A stretch of DNA of 64,000 nucleotides, taken from contig JAJEKV010000131.1 of assembly GCA_021234155.1 (NCBI GenBank), forward strand, positions 1,411,288-1,475,287, given 5' to 3'. This DNA comes from Isoetes taiwanensis. Taxonomy: Eukaryota; Streptophyta; Lycopodiopsida; Isoetales; Isoetaceae. Below, piece by piece: positions 1 to 64,000 of this stretch; the first letter of the stretch is position 1; every line of letters starts with the position of its first letter. The notes under the pieces are model-generated. The model searched no databases and was not told the origin of the DNA. It saw nothing but the letters and a program-made list of their open reading frames with translations. Made by a program: the position numbers and the translations under genes.

Positions 1-172
1 ACAAGAAGAAAGCATTACAGGATCTATTGGACATCTTGGAGTCCTTTTGTGAGGAGAAGACAATGCGAGTAAATACATCAAAATCAAAGATAATGGTTTT
101 TGGAACAAGGGACAGGCCAACATTTGTCTATCAGGGACAAGAACTAGAAACAGTGGAGAGCTATAAATACTC
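1..172 (+). mobile_element. LINE reverse transcriptase fragment, copy A
   Basis: Short piece of non-LTR retrotransposon ORF2 just after the catalytic YxDD region. It reads KKKALQ, then MRVNTSKSKIMVFGT, the palm/thumb stretch of LINE reverse transcriptase. The same peptide recurs at about 1290-1345 joined to 2135-2190, so this is a second copy of the same family. It ends abruptly near 172 in the middle of the SYKY motif, where a different part of ORF2 (the endonuclease-RT linker) starts. The upstream part lies outside the window. Confidence 0.7.
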
Positions 173-1353
173 TCATCTCATTCATCAAGCTGCAGGAGAG
201 GTATTTGGATACACGAAGAAACCTGTAAAGGATAGACCATGTAATGCTTGGTGGGATGCAGAATGTCATGTTGCAAGAACTTAAATTGCCATGGAATTGT
301 ATTCACAAACCGCTTGGTACAAGAATTTGGTCGAGGAATAAAAGCCAATTTTACGCAGACAAAAGCAAATAGAGCTTTAGTGAGCGCCCAAAAGAGCCCT
401 AAAACCTTTTTGGACATCATTTGAAGGGAAGAGCAGAAAAGCATACTTTTAAAAATAGAGGCATTGCTAAAATTGGTACATGATATCTATAATAAAGAGG
501 GCACGGTGTTGCATGCGTGTTTCAAACACACAAACGGATTTGTTTTTACAGAGATAGAGGTAGGAGATATTATTGTCGATATGGAAAATAACAAAGCACG
601 GATCTAGAAGGACTTTGTGTGGAATTGTTCAAATGGGGAGGGCGTAGGACGCATCTTCTCTTACAAGATCGCTAAATGGTTGCATCGCATAAGGATTGCC
701 CGAAAACTGAAGATGAGCCGTGGTCCACCCAATCCATAAATCGTGGGACAAGAAGGATGCAAGCAATTACGTAATCCATACTAATTGGGGAGTGTTTTTG
801 CCAAAATATTAGGCAAATTTTATTGAATGCAAATTGAGCACATGGGCGTAGGCAAATAACAACAAGCCTTTTGTCAAGGTGTTTTAGAAGAGGGCATAAT
901 ACACTTGACCATGCTCGACATTCGTGTAGTTCGCTGAGAGAGCTAAAAAGCCAAATAAGGTATTATATGTTGCATTTATAGATTTCGCCAAGGCATTTTG
1001 ATAATCGTCCCAATGGGTAAGAGAACTAGGCTAAAAGAATGGCACAAATTGAGTTCCAGAGAGATGAGCAAGAAGTATTTCACAGCTATATCAAGTGCTT
1101 ATCAAATTATCGTGTGATTTGGATACGGTAGTCAAGAATACCATAGGAGTGCATCGGGGTTGCCCATTGTCTCCAACTTTGTTTGGCCTCTTCATAGAAG
1201 AATTGGAAGAATGGATGCTGATCGCTTCTTGGTGAACAAAATTGGGTATGCATTTAATACAATTGTTATTGTATGTTGATGATGTGGTCTTGTTAGCAAA
1301 CAAGAAGAAAGCATTACAGATCTCTTTGGACATCTGGAGTCCTTTTGTGAGGA

Positions 1354-2129
1354 AGGAAGGAAGGAAGGTACTTTTTATCGCCATTTCGAGACCAATCGGC
1401 CTATGGGATCTAATACAAAAAAAGTCAAACAAGCGGATTACCGCCTCGATTAAAACCCTCACCAAGGGTTTTAGGAAAAACCGCGGGCAGCAATCACCGC
1501 CGACAAACCGCCCCTAACATATACAATGCAAAAAACACCCAATATATATACAACCATGCACCGCACCCAGAGTGCCCAATCGAGCAGCCAAAGTGGGCAA
1601 AGGTGACCTCGCAGGTCAAGCACCTCACAATGTACGAACCCGGCACGCACGATGGTGTGTCCATCAGAAAATGTAAGGGCAAGTCCTGGCCGTACGGGGG
1701 TTATCCTCGCCCGGATGTGACTGAACGCCGGGCAACTCGAAAGTGTGAGACTCATCCTCAATGGCACCCGCTTGACAAAGACCGATGAGCTCCTGCTCCG
1801 GCGGGCTCCTCAATCCACCTGCCCGCCTCGGCGCGTAAGATGGTGGGCACCTCGTAAATGGAGGCAATGAGTCTCCGGGCGCTTTTCGTGGGCAAACCGG
1901 AACGCACGTAGAGCCGCGGGACCCCTGCCAACACGGGTTGATGTGCTCCTTGTAATGGGGCCGCTTTGACCTGCTCTAGAGCCGGGGTCCCGTAGCTTGC
2001 CAAGGAAACAAGCGCCTAGGTACTCCCCCGCAGCCGCCACGACGTCACGGGTCCACCGCGACGCATTCAGGTCTCGCATGTTCCATCTAGCTAACCACCG
2101 ATGTCTCTACCCTCCAACAGCCCTAAGCC
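1354..2129 (-). mobile_element. 5'-truncated LINE 3' fragment with CCTT tail, inserted in copy B
   Basis: A GC-rich 776-bp block that breaks the surrounding LINE. The host sequence GAGGA occurs on both sides (1349-1353 and 2130-2134), a 5-bp target duplication. Read on the minus strand it contains a C-terminal Cys/His-like remnant (IEDESHTF, around 1745-1770) matching the IEDEHHVF motif of copy B. It ends in a short CCTT microsatellite next to the left duplication. It is therefore a truncated copy of a related but distinct LINE. The higher GC is a property of this family and not evidence of foreign DNA. All reading frames inside it are short remnants. Confidence 0.65.
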
Positions 2130-3246
2130 GAGGAGAAGACAATGCGAAAGTAAATACATCAAAATCAAAGATAATGGTTTTTTGGAACAAGGGACAGCCA
2201 ACATTTGTCTATCCAGGGGACAAGAACTAGAAACAAGTGAGAGCTATAAATACTTGGGGCTAGATTTTTCGCAAAATATAATTGGAAGGAATGTATTAAG
2301 AGAAGAGTAACTGGAGGAAAATCTGCTCTATATATAGTATGCTTGTAAAATGCTCAAAGGCATCACTTTCCAGTTGGGGCTCAAAAGATCTTGTATAAGA
2401 CCTTAGTGCCACCGGTTTTGCTTTATGGAGCAACCAATTTGGGGGCCAAGTATCTCATCTAAGCTTTGGGGGGACGATTGAATCGGCGGCAAAAGTATTC
2501 ATACTGAGAGGAGTTAGGCATCAAGGCACGACACCATATGCAATAATGCTTGCGTAAACAGGGGATGTTCCCACTTGAGCTTGAAGCATTATTTCAAAAA
2601 TCAATTTTGTCAACAGGTGAAGAATCAAAAGCCGCCGATCGCGATATCATATCAAGCATTTGTGTCCACGGGTCAGCGAGGGATGGTTACATGATCCTGA
2701 AGAATTGGGCAAGTAAATGGGGGGTAAATCGATCTGAATTGGCGAGAAAATAAGGAAGACACAAGGACACCGCTTTTGAGCGACTTTCCATTGAACGCTT
2801 ATGGGCGCTTCCGGGCAGCCGCTAACACATTATATCATGTGTAAATTCAATCGGTGAGTATAAGAGTCAAGACTATATAAATGCTAACATGCCAAAATAT
2901 TTTAAGCGGTCATAGCCGAGACATCTGATTCACACACAGAGACTTGCAATGGAGACAGGACGTTGGTATAAAATCCCAGTTGAGGAGAGGTTATGTAAAG
3001 TTTGTGAGTCAGATAGCATTGAGGATGAGCATCATGTTTTTACAGGCTGCCCCGCTTACAAGGAGATAAGAGACAAGTTCGACATTCAAGCACTTGATTT
3101 TAAATCTTTATTTCAGTTGTCACCTCTAATATTAGGTTCATATTTTAAGGCGGTAGATTCACACCGTTCTTTATTAGTGCAGTTGTAAATTGCTTAAACC
3201 TGTACTTGGAAGCTCCATGGTCTTTCAAGGCCCAAAGTGAGCTTGA

Positions 3247-3271
3247 CTAATACATTACATTACATTACATA
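3247..3271 (+). repeat. ACATT microsatellite, LINE 3' tail
   Basis: Four to five ACATT units directly after the LINE C-terminal region and directly before the Copia reading frame. Short microsatellite tails replace poly(A) in some LINE clades such as RTE and CR1, so this is read as the 3' terminus of copy B. Confidence 0.7.
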
Positions 3272-3990
3272 TTTTAAAAACAAAGTTTGAAATGACAGAT
3301 CTAGGGCAGCTAAAACAATTCTTAGGAATTGAAGTATGGAGGGATACAGAAAAAGGGGTTATTTCACTAAGGCAAAGTAAACATGTTGATAACATGCTAA
3401 GGAGATTCAATTTGGAGAAAGCAAAAATAGCTAAAACACCTATTGTACCAGGTCATAAGTTGACTGATCATGTGCAGGTTGAAAAGGTTATTGAAGATGT
3501 TACATATAGAGAGCTAATAGGATGCTTGAAAATACTATCTATCTATCTATCTGTCTAACAATACACGTCCTGATATAAGCTATGCAATAAATGTGTTGAG
3601 TAGGTATTGCAATATCCTACTAGAAAGCAATGGAAAGCAGGAAAACATGTATTGAAATACCTTAAAGGAACAAAACATCATGGCATCACATTTAACTCAA
3701 AAGATCTAACATTGACAGGGTTCAGTGATGCAGATTAGGCTGGAGATCTTGCAACAATAAAGTCAACATCTGGATATGTTTTTTTTCTTGGAGGAGGAGC
3801 TGTTATTTGGAGAAACAAAAAACAAAATTCAATTGCAATATCCTCTGCTAAAGCAGAATATATGTCCAGTTCATTGCTTGCAAAAGAAATTGTCTGGCTA
3901 AGAAGACTGCTCGAAGAACTTGGGTTTAAACAAGGTGAGCCAACATTAATTTACACTAACAGCATGAGTTGTATTGCAATTGTTAACCAC
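3272..3990 (+). pseudogene. Ty1/Copia pol: end of reverse transcriptase and RNase H, left part
   Basis: 3' part of a Copia polyprotein. It begins within the RT (KFEMTDLGQLKQFLGIEV, about 3285-3335), followed by the usual connection region and RNase H. In RNase H I see FSDAD (about 3722), a premature TAG right after it, the SSAKAEYMS box (about 3842) and the IYTxSMSCIAIVN box (about 3950-3985), where the expected Asp reads Asn. A CTAT microsatellite at 3535-3556 disrupts the DISYAINVLSRY segment. Everything upstream (gag, protease, integrase, most of RT) is missing because the LINE tail abuts at 3271. The frame resumes at about 11350, after a large insertion. Dead copy. Confidence 0.9.
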
Positions 3991-4646
3991 TGGGCCTGAA
4001 ATTCACCCATCCAGTGCACGTGGATAGGCTTTTCAGATCCACTAAAAACAAAGTTTAAAATGAAACGCACTTATTTGCTGCAAACGCACTTCAAAAGGAA
4101 TCTTTGAAAGATTCCCTAAAATTCCCTTAAAAATGCCCTTTTCTTGGTATATTTGTGACAAGTGTGACAATTTGAATATTTTAGGCACCATTTTTGGAGG
4201 GGAATTTGAACTCAGCTTTCATTCAAAATTGTTTGGTACCATTTTTTGGCCTCCTAGTTTGGTTTGAGAAATAGTAATATTTTTAAGGACAAAACAAAAT
4301 AGACATTGAAAAAAACAACAACAAGCTTAAGAGTGCCCAAAACGTATTTAGTTCAAAGTTTATGAATTCACTACAAAATTATGAACAAAATTGCAAAAAT
4401 GCAACACATTTTGATATTGCCTCAATGAAGCAAATATTGTCACCTTAAAAAGTATGCCTCACACGAGTTGAAGTTGAAGATGCTTGGCGCTTTGCTTTAT
4501 ACACTTGCTCTTATTTGCTCCTCCACTTGCTATAGACTTCAGATACCTGCATGATGGCGACGTATGTATCCAATCCGACTTTTTAAACTTTGTAATTTAT
4601 TTGTTCTCTCAGTAGTCCTTAGTTTCTTCCAAATAAATTTCAAGAT

Positions 4647-4907
4647 GGTATAAATTTATACCCCAATAGATAGTAATATGTGGATATAGTATGCTAGAGA
4701 GTTTGCATCAGATAAATTTATACCGGTGAAGACTTGAGCGTATAGATTTATACAACAAAAGAACTTTTGAGGTATAAATTTATACAAAAAGGGCGACTGA
4801 GCGGTATAAATTTATACCGAAGGACCCAAGCCGTTTAAATTTATACCGCAAGAGGACCCGTTTAATAAATTTATACCGCGAAGAGTTTTCTGTGATAAAT
4901 TTATACC
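4647..4907. repeat. Array of the palindrome GGTATAAATTTATACC, copy 1
   Basis: About eight perfect or degraded copies of this 16-bp palindrome, at about 4647, 4711, 4741, 4771, 4803, 4832, 4861 and 4893. From the second copy on they are about 30 bp apart (roughly three DNA turns), and the bases between them differ. A similar array follows the related left end at 18391-18636, single copies occur near 5690 and 10772, and one more at 18777. Regularly spaced palindromes near transposon ends are typical binding sites for a dimeric transposase; that role is inferred. Confidence 0.8.
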
Positions 4908-4964
4908 AAAGATATCTATCTACTCTATATATATGTTCTTATGTTTGTCGCCATTTATCCGACC

Positions 4965-5125
4965 GTCCATTGAGATCCGACGCTCACGTTGCTTTTGGGA
5001 CGATCCTACGCCCCGATGGCCCGGAGTTTAAATATAATATGTACCGTGGGTCCTACGGTCCAGATTGATTCGATCCCCCACCCTCCGGTCCAAGATCCGA
5101 CGCTCACGGGGTTTGGGACACACTG
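4965..5125 (+). repeat. Imperfect direct duplication (GATCCGACGCTCACG units)
   Basis: The phrase GATCCGACGCTCACG occurs at about 4974 and 5094, followed each time by a similar TTTGGGAC word, giving two diverged units of about 120 bp. No coding potential. Confidence 0.5.
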
Positions 5126-5129
5126 CACG

Positions 5130-5352
5130 GCCCACGTGGCTTTGGGAATTATATGTAATAGATCCTACTTGGCCATATTGCTTTTATATGGTGAGATCTT
5201 GATCGTTGATCGAGTCTAAGATCCTAAGGCTCATATTGAATGCTCGTTCCTTAAGCAAAGGCTTTTAAAAATTTTTATGTTATTGGGGGGATTCGAACCC
5301 TAGTCCTCAACCGCCCAAACCCCCCACTCTAACCACTAGATCAAGCATTAAT
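5130..5352 (-). mobile_element. tRNA-derived SINE-like element
   Basis: On the minus strand, 5346 to 5325 carries an A-box-like word (GATCTAGTGGTTAGAGTG) and 5301 to 5288 a B-box-like word (GGGTTCGAATCCC), spaced as in a tRNA gene. The arms between them do not fold into a tRNA, so this is a tRNA-derived RNA polymerase III promoter head followed by an unrelated AT-rich body. The body end is not defined and no target duplication was found. Confidence 0.5.
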
Positions 5353-5750
5353 TCTATGAAAAATTTATGTTTCAAATATACTTAAGGGTAATGTTGTAAT
5401 TAAGATAAAATAGACTATAATATTCTAGGATGTTTTGAAAGTTTCAAAATGTTCCAGAAAGTTCTAAAATGTTCTAGAAATTTCTAGAATGTAAGGGAAT
5501 CCAGGAGAATTAAAGGGAATATAAGGACATGCTAAAACTGGAACAATGCGCCGTAGGACGGATTAATTTTCTTGTATATATATGTATATTATATAAATAT
5601 ATAATATATATATATAACATATATATTTATATATATATATCCGAAAAAAAAAAAGTCTTCGATTCATAAATCTATACCGAGACTTCTAATTGTATAAATT
5701 TATACCGTTTTTTTTTATATATACAAATATGTGAACGTTTTATATATTAA

Positions 5751-5752
<2 letters not shown>

Positions 5753-5824
<72 letters not shown>
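5753..5824. repeat. AT dinucleotide microsatellite
   Basis: Uninterrupted alternating AT of about 70 bp, preceded by other AT-rich tracts from 5570. Confidence 0.95.
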
Positions 5825-5826
<2 letters not shown>

Positions 5827-6159
5827 AGTTACGCACCGATGGGGTGGTGCAAAAGGGGGGCAGGCACAAGTTTGGTGTATTCGTAGTGGGTTTTGTGCTA
5901 TATTTAAGACAAAATGAAGCAAATTAAATGACCAATGGGGTGGTCTAAAGGAGGGTAGGCACAAGTTCAGGGTTTTCATAGTTTGTTTTTTATATGGTGC
6001 AAGTTTTGGCGGGCGCTAAAAGTCGCCACTTTTTGAAGTTGATTGCTCAACTATACTTAATTGACCAATCAATGCATATTAGTCAACTTCCAAGACATTC
6101 TAGAAAAAAATCTATATTTTCTAGGAATTTTATGTTCTCACTCTCAAACCTCCTATATT

Positions 6160-6300
6160 AACATGTCCCCGCAAGGTGGGAGATTGTTTGGGATTTCTTG
6201 AGTCTTATACCAAGGATTTATTATAATTACGGGTCAACACATATTGAGCATGCATATAAGAAATTTCGTTATTTAGGAATTATTTATGAAGGAAATATGT
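6160..6300 (+). mobile_element. Possible LTR start remnant (polypurine tract plus TG-like terminus)
   Basis: The stretch CAAGGTGGGAGATTG at about 6172 matches the polypurine tract that precedes many plant Copia 3' LTRs, followed by TTGTTTGGGATTT. No pol frame is adjacent and no LTR end was found, so only a remnant is proposed. The rest of 5830-8580 shows no gene I can support: short frames only, AT-rich, with no motif. Confidence 0.3.
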
Positions 6301-8589
6301 TTCTTTGGGTATAATTTATGTTGACATTATTTGGAAACAAAATATGTCCCATAGAATTCTAGAGCATAACACAAAAAAAAAGCAGATATGGGATTATTTG
6401 GAGATGATTCATAAATAAAATATCCATTTAGTTGTAAATTCTACATACAAATAAGTCCAAAGGTACACTTTGGATACTTCATATATGTGGTTCGAATCAT
6501 GGTTGTCTCCCATAAATGTCAAGTCGTTTTGACAATGAATAAATGTAGAGAGAGGCATTTGTCCGAGAGGCATTTGCTTAGAGGCATTTGTAAAGTAGGG
6601 ATAGATTATGGCACTACACCAAAAAATTGCCTTTTGGAATTAGCATGTGCGGTTTTGAGACAAATTGATTTGCATGCATTTAAATCTGACCATCATTCAC
6701 CTCCCTTGAAGCACCGGGTTGTATTGCTAAATGAGACAAATCTCATCGATTTAGAGTACCTTTGATATGCTTGGCATCACCTACATCACCTTGAAAATTT
6801 CTAGGGGCTTTATTTCCATACCCATAACTAGTAATCAAAGGATTTCATGAAACAACATTTGGGTTGGGCGGCTTGCTCCAAAATGTCAAATGTTAAGCCC
6901 AAGTAACCCCCGTTTGGTAGCAAGGTTCCTAGATATCCGCCAAGTTTCTAAACTCCTACTAATAATTGCCAAGCACATTTTTTCGAAGTGGTAAGGTCCT
7001 TGATACTCGGATGCAAGTTAGAAGACGATGTTCCAAAAAAATTGTATCCACTTATAATTTCCAAGGCAAGAAATGCCAACGAAGTTAAGCCATTTTGCTA
7101 AAAGAACTAGAAGATGCAAGAAGACAAATGCAAGCCTGCCAAAAGGGTGTGAAGATATGCATAGGGCAATATCAATGCCTAAGCTGGCCATGATCACGCA
7201 AGTGTTTCTACCCAAAAGGTGCTCCCTTTATCTAGTCTTTATTACTCAATGCAATTACCATGCCCAACACCAACTTTGGTTTGCTGGTTTAAAAATTTTG
7301 CAAGAAATTTCCCTCCCTCTCTACAACCTCATGCATAATCTCCGTTATACCACCACACAGACAAATAACAACATCGAGTAAAGTTAAAATTACCGGGCTA
7401 ATCTTTTTACATATTTTTTTTTTTAGCCATGACAACATTGAGAAGCATGAAGCATAACAAAGAAAACACTTAAAATATTGTGTCCAAGTATTGTCCATTA
7501 GATTTGCATCGGTGCATATCTCAACAGATGCCTCAATCTAAGAAATCCATGGTAGCTCAAAGTAACAAAAGTGTTAAGATCATGTCCACGAAGCAGCATG
7601 AAGGATTTTTACATCATAATTTTCCATCTCAAACATCAAGCTAAAGTAACTATGTCATCTTCTATCTTTTACATAATGCAAGAAAGAGCAAAGTGTCAAC
7701 ATCTAAAGCGAGGAGGAAATAAAATTGGCATAAACAAAGTACCTTCCTTTTTAAAGCTATATCGCTTGTTGTCTAAAAGCTAATCCACGCTTCCGGTGAC
7801 TCATTCCTACAAATAATCCGCCAAAGGCGGTATTTATAAGTGCATAACTCTTTTGCCATGTTTGTCAATATGAACTCACATTCGGTTTGAACTTACCGAA
7901 TGGCTATAATACTCAACCTCGGACCATAACATACACGCATGCAAGTTACATAACCACAATGGAATTTTGGATAGCCATCAACATGTTTGCTTATTTTACA
8001 GATTGAAGCCTGAGGAATAAATTCTCTCTTTTTTTTTTTGGCCGCCTAGATAATATTCTCAACCCGCACAAATGATCAACACGTCATCGGGATAGGAGCT
8101 CGGCTCCTTCTCATTCTTTAAAAGTCTGACAATACCACTTTGCAATAGCAGCATTTTTTTGCAACCTGCATCTCTCAAGTTTTGTTAGCATTACAACGTC
8201 GGAAGGAAGCTCAAATTCCATATCTTGATCACCCGTGATCCAACTGCGGTAAATATATGAGATTCCCGAAGCTAACAAAGATGACCAAGATATGAAGCAA
8301 AAAGAGCTGAAAAACTTTCAAAAAGTATTTCATGTGCCCCCAAGTTCAAAATGCCGTAACGCCATCCACGAAAAGCCAAAAGTATTTGAAGATTTATGAA
8401 GAGAAAGAATTGGCGTGCTCACGTTCAATTCTTTTAAGGGGAACATGAAAACTTGATTTATTTGTGTGTAAACTCAACATCGTCTTTGAATTTCGTGACG
8501 CCCAAAGGGTAAATGCCAAAAGTAGATTCAAAAGATACAGATTCCTTAGAATTGCAACTTTTACAACCATGTGAAAACAAAATAAGGCA

Positions 8590-9110
8590 TATCGCCCAAG
8601 CTCAAAATCAATTGCCTTAAGGCAACCGCTATGTCACCACATTTGTTTGTTCCACTTTGAATCAATGTAATTCCAATCTCTCACCGGCAAGCATTTCAAA
8701 CATGTATGGAGACTTGAAGGATGGTTAAGAACATGCACTTAACCATTAATCGGAACTTTTTTTCTATCTATTGCGTGCAAAGATATGAGAGTAAATCGAG
8801 CTAGAGATATGAGAGCATATGAGAGCACCAAAGCGATATTTTTTCTATCTTCAAGTGATTGTGGCAGATCCCAATGGTAGAGAATAGCATATAGTTGAAG
8901 GCCCAAATTTGAAGACAAATCATTGAAGACATGCTAGAAGGGTACATCAAAGGGCCTTCAGAATAACTCGCAGTATTTACCCGCTTTTAAGGTGCATAAA
9001 CCTTCGTGATACTCCAAGGACTCCTTCAATGTCTTGTCAAGCTCTTGCTTCACCGTGGGATCTAGATCATTGTCAGAGAAACCCACAGAGCACCAATATT
9101 TTAGATTAGG
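8590..9110 (-). pseudogene. Degraded protein-coding remnant inside the 7.2-kb element, function unknown
   Basis: On the minus strand, the stretch from 9108 downward reads protein-like in one frame (DNDLDPTVKQELDKTLKESL, then EGLCTLKAGKYCELF), breaks at stops, and resumes (SSLHTCLKCLP near 8700). The composition, charged and helical with Cys pairs, looks like a decayed exon and not random DNA. It matches no family I recognise. Its position in the middle of the element suggests a decayed passenger or transposition gene. Confidence 0.35.
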
Positions 9111-10038
9111 AAAGGTTTAGTCTGCAGCAATATTATAAGATAATTTTATTCATGTCTAGATCAGAACATTCCAAACGAGGTGAGCAACCGGACTTTAGTT
9201 TCTTCCTATAAACAATGAGATGGGAATCAAGCTCTAATACAAACGGAAAAGAAATAGTGCCCATATTAGACGAACCTTGTAGAACATGTGCGGCAATGAC
9301 ATGATCTCCGGCCTGATAAGCTTTGCCACAATCCATCTTAACATTTCTCTACGCTTTACTCGGACCAGCCAACAACGAAAATTCCACACGGCCGGCCATA
9401 GCCGCCCTTTGAGCAAAGAAAGGGTAAAGATGAGAGAACTCGGGGGCTAGGTTTCGATCCATCCTGACGCCCCTGGAGCTGAAATCCACCGGGCAGTGTG
9501 TACATAGCGAAGATTATCGCCGACCCTATTTGAGCTTGAGAAGAAGAACTAAGAGGAATAAACACGCCTATAGCCTACTTGCCGACCTCTTAGAGCTTGG
9601 CTACTATTCAAGAACCGAGGGAATAAATGCGTAAAGCCCAGCTTTGGCCTCTTAGAGCTTGAGAAGAAGAGCTGAGGGGAAAATGGAAAATAAGAAGAAG
9701 AATCGAGCCTCTCGGGCATTTGGCGGCCGACTGGTGAAGCTTTTGTTGCCCTTATGCATTTTTCGGAGCATCGGCCAAGCTTGGCGCCAAAGAACTAATC
9801 AACAAATCATAGCGGGAGAAGCATGTCGCAAGAAAAAAAATTTAACCAACCCATCACAAAGAATCACCGGAGCATCGGCGTGACAACGGAATCAACAAAT
9901 CATAGCGGGAAGCATGTCACCTACAAAAATTAACCAAGCCATCACAAATATATATATTTTGCCACGTGGCAATTTAGAAGGCTCGGATGGCCCCAATTAT
10001 CGATGTTAGGCAGCCCTCTATAATAATATATATATAAG

Positions 10039-10040
<2 letters not shown>

Positions 10041-10122
<82 letters not shown>
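10041..10122. repeat. AT dinucleotide microsatellite
   Basis: About 80 bp of pure alternating AT. The stretch from 9120 to 11225 otherwise shows only short frames and one palindrome copy at about 10772. Confidence 0.95.
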
Positions 10123-10127
<5 letters not shown>

Positions 10128-11349
10128 AAATATGTAGTCCAGGAGTATAAGTTTATATCGTGCAAAATCTTGTGGGGTCTTTCTTGCTCCCAAAGGTTTT
10201 TGCAACTTAATACTGTTGAAATAACACACTTAAGGGATAATTTTATGCGTTTTCTTAGTTTTTAGTTCAAAAGTTCTAAAATAGTTCTAAATTCTCTGAC
10301 CTTGTAATGCAATGTTAGAGCATAAATTAGTCGAATCCCGTTGTTATTTTTACTTTTTTTTCTCTACACACATGCTAACTTCACTTTAGGCAGCTCAAAA
10401 ACTGCTACTAAAGGCAAAGGACCCCAAAATGTTATGGAGACACATGTGTTCAACGAGAAGGAAACTTCGTGTTTGTCCATAGGGGTGCGGGAGTAGCAAC
10501 CCCAAAAAGTTTACCTATTTCTTTGCAAACGGACAAAAAAGCAAGATAGACAAATACTTCTCGTGGAGAAATGTGCGATGGACGCTTGCTCTAGATGATG
10601 GAATTGTGCTGAAGACTCTCAACATTGACAAGGAGCTTGACTATCTTTTCAACATCACTATATTGTGGATTGGTATTGTGCAAGCCCAAAGACATGATAA
10701 ATACATCTCCGAGAACAACAAAAAAGGCCATGTAATCACAGAGCTTCACTACTTCAACTTCTGTTTCCTCGGTATAAATTTATACGGCATCGTCAGTTGG
10801 AACTTCAACTAACTGCATGATCCATTTGTAATACCATATGATGCAAAAACAATAATTTTTCATTCAAGCAGTTTGTTCAACTGTCTCCCAATGTCTTTTA
10901 AGGTCAATTAGGATGTTTAGCCAAAATGGTTGTGAAATAACAAATTTTTTGTCTTCTATAACAGCCAATATAAATCTTCTAAGGGATAAGATACAAAAGC
11001 GTCTAATTTTATCATATGAGTTTGCCCCATAATAAATCTTTGGCTTTCGTAGTGGTCCTTTTCCCCTCTAAAATGAGATATTTTTCTTTGTTGTTCTTCT
11101 CCTTAATGTTAAGTCTTCCTAAAATGTCTGTTTTCATAAGCAGTTTTATAAATCTTTAGACACAAGATAGTAAAAGAGTCCTTTTTAGGGGTATTTTAGA
11201 ATTTTGTAAATTTTTAGAAGGAATCTTTCAAACGCACTTCTTAAATAAGTGCGTTTCATTTTAAACCTTGTTTAAAGCCATTTATGTCAGCAGAAGGTAT
11301 GACAAGCAGCACTCCTTGGAGATAGTGAACAGCATGATCGAAAATCCAG

Positions 11350-11564
11350 GGCAGGTGCCAAATCCTGTGCAGCATGAGAGAACTAAGCATATAGAAATTG
11401 ATGTACACTTTATTAGAGACATAGCAGAAAAGGGATATATTCGAATGTGTTATATCAGCACAGATTTGCAGACTGCAGACATATTCACAAAGGCATTGGT
11501 GGAAAGAAAATTTACAAAATTCAGAGATAATCTTAATGTATTTAAACTGTGTGCTGAGGAGGAG
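11350..11564 (+). pseudogene. Ty1/Copia pol: C-terminal RNase H part
   Basis: Continuation of the Copia RNase H domain after the 7.2-kb insertion. It reads NPVQHERTKHIEIDVHFIRD (about 11362-11420) and then the conserved TADIFTKAL (about 11474-11500), FRDNLNVFKLC and a stop at about 11601, which runs into the LTR. The polypurine tract GAGGAGGAGA lies at 11555-11564, immediately before the LTR. The joint with the left half falls exactly where the NPVQHE motif should follow CIAIVN, confirming that one element was split. Confidence 0.9.
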
Positions 11565-12239
11565 ATGTTAATGTGTGAAGCATCACACAGTTTAAATCGA
11601 TAGTTCATTATACAGGCTCTTATAGGCACAGGTGTGATCATTGATAATCTCACAGGCACACGTTGGTGATCATTGCTATTATACAAAAATTATAACCTAA
11701 GGGTTATCATGATGAAAGTGCAAAGCCTATTGTTAGTGGTTCATACCATTGTGCAAAAGATATAACCTAAGGGTTATTATTTTAAAAAAGTTAAGTCAGT
11801 GGTTAATGGTTGAGGCAGTTAATGATTATTATCACATGTTGATAAGGTTTGAACTTGAAAATAGATCGCGGTTCAATAGAATGAAGGCAACTGTGATAGG
11901 AAAAACATAGCAGGTTCCCAACTATATGGAAACATGAAGCCACGCTATCCCAAGAGGTCGAGATCAGGCCGAAACGGCCGGATCCGATCCTATAAAGACA
12001 AGGAGTAATCTACTAGAGAAGTGCAGACAGTAAGGTGATTGAGTTCGGCTTCAAATATAACCATTGTGCACTGAATATTTGTAACAGTAAGTTATTCAAT
12101 TTCGTCTCAATGAGCATTATCTTCAAAGATAGCTTATTATTTGAATAACCAAGGTCTATACTAGAAGTTGAAATTTGAAATAAAGACTAAGTTCTTGTGC
12201 TTGTTGTCTTGATCTAATCATTAGTACCTAATTCCAACA
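11565..12239 (+). mobile_element. Copia 3' LTR (675 bp)
   Basis: It starts TGTTAATG directly after the polypurine tract and ends TTCCAACA, giving TGTT...AACA inverted tips. A TATA-like CTATAAAG lies at about 11990 and an AATAAAG polyadenylation-like word at about 12179. After 12239 the sequence is endonuclease of a minus-strand LINE, so this Copia element inserted into that LINE. The 5' LTR is outside or lost. Confidence 0.8.
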
Positions 12240-12432
12240 CACTTCCTCTTCCTATCTTAAAATCCTTGTCTTTCCAACACGTGAATAACCGGTATCCTTC
12301 CTCCTCTAGTAATCTCTTGACATTGTGCTCGCATGTTTCCACCAGACATATTATGTCGTAGTTATGAGCCTCCTCGAGTCTTTCCCCATCATCCCACGGA
12401 TACCCTGTGCAGTTCCAGTACCATATGGTCAA
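12240..12432 (-). pseudogene. LINE ORF2 start: apurinic-type endonuclease, cut by Copia
   Basis: It reads IWYWNCTGYPWDDGERLEE, HNYDIICLVETCEHNV, then EEEGYRLF. This is the N-terminal part of an EEP (exonuclease-endonuclease-phosphatase) domain: the Asn of the WN-x-x-G start and the Glu of the LVET box are both present. The reading is lost at 12240, where the Copia LTR begins. The rest of ORF2 is not found in the window. It follows ORF1 at once on the minus strand, the usual LINE order. Confidence 0.75.
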
Positions 12433-13470
12433 TGCCTCTTCCCTTTGGGCTGTTCCTTTAGATTCTCTGTTTGTTCTGATCCATTGGTTACCCTCCTGGG
12501 TCGTCCCCTATTTTTTGACGTTGAAACTGGGCCTATTTGCCCATCTCGGTGTACATGTTCCTCGCCGCCCCCGTTTCCTCTTCCCCCTTCTGTGCCTGGT
12601 TGTGTCACCGCGGGAGTCATCTCTATTGGTGCCACTCCATCCAATCCATATGTTGTCATTGTCGGGATATTGGCACTCCCCCCTTCCTGCCCCTTTGATC
12701 TTATGGCTTCCAGTCTCCCTGTGTTCTGGTTCTGTCCCAGGAGGCTGGTCCCTGATCCGCTTGTGCAGGTACACTTTTCCATGCCTGACTCATGCTTATA
12801 TCCCTGCTTGATTTAGTTCCCTGGCCTTGGCCAGTTCTTTGTGCAACCCCTGTCGCTGCATAACTGTTAGTGCTTCCTATACGTTGATTCGATTTCTCAA
12901 TCTGGATCCCATGCATAGTATTCGTTCCTTGGATGCCATGTCCCTGAGCGTTAGATTTATGTGTCTTGCTCGGCCCGAGCGTACTGCCTTGGCGATTATG
13001 CTTCGATGATCTTTGAAAACTATTTCCATTACCTCTGCAGTAACTCGATACGTATCTTCATTAGGTTTCTCTGCCACTCCTATCAGCCTAACATCATGTT
13101 TAATCCTATTTTGTTCCTCGAATTCCATGATGTGCGGTTTTATTTTATCAAAAGATTCCCATGTATCTAACTTTTCTAGGTCAACCAACCTCTGCATGAT
13201 CTTGGCTTTTTCTTCCTCGATTTCGTTTATCCTCCGTTGCATCTCTTCGCTCGTCCTCTCGACCCCTTGCATCCTGACATCCATGCTGGATATGGCTATC
13301 TTGTTGCGGTTAGCCGTTTCCGCCAATGTGTTGAGTGCCTCCATGCTTGGGATTCTGGTCTCTAGCTGTTTGTTCACCTGGGCCAAGAAATCCTTGAGAT
13401 CTTGCTGGCTCACTGGTGCCTTTGCTGTATCCCCTTTCTTCTGTTGGCTGTTGGCTGTGTATTCTGCCAT
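12433..13470 (-). pseudogene. LINE ORF1 (coiled coil plus RNA-binding domain)
   Basis: It starts MAEYTANSQQKKGD at 13470 and runs 197 residues to 12877. Residues about 25-110 form a coiled coil (RNKIAISSMDVRMQGVERTS, then EEMQRRINEIEEEKAKIMQR). The rest (VRLIGVAEKPNED, VMEIVFKD, RARHINLTLRDMASKERIL) has the RRM-plus-CTD pattern of L1-type ORF1 proteins, which bind element RNA as trimers. After a frameshift the reading continues as a Gly/Pro/Thr-rich low-complexity tail (about 12782-12433). It lies upstream of the endonuclease ORF and downstream of tandem 5' repeats. The start is chosen because it is the first Met before the coiled coil. Confidence 0.7.
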
Positions 13471-13779
13471 TGAATCTTGGGTGATGTGTGTAGCGGTGAC
13501 TTTCTTCCGGCTGCGGCTATGGAGCTAAGGATTCTACTCTGGTATCAAAGCCGCTTCATTTCCCAGAGTTTTATTTGTTATCATAACGGTACCTTTTTTG
13601 AAAAACCCATAATTATTCTGCCCATTTCTCTGTATTATTCGATTTGCTATTTCCGCAGTGCCCGTAAATTTGGTCTTTATTGCTTCCCGTCTGTTCTGAT
13701 AATGAGAATATTTGGGGTCGCCAATCTGCTAATTTTGTTGGTTGGCTCAGTCACCTTTTTTATTTGATTGTGGTGTATC

Positions 13780-14455
13780 TTTCCTGTCGACTCGTCAATC
13801 ATGCTGATGCATCTCACATGTACTGTACAGTGAGCCGTATAGTGAGCTATATAGCAGGGGTCGAGTTTATGGTGGTCCAGAATACCAATTGTTGGGTCTA
13901 GCCCTCGCTATCCTGGTGTATGGCGGAGGGTGGGCCTCTGTGTCCCGTATCTTACTCCGTCTGCCTTTTACTCGATATGGGAGATATCATTTTGCTACTT
14001 ACCTAGCATTTTAATCCTATGTCCGTAGTGTGATGTGGCCTTCTTGCTTGACGTGTCAATCATGTTGATGTGGATCATGTCCACTATACCACGAGAGTTC
14101 GAGCTTATGGTGGTCCGGGATACCAGTTGGTGGGTCTAGCCTTCGCTATCCTAGTGTACGGCAGAGGCTGGGCCTCTCTGTCCCGTATCTTACTCCGTCT
14201 GCCTTTTACTCGATATGGAAGATATCATTTGTTCCTTATTTGGAAATTTAATCCTCTGTCTATAACGTGATGTGGCCTTCTTGTTGACGTGTCAATCATG
14301 CTGATGTGGATCATGTCCACTATATCACTCGAGTTCGAGCTTATGGAGGTCCGGGATACCAGTTGGTGGGTCTAGCCCTCGCTATCCTGGTGTACGGTGG
14401 AGGCTGGGCCTCTCTGTCCCGTAATTTGCTCCGTTCCCCCTTCTACTCATCTGAT
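13780..14455 (-). repeat. Three tandem monomers in the 5' region of the minus-strand LINE
   Basis: The anchor word GTCAATCATG recurs at 13794, 14055 and 14291, giving periods of 261 and 236 bp. Shared blocks include GGTGGTCC, TGGGTCTAGCC, CGCTATCCT, CTGGGCCTCT and CCCGTA. They lie upstream of ORF1 in the LINE's own orientation (minus), where L1 elements keep their internal promoter. The third unit is shortened. The interval 13471-13780 is the presumed remaining 5' UTR. Confidence 0.8.
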
Positions 14456-14536
14456 GGGCAACATCCGTTCATTCTTTGGGTGTATCTATCGTGCTTTGTG
14501 TCGGGGGTTTCCCCATCTAGCATAGGATGTAGGCAC

Positions 14537-14537
<1 letters not shown>

Positions 14538-14567
<30 letters not shown>

Positions 14568-14603
14568 GTAGGTAGGTAGGTAGGTAGGTAGGTAGATAGA
14601 TAG
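14538..14603. repeat. GATA/GGTA tetranucleotide microsatellite
   Basis: GATA units followed by GGTA units and again GATA units. It lies at the outer (5') side of the LINE monomers. Confidence 0.95.
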
Positions 14604-14815
14604 AAGCCTCTCGTCGCAACGGGTCTTTTACCTTTGTTTTTGTTGTTTTATATCCCACCCGTATTTGTCAAGGCTTTTAATATCTGACTAGGCATCCTAT
14701 TGTCGACCTGGATTATATGGCCCTCCCCGTCGCTGTATTTTCTGCTTCCCACTTTTGCGATCGCCACCCGTTGATTTCATGTCATGTACTCCCTGTTGTC
14801 AACAATATGGTTTGT

Positions 14816-15024
14816 TTTTTTTTTTTTTTTTTTTTGAAGGACGACAAGCTTTATTCACCAACTAAGAACGAGAGCAACATAAAATGCAAAGACATGATTA
14901 TAACCCCAGTGGACAAACCGATCCAAAATGCAAAGACATGATTATAACCTGCCTATGCAAAAGAATGCATCTGAAGGTAAGTATGCCAGATCAGTACTTT
15001 CTTCTCTTGATCAAGAGAAGAACA
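14816..15024 (-). mobile_element. Small poly(A) retroposon with 17-bp target duplication
   Basis: A 209-bp insert flanked by the same 17 bases (TCAACAATATGGTTTGT at 14799-14815 and 15025-15041). On the minus strand it ends GAATAAAGC, then CCTTC and about 20 A, that is a polyadenylation signal and a poly(A) tail. It contains a direct repeat of about 43 bp (GGTTATAATCATGTCTTTGC twice). A long duplication plus poly(A) is the mark of L1-type retroposition. It may be a truncated LINE 3' end or a retrocopied transcript; no protein is encoded. Confidence 0.85.
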
Positions 15025-15238
15025 TCAACAATATGGTTTGTATTTCTCCCGCGTTACAATTGTCTAACCTTTATCTTTGGGAGCTTTGTTAAGGGTAACC
15101 TTTTCTACTTGCCTATCTATTCCGTAACGCATTATACAGTCTAACTACAACTCCTCATTCTCTCAGAATATCTTACCAGCATAAAATAATAATTTGTGTT
15201 CATATCACAAGCATACACTCTCCAGTCGGGAGATATAT

Positions 15239-16290
15239 TCATACTCCTCCACTAGATATATCTGAATCTGAAGATTCGGGATATTCATTTATTGGTGGGC
15301 CACTTGATTCATTAATCAGCAGCATGTTACCTCTCAGTAGGTGTGTAGGTGTAACAATAAAGCCTTCTTTTTGGAACAATTGCTTGGCTTTTTCTCTCCC
15401 TCCTTTTGGACTTAAAAGGACATTAGAGTTCTCTATTCCCTGGCCAATTGGACTTAAAGGGACATTAGAATTCTCCATTCCTTGGCCATTCGGATTTATG
15501 AGGACCTTTATCTGACTTGCTATCGTACATGCTCCTTCCTTTTCCGCCATTCATTCCTTTGAGTTTTCCGCTCTTTTTGTTCTTCTTTCTGCTTCCTCCT
15601 CCATTCTTTTGCTCTTTGCTTCCTTGTTTTCTTGTAGGCACTCCCATAGCTTGTGTCCAGGACTGTTCCACAGGTTTGGGATGTATCATCACTCCCTGAT
15701 ATAAAGGAGTTTTGTTGTTGTCCAGCTTGGTGTCAGGTCTCATCCATTTGCCCTGGCAAACATCTCCTCCACGCAGTCTTACACCACAGATATTGCAAGG
15801 AATAGGTAGTCCTTGCCATGCTAAATTGAGGCTCTTATTGTCTCTGAAGAAATCCTAGTATTCTAATTTTGTTGGGATATTTTTCAAAATATCCAGTTGT
15901 ACCCAAACTTTGAGAGCTCTTTCTGGTATTGCTTCACATCCAATATATTCCTCTATCCCCAAAAATAATGTTTGAAAGATCTTCTAATGCTAGTACATTG
16001 GACTTAACCCTGCTATAGATCATGAAGCCGGGTGGAAGAGTTGCTTCAGATCATTTGGGTCAAATTTTCCATTCCATTTCTAGAAGTAAATTTGGGTATT
16101 AGCTCTGTATATCGTGCCTTGTTTAAGGAGATATTGCACCAAGCTATTATTTTCACACTCCACCACGAAAAAGAAATCGTGACAATACATTCCATTTATT
16201 TCAAGTGTTTTGTCCATTTGTCGCAATATGCCCTTGTCGGGCCTTATCATTCTCCATACCAACCTCGGTTCGACTTAGGGTTCCATCTGC
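15239..16290 (-). pseudogene. L1-type LINE ORF1 remnant (gag-like, with zinc-knuckle fragment)
   Basis: Minus-strand frames from about 16262 down read PDKGILRQMDKTLEINGMY, FFFVVECENNSLVQYLL and YFKKWNGKF. Then, in other frames, come VWVQLEILKNIPTKL and LNLAWQGLPIPCNICGVRLR, followed by a basic, Gly/Lys-rich tail (from 15743 down). This order (beta-rich N-terminal domain, LKxWVxLxxLP-like motif, Cys motif, basic low-complexity tail) is that of plant L1 ORF1 proteins with a DUF4283-like domain. At least two stops or frameshifts. Only the PCNIC half of the CCHC knuckle is clear. 15042-15238 and 16291-16440 show nothing. Confidence 0.55.
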
Positions 16291-16454
16291 TATAATGCTC
16301 CGATTGCGAAAATTTTATTCAAGTGTGATACCCCTATAAGATGCTTGAACAAATGGCTTAACATCCTGGGCAACTTCAAGGTAAAAGATTTGCAGTTGAA
16401 GGATTTGCTTGAAGTTGAAGGAAATGAAATTCAAATGAATTCCTTTAAGAAATA

Positions 16455-16570
16455 TTGGTAGCTCACTTGGCAAAGGGGTGTGTATCGCAATTAAAAGTTG
16501 TTGAGTTCAAGACTTGCTTTGTGCAACTGCCTTTGGCGACCATCTTTATACATATACAAGTATAATACTC
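16455..16570 (+). mobile_element. Possible degraded tRNA-derived SINE head
   Basis: GGTAGCTCACTTGGCAAAGG at about 16459 resembles a tRNA D-arm/A box, and GAGTTCAAGACT at about 16503 resembles a B box at the right distance. The arms do not pair. From 16570 to 17140 I see no supported feature. Confidence 0.35.
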
Positions 16571-17140
16571 ATATGATCGTCACAGCCAGGTTGCTTATAA
16601 CCAATTGGTATATCAACTTCAAGCAATCTCCTCAGTGACAGTCTAGCAACAACATCAGTTCGCCCACCGCAAAAACCCAGGTGGTCATAGAATATTAAAA
16701 ATACAAGAAATCGTTGAGTGCCACCACATAGACTGAACCAAAGATCAAAGAAAATGTAAACTTGCTTCCATGAAAATATTTCCTAATGAATCAAGAAAGT
16801 ACATGAAATTTGCTGATAATATTTGGTGTGGAAGATCATACGGAAGTTACAAACCAGGCAAAATCACTCTTTTCAAGATCAATAATCTAGACCTAGTACT
16901 CAGCTGTATTTCAACTTGCAATATTTTGATGATATTATTTAATTGTCACATACCTGTTAGAATCGAGATTTTGCTTAAAGTTTTGTTGTTACATTCTATT
17001 TGGAGACTTTTTCATTTAAGAAAATATTTTTTTGTTTCCGTGGCTACTTTTTGCTTGAAATATCTGTGTTGATGGCATTGTTAGATTATATGAGGCATGT
17101 TTTGGCTCCTTTTCGTTTTTGGCTTGAGTTTCTAGGTCAT

Positions 17141-17345
17141 GTTTTTTTTTTTTTTTGAAGGATATATATAATAAGTACAAGAAGAGCGATACTAGGGTGC
17201 CCCTGCCCACACTTGGGCGAGCACCCAAATGGCATGTATACCTACCTACGACTCAAGAAACAAACCTGCCAAAGCTGTCTACAATGAGAAGGGTCCTCTC
17301 CCATACGGCTGCCTTGAACTGCTCCTTACGAGGGCACGCCAAGTA
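17141..17345 (-). mobile_element. Poly(A)-tailed LINE 3' end remnant
   Basis: On the minus strand the segment ends with TATATATATCCTTC followed by about 14 A, the same CCTTC-A(n) end as the retroposon at 14816. No target duplication could be found, so the 5' limit is a guess. 17350-17769 is AT-rich without a feature. Confidence 0.35.
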
Positions 17346-17769
17346 AGAAAAGTTGCTTGGATAGTTTTTGCTAGAAACCTTTTTTTTTTTGCATTGATAT
17401 ATTATATTGGGCACTTGTTTTGACTCCTTTCATGAAATCCTTTTTGTTTACATTGCATAGTCACCATAGGTTATATTGAACCTCTTTTTTCGCATTGCCG
17501 TTGTGGTTTAACATTTGCGGCTCTATAGTTCTTGAAAGGGTTAATCAATTTAATCATGAATCCTTAAAAATTTTGTATTAGGCTTTAGGGCTAGTTTCTT
17601 GGGATGAAAATGTTTGACGAGGGAGAGATTTCACTTGCCGGGTAAAAAAAAGTGTAGCTCGACCTTATGACACTTACAACATTTAATATTGATAACTACA
17701 AATAGACTTTATAGGGACTGCATCTCCTGGACCCTGCTAAAATTGGAGGAAAAAGAAGATGAAGAGAAA

Positions 17770-19167
17770 CAAAGTTTAAATTGAAACGCACTTATTTGCT
17801 CCAAACGCACTTTAAAAGAAATCTACAAGATATTCCCTAAAATTCTCTCAAAAAGGTCCATTTTCGCGGTCTGTGCGTGACAAGTGTGACAATTTTGACA
17901 ATTCAGGTACCCTTTTTGAGGGGGTAATTGTACTTAGATGCCATGAAAAAATGTTCGTTACCACTTTTCAGCCCCCTAATTTGGTTTAAAAAATTAGTAG
18001 AAATTTCAAGAACTCCAAAAACTAAACATTGAAAAAAACAACAAGTGCATTGATGAGTCATCCTCTGACTCGTTCAGGCTATGATCACCAAAGCTATTTG
18101 TGTCCACTGCCCCACCATCAAAAGTGATGTTCCTCAACACTGTCCACTTATGAAACTTCATCATCATCTGTAACAAACTTTTTGGCAGTTTCACCCAACA
18201 CACATGTTGTCATTTGAGCCCTAAAATGTGTTTACGACTTGCCAAATGTTGGTCAAGTAACCATACAACATGGCTTTATGTTCTTTAGCTTTAGTTCGCA
18301 GGCTTTGATTTTTCCCACGTTATTGAATGGTAGAAAATCGTACTATACAAGAGCTTAGGAGGCTTTGCACCAAACGGTATGAGCTCAAGCGGTATAAATT
18401 TATACCGCATGAGCTCAAGTGGTATAAATTTATACCACGTGAGTTCAAGCGAGTGGTATAAATTTATACCGCTTGTGAACTCGAATGGTATAAATTTATA
18501 CCGATAGTGAACGCGAGTGGTATAAATCTAAAAATTTAAACTCGAGTGGTATAAATTTATACTGCCTGTGAGCTTAAGCAGTATAAGTTTATACCATTAC
18601 CCCACATGAAAACAACGGGAGGAGTATAAATTTATACTAGAATTGTTTTACAGCGTTTTCTTATAAATCCAATACAATTTTACACAAGGAAATTATATTG
18701 GATGGATCTTTATTCATGGTTTTAACGTGACAGGGCGCAGATATAACGGCTAAAACGTGGCAGATGCTTTTGACGGTATAAATTTATACCGAGGCTAGGA
18801 AAATTCTCTGAGAGGAAAGTTTTAGGGTTTTGAAATCTAACGATGCCAGAGTTTCTAGGTGAAACACAAAGTTTCTTCGTGATGCATGAGGCTTCTAAGG
18901 CTCGGAAAATGAAGAAAAAAAAAACTGTTCCGGAATCTTGTTTTTAGGGTCTGGCCGATACTGCTTCCAAGTTTGATCTGTTGGCAAAAATCCAGATGAA
19001 TCTACTCGGATTCCATCTCTCCAAAGCCATCTCTTCAATTCCATTTCTTCATGTCCAATGAAACGCTTTGGCTATTGCAACCGGCTTGATTTGTCCACAT
19101 GTCCATTGTCGAATCTCCATGTCCACTTGTCGGATTTGTTCCGGATGTGAACAAGCTGTGTGCTTAG
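17770..19167 (+). mobile_element. Left end of a second copy of the 7.2-kb element family
   Basis: From 17770 the sequence matches 4049 onward for about 250 bp with many substitutions. It starts with CAAAGTTTAAA, GAAACGCACTTATTTGCT, and later shares TGACAAGTGTGACAATTT and CCCCCTAATTTGGTTT. It then has its own palindrome array. No right end of this family was found downstream, so either the copy is truncated or its right part was displaced by the 18.3-kb element that starts at 19172. It shows that the family is multicopy. Confidence 0.65.
18391..18636. repeat. Array of the palindrome GGTATAAATTTATACC, copy 2
   Basis: Eight full or degraded copies (about 18391, 18421, 18455, 18487, 18519, 18547, 18580, 18621), spaced about 30-41 bp, with a further copy at 18777-18792. 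Several are perfect 16-bp palindromes. The spacers share GAGCTCAAG- or GTGAACTCGA-like words. The position relative to the element end is similar to the array at 4647. Confidence 0.85.
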
Positions 19168-19171
19168 ACAA

Positions 19172-19254
19172 AGGTAAAAGCACGCCGTGGTGTTCCAATT
19201 CGCCGTCCCCGTCCCCCAAAATGTGGCATTGCATCCACCACTTTTGTGGTATAA
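19172..19254 (+). repeat. Left terminal inverted repeat and subterminal palindrome of the 18.3-kb element
   Basis: The terminal 22 bp match the right end in inverted orientation. The subterminal word CCACTTTTGTGGTATAA at about 19238-19254 has a counterpart (CCACCTTTGTGGTAGAA on the minus strand) near 37432-37448. Confidence 0.75.
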
Positions 19255-20443
19255 AAGTATAATTATGGCACCGCCAACCGCCGGTATTTAAGAATAGAGT
19301 CCCTCGCCAAATGGGGAAATTCTAATTTCAAAAACTAAAATTCAAATTCAAATTCCTATTCTTTGGCCCCTTCCTCGTTTCTTTGCCCTACGCCCCGTTC
19401 TTTGGCTCCCTCCTGCTATGAAGCTCCAATCCATTGTGGATATGGATGTTAATGAGGTAATCTGTACAACAAACGGGCATTTGGGATGTGAGAAACGAAG
19501 AAGAACCAAGGAACAAGAAATGTTGAAGAAAAGATGCCGAGGAAAAGAAGAAGAGAAGAAAATTGGAGCTTAAGTGAATTGGCGTAAGGATCCGGTTCAT
19601 CAAGAAGTGCAAGCAAGAAACGCCATTGTCCTTAGTTTGCTAACGTCTTTCCATAAAACGACCAAAAGAATGGAGGATGGCACGAAGAAAGAAATTTTAC
19701 TTGATTTTTGAGGGATAAAACATTGGAAAAATTCATAGGTGAAGAATTAAAGGATTTGGAAGCCAAGAGCATCGTTATAAGGAGCCTCTGGGACTCCATG
19801 CAGGCAGTCAAACTCTCTACCAGCAATGACTGCCTAGCAGCCAAGAATAGTCACCTTGCAATATCTATACCACGCCGTCAGGATTCTGAAACAAGTGACA
19901 AAATCAGCCAGCGAGATCTTGGAAAGGTATTAGATGTTCACCCAAGAAACCTGCAAAAGGCAAAGAAAAAGAGGGAAGAGATCGATTACAATGGTGGGAA
20001 ATGGGTTTCTTACAAGAGGGCTAAAAGATTCGATGCAATTTGGATGAACATATAGAAAAGATTCAAAAATTTTGGATTGAGAACACGAGTGTCTCCTAAC
20101 ACAAAGGATGTTAGAACTAGAAGATTGGAGAGAAATGTAAAAGAGAAGAACATGCGCCCACTATTTGGAGGAATCACCAGGTTAGTTTATTTACATTAAT
20201 CATGTTTTCTTAGTTATGGTGCTTAGTATGGTGGTGCATGTGGTGGTTATTGTGTTGTACAGTGATTGTTGTACTGGATGCAGCATGTGAATTGTGTGTA
20301 GCTATAACTAATTGATCCTGAGATACAAATTTTTGTTGAATAAAGACAAGCTGTTGGAAAGTATGATATATTAAAAAGGATCTTACAAAATTTGGCTTTA
20401 CAAAATTTGGCTTTCCATTGAAAGCTCACTGCCAGAACTAAAT

Positions 20444-20995
20444 TTACATGCATGATTTCCTAAGCAAATGAAATGTCGGTATGGTCTGCTCGAGAACTGG
20501 TGCATCCAAAATTATTGTTTTACGCACTAAAGCATCTAAGCTTTCTGCAAATATCCCGGAATTTAACAGATGAGGTTTGCCGTGCTTCCTGCATCCCCCG
20601 GTGGTAAATGCACGCAATCTCGCTAGTAAAGTCCTCACTGTTGTAGTCGAGGCGGACAAGTGACAGAGAACAAATATATCACCCCCTTGCGGCAGCATGT
20701 AACATAAAGCTCATGAACTCGCCTAAGAGCTCTCTTCTGTCCAATCGACTCAAAGCATAGCCATTGAAGGCCCAAAGATCCAAATTTGTATGCCTTTAGG
20801 TTGGATTCGAATCAGCAAAGAAGGTGGATTTAGGCATATCCACCTTCGAGATTTATCACGCGAGCCCTTTAACATGTGTTGAATGCCCTCCTCGCTCACC
20901 CTACAATAGCCCGTGAGTGATCTCTGAACATCCCTCCTACCATGTTGCCGGAATGAACTTCTTCGATTTGGCGCCAATTGGGAATGAAAGGCCAA
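20444..20995 (-). pseudogene. Unrecognised coding-like remnant inside the transposase intron
   Basis: Minus-strand frames from 20995 down read SFRQHGRRDVQRSLTGY, SEEGIQHMLKGSRDKSRRW and GIQIWIFGPSMAML. They then shift to MLPQGGDIFVLCHLSAST and LLARLRAFTTGGCRKHG, to 20447. The amino-acid texture is protein-like, and the phrase around GGCCTTCAA resembles minus-strand sequence near 8900 in the 7.2-kb element. No domain is recognised. It may be a decayed passenger gene. Confidence 0.3.
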
Positions 20996-21169
20996 AATCA
21001 GATCGTAGGAACGAGGATTTAGGACCCGGATCCTTTTCTAATGATTAGAAGAGGAATGTAATTATTATTAGGGTGTACTAAATTTCCAGAAGTGTTTATG
21101 AGAGCAAAAGGCATTTTTTATGTCCGGGACGAAATAGGATAAAAGTGATGTGATGTGATGTGTGGTGTC

Positions 21170-21890
21170 GCGGATGGTGGTGTGGTGTGGTGTGGTGTGG
21201 TGTGGTGTGGTGTGTGGTGTGGTGTGGTGTGGGTTGCGTTATGTCCATGGTATCATGTGGGTGTGTGCATGTTAATGTATGATCCGGAGAATCTCCCCTC
21301 ACCCCACCACACCCCCATCTATCCCACCACCATAGACTACCACCACATCTTTTATGCACACACATCCCACCACATCCCCCACCACACCCCCCTCCACCAC
21401 CACCACCACCACCTCCACCACCACCACATCACACCACAATCCACAACACCACACCCACACCACCACCACTACACCCCCACCACCACACTCCCACCACCCA
21501 CACATCCACCACACACCACCACACCACCCCCACCACCACACTCCACCACACCACATCATAGCACCACACACCACACACACCACCACCACCACCACCACCC
21601 CCCACCACCACCCCCACCACCACGCCCCCACCACCACACCACCACACCACCCACCACACACCACCACCACCCCCCCACCACCACCCCCACCACCACCACA
21701 CACCACTCCACCACCCCCACCACCACAATCCACCCACCACCCCCCCCACCACCACCACCACCACCACCCCACCACCACCCCCACTACCACACACACCACC
21801 ACCACCCACCACCACACTCCACCACCACATGGTGTGTGGTGGTGAATGGTATGGTGTGTGTGGTGGGGTGAGGTGGTGGTGTGTGTAATG
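21170..21890. repeat. Complex CCA/GTG microsatellite with a central CCACCA block
   Basis: GGTGT units (21178-21232), then CCACCA/CACCAC tracts (21298-21828), then GGTGGTGTG (21829-21886). The outer G-rich parts can pair with the C-rich centre. It lies in the presumed intron of the transposase-like gene. The long His/Pro/Thr frames here are repeat read-through. Confidence 0.95.
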
Positions 21891-24299
21891 TACACACATC
21901 ACTATTAAGGTGCTCGCTTGCAGGTGAATATGATGAGTGTGGGGCATGGTATGGTGCATGGTTTGGTGTGGTATACACATCCTAACAGTTTAGTGTTCAT
22001 TTCATGCGGATGCTATTGTTCAAGAGGTTTACGGACCAACATCCGAAAATTAAGATTAAATCTTGAGCTTTTGAGAAGCTAAAACCCTGGTTTGTTGTGA
22101 AATTGAAGGACTTCAATAGTTGCTGTTGCATTCATCACGTGAGGATGCAAATGCTAGTGGATGGACTCAATGGGATGAGAACCAAACATCCGAAGAATTG
22201 CACTTGCACCTGCGATGTTTGTAGATCACATGAACTTGGTCAATCAGGCACACCAGCATAAAATTGCAAGTACAGGAAGCTTGTGGAGATCTATATTGTG
22301 TCCAAAGAGTGAATTAGATGAGTTTCACAAGAAGGCGTGCATCCTTGGAAATTGTGAGCTGTGTGGAATCAAGAAGTTTCAGACCTGTCCCATGGAAGGA
22401 AGTGGCAGTAGGAAAGTGAAATGGGAGTACATTGACTATGAAAAGATAACGCCTCGAAGATTACGTAGGAGATCCGACTCATCGAGACAATGAGACGCCG
22501 ACCCAAGGAGCTAAAAGATAAACCGAAAGAGCGTCTAAAAATCTTTCCAATCGCATAATTTCAGGTACCAATGGCGAGCAAAAGCAGTTTAAGGAGCTTC
22601 CGGAGAATCTCCCAGCAGATGCATGTCTCGGGCAGTGGATTTTGCGAGAACTATACATTCAAGGAACAAGAGGAGGTGCAATCGATGCGCTGGGTCAATA
22701 ACCAGATTACCATTTTGGTTCAAATAACATATCAGTATGACTCAGTGGCAGATGAGATTATCAAGGAAACACATTACTATGTATCAAATGATAGGGAACC
22801 GCGATACTTTGTTGGGTGCAACACCGCTTCATGAAGCACCACAAATATCCGGAGCGAGAAAGGAAGGGTTCCAAAGAGACATTATGTGTTTTCAGATGGT
22901 GCAGCATCTCAATTCAAGGCTTCTAGACCATTTTACTTTGTGGCTAGGTACACAAACGACACTGATGTCTATATGATGTGGAATTTTTTTGGTTCTAACC
23001 ACGGGAAAGGTGAACACGATGGCAAAGTTTCCGAGTTGAAGAGATGGTTAAGACAACTGCAATTAAAATACAGCAGCATAAAATTGGGTAATGCTCATGA
23101 AGTGGTAGAAGTTGCCGAAGAGATGTTTACTTGTGGAACATCCGAGTGGATGAACACATCTGAAACCAGTAAGAGGAAGAATATAAAAAGGTTCTTTTGG
23201 GAAGTCAAGGTGGAGGATATAGATAGAAAGAAAGCATGGGGTGCAGAAAGGATTTTGGACACTAGGCAGATCCATTGTGTACATGCATTCAATCCACGAA
23301 TCTCCATTGCGGTTTACTCCGAGGAACTTTCATGCTTCTCGCAGCTCTTGCTTGGATGGCATGTGGGGCAATTGTGTGAACAAGCACTACGTTGATGATT
23401 GGAAACTTCAAGTTATTGTACCATCCTCCAATGTGCATCTTGACATTGAGGACCAAAATCCAGCAGGGTCCCTTGTTCTCCTCAATCCCACGATGTTAGC
23501 GAGAGGCACTTAGAGTTGGTGATAATTTTGCTTTGTTGTTGCTCGAAGGGAATGATGAGGGTTCTGAATTTTGGATTTTTCCGATGTGCACAAAACCAAA
23601 ATGGATAGTGGAGAAAAAGACTTCCAACTCAATGGAACATGGTACCTACGCCGGTGATAGTGTCATAGAAGGTATGTATTACAAGAAGGGCTTAAGATCA
23701 ACCGTCGGCTATGATCTTTGCAGTAAAGGCGCCTTAGGCATAGTATTCACAACACGGATCTGTGCAATCGGACTTCACATGCCACCAACTAAGCGTCAAA
23801 AGCGAGTTTGTATATAGGTCGGATCCTTTAGATGAGGAGAAAATTTTCGAAATTTACCCAAGTTCTTTCGATGATGATGAAATGTAAAACCATTACGTAG
23901 TTTTGGAACTCATGTGAAGTTTTTTGCTTCAACCGGTGAAAATGAGTTTGTTTTGATTTCTTTTGAAGATTTGAATTCTTCTGAAACACTTGATTCCTTT
24001 GTTTGTGAGATGAATTGAATATGAATTTTCATTGAAATGAATCGAGGTTACAATAACAATTATGTACATAAGAAAGATATACAGTGATTTAAGTACGAGG
24101 TGACTCATGCACCTACATACTTCCCAATACATATGTTCCTCCTCGCCCAGCTTTTGTTGCTTCTAATCTTAAAACTTCAAGCATGAACACTCTAACATCA
24201 ACTAGATCCTGGTCTGAAATGTCCACAGCCTGCAGTTAACCACACTTTGTCAATAACAGAGTTTGGTTTGTCTGCTGCATTTAAGTTGACTTACTAGAT

Positions 24300-25078
24300 C
24301 AGGCAACAATATATTCACTCCTTTTAAGTACCCCCTCACAAATTTGTGCATAAACGAACATAATGCGAGGAATACATGAATGACCATCGGTTTGAAGAGG
24401 CGTTACGGAAATTTTCACAACATCCGAGGTTGTAAAGCTGAAATTATTATGTCAAGCAATTCCAGGAACCTGCACTCAAAGTTTGTTGTCATTGTGCCAC
24501 AACAGCAAAATGCAATGAGCAAGCACTAACCTCTCAATATGTCTGCTTCTGCCATGCAAGCCCGAGCTATCAAAGTGATATATCCCTGGTTTATATCTCT
24601 GTGCGAGACACGCGTGGCTTACAATCAGAAAACAGGTCCAGTGATGTCCATCACAAGCAGGCAAAAACATGTACTGGCACTTATCCAGATTCACATGTTT
24701 CCTTATTGTTTTGTAACTATTTGTGTCCTTGGACAATGTCGAGTGAAAAAGAGGGTCAAAGAAATGAAAGGGATGGCTCATTCCTTGGAGAATCAAGTAG
24801 TATTCCATGTATCTGCAAACATATGCATATCATCTGGCACAATCCTGATGATCACAAATCAGATGAAAGTATCACCTTGAGAAGAGGAGGATCAATTGAT
24901 CATTGAACCACTGCGTATCAGCTTCCAAAATTTTGATGTCGGTGGAGTTAATCACGACAGTTTCAGTTCCACTCAGCACCACTTCCAGATGTGTATTTGG
25001 CTTTAGATAGTCAGGGACTGCCGAAGCTCTATCATCTCTAGTTCTAAACACACACGAGAACATTTGCTCACAATCCAT
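24300..25078 (-). CDS. Ulp1-type (C48) cysteine protease, several exons, probably damaged
   Basis: Ulp1/SENP proteases cut SUMO-like modifiers with a His-Asp-(Gln)-Cys catalytic set. Exon 1 (25078-24876) contains DIKILEADTQWFNDQLI, the usual N-terminal motif of the fold. It ends CAAG/GTGAT, and a 63-bp intron (24813-24875) ends TTTGCAG. Exon 2 reads PACDGHHWTCFLI (catalytic His, about 24650) and IYHFDSSGLHGRSRH (catalytic Asp, about 24570). After a second intron comes TPLQTDGHSCIPRIMFVYAQ, with the oxyanion Gln and catalytic Cys (codon about 24374-24376). Plant MULEs and other transposons often carry such domains, so it is likely a transposon passenger. A stop at 24476 lies very near the second exon end; whether splicing removes it is uncertain. 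Confidence 0.65.
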
Positions 25079-25162
25079 TCAAATATTTTAAATTGAAAAA
25101 GTACAACACATATCATAGAAATTTTTTTTACTTATATTGACTTTCAAAGAGTTTTACAAGAT

Positions 25163-25894
25163 TCATTTATGAAAATACTTGTCGAGCATTTTCATGCAGT
25201 TGCGTGACTCTTCAGAATCCCACATGTTCCACATTTGATGTTCCTTCACATAAGCTGGCACACTTTCTGCAGCCAGAAGTCCCTCCAGCCATGGTTTGAG
25301 TTGCTCCAAAAGGAAATTGGAATCCAACCTGTCGGGAGCAAAACTATTTGGACATATCATTGTGTTCGGCTGGTTGGCAGAACCCTTATATCTGCTGTCA
25401 TCTATCAACAATGTGTTTGTCACCTGGTATCTCCAAAATTTCTGGTACACTTTGGACAGATCCTTAAGGAAAATTGGCTTATTAACCACTTTTAATTTTG
25501 TGTTGGTGCAGTCATCCTGATTCCAAATAAAAAGAAATCTGCCCTTATATTCCTGCAGCAACTTTCTCGTCAACAAGTCAACATTACTCTTAGCCATGCT
25601 GGACCACAATGCAATCTCAAATTTTGAAAAACACCATTCTAAGAACTCCTGAAATCCAGGCCTGGAAACTGCGAACTTTTGATGGTTCAATTTCTGGATG
25701 GTCACTTCTGGCTCGGCCGATGCAGGGATCCTCTCTTTCAAGTCATAAAACTTGCCTAAAACCCCATTAAAATCCAGAACAAGGAGAATTTCAGTTAACC
25801 TCTTGGTTTTTGTTGGTTGAGGTTGTATTGGACTCGTTAGCGATCGCATCTTGTCCGAGGATCCGGGGGTTTCTTTGTCAACTTCATCACACAC
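25163..25894 (-). CDS. FCP1/SCP-like HAD phosphatase domain protein
   Basis: An uninterrupted 243-residue frame with the FCP1 homology domain of HAD phosphatases, the type that dephosphorylates proteins such as the RNA polymerase II tail. Motif I is LLVLDFNGVLG (residues about 36-46): the nucleophile Asp is present but the second Asp is Asn, as in many plant relatives with DLNG. Motif II-like IALWSSMAKSNVD is at about 92-104, the conserved Lys region PIFLKDLSKV at about 140-149, and motif III NTLLIDDSRYKGSANQPN at about 160-177. The C-terminal helix region (LEGLLAAESVPAYVKEH) matches plant homologues. Start taken as the first Met; a short upstream frame (about 26060-25940, ATATGSHDEEIPSASDLGG) may be an earlier exon. 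Divergent from the Ulp1 gene by strand order but only about 85 bp away. Intact, so recently functional or captured. Confidence 0.8.
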   Translation of the reverse strand: MCDEVDKETPGSSDKMRSLTSPIQPQPTKTKRLTEILLVLDFNGVLGKFYDLKERIPASAEPEVTIQKLNHQKFAVSRPGFQEFLEWCFSKFEIALWSSMAKSNVDLLTRKLLQEYKGRFLFIWNQDDCTNTKLKVVNKPIFLKDLSKVYQKFWRYQVTNTLLIDDSRYKGSANQPNTMICPNSFAPDRLDSNFLLEQLKPWLEGLLAAESVPAYVKEHQMWNMWDSEESRNCMKMLDKYFHK

Positions 25895-26099
25895 ATCGCA
25901 TTTGGCTCATATTCACACCAAAACTTTTTACGGTGAAGGACCCGTCTGAGAATGAATCTCAAGGGAATTAATTTTCCCCCCTAAATCAGATGCACTAGGA
26001 ATCTCTTCGTCATGGCTTCCAGTTGCAGTAGCATTTATCTCTGCAACATAATTGAAATGAGGAAGACCACAGAAAAATACAAAAAAATAAATCATGTAT

Positions 26100-26990
26100 G
26101 TGGCATCGGTACTTACTTGATACGACTACGATTCGATTGACTATCAAATTTCATTTTGGAGTCTCCATGCCGTCGGCAAATAGGATTGACTTTGGAGTAT
26201 CAAATGGGGTGAATTCTAGGTACAACCGGAGGTATCTTGCGATCTCATAGCCCGGTCGGCGTGGATAACTATTGGATATCCTTGGTCTCAAATTTACGCA
26301 ATTCTGCAAACACTAAGTCGATGACCTGCGGACAACATCGGTAAACATTAGTTAAGGCACTTGTTTGCGGCGAATCTATATTGTTTGCAAAAGAGACAAA
26401 CAAAAGAGACTAAGCCGGCCGGGATGGAAGAGATCACACCCGACCCCAATTTTGGACCACAGCTTGTTTTTTACTTGTACCAAGTGTTGTTTTATGCCAA
26501 AACAACACAAAATGGTCCCAAAAGTCCACGTGGCCCGCTTATCCGGATTTGCACAAAGAGACATGTGGTTTTGGCGGAAAATTTCCATTATGGTTTTTGG
26601 CGAAAAAATCCGCAGCGTAGAAAAAATTAACATAGTTTTGTGAATTTTTGTCAACGTGTACTTTTCGCCGATGTTGTTTTTGTGGAACCATGCGTTGTTT
26701 ATCTTTAAAATCGCCGCGCATAGGTTTTAAATTTTACTACACCCTGAAAATTAAATTACAACACTAGAAATAAAGGACTACAAAGAAAAGAACACGTAGG
26801 AAATAGAAATATGATGTTTTCAAGTGTTCTTTTCCTCAATAACGACACGTCGTTTCAAGTGTTGTTTTTTGCAAAATTAAAAAATCACGCGCATGGCCTT
26901 TTTTTTATTTTATGAAACACTACATATGTTATTGAAATTTAGCTATTGTTTTCCTAAAATAAGGACATGTAAAAAAATAATATTATAACA
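26100..26990. other. No supported gene
   Basis: AT-rich sequence between the phosphatase and a repeat array. Overlapping frames at 26361-26721 on both strands have no recognisable motif. Confidence 0.5.
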
Positions 26991-27430
26991 TGTAGAAAAA
27001 GCGTAAATTTCTAATGTGGTTATTTAACTAATGAGATATTGACCGCGTGGCATACTTTTTAAATAATAAAACATTATTCTAGCTAATCAAATATGGACAC
27101 ATGGCATACTTTTTAAATAATAAAGCATTATTACTACTACGTGGAAAAATAAAGTATTGTTTATAATATATCTTCTAACAAATCAAATGTTGACACGTGG
27201 CACACATTAAAAAAAAAAAAATATTATAGACCACAATTTAAAAGTTAATATATTATGATTTAAAAGCTAATATGCATTTTAGCAAATAGAATATTAACAC
27301 GTGGCATACTTTCAAAATTAAAATGCACCATTACAACGCATAGAAAAAAACACATTTCTAATATATCCCCTATCCTAGCTATCCTAGCTAATGATATATT
27401 AACACGTGGCATACATTGTAAATAAATGTG
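26990..27430 (+). repeat. Degenerate tandem array with CACGTGGCATAC words
   Basis: Six or so diverged units each containing TAGCTAAT or similar, then ATATTGACACGTGGCATAC and AAATAATAAA (for example near 27050, 27105, 27195, 27300 and 27400). The spacing is irregular, 55-105 bp. No coding potential. Confidence 0.6.
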
Positions 27431-29900
27431 CGGCTCCATTTATTAAACATTGGTTATTGCAAAAGCGCAGTTTATTAAACATTGGTTATTGCAGGTTTGC
27501 AAGAATAGGCCACTAAAACTACAGAAATCATGAAGGCTCATTTTAGAACAACTCGATCCATGTTATTGATTCATCAAAGATAAACAAATGGCTACAAATG
27601 ATTCATCAAAGATAAACAAGAATATTTAATAATAGAATGGCAGAATAGCTTGTTTGGGCTCTTGAAGACCCTTTACCTATATAATTTTGCCACAAGGAAA
27701 CCCTTGCTTTCTTTTTTCAGTTTAACAAGCTTCATAATAGAGATCCATCTGCTATAATAGAGATCCATCTGCTACAACAACATGATTGATTGGGCACATA
27801 CCATCATCATATTTTAAATCCACTACTACCTTATTCGAAATCTTATACGAAATGTGTTTGCTTCATGAAGCTTCTATCATTGCCTTGAAACCTAGTTTCA
27901 AAATATTATCCCAACCGCACATCCGGAGAGGGTTTTATTGCCATAGCCGCGAGAATGTATCACGATTTTCGGCTTCCATATGCGAGATCGGAAAATTTAT
28001 ATGTTTGATAACTAAAGCCACAAAAGCCATATTTGAAGCCACCGCCATTCGTCACAATAGAACAAATCGACCATCCGCCAAGAAAATTCGGCCATGCCAA
28101 GTTAGAACAATTATTTTTGTATCAGTTGTTGTTAGATGAGTTTTTCGGCCAAACTGGTCATAGAAAGATCTTGCAAGCCGAGGATCCGATCCGTCTTTGC
28201 TCTTTAGAGGGCCGCTCAGCGCCACAACGACTATCACAATCCCTCGTTTCAAATAAATAGCAAGATCTTGTGATTGATTTGAAACAAAAAAAATCAAAAA
28301 GCAACAAGAAAGGTAGAATCGAGGGGAAGAGCTACCCGGATGCTACGGCCATAATCGGAGAAAAGTCCAGCGCCCGGCGCCACTACGATTCTTTGGAAGC
28401 GCCATCGCCATAGCCATGCGCGGCCATAGCCATAGCGGGTCACGAAGTCCAAATGGCGCCATCATGCATAGCCATGCGAAGGCGATGACAGTTTCTTCAA
28501 AATTGTAGTTGCAGAGGCAAAAACTAGGTAAAGGGGCACAAAAAGCACAAAACTTAGGCGGAAAATTACAAGGGTTAAATGTGCCTTTACTCTAAGCCAA
28601 TAAGATTAAAAGGAGAGGGATCAAGATCTGTGGACGTTGATCTCGGTTGCCTTTAATCTCACCACATTAATTATCGAGCCAATAAAATCATAGGATGTGG
28701 ATCAAGATCCTTGCCGCTCATCTTTACCGCTTGAATAAATGACAAATTACTATGCATGTATAAAAATAAGTTGTTTTTCATCCTAAGGAAAATATAGCCC
28801 CTATTAGTATTTTTTATTTTTTATTTTTTTTCCTAGACATTCTAACTCCAACTCTCCATTTAGCTATAATGTACTTGTTGAATTCAAATGTTGCTCACGC
28901 GGAATGGCCATGTCGTCATGGGCATTCCCATGCTTACACTCTCAAGGGATGAAAATAATCATTTTGGTTTTGGTGATTACATCGCATGGTATTCCTTTTC
29001 GTGCCGTTTTTGCTCAAATCTTTGAGCATGAATATCTCGGTCGATTGAGCTCGGTTGGTTCGGATGACTTGTATGAGGGTTCTAATAAGATGGATTAGAG
29101 GAGGAGGTCATCCATGCAAACCAAAACCTGCTCGAGTGCCTATGGATTCATTCGGAGGGTAAGAAATTTCCCTCAAAGTCGAATTACTGTGTTCTTTGCA
29201 TAGTTTGGGCAAAATGATTCCATCGGACGAATTTCTTAATTGGTGATTCCACCGGAAGGAATACCATCTTGAAAGAATCATCAAAACTAGGGTACGCATT
29301 ATTTTCACCCATTTTTCAATAGTTGAATTCCATCCACAAGGAGTTAAGAATCCCCCAATTGCTCTATCCCTTAGGACTTCGAGTTTCTTAAGTCATGTAA
29401 TGGAACGAAATTCCATTTCCCCTGTTTTGATTCACATGGACGACTCGTGAAGGGAGTTGTTAAATTTCTTGAGTTGTTGAATCTCGTGAGTCCAAATTGA
29501 GAGCTTCTAACTTCTGTGACACTTGAACAAACTAGGAGGAAAGGAAATGAATATGAGAAGGTTATATGCATGTCCAATAATACGGCCATATATAATACAA
29601 GGTAAACTTGTGGGCCATGATATGATCAATCCTTGGTCCTTTGTACTTCTAAAACGATTCTCCTGGATAACCCTTGAAACATTGTTTATAAAGTCGGCCT
29701 ACAAACCCATAGGAAATAAATGCTAGAGGTATAATGGGATCTTGATGTCGTTACACTTTGCAATACAAGCAAAGAGCATGGAAAAGATGATGTGACCCTC
29801 CAATTGGTGACATGGCATGCTAAGTAAGCAAGGTCAAGTTTTGACTAGGCCACTAATGAAACGATGTACATCTTTGGTTTTTCGTGGGGTGACGTTGGCA
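27430..29900. other. No supported gene; short duplications only
   Basis: It contains small direct repeats (GATTCATCAAAGATAAACAA at about 27569 and 27600; ATAGAGATCCATCTGCTA twice at 27737-27775). Frames at 27786-28297 and 28904-29726 have no recognisable domain. A CAT-AGCCAT-rich stretch lies near 28410-28480. Confidence 0.5.
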
Positions 29901-29924
29901 AATTTGGGTGACATGGCGTGTGGG

Positions 29925-31700
29925 CTCCAACATGCCAGGTGGCCCAAACATGCCACCTAGGCTCAAATATGCCACCTTGTCTCTAACACGCCAAGGTGGC
30001 TCAACCATTCCCACGTGGCATCCAACATGCCAATATGGCTCAAACATGCCATTTAGGATCCAACATGCCAAGGTGGCTCAAACATGCCACCTAGGCTCCA
30101 ATACAACCGGCTCCAATACGCCGGGCAAGGCTCCAACATGCCAAGGTGGCTCAACCAACTCTGCGTGGGCTCCAACATGCCACTTGAGGCTCAACATGCC
30201 AAGGAGGCTCAATCCAACATGCCAAGGTGGCTCAACCATGCCATGTGGGCTCCAGCGTGCCAAAGGTGACTCAAACACACCACCTAGGCTCCAACATGCC
30301 AAGGTGGCTCAAACATACCACTACGCCTCCATGCCACATGCCAAGGTGAACCCAACATGCCGTGGCTCAAGCATGCCACCCACCCAGAAGCCAACCCTGG
30401 CATGTTGGAGCCTCATGTGGCATGTTGGAGCTCACGGGCATGTTGGAGCCTGTGTGGCATGTTGAAGCCTAGGTGGCATGCTGGGTGGCATGTTGGAGCC
30501 CACGGACATCTTTGAGCGTAGGTGGGTATGTTGGAGCCTAGGTGGCATGTTGGAGCCACCTTGGCATGTTGGAGCCTAGGTGGCATGTTGGAGCCACCTT
30601 GACATGTTGGAGCCTAGGAGGCATGTTAGAGCTCACGTGGGGTATGTTGGAGCTCGCGGTGGCATGCTAGGGTCGCATGTTGGAGCCCATGTGGCATGTT
30701 GGGCGTGGGTGGCATGTTGGAGCCTAGGTGGCATGTGGGAGCTCACGTGGCATATTGGAGCCGGGTGGCATGTTGGAGCCTAGGTGGCATGCTAGGTGGC
30801 ATATTGGAGCCTAGGTGGCACGTTGGAGCCAACTTGGCATGTTGGAGCCTATGTGGCATGTTGGAGCTCACGTGGCATGTTGGAGCCCGTGTGGCATGTT
30901 GGAGCCTAGGTGGCATGCTAGGTGGCATGTTGGAGCCCCGTGGCATGCTGGGCGTGGGAGGTGGCATGTTGGAGCCTAGGGTGCATGTTGGAGCCACCTT
31001 GGCATGTTGGAGCCTAGGTGGCATGTTGGAGCCACCTTGACATGTTGGAGCCTAGGTGGCATGTTAGAGCACACGTGGCATGTTGGAGCCTGGTGGCATG
31101 CTAGGGTCCATGTTGGAGCCCATGTGGCATGTTGGGCCTGGGTGGCATGTTGGAGCCTAGGTGGCATGTGGGAGCTCACGTGGCATATTGGAGCCCGGCA
31201 TGGCATGCTAGGTGGCATGTTGGAGCCTACGTGGCATGTTGGGCGTGGGCGTGGCATGTTGGAGCCTAGGTGGCATGTGGGAGCCACCGTGGCATGTTGG
31301 AGCCTAGTTGGCATGTTGGAGCCTACGTGGCATGTTGAAGTAGGTGGCATATTTGAGCCACCTTGGCATGCTTGAGCCTAGGTGGCACGTTGGAGCCCAC
31401 GTGGCATATTGGAGTGTAGGTGGCATGTTGGAGCCTACGTGGCATGTTGGAGCTGATGGTGGCATATTTGAGCCACCTTGGCACGCTTGAGCCTAGGTGG
31501 CATGTTGGAGCCACCTTGGCATGTTGGAGCCTAGGTGGCATGTTGGAGCCTAGGTGGCACGTTGGAGCCTAGGTGGCATGCTAGAGCTCACGAGGCATGT
31601 TGGAGCCCATGTGGCATGTTGGAGCCTACGTGGCATGTTGGAGCGTACGTGGCATGTTGGAGCCTATGTGGCATGTTGGAGCTCACATGGCATGTTAGAG
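29925..31700. repeat. Large minisatellite (about 19-bp unit) with an internal polarity switch
   Basis: Dozens of copies of a unit like GGTGGCATGTTGGAGCCTA. From 29925 to about 30395 the units run in the reverse orientation (CCAACATGCCAAGGTGGC); from about 30405 to 31700 they run forward. The two blocks can fold on each other. Two more units occur at 34110-34155, past the foldback element. Long frames rich in Trp/Cys/Met or Pro/His across it are repeat read-through. Confidence 0.95.
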
Positions 31701-33798
31701 GCCGGACCGAGGAGGCGGACATCACAAAGGTTCTGCGGCGGGCTTTCCTACAAGTGCTCCTCCTGTGAGGGCAAATGCCAATGCTTCCTTCCTTGAGCTC
31801 CTGGTTTCCCATCCGACCGTTGAATCCACTCTTTAAGTAACCTGCTTCAAGCAGGTTCAAAAAAATTCAAGATCTGTCCGGGAGAACATATCAAACCGCA
31901 AAGTGTTTTGCAGTCGACCATGTAGAAAGCCACGTGCTTTGTCGTTCGGGCAGTACAAAGGCTCCGGAATGGAGATTTGATTTCGCCATATCGTCCGAAA
32001 CAGCGAAATTACCCTAGGGACCAAGTTACACGGTCATTTTTTGCAGCAAAAGAAAGACGAACCCTCTACATGGCAGTATTCTGCACCCTCCGCTAAGGCC
32101 AATTCACTACGAACGTGTTGGACATGAGCTACTTTGGCGCTTCATTGAGCAGGGGTGGCCTTCTGCCCACGAAACTTGGCCTCCAGGGTAATGTCAATAT
32201 TTCGAGTCCGTTGGCAGAGTCAGATCACAGTTCCGGAGTGGGAGAGTTGCCCGTCCGTGGCCAGGGACCTTCCAGAGAGGACCTTTGAGTCGAACTGCTT
32301 CTGGAAGGTTTTAGAGCTCCGTCTTCTGGCATCAACGCCCTCCCACTACCTCATGACATTGTGCAAGATCCTGGTCCAATCTGGCTAGGGTATGGCCTCC
32401 AAGACGTAAACCATGTGCCTTGCCAGGTTATTGTAGGGTTTACGTTATGGAGGCCAAAACGTGGTCAGTTGCACTTGGGACCTGGTGTACCTTTTTCGAA
32501 CATGCATGCGGAGCCATGGCAACTGAAATAACATAGTTTGGATCTATTGGCGATCCCGAATTATTCCAAAAGAAATTGCTACTACAAAATGTGTTCTTGA
32601 CTTCTAATTGCGACACTGGGAGGAGGATAAATCCAAACCCCATTTCGTCAGTTTCTATTGCTTCTTGTTTTCAGCTGCAGCTTCTCGACCATGTCTCAAG
32701 TGCAACTGAATAAAACTCGACCTCCATAACGTAAACCCTACAATAACCTAGCAATGCACAGGGTTTACATTTTGGAGGCCAAAACGTGGTCGACTTCTTT
32801 GATAACTAGGTGAACCATTTCTAAACATGCATGGGGAGCCATGAGAACTGAAATAACAGAGTTTCAATCTATTGGCCAACCCGAGTGACCCCAAACAATT
32901 TTGCTACTGCATAAGGCGCTCTACACTTTTAATTGCAAAACTAGGAGGAGAATAAATCCAAACCCCATTCTTGCAGTATTTACTGCCTCGTGTTTTCAAA
33001 AGCATTTTGCTCGACCATGTCCCAAGTGCAGCGGACAAAGCCCGACCTCCATAACGTAAACCCTACAATAACACGGCAAGGCCGCGGGGTTTACATTTTG
33101 GAGGCCATACCCTAGTCGGATGGACCAGGATCTTGCACAATGTCATGAGGTAGTGGGGCGTTAAAGCCGTAATATCGAGCCCTAAAACCTTCCGAAATGG
33201 AGTTCGACCAAAAGGTCCTCTGGAAGGTCCACGGCCACCAGACGGGCAACACTCCCACCCGAACTGTGATCGACTCACGCCAACGGACTTGAAACATCGA
33301 CATTACCACGGAGACCAAGTTTAGGTAGGCAGAAGACCACCCCTGCCCAGAAGCCAAAGTAGCCCATGTCCAAAGACGTTCATAGTGAATTGGCCTTAGA
33401 GGAGGTCTACATGGTCGAATCTTTGCCATGTAGGGGGTTCGTGTTTCTTTTGCTGCAAAAAATGACCATGTAACTTGGTCCCTAGGGTAATTTCGTTGTT
33501 TTGGACGACATGGCGAAGTCAAATCTCCATTCCGGAGCCTTTGTACTGCCCGAACGACAAAGCACGTGGCTTTCTACATGGTCGACTGCAAAACACTTTG
33601 CAGTTTGATATGTTCTCCCAAACAGATCTTGAATTTTTTTGAACCTGCTCGAAGCACGTTACTTGAATGGAGAATTCAACGGTCGGATAGGGAAACTGGG
33701 CTCCGGGGTTTTCTCTCCCGTAGGAGCGCTGGCAGAAAATTGAAGGCTGCCTTGGTAACCTTTCTTTGGTCCGTCTCCTGGATCTGGCCTCTTTTGTC
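31701..33798. mobile_element. Foldback element with about 700-bp inverted arms and a tandem-repeat loop
   Basis: The left arm (about 31701-32450) and right arm (about 33075-33798) are inverted copies of each other. Shared words include CCGACCGTTGAAT, CAAGATCTGT, AAAGTGTTTTGCAGTCGACC, GCACGTGGCTTTCTACATGG, CGGAATGGAGATTTGA and GCAGCAAAAGAAA (in one arm or its complement). The loop (32449-33100) is two tandem copies of an about 326-bp unit, each closed by a small palindrome CGTAAACCCTACAATAAC/GGGTTTAC. No transposase. The long arms suggest a Mutator-like foldback element. Minisatellite sequence lies on both sides. No target duplication was identified. Confidence 0.8.
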
Positions 33799-33929
33799 TG
33801 TTGAGGAAGCTGCATAAAGTCCTTGCCTGGTTCGATTTGGGGAAGGGGGTCAGCACTTTAAATTCTTCAAGATCCTCTATTTTATCCCTTGCTGAACTCC
33901 TCTACCAAAAATTCGAAAGGGTATCATAT

Positions 33930-34160
33930 TTCTTGCATGAAGGCCTAGTCATCATGTACACATCACCATCATCTAGCCATATCACCCAAAATTGGCCAAC
34001 ATCACCCGATGAAAACACCAAAGATGGACATCTTTTCATGTTTGGCCCAGGCAAAACGTGGGCTTGCTCAAGTGCCATATCCCCACTCGGAGTGCCTAGT
34101 AGGTGCCATGCCTGAGCCACATTGGCATGTTGGAGCCAACTTGGCATGTTGGAGCGTGGT
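33930..34160 (-). repeat. Inverted copy of the left minisatellite flank plus two minisatellite units
   Basis: Read on the minus strand, about 34040-33975 contains CATCTTTGGTGTTTTCATCG and GGTGATGTTGGCC, similar to 29868-29920 (CATCTTTGGTTTTTCGTGGG, GGTGACGTTGGC). The whole 29.8-34.2 kb block is thus built from inverted pieces. Confidence 0.55.
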
Positions 34161-34329
34161 TTAATGGTGTTTCTCTAATAATATCCAAAATGTTAGGATA
34201 TTGTTAGGATTTTGCGTGGTCCTATGACATTAATGCTTAGGGATTCACCCCCTCAAGGAATACAAATCAAATTCTTGATGGTTTTGTTATGCAAAAATAG
34301 GTGTTAAGTAATTGAAGTAGTTGAAGTAA

Positions 34330-34800
34330 CTTGTCTTACATGGAATACTAGTATAAGGACATGTGATCGTGCACGTGCATCACATGTAGCAAATCAAGTA
34401 CTCTGTCCTACCACTATAAAGACCCGTGATATGGGAGGATAGGACATGTAGAGAATCAAGTATTCTTTCCTACTTCTATAAAGACATGTGACAATAGAAG
34501 TATTATACGTGTCGTAATTCATGTATTCTTTCCTACAATGCCTTAGCAAATAAAGTGCTATGTCCTACTACTATAAAGACATGTGACATGGAAGCATAGG
34601 ACATGTAAAGAATCAAGTATTCTTTCCTACTTCTATAAAGACATGTGAACAGAAGTATAGGACATGTAGAGAATCAAATATTCTTTCCTACATCTATAAA
34701 GACATGTGACAATAGAATTATTAGACATGTAGAAATTCAAGTATTCTTTCCTACAGTGGATTGTATTATAAAATGACATGTCACAATAGAAGAAACTACA
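34330..34800 (+). repeat. About 62-bp tandem repeat, 6-7 diverged units
   Basis: CTATAAAGAC recurs at 34414, 34476, 34571, 34633 and 34694, with GGACATGTAGAGAATCAAGT and TATTCTTTCCTAC between. Periods are 62, 95, 62 and 61 bp. Confidence 0.85.
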
Positions 34801-35239
34801 AAACAACAGTGGATGTTTTAGTCCACTGAAAAAAAAACACCATTATCGAACAAAACCATACCTCCACAAATCCACATGTAGGATTCTTTGAAAACAGGAC
34901 ATGTAGACCTACCAAAACTGATGTTTTCAACAGTGGACCAAAAACCGGGGTGAGTGTGAGACTAAGCCAGGATGAAAGAGACCTGAGTACAAGCATCGAG
35001 ACTTCCCAAACCTTGCTTTCACCCCTCTTTGGACTTACTTGTGTCTATTGGTTCTTGTGGTACAACTCGAACACCAAAAGCCAAAAGCCATGTCTCAGTC
35101 ATAATGTGGCCACAATTGGGGCTGCAGCAGGTTCTAGAGTGTCTGCAAAACAAATTCAATTAGACGAGGGTTAGAGATGATAATATTTACCTCAAATGGT
35201 GTGATAGACATGGAATGTGATAATCGGTGACTGCGGATT

Positions 35240-37247
35240 CCGCTATCTGGCGGCAAACATTTTACCCTCCCATTTCAGACAACGTCCACAAAATGGACAA
35301 CCTTCATCACCCTCTTCTTCTGCCTCAGGAAGCATTGGAAGTGCAGGATCTAAAGGAGTGTCATGACCACTACGCTCAGAAAAAATCTCAAATCTTTGCA
35401 TTCGAGGTAGCAGCTCCAGCAGTAAGTCTTCACATGCCTTTAGCTCAATTTCCCGCCACTTTATTTAATCGCTTCAGCCCATGCAACACTGTACCATTTA
35501 GCTCTTCATCCTTTAGTTCGCTTACAACCCGAACACCCTCTGCTGCTTTCGGATTTGCTGTCATGATTGATTGCCATCTGTGCAAATCAGCTCTAATTTC
35601 TGATGCTTTATGCTCCATCAACTCAATCTTTCTTTTGATATCATTTTTCCTATCCTCGTTTGCTTGCAATCGTTGTTTGCATCTATCAAACCTAGCTGAT
35701 GTTGCAGCCAACCATTCCTTCACAAGTCTGCCATAGTCTCAGAAAACAAAACACTACGTATATGTCGACCTCCTAACATAGTAAGCCACGTCTTCGATGG
35801 AAAACCACAATCACACACCACACAACAAAGGTAGTCTCTACACACCACCACACACCACACCACACACAACATCAGACAAGACACACCACACAAACACCGT
35901 GGTGGTGGTGGTGGTGTCTCCCGTGGTGGTGGTGGTGGTGGTGGTGGTGGTGGTGGTGGTGGTGGTGGTGGTGGTGGTGGTGGTGGTGGTGGTGGTGGTG
36001 GTGGTGGTTGTGGTGGTGGTGTGTGTGTGGTGGTGGTGTGTGGTGGTGGTGAGGTGTGGTGGTGGTGGTGGTGGTGGTGGGGTGTGTGGTGGTGGTGGAG
36101 TGTGGTGTGGGACATGGTGGAGTGTGGTGATGGAGTGTGGTGGTGGGGTGTGGTGTGGTGTGGTGGTGGTGGAGTGGGGGTGTGGGTGGTGGTGATGGTG
36201 TGTGGTGGTGGTGAGGTGTGGAGGTGGTGGTGGTGGTGGGGTGTGTGGTGGTGGTGGAGTGTGGTGGTGGTGGAGTGTGGTGTGGGGACATGGTGGATGG
36301 TGGTGGTGTGTGTGGTGGTGGTGGAGTGTGGTGGTGGTGGTGGAATGTGGTGGTGGTGGAGGAGTGTGGTGATGGTGGTGGTGTGTGTGGTGGTGGTGGT
36401 GGAGTGTGGTGGTGGTGTGTGGTGTGGGAGTGTGGCGGTGGGAGATGGTAGAGTGTAGTGGTGGGAGATCGTGGGGTGTGGTGTGGGACATGGTGGATGC
36501 CAACAACTCACCACCACCACACATACCTCATCTATCGTTCTGGCATCCATTGCGCATCATAGAGACACAACATGACAATACAGCCAACATGATGCAAAAT
36601 GGTAGTAGACATACCTGATTCTTGAAGTGGATTTGATGTTACCTTTTCTGTGTTGATAGAAACAATCTAGATCAAGCTTGAGATTTTTTTCTGTTGTAAG
36701 ACAACTAATAATTGAACATACCTGCAATGGCATGTTTTGGTCTCAGAACATTGCTTTCTTTGCTTTGATTGTGAGTTCAGATTGAATGTGTGGTCTAGAG
36801 GAACCCGATTTGGTTATTTCCCTATCATCTTCATCATCCCCGCCACTTTTACTATTTTCCTCCTCGCCGTTGGATTTGCCTATGCTTTCTCTTGGGTCTA
36901 GAAGAACTCGGCCTCGGCTTTCTCATCTGAGTTTTATAATAATCCGGAAGCTCTTCCACCAACAGCCTCCCCTTTATATGCATAATAAGCCATCGCCTGT
37001 GTTCCGAGCCATTCCACCCCATGTATGTGGCTTCCACCATAATTCTTTTGTAAATTTGCATGAACTCTTTGTATTGTTCATTGCTCAGATTCTTCAACCC
37101 GCATAAGAAAAACATATGCCTTAATTTTTCAGTTTGAACAAAAACATTTGGGGAAAATACACGAGCTGATTTATTTGGAACTCTGTCACCCCAAAGCTTC
37201 TTTAGATCTTCGTGGGGCACAATCTCTTGTTTGAGGAGAGATTTCAT
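35240..37247 (-). pseudogene. Coiled-coil protein with C-terminal CxxCxxC motif, unknown family, exons broken
   Basis: First part 37247-36852: MKSLLKQEIVPHEDLKKLWG, then FVQTEKLRHMFFLCGLKNLS, MGWNGSEHRRWLIMHI and a basic tail. One frame over, it continues acidic (KSNGEEENSKSGGDDEDD, about 36855-36800). After a gap holding a GGT microsatellite (presumed intron) comes a helical exon 35723-35445: WLAATSARFDRCKQRLQANE, then KRKIELMEHKASEIRADLH. A frame change leads to KWREIELKACEDLLLELLPR, then DTPLDPALPMLPEAEEEGD and CPFCGRCLKWEGKMFA, ending at about 35240. It is on the same strand as the protease and phosphatase genes and next to the right end of the 18.3-kb element. A DNA- or protein-binding role is possible, but I recognise no family. 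Confidence 0.45.
35901..36490. repeat. GGT/TGG microsatellite
   Basis: GGT repeated almost perfectly (35901-36010), then GGTGGTGTGTGG variants to about 36490. Opposite in orientation to the CCA block at 21298-21828. The Pro/His/Thr or Trp/Val/Gly frames are read-through. Confidence 0.95.
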
Positions 37248-37428
37248 CGTAAAACCGTATGCTTCAATTCACTCCATTAGGGTTCAATCGGCAAGAAGCG
37301 GCAAAAAAGGAGGAAGAGGTGATTCTTTCTTAATTCAAAAGGTGGACAATGGCGTGGCATAAAATTCAAAATAACCGACGCCATTAATTCGCACTCCCGA
37401 ATCTCCGCTTTCGGTATGCACCACCCGA

Positions 37429-37502
37429 TTCTACCACAAAGGTGGTGCCAAAATGTGGCGTCAAAATGCACGTTTTTGATACACCACAGCGTGCTTTTAC
37501 CC
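37429..37502 (-). repeat. Right terminal inverted repeat and subterminal palindrome of the 18.3-kb element
   Basis: Inverted counterpart of 19172-19254. It starts GGGTAAAAGC on the minus strand at 37502, and ACAA follows outside at 37503-37506. Confidence 0.75.
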
Positions 37503-37506
37503 ACAA

Positions 37507-39940
37507 CTTACTAGAAGAGCTCGACAGGTATGGCATCATTTAGCCGTCACCACAAAAACTCCTCGGTAGATCAGACCGCTCTCTTGAACGGATCCTCGGT
37601 AGATTACATTGAACCGCTCTCTTGTCCAAAGCTTTATGTATATTCGGATATATCCGTTATATGAGTTATCCGTGTACAAATGTTGATGATTTGCTCATGA
37701 TACAAATGAATACAAATTATGTGGGCTGAAAACCGTAAAATCAGAGTGTTTTTGTCATAAATTCTGGTGTTGGTCATGTAATTACTTCATTTGAAGCTTG
37801 TTTGTCTCTACAGACATCACAGAGGCGTCCCGGGCATTTGGACCGAGGGTTGGAAATGCCCCAATATGAAGGGTTTATCCAGCTGAAATGAGATGATTAA
37901 AGTTTGAAAATTGTTGTGGAGACACGCAAAAATCGAGTCTGGGAGTACTAGCAGCTCTATTTTCCATCTATTTTCTTCTCTCCAGCTCTAAATTTGACAG
38001 TGAGTGCATATTGTTGTTTATCCGTTGTTAAATGTAACTACTTACAATGTTAGCTAGGTTATTCTAGTTTATCTTTGATAGGTTATTTTACTCTATAAGA
38101 TTGGCAGTTCTACTTTATTAGAGAGATCAAATTCTACTTACAGTGTTAAGTAGATTATTCTAGCTTATCTTTTCTAAGTTATTCTACTCTATAATATTGG
38201 CAGTTCTACTTTATTAGGGAGATCAGATCCTGTGAAGTACATAGATCTTTCATGATTTGGAGGGTGATTTTTCTTATTAAACATAAGTTTCATGGATTTG
38301 TAAGTTTGAATTGTTGCTTGAATAACTTTGTTTGCCTTCTATCAGTTGTGATTTAGAAGGAAGTAAATCAGAAGGAATTTTTTCCTTGCAAGATGCCCCA
38401 AGTTGAATTTTAGCTGCTAACATAGTGTTCCAAAGCAGAAGTACAGTGTTGTAGCACTTTCGGTAAGAGACTCAATGTTTTTAGGTACCCTTAATTTTTA
38501 GCAAATGGGTTGGCTTAAATTGTCTCTGGCCGAAATTGTCTCGAGAAATGCATTCTAGTAAATATCTCAAAAGCCCCCTTTATATTTACATGCTGAAGTA
38601 AATTTTATCAAAAGCCCCTTTCATATTTACATGCTGACCATAAGCAAGTGTGATCAAGCTCTACGTAGTGGTGGTCAAGCTACACACATTTGCATAATAA
38701 CAACTTTTCTAAGCTCATGCCCAAACCATGTCTAAGGGTTTGATCATTCCTGTCAAAAGCATTCAAAAAATTTTGTAGAACAATGAACTAGAAACAACTC
38801 CAAATTAGATTTCTCACTTAGATAAATGCTATGTGCAAAATATAAATAAAATGATGTAGCCTCTTAAGTCTAAATTTCTCACTTAGATAATCTTCTTTGT
38901 GCAAAATATAAAACCAAGGATGTAGAATTAGAGGTTGAGGAATAGAATAGAATAGAATAGAATAGTTTTTTTAACTACACTAATGGCATGCATCAATCAA
39001 ATGAAAGTACACCCATCCTTTTTTAGGCATTTCCATATTCGATAACCATAACACATTTACAGTATAGAAAATGAGACAATTCCACGATTAGGCACAAAGC
39101 TTTTGAAGTAAAGCTTGGTTTTTCAAATGGTAAACGTGTTCTCAACATGTCAACTCAAGAACATTTTTGTTTCTTTTAATAGTTCAAAAATAGTCCTTTT
39201 TATTTCACGTCTCTTACATTAGATAGATAGATAGATAGTAGTTTTAACGTCACGCCACTAGGCAGCATCCAACTGGACATGTGACCACACACCACACTAC
39301 ATTGCAGAAAGGCCTTATTGCATATAATACGTTTTGGTACAAAATTTAGTGTTTTTGAAATGAGTTGTCCTGTATGTGGTTGATTGCATATACGTTTTGC
39401 CACAAAGTTTTGCATTTTCGTAAAAGCTATCGGCTATAAAGGGGCACAATCATGGAGGGTCAAAGATGTTTTAACAACCTTGAAGTTACATCATGCAGGG
39501 TCTGACTGTGAGTCCAGTGTATAGTCAAGAGGATAGTCTTAAAGTCAATTATTCTACAATATTAATTTGTGTAAATAAGAAAGATTTATACAGTTCTGTG
39601 AAGAAACCAAGAGGGGTAAGCCATATGTTGGTTGTTTGTGAATTATAATAATCAGTTCCTTTATCTCTGAAATCCTTATTTCTAAAACCTTTCCAGATGT
39701 GTGGAAGTGGTGTGCTTGTGGCACCCTTGACCTATATATTTGAGGAAGAGCGTCCACGATGGCAGGCACTGGTTGAAACGTTGAATAAGTAATTTACTGC
39801 GCAAGAGTCTGCCAGGTGGTATTTAAGAATATTTATTAGCCATGGAGAAGATGGCACTATTTTTGGTCATCATGTATTTCAATTTCTACTGGTTCTCACT
39901 TTGCACACCGGTTTATTAATTTGAATGCCAACCTTTAGCT
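37507..39940. other. No supported gene; tandem duplication and microsatellites
   Basis: It contains a direct duplication at about 38045-38225 (GGCAGTTCTACTTTATTAG twice, about 100 bp apart), a shorter one at 38567-38640 (TATTTACATGCTGA twice), an AATAG run at 38939-38965 and a TAGA run at 39219-39238. Frames are short and show no motif. Confidence 0.55.
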
Positions 39941-39949
39941 AGTATTTTG

Positions 39950-40320
39950 TATATTGTTCCTGTCGGAGCTATGGGCCTCCATTCTAATATGGATTAAGGC
40001 CTCTCCACCTGTAGAACACCCAAACACCCTTGATTGCTAGCAGCATATATTCCTTGAGCTTGTGCCAAAAGGAGGAATTCCGGTGGAAAACCGTCAGGGC
40101 TTGGTGTTTTCTCATGCGGCATGGATTCTAGAGTTCTATGAACCTCATCAAACGTAATGTTCCTAAGAAGGGCACTATTATCCTCTTAAGATTTCTCGGT
40201 TGAAGGGGGCGGTAGGAATCTTCTTGAAGGTCCATTTGATAGGTACTAGGCAAAGGCTTTTCAGCAAAAAGTTTCTCGTACTCTTGGAAGAAATATTCAA
40301 TAAAGATTGGCATCCATAAC
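39950..40320 (-). pseudogene. L1-type LINE reverse transcriptase fragment
   Basis: Minus-strand reading in two frames. EYFFQEYEKLFAEKPLPST (about 40305-40250) is the pre-RT linker. ITFDEVHRTLESMPHEKTPS followed by PDGFPPEF (about 40155-40075) is the RT start motif typical of plant L1 elements. Then EWRPIAPTGTIYKILAKG (about 39990-39940) is the next palm motif, moved close by an internal deletion. No catalytic YADD remains. It shares the PDGxPPEF motif with the LINE at 53551-59271. Confidence 0.6.
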
Positions 40321-41811
40321 TAATGTTATTCCATTGTTGATCAGTCTGTTTTCAGCCAGCCTAAAGAGCACTTTCGAACTTTCTTTATTTGCATGCTCAT
40401 ACCAATGAGCCTTTTCTTTTCTTTTCTATTGTCTAAAAGTACCAATTTCAAACTTTCAACTACGATTTAAGCTACTTCACAAAACATGTACATCCATTCT
40501 CTCCTTTATTACACTTCTCTTTTATGCTTCTCGCCATCCTAGTTCCATACCAAGCACCAAACACCAATACCTTTGCGCCAAATCCCAAAGTCCATATGTC
40601 CAACTACATCCTACTCCAACAACACCTCAACACCTAAAAGCGAGAACTTAGTAATGCAAATGCATACCAACACGCGTTCACAAAATGTCAATGTCTTAAA
40701 ATAGCAATTTTGATTCAAACACTCTATTGTCTACAACTACAACTTAAGCCACTTCACTCTCCGGCCATGCAGGGCAACCCTCCGTCTAAAGACCTTGTTT
40801 TAATCAGCGATCCATAGCTGCCCTAAGCGTCACCACCGGATGATCTATGGTAAATCGTCCAGGCCGAAAACCTGCTTGTCCCCTTGCCCTCACCTCTGTT
40901 CGTTCTGCCCATGAACTTATTCTTTGTTCTACAATTGTAGCAAATAGCTTTGCAAACAGGTTACTCACCATTATGATGCGGTAATTTCCTGGGTCATTTT
41001 GGCAACCCGGCTTTATGTATCGGTCTTCGCCTTTGTTTGTTTGCCATTCAGCAGGAAAGCCATCCCTTAGTGAAGCATTTAGCATTTTGGCTAGAATCTT
41101 CTGAACATCTTTTCCAGTCCATTTAAGCATTTCCGCCCCCAAGCCTGTTGCATCTAATGCTTTTCCTGTTGCGAGCTTCTGAAGTCCTTTCAGTACATCT
41201 ATTTCTGTGATATGCATTGACTCGTGATCTCTCATCATTATGTCTTCCACCCCTTCTATATGGTAGAGTTTGTCTAGGTGACCAATTAGAGCATGCGCGT
41301 CTAGTTTGTGAATTTGCCCTTTTGAATCTCTCAAGCGGTTCCAAAATTTTCTCGGATCCTTAACCAGCTCTTGCACCATTACTGCTTGTTTCAATTTCAG
41401 GAAACCTCTCTTCTTGCATCTTAGCATCTTGAAATACACCTTCCTGGCCGCGTGCTTACCTGGCCCTTTTGCTTTTTTGTACAACTCTCTTTGGCGCTTA
41501 CACTCCTCATCAAACCAAGCATGACATGGCAGCCCCTTAGCCCTCCTAGCGGATATGAAACATGCCTTTGCCTTATCAAGCAAGAATTCTGTCAGCATAT
41601 GGCTGATTTCAATAGCATTTTCTGGCCATTGTATCTCTTCTACTCCTTCCTCACACATCTTCTCATACATTTTTGCTTTTCTAAAATTTAGGCGCATGCC
41701 TAGATGGGGCTTGTTACGTTCCGTGCTTTGCCCATTGTCTTTTATCCTCAGCGTAATGGTTAGAGGAACATAATCAGATTCTGCCCTGCTCAATCCCACT
41801 ACAAATCCCTC

Positions 41812-41988
41812 TGTTGGAATGTTGGAGTATGTGTAATGGGCACACATGAAGAATGACTCAGTGGAGGAGTGTCGAAAGCCCATCAATGGGCCGGTAGCTC
41901 AGTGGTAGAGTACTTGGCTTGCAAGCAAGAGGTCCTGGGTTCGATCCCCAGCCTGTCCACCCAATCATAGAAGGCTCATTTCTCAACA
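41812..41988 (+). mobile_element. 177-bp LTR-like insertion carrying a tRNA-like sequence
   Basis: It starts TGTTGGAATG and ends TTTCTCAACA (TGTTG...CAACA tips) and is flanked by CCCTC on both sides (41807-41811 and 41989-41993), a 5-bp target duplication. It sits inside a LINE reading frame that is restored when insert and one duplication are removed. TG...CA tips and 5 bp are those of LTR retrotransposons, so a solo LTR of a very small (TRIM-like) element is the best reading. A complete tRNA-like sequence occupies its middle. A SINE is the alternative, but there is no A-rich or microsatellite tail and 76 bp precede the tRNA. Confidence 0.6.
41888..41959 (+). tRNA. tRNA-Ala(UGC)-like sequence inside the LTR-like insertion
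   Basis: 72 nt that fold as a tRNA. D arm GCTC/GAGT; anticodon stem CTTGG/GCAAG with one G-G mismatch at the loop-closing pair; loop CTTGCAA with anticodon TGC; T arm CTGGG-TTCGATC-CCCAG, perfect. Acceptor GGGCCGG/CCTGTCC has one C-T mismatch and one G-T pair. A and B boxes are intact (TAGCTCAGTGG; GGTTCGATCCC). The G3-T70 wobble is the alanine identity element of alanyl-tRNA synthetases. CC rather than CCA follows the discriminator A. Because it is part of a mobile insert it is probably a tRNA-derived module and not a housekeeping gene. Confidence 0.6.
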
Positions 41989-43229
41989 CCCTCAATCTCA
42001 TGTAGTGCTTGCACATGTGCCAATACTACATCAACCACACTAGCCCCCCTTCCACCTAATCCAAGTGACGTGCATTTTTGTGTCCCATTAAACAAATGCA
42101 TCCCATTAAGCACTAACAGGCTTAGCCCACCGCACTAACAGGACTGCCTTGTGGTGTTACATACTTGTAAGTGTCATCAGTCACCCGGTCCCATTCTGCT
42201 AATTTAATTTCATCCTCTTCCATTCTCTCCATCCAGATAGGCTCTCCAAATGCACTGGTCATGTAGGCTTGTTTATCAGCAATTCTACCATTGAAGTCAC
42301 CCATAAAAATGATGTTGCCCTCTTCCAAGAGATCAAGCGCTGCTTGCTCCATGTGATGAAAGGGATCATCCCTATCCATGTCTGGCAGGTCGTAAGTAGG
42401 GGACTCCCTAGGTGGAAAATAGCATCCGAACACAAAAGTGGGTTTTTGATGACTTGGTAATTCAATAACAATGAATTGCCGCTACATTTATCCCTTCTAA
42501 GCTTTTACCATTCCGTTAGAATTCTTCTCTTATTCCAAAACCTTTGTTTCTCCAACCCTTCTTGCCATTCAGAGTGAAACACTATATATCCCTCAATGTC
42601 TGGTAAACCGGATTCCTCATGTTCATGTGTCTCAGCAAAGAAAATAACATCCCAATGATTGAGAACATCTCCAACAGAGGCTATTTTTGTAGACTCCAAT
42701 CCGTTAATGTTCCACGTACAAATCCCGATGGTCTCAATTCCTATTCCCCGGTCTCCTTGATCCCGCACAACTACTTTCCCCTTCTTCCGAATGCCTTCTT
42801 TCCCGCTTGTCTTGCTTCTTTTCGTTTTTGGATCTCCAATTTGTGCTGTGCATATTGTATCTGTGTCATGTCTTCATTTATCCACACCCTCAGATCTTTT
42901 ACGTTCCTAAGGGACGGCTCTTTTTTCAAACCTTTGCTACTTTATGCTCTTTATTGTCAAATTTCACTATTATATTTACCCTTCCGTTTGGCTTTCCAAC
43001 CTCAGATGCTTCAACTACTCCGCTTTGGCTGATTCCCAAATGGTGTTCAAAGAATTCTATCATCCGTTCTTTAGTCCGCTCATCCTCCTTTTCCGTATTC
43101 CCCGCAATTCCGCTCATCCTCCTTTTCCCAGAGACATGTAGAAATCGAAATTCTCACTTTTACGAATGTTGTCGACCGACCGAACAAGAACTGCCACAGC
43201 TTTGTTGCCAAATAGCAAATTAAAATCCA

Positions 43230-46200
43230 AATCAGGTGAATTTGTCGGCTTGATTAGATGCCCCGATGAGAACGATTTGCCAAGTGATCGCGAAATGTTT
43301 TTAAGAAGGTGAGATTCAGAGATGTTTTTGGCAAATTAAAAGCTAAAATCTGGTGAATTTATTGGCTTGAATAGACGCCCGATGAGAACAACCTGCATAC
43401 CAATGGCTTCGACTTGAATGGACTTGAATAGAGCTGCTTTGACTCACAAAACAGTCGGCCTAAATAGACCTGCTTCGACTTGCTTGATGAGTACGATTTG
43501 AAATCTGAGACCTAAGAATAATCTGAGCACCGCGAAACGAGAATAATCGAAATCGACCCAGAATCGACCAATTTCTGGAAAAAATTGCTTGAAATGACCT
43601 GTTTAAAAGAAACCATTAAAAGGGATGATCTGAGAAATGGACCCGCCGCGCGAATCCGACCTGCTTTGAAGCCCCTGGAATCGACCCCGCTTTTGAATTT
43701 GACCCGCTAAATCCAACCTGCTTTGAAGCTTGAAGAACCGCTTTGAAGCTTGAAGAACCGTCGAATCCAACCTACTTCTCATATTTGTGTTTGTTGATGC
43801 GCCTATTGCCGTTCTAGTTCCGACGGATGCGATTACAATTCTCAAGCCAGCTCTACACTTCCTCTTTTTCTTTTTTTACGGCTTATACCTTGGATTATGG
43901 CAAAGGAGGCAAATGATTGGTTATGATCTGTTGTCTTATTTTGTGGCAGGGGATTTCCCAGGAAGAAAATAAGACTTTGAGTTTATGGAATTGATTTAAG
44001 ACATGTCCTAAACGTTTTAGTGGAAAACTTATAGTGTCACATTTACTTATTTGGCCCAATCATATTGAGGTAAATTTAAGATATCTATGTCATGGAAAAA
44101 GGGCCTTAGAGTTGTAAAGTCTAGTATAGCAATTGTTGCCAAAAATTAGCAACATATCCTTATGCATTAACCGGACAAACAAGGAAGAGCATATGTACAT
44201 AAGCAACCCAAGAATGCGGAATGACATAATAAGCAATAATGAATTTGGGCCTAAGGAACTAAAGATAAGCATAGATTTGTAAGCAATTCACTTCAGAAGA
44301 GAAGAAAGAGTGAATAATGCTTAATTGGTCTTTTTCAACAATCAATTACACTAAGACTTTGACTCACTAGAGGCAGTAATGGGAATTCTAGAATAATGGG
44401 GTGCAAGTCTAATCACCAGAACAAAGTGGGAGTAAATTACTATTTCAATGTGGAAAAAATTATCTTTTATGGCTAGCAGTATTTCAAATCTAAGTTCCAT
44501 TTGGCCATATGGAAGAGGTGGAATACCCTCGTCTTTCATGAGGATCACGAGGAACACAACATAGTTGGGAAGACACAAAATGTTCAAACTAATATTTTTG
44601 AGTGAAGAAGCAAAACAAAGATAAAGTGATGGGGCACCTACCTAAAATTGCACTAGCTTATAGCAGATGGCAGAATAAGTTGATGCGATGTACTGTGGCT
44701 ATAGCGGCATTAAAGTATTTATATTGGCATTAAAGTGTGGCTATAGTGGCATCACTTTGTAGCTGAAGATATGTCTTCAGACCAACTATGTGAAATGATT
44801 CAAATAAAACTGAAAGAGAAACATATTTGTGTTCGACATATTAATGAATAAACCAAATTCCAGAGTCAATTCCAGAGTCTTTAGAAAAATCTCATGTTTA
44901 TAAGGTACTTGTAAAATTGTCCATACTATTCATTGTTCTTTCACTGTTTTTATCTATTTAGATTCTTCTAAAAATATATTTGAAATTTTAATATTTAAAT
45001 TTTCAAGTATTTCTGAGTGTTAACTTAAAATCCTCATTTAGCAAAGATACTTGTCAAATAAACAAGTTAAATTCTAACAATATTATAAAACTTAATTACC
45101 ATTCAAAAATTCATAATTTGATAACTAGTAGTTAGATAATGAAATAAACTATAAATTGTACATTATAAGCTATTTTATGTGCCTGACATGTTAAGCATAA
45201 AAGTATATATAAAATATACAAAATTAACATCTTAGAGTGGGTCGTAAGATTATAAGTAGCTCAAGTTTAAAAGAATACATGAAAGCCAACCATAAGCTAT
45301 CTTTTTAAGACTGATCACTTTAAAAAGATATAAAAGTATACAATAGCTCAAGTTTAAAAGAATACATGAAAGCCAACCATAAGCTATCTTTTTATCTAAA
45401 CGCATCAACTTCAAATTTGATTGATTGCTAAATACACATATAGTCAATGTTGATCAACAATTTATGTTTACACTCAGGATTTTCTTCATTCTTTTCTTTT
45501 TCAATTGAACAATGATTGAGATAGCATCTTGCATATCAATGAATGAACTTCTTAGACGAAGTCACATCCATACTATCTATTGTATTTATATGGATCACTT
45601 TGAAAAAGAGTTTCAAATTTAAGATTTCTTGTTAAAAACACATTTAATTATTTTGATGCTTAACAATACGTATTTTAAAGATTTGTTTCATTTAATTTCC
45701 TATAATTGAATAAGGAACGAGACAATATATCGTGTCGATATGCCATAGTGTTACCAATGAATGAACTTTGTAAATAAAATCATAAGCATACTCTCTAGTT
45801 TTAATACATACACCATCTTAGTGCATTTGTACAATCACAATAACGCAAACAAAGCAATAGTTTTCACTTTTAGTTCCTAAATATTGTTGAGTTAAAGTAC
45901 TTGCTTAGTTTAACATGATCATTTGCTTGATTTACTTCAAATACATTTGAATATAAAGAATATTTCACTTTTTCTTTTCTTTTCTTTTCTTTAATTACGT
46001 GTTTTATGATGTTTTTAGTAGTATTGTAAGATTTTCACGACAGTGACATTTCAAAGAACTATAGTTTTCAGAAAAGAATAAAGAGTATCCTTGATATATA
46101 GATGGCCTCCTCATATCGTTGCAATTGATTTGTCATCTCTCAATCATCACAGTTAGGTCAGCTGCTTCACCTACTAGCAATTTTTGCCATTATGGGCTCA

Positions 46201-47900
46201 AGGCTAATGTATTATATATATTAGAAGCTGAGACTTCGAAGCTAGACAAGGCTTGTTATTTTTTCTCTTATTTCAAATCTTTACTTCAGCGAGATCCTGG
46301 TAGTATTTCATTTTTTCTTATCAAGGGATTCTCGTTTTGGCATTGATATCTCTCTTGTTTTCTTTTCTGTTCCTTATTTCTTAGTTCTTTTGTAAAATCC
46401 TACATGGCGCTTTCAGGGGTCCTCGTAGAGGGCCATCTTGTGGGCTGCCCAGAACTCAGCCCAGACTCCAAACAATGGTAAGAAAATATGCGTGTAAACG
46501 AGCCAATAAATCACAGATTGTGCCTTCTCATAGTGAATTAAGAAGATGCAAATTAAAATAAATCATCGCATCAAAATTGAAAATTGTTGTTTGTAATTTA
46601 TTGCCCATACCTACATAGCTTACATTACTTGTATAATTTATGCGATCTAGTGGTCACAACTTGTGCAATTATAGTACAATCTTGTGGTGTCTAATAGTCT
46701 ATAATAATAATATATTTTACATCATATTCAGAGTAGAAAATTATCATATGCTTACACATGGGTACATGTACCTTTTGATTTGACTTTGTATGATACCTTA
46801 CACATGTTGCCAAACTATGTTTGAGTCAAAACTGAAAGGCTTGATTTCCAGCTAGGACATGCAATTAACACGCAAAGGTTCAAATATGTATAACATCGAA
46901 ATCAATTATCATGCATTGCATATGTAATAGGCTCTATGCTGCATAATGGTTTCTCATATCACGCATGCTTCAGCTCTAATATTCTCAAGCTCATTCTGTA
47001 TGAGGTATCTATACAAACAAGTTCATCGCAAAATGTATGGTCACTCTTCATCATGCCATGTGGCACATTTTTTAAGTACTATGCCGGCACTCTTGGCATA
47101 ACTTAAGGCCAGCTAAAGCTAGTCAAGACATTCCAACATATCATATGGCATGATACGGTTCACTTCGCACCCAACATTTTACGTGGAAGGGTTATACAAA
47201 CGTGTATCACGCTTTAAAGGTCATAATGACCTGCCAAGGAGGACTCACGCCAAGGGGTCATGACGTCCTCATGTTGAGGTATCCCTTTGTCTTTTCTTGC
47301 ATATTGCTAGAGACTTTGTGGCAGGGGCAGACCCTGCTATACCCTTGTTACAAGGTTCCTTTCCCATATTTCAGAATAGCCCTATAGCTTTGGCCACAAA
47401 ACTAACACTCTTCATCACTAAAAGACATTTGGGGTCTCTAGTGGAGAAAAATGTGGGCAAAACGTTTTTTGGAGGAAAACCTTCAACATGAGGAGCTTGT
47501 TCAGCATGGCTATGGTCTTTGCCAGAATAAACAGCAATTAGTTCATTTCTTGCCACAAGTATAGCAGAAGTAGAAAGTCCAACTGTTGTGTAAGCCGAGT
47601 TTCCAAATCCTGTAGTTGTTTATTCTGTTCAATAATTGTGTGGTGAAGTTTGTTGGCAATCCACATGGCATGATTAGCCTAAACTTGAGTGCTGCCAATT
47701 CAACATCCACATGTATCTGTTATGCAATTTCTTAGAGTTGGATCTCAAGGCCTGTGATGCTAGCATGAGCATTGATCTGCGTAGCTTCTAAGTGTGAAAT
47801 GCACGTCTAATGCATGACATTGGCATGTCAAGTTCTGCCTAGGCCAAGATACTGGCCGCAATATTGTCCAAAACATTGTGCATACGCACAATATGTATGC
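43230..47900. other. Gene-poor AT-rich stretch
   Basis: No supported gene. A degenerate repeat rich in CGAATC, CCTGCTT and GAAGCTTGAAGAACCG lies at about 43370-43770, with a perfect short duplication at 43724-43760. A direct duplication of about 47 bp lies at 45257 and 45344 (TAGCTCAAGTTTAAAAGAAT each), and a small one at 44697-44760. A TTTTC run lies at about 45970-45992. Frames at 46119 and 47202-47556 have no motif. Confidence 0.5.
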
Positions 47901-47902
47901 AT

Positions 47903-48224
47903 GGGTAAAAGCATGCTACGGTGTACCACTTTTGGAACCCTCAAAAGTACCTACACTGGGTACTTTTAAAACTGGTACTTTCTGTTTTTTCTTTCCATTA
48001 AAATCAATCAAAATTTTTTGAATTCAAGGTTACTAACATATCAATCTATAGTACTAAAGGATAATAATACTATTAGAGACTAAAATAAATGAACTAACTG
48101 TCAAACTTATTATTTATTGCGGCGTTTATGCAAGTTCCCAGTACCCAGCGATGGGTACTTTTCTGGGTAGTTTCGCACTCCCTAAAAAGTACTTTAGATG
48201 GTACACCCTAGCATGCTTTCACCC
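47903..48224. mobile_element. 322-bp MITE related to the 18.3-kb element
   Basis: The left end reads GGGTAAAAGCATGCTACGGT. The right end read inward reads GGGTGAAAGCATGCTAGGGT, and the pairing extends to GTACCA. GCAT lies outside both ends (47899-47902 and 48225-48228). Compared with the right tip of the 18.3-kb element, 22 of the first 26 bases agree. Internal GTACTTTT and GGGTACTTTT words repeat near both ends. No coding capacity. Confidence 0.8.
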
Positions 48225-48954
48225 GCATACATTTTGTAGAAGTATATATAAACATATTTTATATTTTTATTAGCACACTAGAACTACCAAGCTTACAACC
48301 TTTCTTGCAATTTTAGCCTATCCACGTATCAATTCCAAATCTATAAAATACATATGCATACGCTCGTTATATTTATTTATTTTTAATTGGTGTGTCTGAA
48401 GGGTTCTAAATTACTCAAACATTCAACTATAAAATGTTAGAAGGTCAAATTATTAGAACAAATAGGCATGAAGTACACTTAAAATATGAGATTATAAGTT
48501 CGTAATAGAAATTGTTATCTTCATTTAGCATTGCAATTGATTTTTAGTAGTTAGCCATCGTCCTCATCCACGCTTAGTATCCACTTGAATCCATCAATGA
48601 AGATTTTGGTTCGTCATCCTTCTCATCCTTTACAGGTCATCGTGATGGATGGAGTAGGCTCAAAGGTTGTGGAAATCATTATCAAAGATGCATGCTATAG
48701 TGCAACATGAGACCATTCTAAGACCACACTTGGCTAGCAAGACATGCGAGATGATGGGGCGCGATACCCTAGGTGATGAGGGGCTATTGCATGCGAGAGG
48801 TTCCAATTCGGAAAGCTACTTTTAAGGTCTCTATTTATCCTGGCGTCTATACTGATGTTCATGCTATGGCTAGTACTATAACCAACCAGCAACTTGCAAT
48901 TGCAAACATTGTAACCAGATAACACCTTGATGAGACAAAAGGCCTCAATTAGGA

Positions 48955-49226
48955 GACAGCCTTGGAGATATGCATAGAGGATGATATCCCTGATCATAAA
49001 CCCCTTTCAGATGCAATAGGAAGAAAAAGAAGCGTAAGCAACCGAAGATTTGGTCCAGGTGCTATTGCTAAGGTGCTGCATGAGCATTCTATCTCTGACA
49101 TGTTCGAAGAGGGAAAAAACCAGAGTGAAAGATTGCCAGTTTCAATACATATAGAGGGAGATATGTCCCTAATGCAATCTGTTATAATCCGGATAGATGA
49201 TATGGAAGTCTTACCTCAACTAAGAG
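48955..49226 (+). other. Possible exon of unknown gene
   Basis: An open stretch (EICIEDDIPDHKPLSDAIG, later FGPGAIAKVLHEHSISDMF and IHIEGDMSLMQSVIIRIDD) ends at a consensus-like donor (AGAG/GTAAGT, about 49226). No domain recognised and no partner exon found. It could be chance. Confidence 0.25.
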
Positions 49227-49916
49227 GTAAGTATTTTGCCTTTTTCCACTAAAATTGTTCTTGTTTCAACGCATTACATAGTGCAACGTTAGTCAGCTTG
49301 TTGAAATCAATTGGTGGCCTAAGGGCACCATTGCTATGTTGGAATTTGGGTGGGAATGGAAATCTGTTTTTTGGGATTTTTGTCTTGGGAAACTTAAAGC
49401 TAGGAATGCTTTTGATCTATGGCATTATAGCTACATGGTATTTGGGAATGCAGCAGTACATCCCGTGGTTGAGAAAAATGAATGTAATAGAGGCTTAGGA
49501 GCTAAAATTCTTTCATGTAGGTAGTTTGAAAGATTCATATAGCAGCAACAGGCTTGTCTCTCTTGGCTAAAGAAAGAAGAGGACCTTAAGAGATATCTTT
49601 GTGAGAAATGCAATATGGACATAATGGCTGTAAAAAGGAAGAAAGGACAAACAAAAGAATGGTTGTTAAGGTTATGTACTGAATGATAATGATAACGATA
49701 ATGTAATTGTGCAATGTTGAGAAACTACAAGATGTCTCCAATAATAGATGTTACATTTTGGTGTCCTTTATGTGCCTATAAATCTATTTTCATTTGTATG
49801 CAACGGATCTGGATTGAAACATTGGTGCACTAAAACCTTGAAATTGTATGGGCTCTATCTTATTCCCTCCATAAGCTACTTGCTCCAAGCTTTTGTACCT
49901 CCTTATATCTCCATGA

Positions 49917-49939
49917 TGAATAGAATAGAATAGAATAGC
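49917..49939 (+). repeat. AATAG microsatellite
   Basis: Four AATAG units. It may be a microsatellite tail of an unrecognised LINE, like those at 3247 and 52397, but no coding end is seen upstream. 49230-49916 is otherwise without a feature. Confidence 0.7.
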
Positions 49940-50039
49940 ATCAATTGTGGATGTACCATAATGGGGATGGTATAATTGTGGAAGTAAGGGTTAAAAATAC
50001 ATAAGGTTACTAAAGAAGAAAAGATACAATAACACCTTT

Positions 50040-52421
50040 CAAAGACAATGGTACATGGGAAAACTGGCCGAGAAAACACCCAAGATTCGGAAAGGATTCA
50101 AAACAAAGGAGGGGGGTAGCAATGTAAAAGCAAGGGGACGAACAAGATGACATTGGAACCGAGGGATGGGAGACATATCCGACAAATTATATAAGATGGG
50201 GCGCCACCGGTACCAATACCAATACAAAGATGACCCGGACAAACCATGCTTCAATATGTTGGAAGTAATGCTAGCCCTAAACAAAATGGCTAATCACAAA
50301 GCACCAGATTTATACCGGCCGACCGTGGAATTGCTGAAATGCTTGGTACGTAAAATAGCGGGCAATTAATAAATGCACATTTTAACGGCATCATACATAC
50401 ACAAAATTCCCAGCACGGATGGACATACAACAAAGTCATACCCCTACATAAAAGGCGAGGAATAGAAAAGATCCAGGGAACTATAGGACGATAATGGTAA
50501 GCCTCGATTTTCGCGAAAATGGTTTGGAAAGGTACCGGATAACAAACTAAAGAAATGGGCGAGAGGAAGGAAATGTGAGAGCGCAAAAGGCGGTGGGGTT
50601 CGCACCGCAGCACTCAACCACGAATCATCTCGTGACCCTTCGGATACTAATAGAGCGAACAAAGCGCATGGAAAGAAAATAATCTGCTTTGCTTTGTAGA
50701 TTTGAAAAGCGTTCGGATCTGATCCAGAGAGAAGCCGCTAAAAAGACTAATGGATATGCAAGCCCCGAGAAGCATGGTAGGATCGATCGCAAAGACCGTA
50801 CCACAAGGTGTATGCAAAGATGGAACAGAAGGACAGCCCGATAATATGTGACACGTGTGTGAAGCGGGGATGCCCGTTATCCCCAAACTCGTTTGGAATA
50901 TACATAGATGCACTACAAGGGATACATAACGGATCAACAAGGGGACGAAAGTATGCCCCCACACCGAGACACTAAGGTACCAATAATGCTATATCACGAC
51001 GATCTTGGTATGATGGCAACAAAAACAAAGGAATGCATGTTTGCTCAAAAATTCGAACAATTTTGTGAAGATACAGGGCTAACAAAGGAACCTAGCAAAA
51101 ACAAAGATAGTGATCTTTGGACACAGTGGAACAGAGCATAAACCTTTTCAGATATAAAGAGAAGGAGATAGAGGAAGCAAATGTAATCTGAGATATCTAG
51201 GTTATGATGCACATGGCACGGAAGTGGGCCAAAGGAGCTAACGCCGATTCCAATCAGCTATAGGAAGTTACTTTAACATGAAAACTTCAGTAATAAGTCG
51301 AATAACCGATTGGGACATCAAATGCTACCTATTTAGTGCAAATGTAGCCACCACCTATGCGGAATGGAGCGTAAGCATGGGGGCCAATGTAAAGAAAACC
51401 GGGAAAAGCAGAAGGAATTTTAGACAATGGCACGCATGTGAATTCAGGGGTAAGGACAAACACGCCATCGACAATCATGGTCCTCAAAAGCAGGGCAAAG
51501 GCCAATGGAAGTGAGAGCATGGGAGAGAACCATAAGATACCGGCCGTAGACAACGCTGAGACATCCAAGGGAAACGCCCAAAGATTGCAATCACCGAATC
51601 AACAAAGTCACACATCCTTGAAGGCACCGGATGGTTCGGAGAGGTGGCAACATGGACCAGGGAAGATGGGGCCGAACCCAGTAACCCGATAGAAGAAGAG
51701 CGGTGGAATGAGGATTGGACGAGACATAGCGACGAGAGCATGGTCTGCAGAGACATACTGAGGACCCAAGACGGGACCGCTCGCACAAGTTTTAATCCGC
51801 ACCAACAGATGGGACACCACCAAAATTTCGATAACATATTGGGGAAGAAATGTAGGGACATACCGGGTCGATTCAGATGGGAAGCCACGATCTAAGAATC
51901 GAAAAGGACAGATGGAGAGGGATAGACAAGGAGGATAGGATATGCGTAATATGTGACGGGGGGAATAGAGGATGAAAACCATATGATTAACGACCGCCCG
52001 ATCTATGGGGACATCGAGGACGATATGGAAATATAAAGTGGGGAAACAATCCACGGGATGATGAAGATGACTAATCGTTACGGGATCCGGCGGATGCGAT
52101 CCAAAGAATGATGACCGCATACGAGAGAGGTACACAAAGAAAAGAGGGCTTGTAATATGATCTGCATAAATACGGGTCATATAGCCCCACCAAATTGCTC
52201 ACTAAAAGCCGATTGATAACGACGCATCACCGCACGCGGCCAAGAAGCCGAGGTAAAAGCGGAGGTCTTTGTATTAAAGGAAAAAAAGTCACCTTCCAAA
52301 AAGGCTACATTAAAAACAAATGATGTGCTAGTAGCACCCTTGTAGGAGCTCGCCCATGCTACACAAGTCCGGGGGCCTTACGGCACAAAGGACATAAATG
52401 TATTCTATTCTATTCTATTCT
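50040..52421 (+). mobile_element. Degenerate LINE RT and C-terminal region with ATTCT tail
   Basis: Remnant ORF2 with many stops. It shows a palm start (MLALNKMANHKAPD, about 50253-50305), a frameshifted middle, RGCPLSPNSFGIYIDALQG (about 50864-50920), the catalytic box as YHDDLGMM (about 50991-51014, with His instead of the usual Ala/Val/Met), and a C-terminal RICVICD...EDENHMINDRPIYGDI (about 51939-52020, frameshifted). The C-terminal motif corresponds to the Cys/His motif of the LINE at 173-3271. The 3' end is an ATTCT run at 52397-52421. Probably the same clade, another family. Confidence 0.7.
52397..52421 (+). repeat. ATTCT microsatellite, LINE 3' tail
   Basis: Five ATTCT units directly after the C-terminal region of the LINE, with no poly(A). 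Confidence 0.8.
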
Positions 52422-52429
52422 AAAATATT

Positions 52430-53550
52430 GCTGAAATAGCACATCAATATGTGTTGATTAGGGGGGAATGGGGTGGGACAAAATTTAGTCTAAACAATGG
52501 GGCCAAAGTGCTAAAATGGGTGAATAAGTGGTATGGAAACTCTAAAGTATTATAAGACATATGGGTAAACGTAAATGTAAGGCTGGTTGGTTTGGTCATT
52601 AAAGAAAAATTTGTTCATATTAGGTCCAACGGATGCCAAAAAATTACTACTCCTTAGCAATAAGGGCAAATAATATATGTGATGGATTACAAATGTAATG
52701 AAGTGGGTTGGGGCTAGCCTAGCAAACTGGCCGACCAACTCTTCACCCTTATGCATGATCAAGTGCAGTTGTACTAAAATGGAAGGCGGGTTATGGGGTA
52801 AACTTAAAAGATACTCTATAAAAAAAGGTTGTTGTGTGTGGGTGGGTGTTTGGGGGGGGCATGTTAGAAGGGCAAGGTCATCCCCACACTAGTTGGAGAC
52901 GTACCAAGGGATTACTACTAATTCAAAAACCTAGATTTGCTAGAAATGGGTATTTGATTACTCTTGGCCTAGGTGATAGACCTAAAAATATCGTGAGAGG
53001 CACTCTTTGGGATTTGTGTTGTGGGTTCAGAGAAGTATCTCCAATCATTAATATAAACAAGAGGAATGATGGAAAAAATAACTTATATGGGCGGGTCCTT
53101 TGCCGAACAAAGGGACAAGAAAGATGTCGGGGAGGGGAGTCATAACGGTCCCCAACCACAAGACATTAATACCTATAAAGCTATAAAATGAAGAGCATGA
53201 TGTTTACTGGTATAGTTTGTTGTTCTAGAAAGGGGGGCCTCTGAATGAGGAGACTGTAAACATTGTACAATATGAAGATTATATCGTGGAATCTTCGAGG
53301 TATTAAGGGAGCTCTGAAGAGAGCTAGAGTTTGGTCAGCTATACAATCTATGAATGCAGATATTATACTCGTAGAGGAATATAGGCTTCCAGATTTTGAG
53401 GCTAGATCATTAGGTGGCTGGGTGGGTAGTCAATATTCTTCTCTCATCTATGCAGCTAGAGGCACCAAAGGGGGGTACAAGAATTATTTGGAAAGGGTTA
53501 TTATTACTCTTCAATATGTGGGGACAGATGGGAGATGCCATGCACCCAAT
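52430..53550 (+). mobile_element. Old L1-type LINE, left part (ORF1 end and endonuclease start)
   Basis: 52698-53145 reads as a basic, weakly protein-like stretch (MEGGLWGKLKRYSIKK, then RGTLWDLCCGFREVSPIIN), possibly the end of ORF1. At 53272 ORF2 starts MKIISWNLRGIKGALKR, DADIILVEEYRLPDFEARS and GTKGG, matching the start of the younger LINE at 54630 almost word for word. A frameshift follows (GTRIIWKGLLLLF in the next frame). The reading stops at about 53550 and resumes at 59272, so the element is split by the younger LINE. Confidence 0.7.
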
Positions 53551-53554
53551 ATGA

Positions 53555-54595
53555 GAACACCAAATTGAACCTGCTGAAGAACATGAGGAGCTACTCGATA
53601 CACTAAAAGTATCAAATTCCTTTGCCATTCTTGCGATTATGCCGATGATCCCGGGTCTTGATAAAATTGCAGATGAAATCTGTAATAGTCCCATTGAGCC
53701 AACCTCCCTTCACCCTCAACTTCAAAACACACCTACATATACATCCATCACACATCCCATCCAAAACATTGCATTACCATTTGAAACTGCACTTGACCCC
53801 CTTTCCTTATATGTTGACCTCTCTGAAACTTCTGAATCATCCTTACCCCCTACCAAGAATGCAGCCATTTCCCCAAAGATAGCTCAGCAATTGCAGGAAT
53901 TAATGACAGCCACTGAGGTATTGCCAGATCCTTCTAAACAGATGTCAATGGTCACAAAAGATAGGGATGAACATATCAGAAATATATCAAATGGTTGGGA
54001 ACACAATTTGCTGTACATAGATCATGAGCACACAGTAGCAACCGCAACAGCATATGATCAGCATCAATCAGAGGAAACAACAGGAAATAATACAGCATCC
54101 TCCCCACATCAGTTGAGATCTTCAAAGACACCACATTTGGAACAAGCTAATACCAGGCAAGATCTTTCCATTCTAAAAGTTGCAGATAATTTATCACTTA
54201 ACTGCTCTAATGTGGATAATAATGTGGATAATAATGTAATTACCCCCACAAACTCCACTGATCCTTCTTTAGCTGAGACTGTAGACCATGAATGTTGCAA
54301 ATCCAAATTCTGGCAGTGCTCTCACTCTAACATAATAGCTAAAGGAAATACCTTTGTAGCACCTAACTCTGACAAAGAAAATGCCCCTGACTTCCATATT
54401 TCAAACACTGATAACTTATGGGATGGAGATATTTATTTGCTTCCTCATCAAAACAATCCTACTGTTGACCACCCAACAATCCAATCCACCAAAAGAAATA
54501 GAAAGAAAAAGGGGAAAAACATTCTTGGCCAAATCCAAAACACTCCTGCAGCTAATACTCGACAAAAAACCAAAAGTGCTAACAAATTCCACTAG
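53555..54595 (+). CDS. LINE ORF1 C-terminal part (5'-truncated)
   Basis: An open frame of about 346 residues entering from the insertion point (EHQIEPAEEHEELLDTLK, then the first Met at 53639). It is Ser/Thr/Asn/Pro-rich and low in structure, with an asparagine-repeat patch (NVDNNVDNNV) and a basic end (KRNRKKKGKN, then RQKTKSANKFH). Plant L1 ORF1 proteins end in such a disordered tail after their RNA-binding domain and zinc knuckle, which are missing here because of 5' truncation. It stops 34 bp before the ORF2 start codon. Confidence 0.6.
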   Translation, partial: EHQIEPAEEHEELLDTLKVSNSFAILAIMPMIPGLDKIADEICNSPIEPTSLHPQLQNTPTYTSITHPIQNIALPFETALDPLSLYVDLSETSESSLPPTKNAAISPKIAQQLQELMTATEVLPDPSKQMSMVTKDRDEHIRNISNGWEHNLLYIDHEHTVATATAYDQHQSEETTGNNTASSPHQLRSSKTPHLEQANTRQDLSILKVADNLSLNCSNVDNNVDNNVITPTNSTDPSLAETVDHECCKSKFWQCSHSNIIAKGNTFVAPNSDKENAPDFHISNTDNLWDGDIYLLPHQNNPTVDHPTIQSTKRNRKKKGKNILGQIQNTPAANTRQKTKSANKFH

Positions 54596-54629
54596 CCATC
54601 TCCTTTTCTGCTTTATTCCTAAATTCTCC

Positions 54630-57600
54630 ATGAAGATTCTCAGTTGGAATCTCAGAGGTATCAAAGGCCCTTTAAAAAGAAGAAGGGCTATCTCTCAGAT
54701 TAGAAGTTATGATGCAGATATCATCCTTCTTCAGGAGCTAAGACTTCCTAGCTTTGAATGCTCAAACTTAGCAGATTGGATTGGCCCTGGCTTTTCATCC
54801 ATTTGGATTGAGGCCAATGGTACCTCTGGTGGCATTTGCATTATTTGGAGACATCTTATCCATAGCTATGTTCACACTAGCCCTTGCAGGTCCTGGCAAT
54901 CTGTCATCTACAAGCATAATGATCTCAGCTTTGGAATTATAAACATCTATGCTTCCACTGATTCAAGAATTAGAGCCAACACTTGGCCCATGGTTAGCAA
55001 TTTCATTGCATCTCAGACCTGTGACACTTGGATCATGGCAGGGGATTTTAATAACACACCTACTTGGGATATGAAGATAGGAAAAAATCTTAACATGTCA
55101 TCTGAAGAGACTTTACAATGGGATCAAATGCTTGATAGGCATTTCTTTCAGCATATCCCCTCCTCTACCCCTGCCTACACTTGGTCCAACAAGCAAGAAG
55201 GTAATAGCAGGGTATATTGTGCACTGGACAGGTTCTACATAAATAACACTCATAATGATATTTGGAATAACTGTCTAGTTAGTAGTGATGAGGCCACATC
55301 TATATCTGATCACCAGCCTCAATTTTTCACTATCAATTACACTCTATCTGTTAAGAGGCATGGCAATACCCCTTTTAAGCTGAACTGCTCCCTTCTTGAC
55401 TCTGATAATTTCTGCACAGATTGCATTGCCTTCTATGGAACTCTCCCCAAAGTTAGATCCACAAATTCTATGAAATCCTTTTATACCAACATAAAAGACT
55501 CCAAAACCTGGATCAAACAGTGGTCGAAGAATTTACATGATAGTAAGCAAGCAGAGAAAAGTGCCTATCTAAAAGAAATGAAAGAGGTAAGATTGCAGCT
55601 GCAGGAGGACCCCCTTAATGTTGAGCTTCATTGGCAAGAAGAAAATCTAGAAAGGGTTATCAAAACAGTTGAAGAGATGGAAGCAAAAGGAGCATCCATC
55701 AGATGCAAAATCAAGTACCTTTCCAACATGGACCATGGAAATTCCAAGTTCTTTTACAGAGTTGCCAAGTCTAGACTTCTAAAGAGTCAACTGACCACTG
55801 TCAAAGATGACAATGGTAATATCTACACAGATCAAAAAGAAATTTCCAATTTCTTTTGCTCCAATTATGAGAAAATCTTCTTTCAACCTATAGACAACTC
55901 TGTGCAAACTGTTGAAGCCAAATGTTTTACTGATCTCATTGAAAATAGTGGTCTCCATAGTAATCTGTTCATGTCCCCCTCCACAGATGCTATCCCCACT
56001 GCAGATAAGACTTTCTCTACCCTCAAGAGTCTTGCCAAAGGCAAAAGCCCTGGCCCTGATGGTCTTCCACCCGAATTCTACATTAGATTCTGGGATACTA
56101 TTAAAAATGATTTTATGCACATGATCAAAGGTTTTTGGAATTCCAACCATCTACATCCTGCTCTATCTTCTGGCCTTATCACTCTAATCCCTAAAGTTGA
56201 CAATCCTCAGACTTTCTCAGACTGGAGGCCTATCTCTTTAACAAACTCCACTTATAAGGTCTGTGCTAAGATTATAGCTACCAAGGTAAAAGCTCATCTT
56301 CAATAGATCATCAGTCAGAATCAATCTGCTTTTCTCCCAAACAGATACATCCTAGATAACTATATTGCAGCCATGGAGGGAATGCATTGGATCAATCTAA
56401 CTAAACAAAATTGCATCTTATTGAAGTTAGATTTTTCAAAAGCCTTCGACACTGTAAGGTGGAATTTCTTAGAGTACTCCCTGCAAAAACTTGGCTTCAA
56501 AGATTGAAAAATTATCAAGCTAATCTTGGGATTAAATTCTAGATCCCAATCAACTGTTCTTGTTAATGGCTCCCGAGGATATTTTTTCCCTCTAGCTCGA
56601 GGTGTCAGACAAGGCTGCCCACTAGCCCCTTATCTCTTTAAAAGGTAGCGAGAGATGCTCACTAGAGTGATCATTCATCATCAATGCTGTGGGAAACATA
56701 GTTGGTGCGAATCTTCCTGATAATACTTCCAATCTTTCCATTCTGCAATATGCAGATGACTCCTTCAGTTTCCTCAAGAATGAGTCAGGCATCATTGCCA
56801 ACTTCTTGAACACAATTCACATCTTTGGAGCTGCCTCTGGGATACATCTTAACAGAAATAAATGCACAATTATTGGGGATTTAGATGTTGGCGATTATTC
56901 TTGGCATCAAGTGCATCAAATCAACTGAGATAACCAACCTTTTGGGTATGCCTTTGTCCCTCAATCCCAAATCTCAAAGGATTGTCTCGAGAATCGAGAA
57001 AAAGCTAGGCAATTATGGCAATTGCCTTTCACTTGCGGAAGAACCATAATTGCCAATTGTTCTTCTTTGCCTCCCACATTTATTACTCCTCCGCCTGTTG
57101 GCTCCAAAATCCATCTATCAACAAATTGAGAATTGTTAGAAACTTCATCCGGAAAAATCACCATATGGTTAATCTGAAAACTGTTACTAGAAGCAAGAAG
57201 CGTGGTGGCATAGGATGCAAAAACTTGGCTCTTCAAGGTTATGCTTGGTTGGAAAATATATCCGAAATCCCTGTTCTTGCAAAAATAACCCAGCCACATT
57301 ATTTATCAAATATTGGCTTTCTTAGGATCATCCTAAAGGGCATCCCTCTATCGTCATGATTTGCCTTCTTGACTTTCACAACTCAAAACACACCAAACAT
57401 ATCTCCTCTTATGAGAGGCATTATCTGGCACGGAACAAAGTTCACATTAACTTTGAACATTCAAGTACTCAAAATAGCCACTTTCGAGCACAAGCATTTT
57501 TGGAATCCCAATCTTTCCATAGACAATAGTACTCCTTTGGCTATCAAACATCCTATACAAAAAAGTGGACCGGACTATGGTATTTCAAAGCTTGGTGATT

Positions 57601-58408
57601 TATGGGTTCAAACAAGATGGATTTCATGGACCAATCTGAAAAAATAGGATCGAGGCGACTCATCGATAAGCTTTTGTTTAGACTCATCGGGCAAAAACTT
57701 AGCAACATCAATCTCCTTGACAATCCACACACCGATGATTGGTTCATTATGGGTAAGCCTAGCTATAGTGTTTCCAAAGGTCTACACTGTCTAAATATGC
57801 CTCATCAGCCCTCCAAATCTAAACTTTATTGGGGGACTCTCTGATGATTATGAAAAAAGGCTTTTCAAGAATATTTGGAATTCATACTTGCCCCCAAAGA
57901 TTTCATATTTCATCTGGTTAATCGCCAACAAGAGCTTGCCAAATATGGAAACTCTAGCAAGACACTCGAATTCTTTAACAAATCCTGTGCATCCCAAATT
58001 TGCCCTCTTGCTTGCAAAGTAATCTTTGAATCACTTGAACATATCTTTGGTTGTGCTATTCTAAATTCCTTTTGGAGATGGTTTGAACTTACTTTCAATA
58101 TCACTTGTCCAGCTACTTTGCTTGAGTTCCTGATGAATGATGATGCCTTTAAAAATTCCTTATGTTACATTGCTTTGTGGAATGTATGGAAACATAGAAA
58201 TAGGTGTCTTTATGGTGGAAAGACACTTTCTATATTCTGGATTAAATCTCAAGTTATTAATGATATAGAAATGGTTGCAACAAGTCAGATACATCAACAT
58301 AAAGATTCCTTAGATTCTTTGGATAATAAATGGCTAAATATAGGGAATTTCTTGGGTGCCTATAAAATATTTAAGCTACATTGTCATGAAACTCTTACTG
58401 ACACTTAA
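54630..58408 (+). pseudogene. L1-type LINE ORF2: endonuclease, reverse transcriptase, zinc knuckle
   Basis: Open from ATG 54630 to a TAG at 56304, then continuing with stops. Endonuclease: MKILSWNLRGIKGPLKR, IILLQELRLPSF, WIMAGDFNNTPTWD and SISDHQPQFF, with all catalytic residues (N, E, D, N, D, H). RT: KSLAKGKSPGPDGLPPEFYI (about 56023), SDWRPISLTNSTYKVCAKI, then past the stop ILLKLDFSKAFDTVRWNF (about 56420), RGVRQGCPLAPYLF and LQYADDSFSF with the catalytic YADD (about 56743-56772). The C-terminal CPLACKVIFESLEHIFGC (about 58000) is the zf-RVT motif. Defects: the TAG at 56304, a TGA near 56504, a frameshift near 56640 and more after 56930. Start chosen because the WNLRG motif always opens the domain. 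Confidence 0.85.
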
Positions 58409-58428
58409 TTTTTTTACTGGTAGATTAC

Positions 58429-58884
58429 ATGAAGAACCTAAGTAGGGAGATTGGCACTTCGGTTGAGCCTGCAGAATACAGACTGTTCCCAGGACAGAGG
58501 CTAGTTCATGATATACAGTATACATATGACATGTGGACAGGTCCAGTCAGGGGCATCACTGATATTGACATACCAGACATCCCTGATGATGAGCTTGATT
58601 GGGCTATGGAATTTTGCAGAAGCACATATCTCATGGTGCAATTATGGTGGTTTATGGAATGTAATAGCAGAAGAATGACTGACCAACAGTTTGAGAATTA
58701 TAGGGAATGTTACTACCACTACAGGGATTTGGCAGATGCATATGGCACACTAATCATTCTAATGTCCACCACAAATGCAGATAGGCTGATTATTGAGTTG
58801 AATTGGGGAAATGGTCGCACTCTTATACTCCAACCTCAGTTCCAAGCTCACTATGAATATCTCAGTTCCTACCATTTCCATTGA
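58429..58884 (+). CDS. Intact 151-residue ORF3 after LINE ORF2, unknown function
   Basis: Starts MKNLSREIGTSVEPAEYRLF 20 bp after the end of ORF2 and stays open to 58884, although ORF2 itself carries stops. It is acidic and aromatic: DIDIPDIPDDELDWAMEFC, then LMVQLWWFMECNSRRM and QQFENYRECYYHYRDL, ending IIELNWGNGRTLILQPQ. No signal peptide, and one short hydrophobic patch (LMVQLWWFM). I recognise no domain. It lies before the 3' UTR and poly(A) of the same element, so it travels with it. Alternatives: a captured host exon or a degraded C-terminal extension. Confidence 0.55.
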   Translation: MKNLSREIGTSVEPAEYRLFPGQRLVHDIQYTYDMWTGPVRGITDIDIPDIPDDELDWAMEFCRSTYLMVQLWWFMECNSRRMTDQQFENYRECYYHYRDLADAYGTLIILMSTTNADRLIIELNWGNGRTLILQPQFQAHYEYLSSYHFH

Positions 58885-59271
58885 CATCCCCACTCTCTTC
58901 CTATCCGTTGAACTACACCTCACATTTTTGGGACCACATACTGATCTTCATATAATTGCAGCATTTCATTAGCACCTACTCTATTTTGCAGGATCTCATT
59001 TTGGACTGCTCTTTGACTGGTTTAAGGCAGATGTTACTGAACTCTTTCAACAATGTTCTCTTCAGTTGCAGCACAATAGATTTACCAGCTACTAATAAGG
59101 CTGAGTAATATTTTGGACACTACTATGTGCTTCTCACAGCACTTATCTTATTTGTATTTACTTGTATGCTTTTTTATGAGTAGCCTACTTATAAAGGCTC
59201 ACTCAATATGTTGTACCTTTTTCTATAATTAATGAAAAAAACCCCATTCACTCAAAAAAAAAATAAAAAAA

Positions 59272-62200
59272 AATGAGACAAATGGAATTCAGTGGGGGCT
59301 GATAAACATATATGCGACTAACAAACCTGCAGAGAGAGCAGTGTTTGGGAGAGATATTTAGGGATGTTTGTTTCATCAATCAGTGGATAATTGGGTTTTA
59401 GGAGGCGACCTCAACATGACAGACATGTGGAATCAAAAGATTGGATTACATAGGAATCTTTTGGGGGAAGAGCGGGTGGCACGAGACTCCTTGCTCAATA
59501 ACTGCGGATTTGTCCTTCTCCTACCATCTAATACACCATATTCATGGTCAAACAAGCAGAATGGTGTAGATAGATAGAGCCTATTGTTTCCTAGACAAAT
59601 TCTATTTGGCTAATAAATCAGCTCCCTTTATAGATAGATGCTTTGTGGAAGGGGATTTGGCATTCTCTCAGTCAGAACATGTGCCACAAAGCTTCACAGT
59701 TTGAGAACCTTCCATCCGCTAAAAGGCGGAGAGGGAATGTTCTCTTTCAATTCAATACTGAATCTCCTTGGGAAGGATGCATTCCGCAATGAAGGATGCA
59801 TTCCGCAATCCTTTTAGGAATTTTATTTTAGCTCAAGGGGAGGAGGAGCTCCCTCGTATGAAAGCATGGGTTCACAAAACTGCTCTAATGAAAGAGTGGA
59901 TAAAAAAAAGTTCCGTAGATCTAAGATTGACCTCTATGATCAAATTCGATTGGGTCAAGCGGGATATGATAATGAATCCATTTAACACTATCTATTAGGC
60001 GCTAGAGGAAGAACCCATTTGTTAGAGTCAAAGCCATGGAGGAGGAGGAAGCTTGTAGGGTAGTAGTTAGATCCAAAACTAAATGGTATCTTTGAAGTGG
60101 ACCATGAAAGCTCTATGTGTTTCTTGAGAATGGTAGGAGCTACATTGGCCGGAGAATAGTATTACCTCGATTATAGATAAGCAACATCAACTCTTGAGCG
60201 AAGAGATTGAAATTAAATCATTTTTCGGACTCGATATTCTACTCAATGCTCCCCATGGTTGCCCTCTCTCAAAGAGAATTCCAACGATCATGTGATGACA
60301 ATAGATCACTAGTCACGAGGCCCGGGCGTTGTAGAAATCTATAAGGCCCTTTGCCCTCTTGCCTCGGATAAATCCCCGAGGACGGATGGATTTCCACGAG
60401 TTTTATGTGGAAATTTGGGATATCTTAGGACCTTTCTTTACTAAGGAAGTTAAATGGGCTTGGGCTATAAAATATCTTCATCCGACCTTGGCATCTGGAT
60501 TTATCTCATTGGTTCTAAAAGTGAAGCGGAGACCTCGGGTCCTTAATGAATGGAGACCGATGGCTCACCAATGTTACATATAAAGTAATCATGAAGGTTA
60601 TAGCTGGCCATTATTAAGCCAATTTTGGCTCGGGTAATTAGATGCAAACAATCAACATTTCTACCGAAGAAACATCTTGGGCGACTACTTGGCGACTAGA
60701 GAGGGGCTCTCTTTGTAGTAGTCCTCTCATCAAAAAGTGTGTTATGCTAAAACTTGATGTTTGAAGAGCTTATGATTCACTTCCGGATGGTGCGATCTAA
60801 GAGGTCATATCTCACATGGGATTTGGCATTGACTTTATCAACCTAGTTATGGGTTTGAATAAGATGGCTTACGCTTCTATTTTGATAATCGGCCCGACCA
60901 TCCGGTCTTTTGAGCTCAGGAAGGTATTAGGCAAGGATGCCCCTAGCTCCATATCCATTTTTATTATGGCAAATCCCTCATTTGTATGATGAAGGAAATG
61001 GTGGCGAGGGAACACGCAATGGGCAAGTTCTACGCTTTCAAATGATAAAGTGGCGATTACGCGGTATACATATGATACATTTCTCCTCTTGAGATATGAC
61101 GGAGGAAGTTTCTTAGCATGTCGTGATGCTTTAAATTCTTTTTGATCAATATTAGGGATTGAATTAAATTATGCTAAGTGTGTGGTCATTTGGCCATTTG
61201 ATTGTGAAGTTGATGCAAGGGTTAAGGCTTGGAACCATCAAATAGTGACTTCCACAGAGACAATTAAACTTTTGGGAATGCTGTTGAATTTAGCAAAGAA
61301 TTTGAAGGGACTTTGGGCACCAATTGTAGAAAAGACCAGAAAAAAGATTAACCTATGGTCATGTAAGTCCCTTTCTACCATGGGGCGCATGACAGTTGCT
61401 AATGCTATTCTCAATGCCACTCATATCTATTATTCTTCAGCAACAGTGGCACAAAAATATATATATGATCAAATTCTAGTTATCATACGCAGGTTTATTT
61501 GGGGCAAAACAACTAGAGTTGCATGGACAGAAATGTACGGTGACAAAAGGGATGCTGGATTAGGATGTAAAGATTCATTGGTCCAAAGAAGAGTCTTAGC
61601 AGTTAAATTTCTATGGAGGGCCATCCAAAAGGAAAGATCCCCGGCTTTGGATTTTGTGCGTTACTGGCTTAAGCAGGGCAAGGTACGGGGAAGACCATCT
61701 ACCCCTAGGGATGAGATTGGTTCACACATCCCCTATAATGAGGAAAATATTAGGAGCTTGAGAGGAAGTACAAGATATTTTTGTACTAGCAGAAGCTCCA
61801 TGGGAGGCAGATAATCTGAGTTTGTTCTAGAATACACAAATATGGGAAAGAGATCTACTCTCATTGGCACTGGTTCACCCTCGAGTCCTTACTAAATGGC
61901 GTGGAGCAGGGGTTACCAAAGTGGGCCATTTGTGGATAAATGATCGTTGTATTTCTTGGACTAGATTCAAATCCATGGTACCAGGTGTTGGGGAAGGAGA
62001 TATGAGGATCCTTAACAAGATTATGGGAAATGTTAACATGCTCTCAGGGATCCTAGGGAATGAGGAAAATGGCTATGTGTGGATGAAGGAGTTTACAAAG
62101 TTAGAAAAATCTATGAGCCACTAACGAATCGTTAAAGGAAGGAAGGAAGGAAGGAAGTTTATTTTAAATGAAGGGATGCACGTGGCTCAACATCTTTAAA

Positions 62201-62440
62201 CCTTTAGAAACTCAAACTAGAAATTCTCAAGGTGTTATGATTGGGTCTAAGGTCATGCCGCATGAAACTTATGCCAAAGTTACACAAATCCCCCTATATA
62301 CGAGCGAGTTGGCAAAGAGAAATGTTCGCGACAGCCTTGGCCACCGCGATAAATTTCTTGTATGTGATAACGAATTCTATCTATCCCTTATGGGGAATGT
62401 AAAATTTGTTATAAAATTAATATAAATATCTACCTTACCT
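59272..62440 (+). mobile_element. Old L1-type LINE, right part (endonuclease end, RT, C-terminal region)
   Basis: Continuation of the LINE split at 53550. It reads GLINIYATNKPAERAVFGRD, WVLGGDLNMTDMWNQKIG (endonuclease GDxN) and YSWSNKQNGVDR. The RT is riddled with stops (PLASDKSPRTDGFPRVLCG around 60355; the YADD box is not recoverable with confidence). The C-terminal region 61182-61814 is the best preserved (VKAWNHQIVTSTETIKLLGM, SLSTMGRMTVANAILNATHI, YYSSA), typical of plant LINE ORF2 after the RT. 61864-62124 continues (VTKVGHLWINDRCISW). A GGAAG run is at 62137-62157. Much older than the inserted LINE. Confidence 0.75.
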
Positions 62441-63584
62441 TTAAAAAAAAAGTCAAAGAAAAAGAGAGCCCCAAAGAATGAGAAGATATACTTTTGAAAA
62501 ATGCATAGAAGGGTGAGTAAAATAACGAGGTTCCCTCCCTTGTTGGACCTATTAAAATGAGTCACCTATACGACTTAATGATACTCGCACAGTAGGTAGA
62601 TCAACGTAAACAAGGTGATAGGGTGTACCTAACAGAATGTTGGTCAGATGACAGAGCAGAACGCGTTCTATAATGCCATGTGAGGAAGGATTGCTTTGAC
62701 ATAAAAGTCAGAGCGATAAGCATGTCCATATATTATTAACAAAGGCAAGGAAAGTGAGGTAAATGCCATATGAGTGTAAGGAGCAACAACTTGCAATGAA
62801 AATGTAGTAAAGAACTGCAAGGGTCAGTTTCAATTTTGGGAAGGTCGGATATCAACATGGCAACATGGATCAGGAATCATGTTGGCAAGCTCTTGTGTGG
62901 TCTTTTCGAGGTTTTTTTTTTTTTTTTTTTTGGAAAGGGGGGGATTCACACAATGTTAAGGTTGGCAGTATAGGAAGAAACCCAGCCCCATTTGTAAATG
63001 AAAAAACTCAATGGTCCCCAAAAGCCCCATAGAAAACAAAAAATACTCAATGGTTCCACAAAATAGAGAGCGTGTGCGCGTCAATGTAAATGACACCTTG
63101 CTAAGAACTACGGCGACGCCGGCTCCTGGTTGACTCTGCTGTCGGAAAAAAAATAGGGCCTCCACGAGCATGACGAACTGGGAGAATTGTTAGCCTTTTC
63201 TTTACTTGAAGTTTTGTTCAGTATAGCCTTCCTCGGGAGTTTTTTCTCGCCAGGTTTTTCTCTTCAGATTCTGCTTTGAACCAGTCCAGCTCTGAATTCG
63301 TCTCTTTGATTGGTTCTGTCGAGCTTTTTTCTTTGGAATTGACTCATAGTGTGAAGCAGATGTATTGTCTTCAGTTCTGTGTTGTTTTCGACTGTATTTG
63401 TATTGAAACGTCATTCCAGTTGCAGGATAGCTTCAGATTCAACCGAATTCTGCGGGGCACATGAACACTATGGCACATGAGCAATATGGCTGTATACGTA
63501 GAAGCAGTTTGAGCGTAGAATTAATTTTGTAGAGTGGGGGTAGAGATATCGATTGTGAGCAAGAGTTTGGTTTCAAAATTCGGC
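62440..63584. other. No supported gene; T-rich tract
   Basis: A run of about 21 T at 62913-62934 followed by a G-rich word could be the poly(A) of a minus-strand retroposon, but no body or duplication was found. 63190-63584 has the T/C-rich look of a plant 5' untranslated leader before the next frame. Confidence 0.4.
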
Positions 63585-64000
63585 ATGAAGTTGTTGGACA
63601 GGATATTTAAGAAGGGCTCACAGAATGGATCTCCATGTTCATCCTTGCCATCATCCCCTGCTAAGCCCGGTTTCTTGTCTCGCCCATCTGGACCTCGGAG
63701 CTCTACTTCATCACCCCATGGTTCCAGCAAAGGTGGAAGAGCTGAAAAAGTAATTAGGTTATTGGGGGTTGAAACAGAGGATCAGGAATCAGAAGTTAGA
63801 AGGGTAATGGAATGTAAATCTGACTATTTTGGAGATTTTTCTTTGGAATCTGATGCCGATAATCAATCAGAAGAAGGCTCACCACGGGGGTTTCCACTTC
63901 CTTCAGATTCTTTTGATAAGAGAAGAAACTCCACTTCGAATGTAAGACCTCATCGGGCTTGTTCTGGCGAACCTATGGAAAGGGCTTATTCTGGGGAACC
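63585..64000 (+). CDS. Open reading frame running off the window, unknown Ser-rich protein
   Basis: From ATG 63585 (MKLLDRIFKKGSQNGSP) at least 138 codons are open to the last base. N-terminal basic segment, then a Ser/Pro-rich region (SSLPSSPAKPGFLSRPSGPR, SSTSSPHGSS), then a possible short ordered segment (GGRAEKVIRLLGVETEDQES, EVRRVMECKSDYFGDFSLES), then an acidic linker and Ser/Arg-rich sequence. Clean codon texture with no stops contrasts with the decayed LINEs nearby, so it may be the first exon of a real gene or the start of an intact LINE ORF1. No family recognised. Confidence 0.5.
   Translation, partial: MKLLDRIFKKGSQNGSPCSSLPSSPAKPGFLSRPSGPRSSTSSPHGSSKGGRAEKVIRLLGVETEDQESEVRRVMECKSDYFGDFSLESDADNQSEEGSPRGFPLPSDSFDKRRNSTSNVRPHRACSGEPMERAYSGE

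Follow-up and report, generated by a model that had tools for sequence, protein, structure and literature searches.

An abundant DNA transposon family of Isoetes taiwanensis with 4-bp target duplications and a probable affinity to the Sola superfamily

A stretch of 64,000 nucleotides from the genome of Isoetes taiwanensis (contig JAJEKV010000131.1, here called the window) contains a pair of inverted tips, which raises the question whether they are the ends of a mobile element and, if so, to which superfamily it belongs. The left tip AGGTAAAAGCACGCCGTGGTGT starts at position 19172 of the window, the right tip (reverse complement GGGTAAAAGCACGCTGTGGTGT) ends at 37502, and the two are identical at 20 of 22 positions. 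The element ends read GGGTA. ACAA is found directly outside both tips, and a palindrome of the form ACCAC-N4-GTGGT is located 66–79 bp inside the left and 57–70 bp inside the right tip. An earlier note on this DNA had described the tips, the flanking ACAA and a common subterminal palindrome, and all of them were found again. A scan across the window for pairs of inverted 22-mers that differ at no more than two positions and are flanked by identical 4-mers turned up 1484 pairs, 43 of them outside low-complexity words. Among the 20 of these 43 pairs that were listed are this tip pair, an AT-rich pair (4047/11272) and 18 pairs starting at 29953–30222 within a tandem array. The same scan gave no pair in ten simulated sequences. 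Beyond such a scan, it is the genome copies that settle the tip pair as real.

The tips recur throughout the 1.66-Gb source genome. Homology stops at the proposed ends genome-wide: of 40 scored left-end matches, 38 start between query bases 19 and 24 (base 23 corresponds to window position 19172); the other two come from the window itself and from C974, which carries the window locus as a diverged duplicate. In all ten copies with both ends the duplication measures exactly 4 bp, and nine different sequences occur (ACAA, ATAT, TGAT twice, GCTT, TCTT, AACC, ACAT, ATGT and CCAA). Uninterrupted empty sites exist elsewhere for both copies tested. The joined flanks of the copy on C1055 match at 40 of 40 scored places, and its junction pattern is present at 57 places with at most three mismatches (5 exact; reversed control 0). 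For the window copy, 22 places matched the joined flanks, 5 of them over the full length, with 84–91% identity. The tips delimit a genuine DNA transposon from a large and abundant family, with exact boundaries, and this family has been mobilised repeatedly.

The size had been given as 18.3 kb. This is the length of this one copy, which is composed of a 9.8-kb core and a separate 8.5-kb insertion. As a unit the 18.3 kb are rejected, because positions 26434–34957 are a separate insertion and two-ended copies without large inserts (7 of 10) measure 8450–10013 bp; the element proper comprises about 9.8 kb. The suggestion that nested repeats account for some of the length was borne out by the same insertion, which is also present in C974. 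With a broken transposase frame and a second element of 8.5 kb inside, the window copy looks dead. Nested insertions are also held by most of the giant families in a study on Ectocarpus (PMC12477816). An overview of the features is given in Table 1.

Table 1. Features of the element and its flanks in window coordinates
Feature	Position	Strand	Basis or remark
Left target site duplication, 4 bp, ACAA	19168..19171	.	Empty sites with single ACAA
Left terminal inverted repeat, 22 bp	19172..19193	+	Tip sequence, genome copies
Subterminal palindrome ACCACTTTTGTGGT	19237..19250	+	ACCAC-N3..5-GTGGT in 8/9 left ends found, loci L001-L038
Open block, probable N-terminal exon of transposase	19588..20210	+	209 aa in 7-copy consensus
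Open block of unassigned nature	20301..21018	-	Part matched in 13/21 sequences compared
(CCA)n-type array	21023..21828	+	Inverted copy of 35.7-36.6 kb array
Cys-rich candidate transposase block	21986..22459	+	Sequence motifs CCCIxH ... CTCTCDVC
Candidate transposase catalytic block	22579..23884	+	VVDFAENY (D1), FSDGAASQFK (D2), WNFFGSNHGKGEHDG (D3 or E3)
ULP1-like block, putative catalytic Cys	24253..24404	-	PLQTDGHSCGP in copies
ULP1-like block, putative catalytic His and Asp	24529..24829	-	GHHWTCFLIV...YHFDSSG
NIF/FCP1-like phosphatase-fold block (PF03031)	25163..25906	-	247-aa open frame; Pfam E 3.5e-16
Later nested insertion, outside element proper	26434..34957	.	Inverted tips of its own, CACACCC/CACACTC; 4-bp flanks almost identical, AGAT/AGAC
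RING-H2-like block	35143..35607	-	Includes putative 62-bp GT-AG intron seen in 7-copy consensus
(TGG)n-type array	35696..36640	+	Inverted copy of left array
Right-end minus-strand gene, first block	36708..37283	-	MESELN... in other copies; MKSLLKQEIVPHEDLKKLWGDRV
Subterminal palindrome ACCACAAAGGTGGT	37433..37446	+	ACCAC-N3..5-GTGGT in 30/30 right ends found, loci L001-L038
Right terminal inverted repeat, 22 bp	37481..37502	-	Tip sequence, genome copies
Right target site duplication, 4 bp, ACAA	37503..37506	.	Sequence outside right tip

Judged from its motifs, the plus-strand gene is a candidate for a DDE/D-type transposase. In two copies (L039 and L045) a putative triad D-x84-D-x40-D (or x38-E) can be placed around DFAENY, FSDG and HGKGEHDG, with residues picked by eye and a third acidic residue that is ambiguous between E and D. 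In the window copy the D1 motif is out of frame and the longest transposase frame extends from 22835 to 23395. The fragment from D1 to D2 matched at 150 of 150 scored genome places, some of them in open frames of more than 500 aa. Pfam gave no transposase match for any block scanned, each of them as a separate piece. The best stray match among the transposase blocks was NID (E 0.0059, below cut-off), the Cys-rich block had no match in the two copies scanned, and the probable N-terminal exon is HTH-like solely by a match below cut-off (E 0.017). The transposase had no match in PDB, and no homologs were detected in viral_contigs, genome_contigs, plasmids and PDB, viral, prokaryotic and solved-structure collections in which absence says little. 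AlphaFold models with a mean pLDDT of 29.7 and 59.7 were too low for use.

Target duplications are 8 bp long in hAT and 3 bp in CACTA and Harbinger elements. Those of MULE/Mutator elements measure 7–12 bp (PMC10741241). With exactly 4 bp in ten of ten copies all four are rejected. The list of plant superfamilies in the earlier note had omitted Sola. Sola elements have a DDD transposase and 4-bp duplications and have been described from moss and ferns (PMC10741241, PMC9033089, PMC6786969, PMC6890710); they are mostly 2–9 kb in size, sometimes more than 15 kb, with terminal inverted repeats of 11–1124 bp (PMC10741241). Here, the duplication is 4 bp in every two-ended copy, two copies have empty sites, and both the size of the seven insert-free copies and the repeat length of 22 bp fall into these ranges. 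As described, the elements of seed-free plants (Sola1 of Physcomitrella, SOLA of Azolla, Sola of Ceratopteris) resemble ours in duplication length, size and repeat range and host group. The claim of an undescribed superfamily is therefore unsupported as stated. We regard the element as a cut-and-paste DNA transposon that most likely falls within Sola or in a closely related sister group, a membership that probably holds on the grounds of duplication length, size range and exclusion, with Sola compared by description. Of the ten duplications ATAT alone fits the AWWT pattern of Sola2 in D. fasciculatum (PMC3627910).

A new, unnamed DDE/D superfamily which has solely the 4-bp duplication in common with Sola appears rather unlikely to us. 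It would agree with the lack of a Pfam transposase match, the lack of homologs in the four collections and target sites other than AWWT, but these collections hold viral or prokaryotic sequences or solved structures, so that absence there tells little, and what has been published on Sola agrees with the element in duplication length, size, tips and host range.

The earlier note had counted three further genes besides the transposase-like one; recognisable are a RING-, a NIF/FCP1- and a ULP1-like block. The RING- and ULP1-like blocks both match Pfam below cut-off. Once the 62-bp GT-AG stretch is dropped from the consensus, the RING block acquires its final Cys residues (CCSPSC), with a spacing that differs from the usual C-x2-C. 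The usual phosphatase motif is DxDxT; the NIF block reads DFNGV, without the second Asp. Against PDB the NIF block had no match, and the best match of the ULP1-like block was a weak one to a deubiquitinase (E 0.047).

Linkage was counted among the 150 best places listed per block. For 49 of the 150 listed transposase places a NIF place lies within 12 kb, in all 49 cases on the expected strand; in 41 of them the offset differs from the median by no more than 700 bp. Among the places listed, NIF is paired with ULP1 at 64 of 150 and with RING at 60 of 150, and every one of these pairs has the expected strand; exceptions on the other strand are one of 37 transposase-RING pairs and one of 11 left-tip-NIF pairs. 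The majority of listed transposase places are without a listed partner, which, with lists limited to the best 150 places per block, can be read neither for nor against linkage. The four gene blocks are repeatedly linked, and where listed near each other they keep one order and strand almost without exception. Codon-position counts (13–18 sequences compared per block, one control) revealed no clear protein constraint in any block, transposase or others; shared-variable sites by codon position were 4/7/10 for NIF and 11/17/19 for RING, and the ULP_b row is not valid, with 6 stops in the frame as cut. Since the transposase is likewise without codon bias, the test is uninformative on the accessory genes, and constraint on them is unproved.

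The three blocks could also be host fragments captured by chance, without a role, on elements moved in trans (Pack-type). Frames broken in the copies compared, the missing codon-position bias, the plain Pfam match of the NIF block to a cellular family and its incomplete motif all point in this direction. However, dozens of the listed places show the blocks next to the transposase in an unchanged order and on unchanged strands, and at many of them the frames are open; the RING block gains its last Cys residues upon removal of the putative intron, and the codon test does not discriminate. We consider such a capture doubtful.

The ULP1-like block also brings Ginger transposons to mind, which make 4-bp duplications and of which many Ginger1 families carry ULP1 in the transposase (PMC2836005). 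In Ginger1, however, ULP1 is a C-terminal domain of an integrase-type transposase, the ends are TGTNR, the inverted repeats about 40–270 bp (about 50–180 bp in Ginger2) and the duplications CCGG (75%) or CCGT/ACGG (24%) (PMC2836005). Here the ULP1-like block and the transposase lie on opposite strands, the transposase blocks, scanned as separate pieces, had no integrase (rve) or H2C2 Pfam match, the repeats measure 22 bp, and none of ten duplications is CCGG or CCGT/ACGG. Ginger1 is rejected by its ends and target duplications, and a Ginger transposon of any kind is very improbable. Mutator elements with ULP1, some of them in plants (PMC2836005), are DNA transposons as well but differ by duplications of 7–12 bp (PMC10741241). 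A chance inverted repeat or a segmental duplication, for which the duplicate on C974 with the same insertion could be cited, is practically dismissed by the empty simulated sequences and by ten two-ended copies with nine distinct duplications and empty sites.

Two further systems are comparable to the probable Sola element. Sola1-1_Ec32 of Ectocarpus is likewise large, a Sola-1 element of 21.5 kb in which an accessory gene is encoded opposite to the transposase, but it resides in a brown alga and its accessory protein is ParB-like plus DNA methyltransferase instead of RING, FCP1 and ULP1 (PMC12477816). Sola2-Fanzor of dictyostelids shares 4-bp duplications, inverted repeats of 12–21 bp and passenger genes, but has AT-rich duplications and a Fanzor1 passenger (PMC3627910). 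The set of RING, NIF and ULP1 was not seen in the literature searched, and is absent from the descriptions covered for seed-free plants.

For the movement of the element we propose that a DDE/D (RNase H-like) transposase from the plus-strand gene would bind the 22-bp tips, possibly together with the subterminal palindromes, excise the element and insert it at a target site whose two strands are cut 4 bases apart, whereupon gap repair would leave the 4-bp duplication; we infer cut-and-paste rather than copying. The RING-, FCP1- and ULP1-like blocks may, as a guess, aid expression or transposition via ubiquitin/SUMO tags or transcription. A bolder reading, which we hold to be improbable, is an unnamed DDE/D lineage, very abundant in a lycophyte, whose transposase is accompanied by an opposite-strand RING-H2, FCP1/NIF-like and ULP1-like module that would act on ubiquitin/SUMO marks or on transcription, by which the lineage would escape silencing.

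In the Isoetes genome paper the repeats section names LTR elements alone among transposons and the main text contains neither "Sola" nor "DNA transposon"; our literature search gave no paper joining Isoetes, Sola and transposon. Its large size, its clean ends and 4-bp duplications, the empty sites and the recurring accessory genes make the family a defined system for studying what passengers of the ubiquitin/SUMO type do for a transposon, and it would be the equivalent in plants of the giant Sola-1 elements known from brown algae. If the anti-silencing reading were true, this plant transposon would be equipped with a kit of its own dedicated to evading silencing.

The inverted tips, the flanking ACAA and the subterminal palindromes of the candidate transposon at 19172–37502 all lie where an earlier note on this DNA had placed them. 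When the whole window was scanned for inverted tip pairs, this pair was one of 43 outside low-complexity words; among 20 of these pairs inspected, 18 others begin in a tandem array at 29953–30222 and another is AT-rich; no such pair turned up in ten simulated sequences. We searched the source genome (1,658,258,908 bases, 1110 contigs; for Isoetes taiwanensis, PMC8566536 gives 204 scaffolds and 909 contigs totalling 1658.30 Mb) with both ends of the element, a search the note had proposed. All 40 scored places matched the left-end query (best 40 of 492 first-look candidates), and 38 of them start at or near the tip, at query base 19–24 with the tip at base 23; the other two are the window itself and a locus on contig C974. 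All 40 scored places likewise matched the right-end query (best 40 of 763 candidates).

Twenty genome stretches were fetched: 11 span eight copies with both ends listed, and nine extend inward from the right end only, one of which (L052) also contained a left tip. We compared ten two-ended copies, including the window copy. In all ten the sequences flanking the two ends are identical over exactly 4 bp (ACAA, ATAT, TGAT twice, GCTT, TCTT, AACC, ACAT, ATGT, CCAA); the 4-bp duplication claimed in the note recurs with different sequences at other copies. Seven copies measure 8450–10013 bp, the remaining three 12561, 14641 and 18331 bp. Pairwise identity is 88–92% among six fetched copies of 9.2–10.0 kb and the 9.8-kb window core, i.e. 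the window element without its nested insertion. One copy, L046 (C1045:4607000–4613500), is interrupted by long frames that by eye resemble LINE reverse transcriptase and may explain its 12.6-kb length.

The note had given the size as 18.3 kb, partly due to nested repeats. This span is true of the window copy, but 8.5 kb of it is a separate later insertion, bounded by inverted tips of its own (CACACCC... at one end, CACACTC... at the other) and largely absent from the fetched copies. About 9–17 of the 20 stretches match the parts at 19172–26433 and 34958–37502 over most of their length, although only two extend as far as the final bases up to 26433; at most two match the insertion, mainly at its tandem array. 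Its flanks are near-identical, and its site is uninterrupted in L040 and L041. The left end of the insertion is itself repeated in the genome: all 40 scored places match (best 40 of 1074 candidates), 38 of them beginning at query base 15–35, where base 25 corresponds to window position 26434.

Repeat features within the window element
Feature	Position	Remarks
Nested element	26434–34957	8.5 kb, high-copy, independent; short flank duplication AGAT/AGAC
Long tandem array, ~19-bp unit	30398–31700	inside nested element
(CCA)n-type array	21023–21828	inverted copy of the 35696–36640 array; also in seven-copy consensus
(TGG)n-type array	35696–36640	inverted copy of the 21023–21828 array; also in seven-copy consensus

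Empty sites, a further check suggested in the note, were found for both copies tested: the window copy and a copy on contig C1055, which by eye sits within a Copia-like reading frame. The C1055 flanks joined with a single ATGT matched at all 40 scored places (best 40 of 814 candidates). Since the target spans exceeded the query by about 10 bases, we examined the junction directly with a 35-base pattern spanning it; this pattern occurs at 57 genome places with at most 3 mismatches, 5 of them exact, and its reversed control at none. For the joined flanks of the window copy all 22 candidates match, and five span the joined site end to end at 84–91%. On C974, another two matches lie 28 kb from each other and represent both flanks of a second filled locus (C974:17109421–17137933, left end within L002), which is a copy of the window locus about 87–89% identical to it. 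Because both loci have ACAA (in L002) and also share the nested insertion's left junction, their sequences suggest that a segmental duplication probably took place later than both insertions.

Genes were read from a consensus of seven copies and from single copies. The transposase candidate lies on the plus strand in several blocks, with the motifs VVDFAENY, FSDG-SQFK and WNFFGSNHGKGEHDG and a putative acidic spacing D-x84-D-x40-D or x38-E. On the minus strand, from the right end inward, follow a gene beginning MESELN, a RING-H2-like, an NIF/FCP1-like and a ULP1-like block. The transposase-like gene described in the note is recognisable, as are three further gene blocks, which may belong to one gene or to several; only the NIF/FCP1-like block lies above the Pfam cut-off (PF03031, E 3.5e-16). 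The RING-H2-like block stays below it (best E 0.0011); omitting a 62-bp GT-AG stretch adds two further Cys pairs, with a spacing different from the usual C-x2-C. Also below the cut-off is the ULP1-like block (Peptidase_C48, E 0.0065), in which putative His, Asp, Gln and Cys motifs were seen by eye. A minus-strand block between the transposase blocks (20301–21018, PDFWRFIPNSRQIEEVHSGNMVGG...) gave no Pfam match above cut-off. In the window copy, which carries the nested insertion, the transposase frames are broken and the NIF frame is open. Because the assembly was built with nanopore reads (PMC8566536, accessible part), frame breaks in element copies may partly be assembly errors. Elsewhere in the window, a 648-aa frame at 54360–56306 is probably a LINE; it matches PF03372, the endonuclease/exonuclease/phosphatase domain, at E 2.4e-11.

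Linkage of the blocks was counted within the best 150 places per block (the first-look candidates, loosely counted, number 6249, 6270, 925 and 1545) and the best 40 per tip; each list being the best of many, all fractions are lower bounds. At least 49 of 150 transposase places have an NIF place within 12 kb, always on the opposite strand and in 41 cases within 700 bp of the 2.9-kb median offset. The corresponding pairs number at least 53 for ULP1 (all on the opposite strand, 48 near the median offset) and at least 37 for RING (36 on the opposite strand, one not; 28 near the median offset). Among the accessory blocks, NIF–ULP1 (at least 64/150), NIF–RING (at least 60/150) and ULP1–RING (at least 50/150) pairs are on the same strand throughout. 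At least 11 of 40 left tips are paired with NIF, ten on the expected strand, and at least nine with a right tip, inverted in all. Judged by these pairings, the four blocks and the tips recur together as a unit.

Among plant TIR superfamilies, 4-bp duplications indicate Sola or Ginger (PMC10741241, accessible part). In the available descriptions, Sola agrees with the element in host group, in overall size and in the lengths of the TIRs and of the target duplication. The note's undescribed superfamily, which it offered alongside a poorly described one, lacks support as worded. We regard the element as Sola-like and probably as Sola itself, a placement based on published descriptions. It may instead represent a new superfamily; most of its duplications depart from the target preference described for Sola2 in the accessible sources. 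Ginger1, as far as these sources describe it, does not fit in ends or target duplications. Pfam found no integrase in the separate transposase blocks scanned.

No combination of RING, FCP1-like and ULP1-like genes with a transposase of Sola-like type turned up in the literature searched, which covered passages and listings of openly accessible papers. The nearest published parallel is Sola1-1_Ec32 of Ectocarpus, 21.5 kb long with an accessory gene on the opposite strand (PMC12477816, accessible part). A large DNA transposon carrying passenger genes is itself an already known kind.
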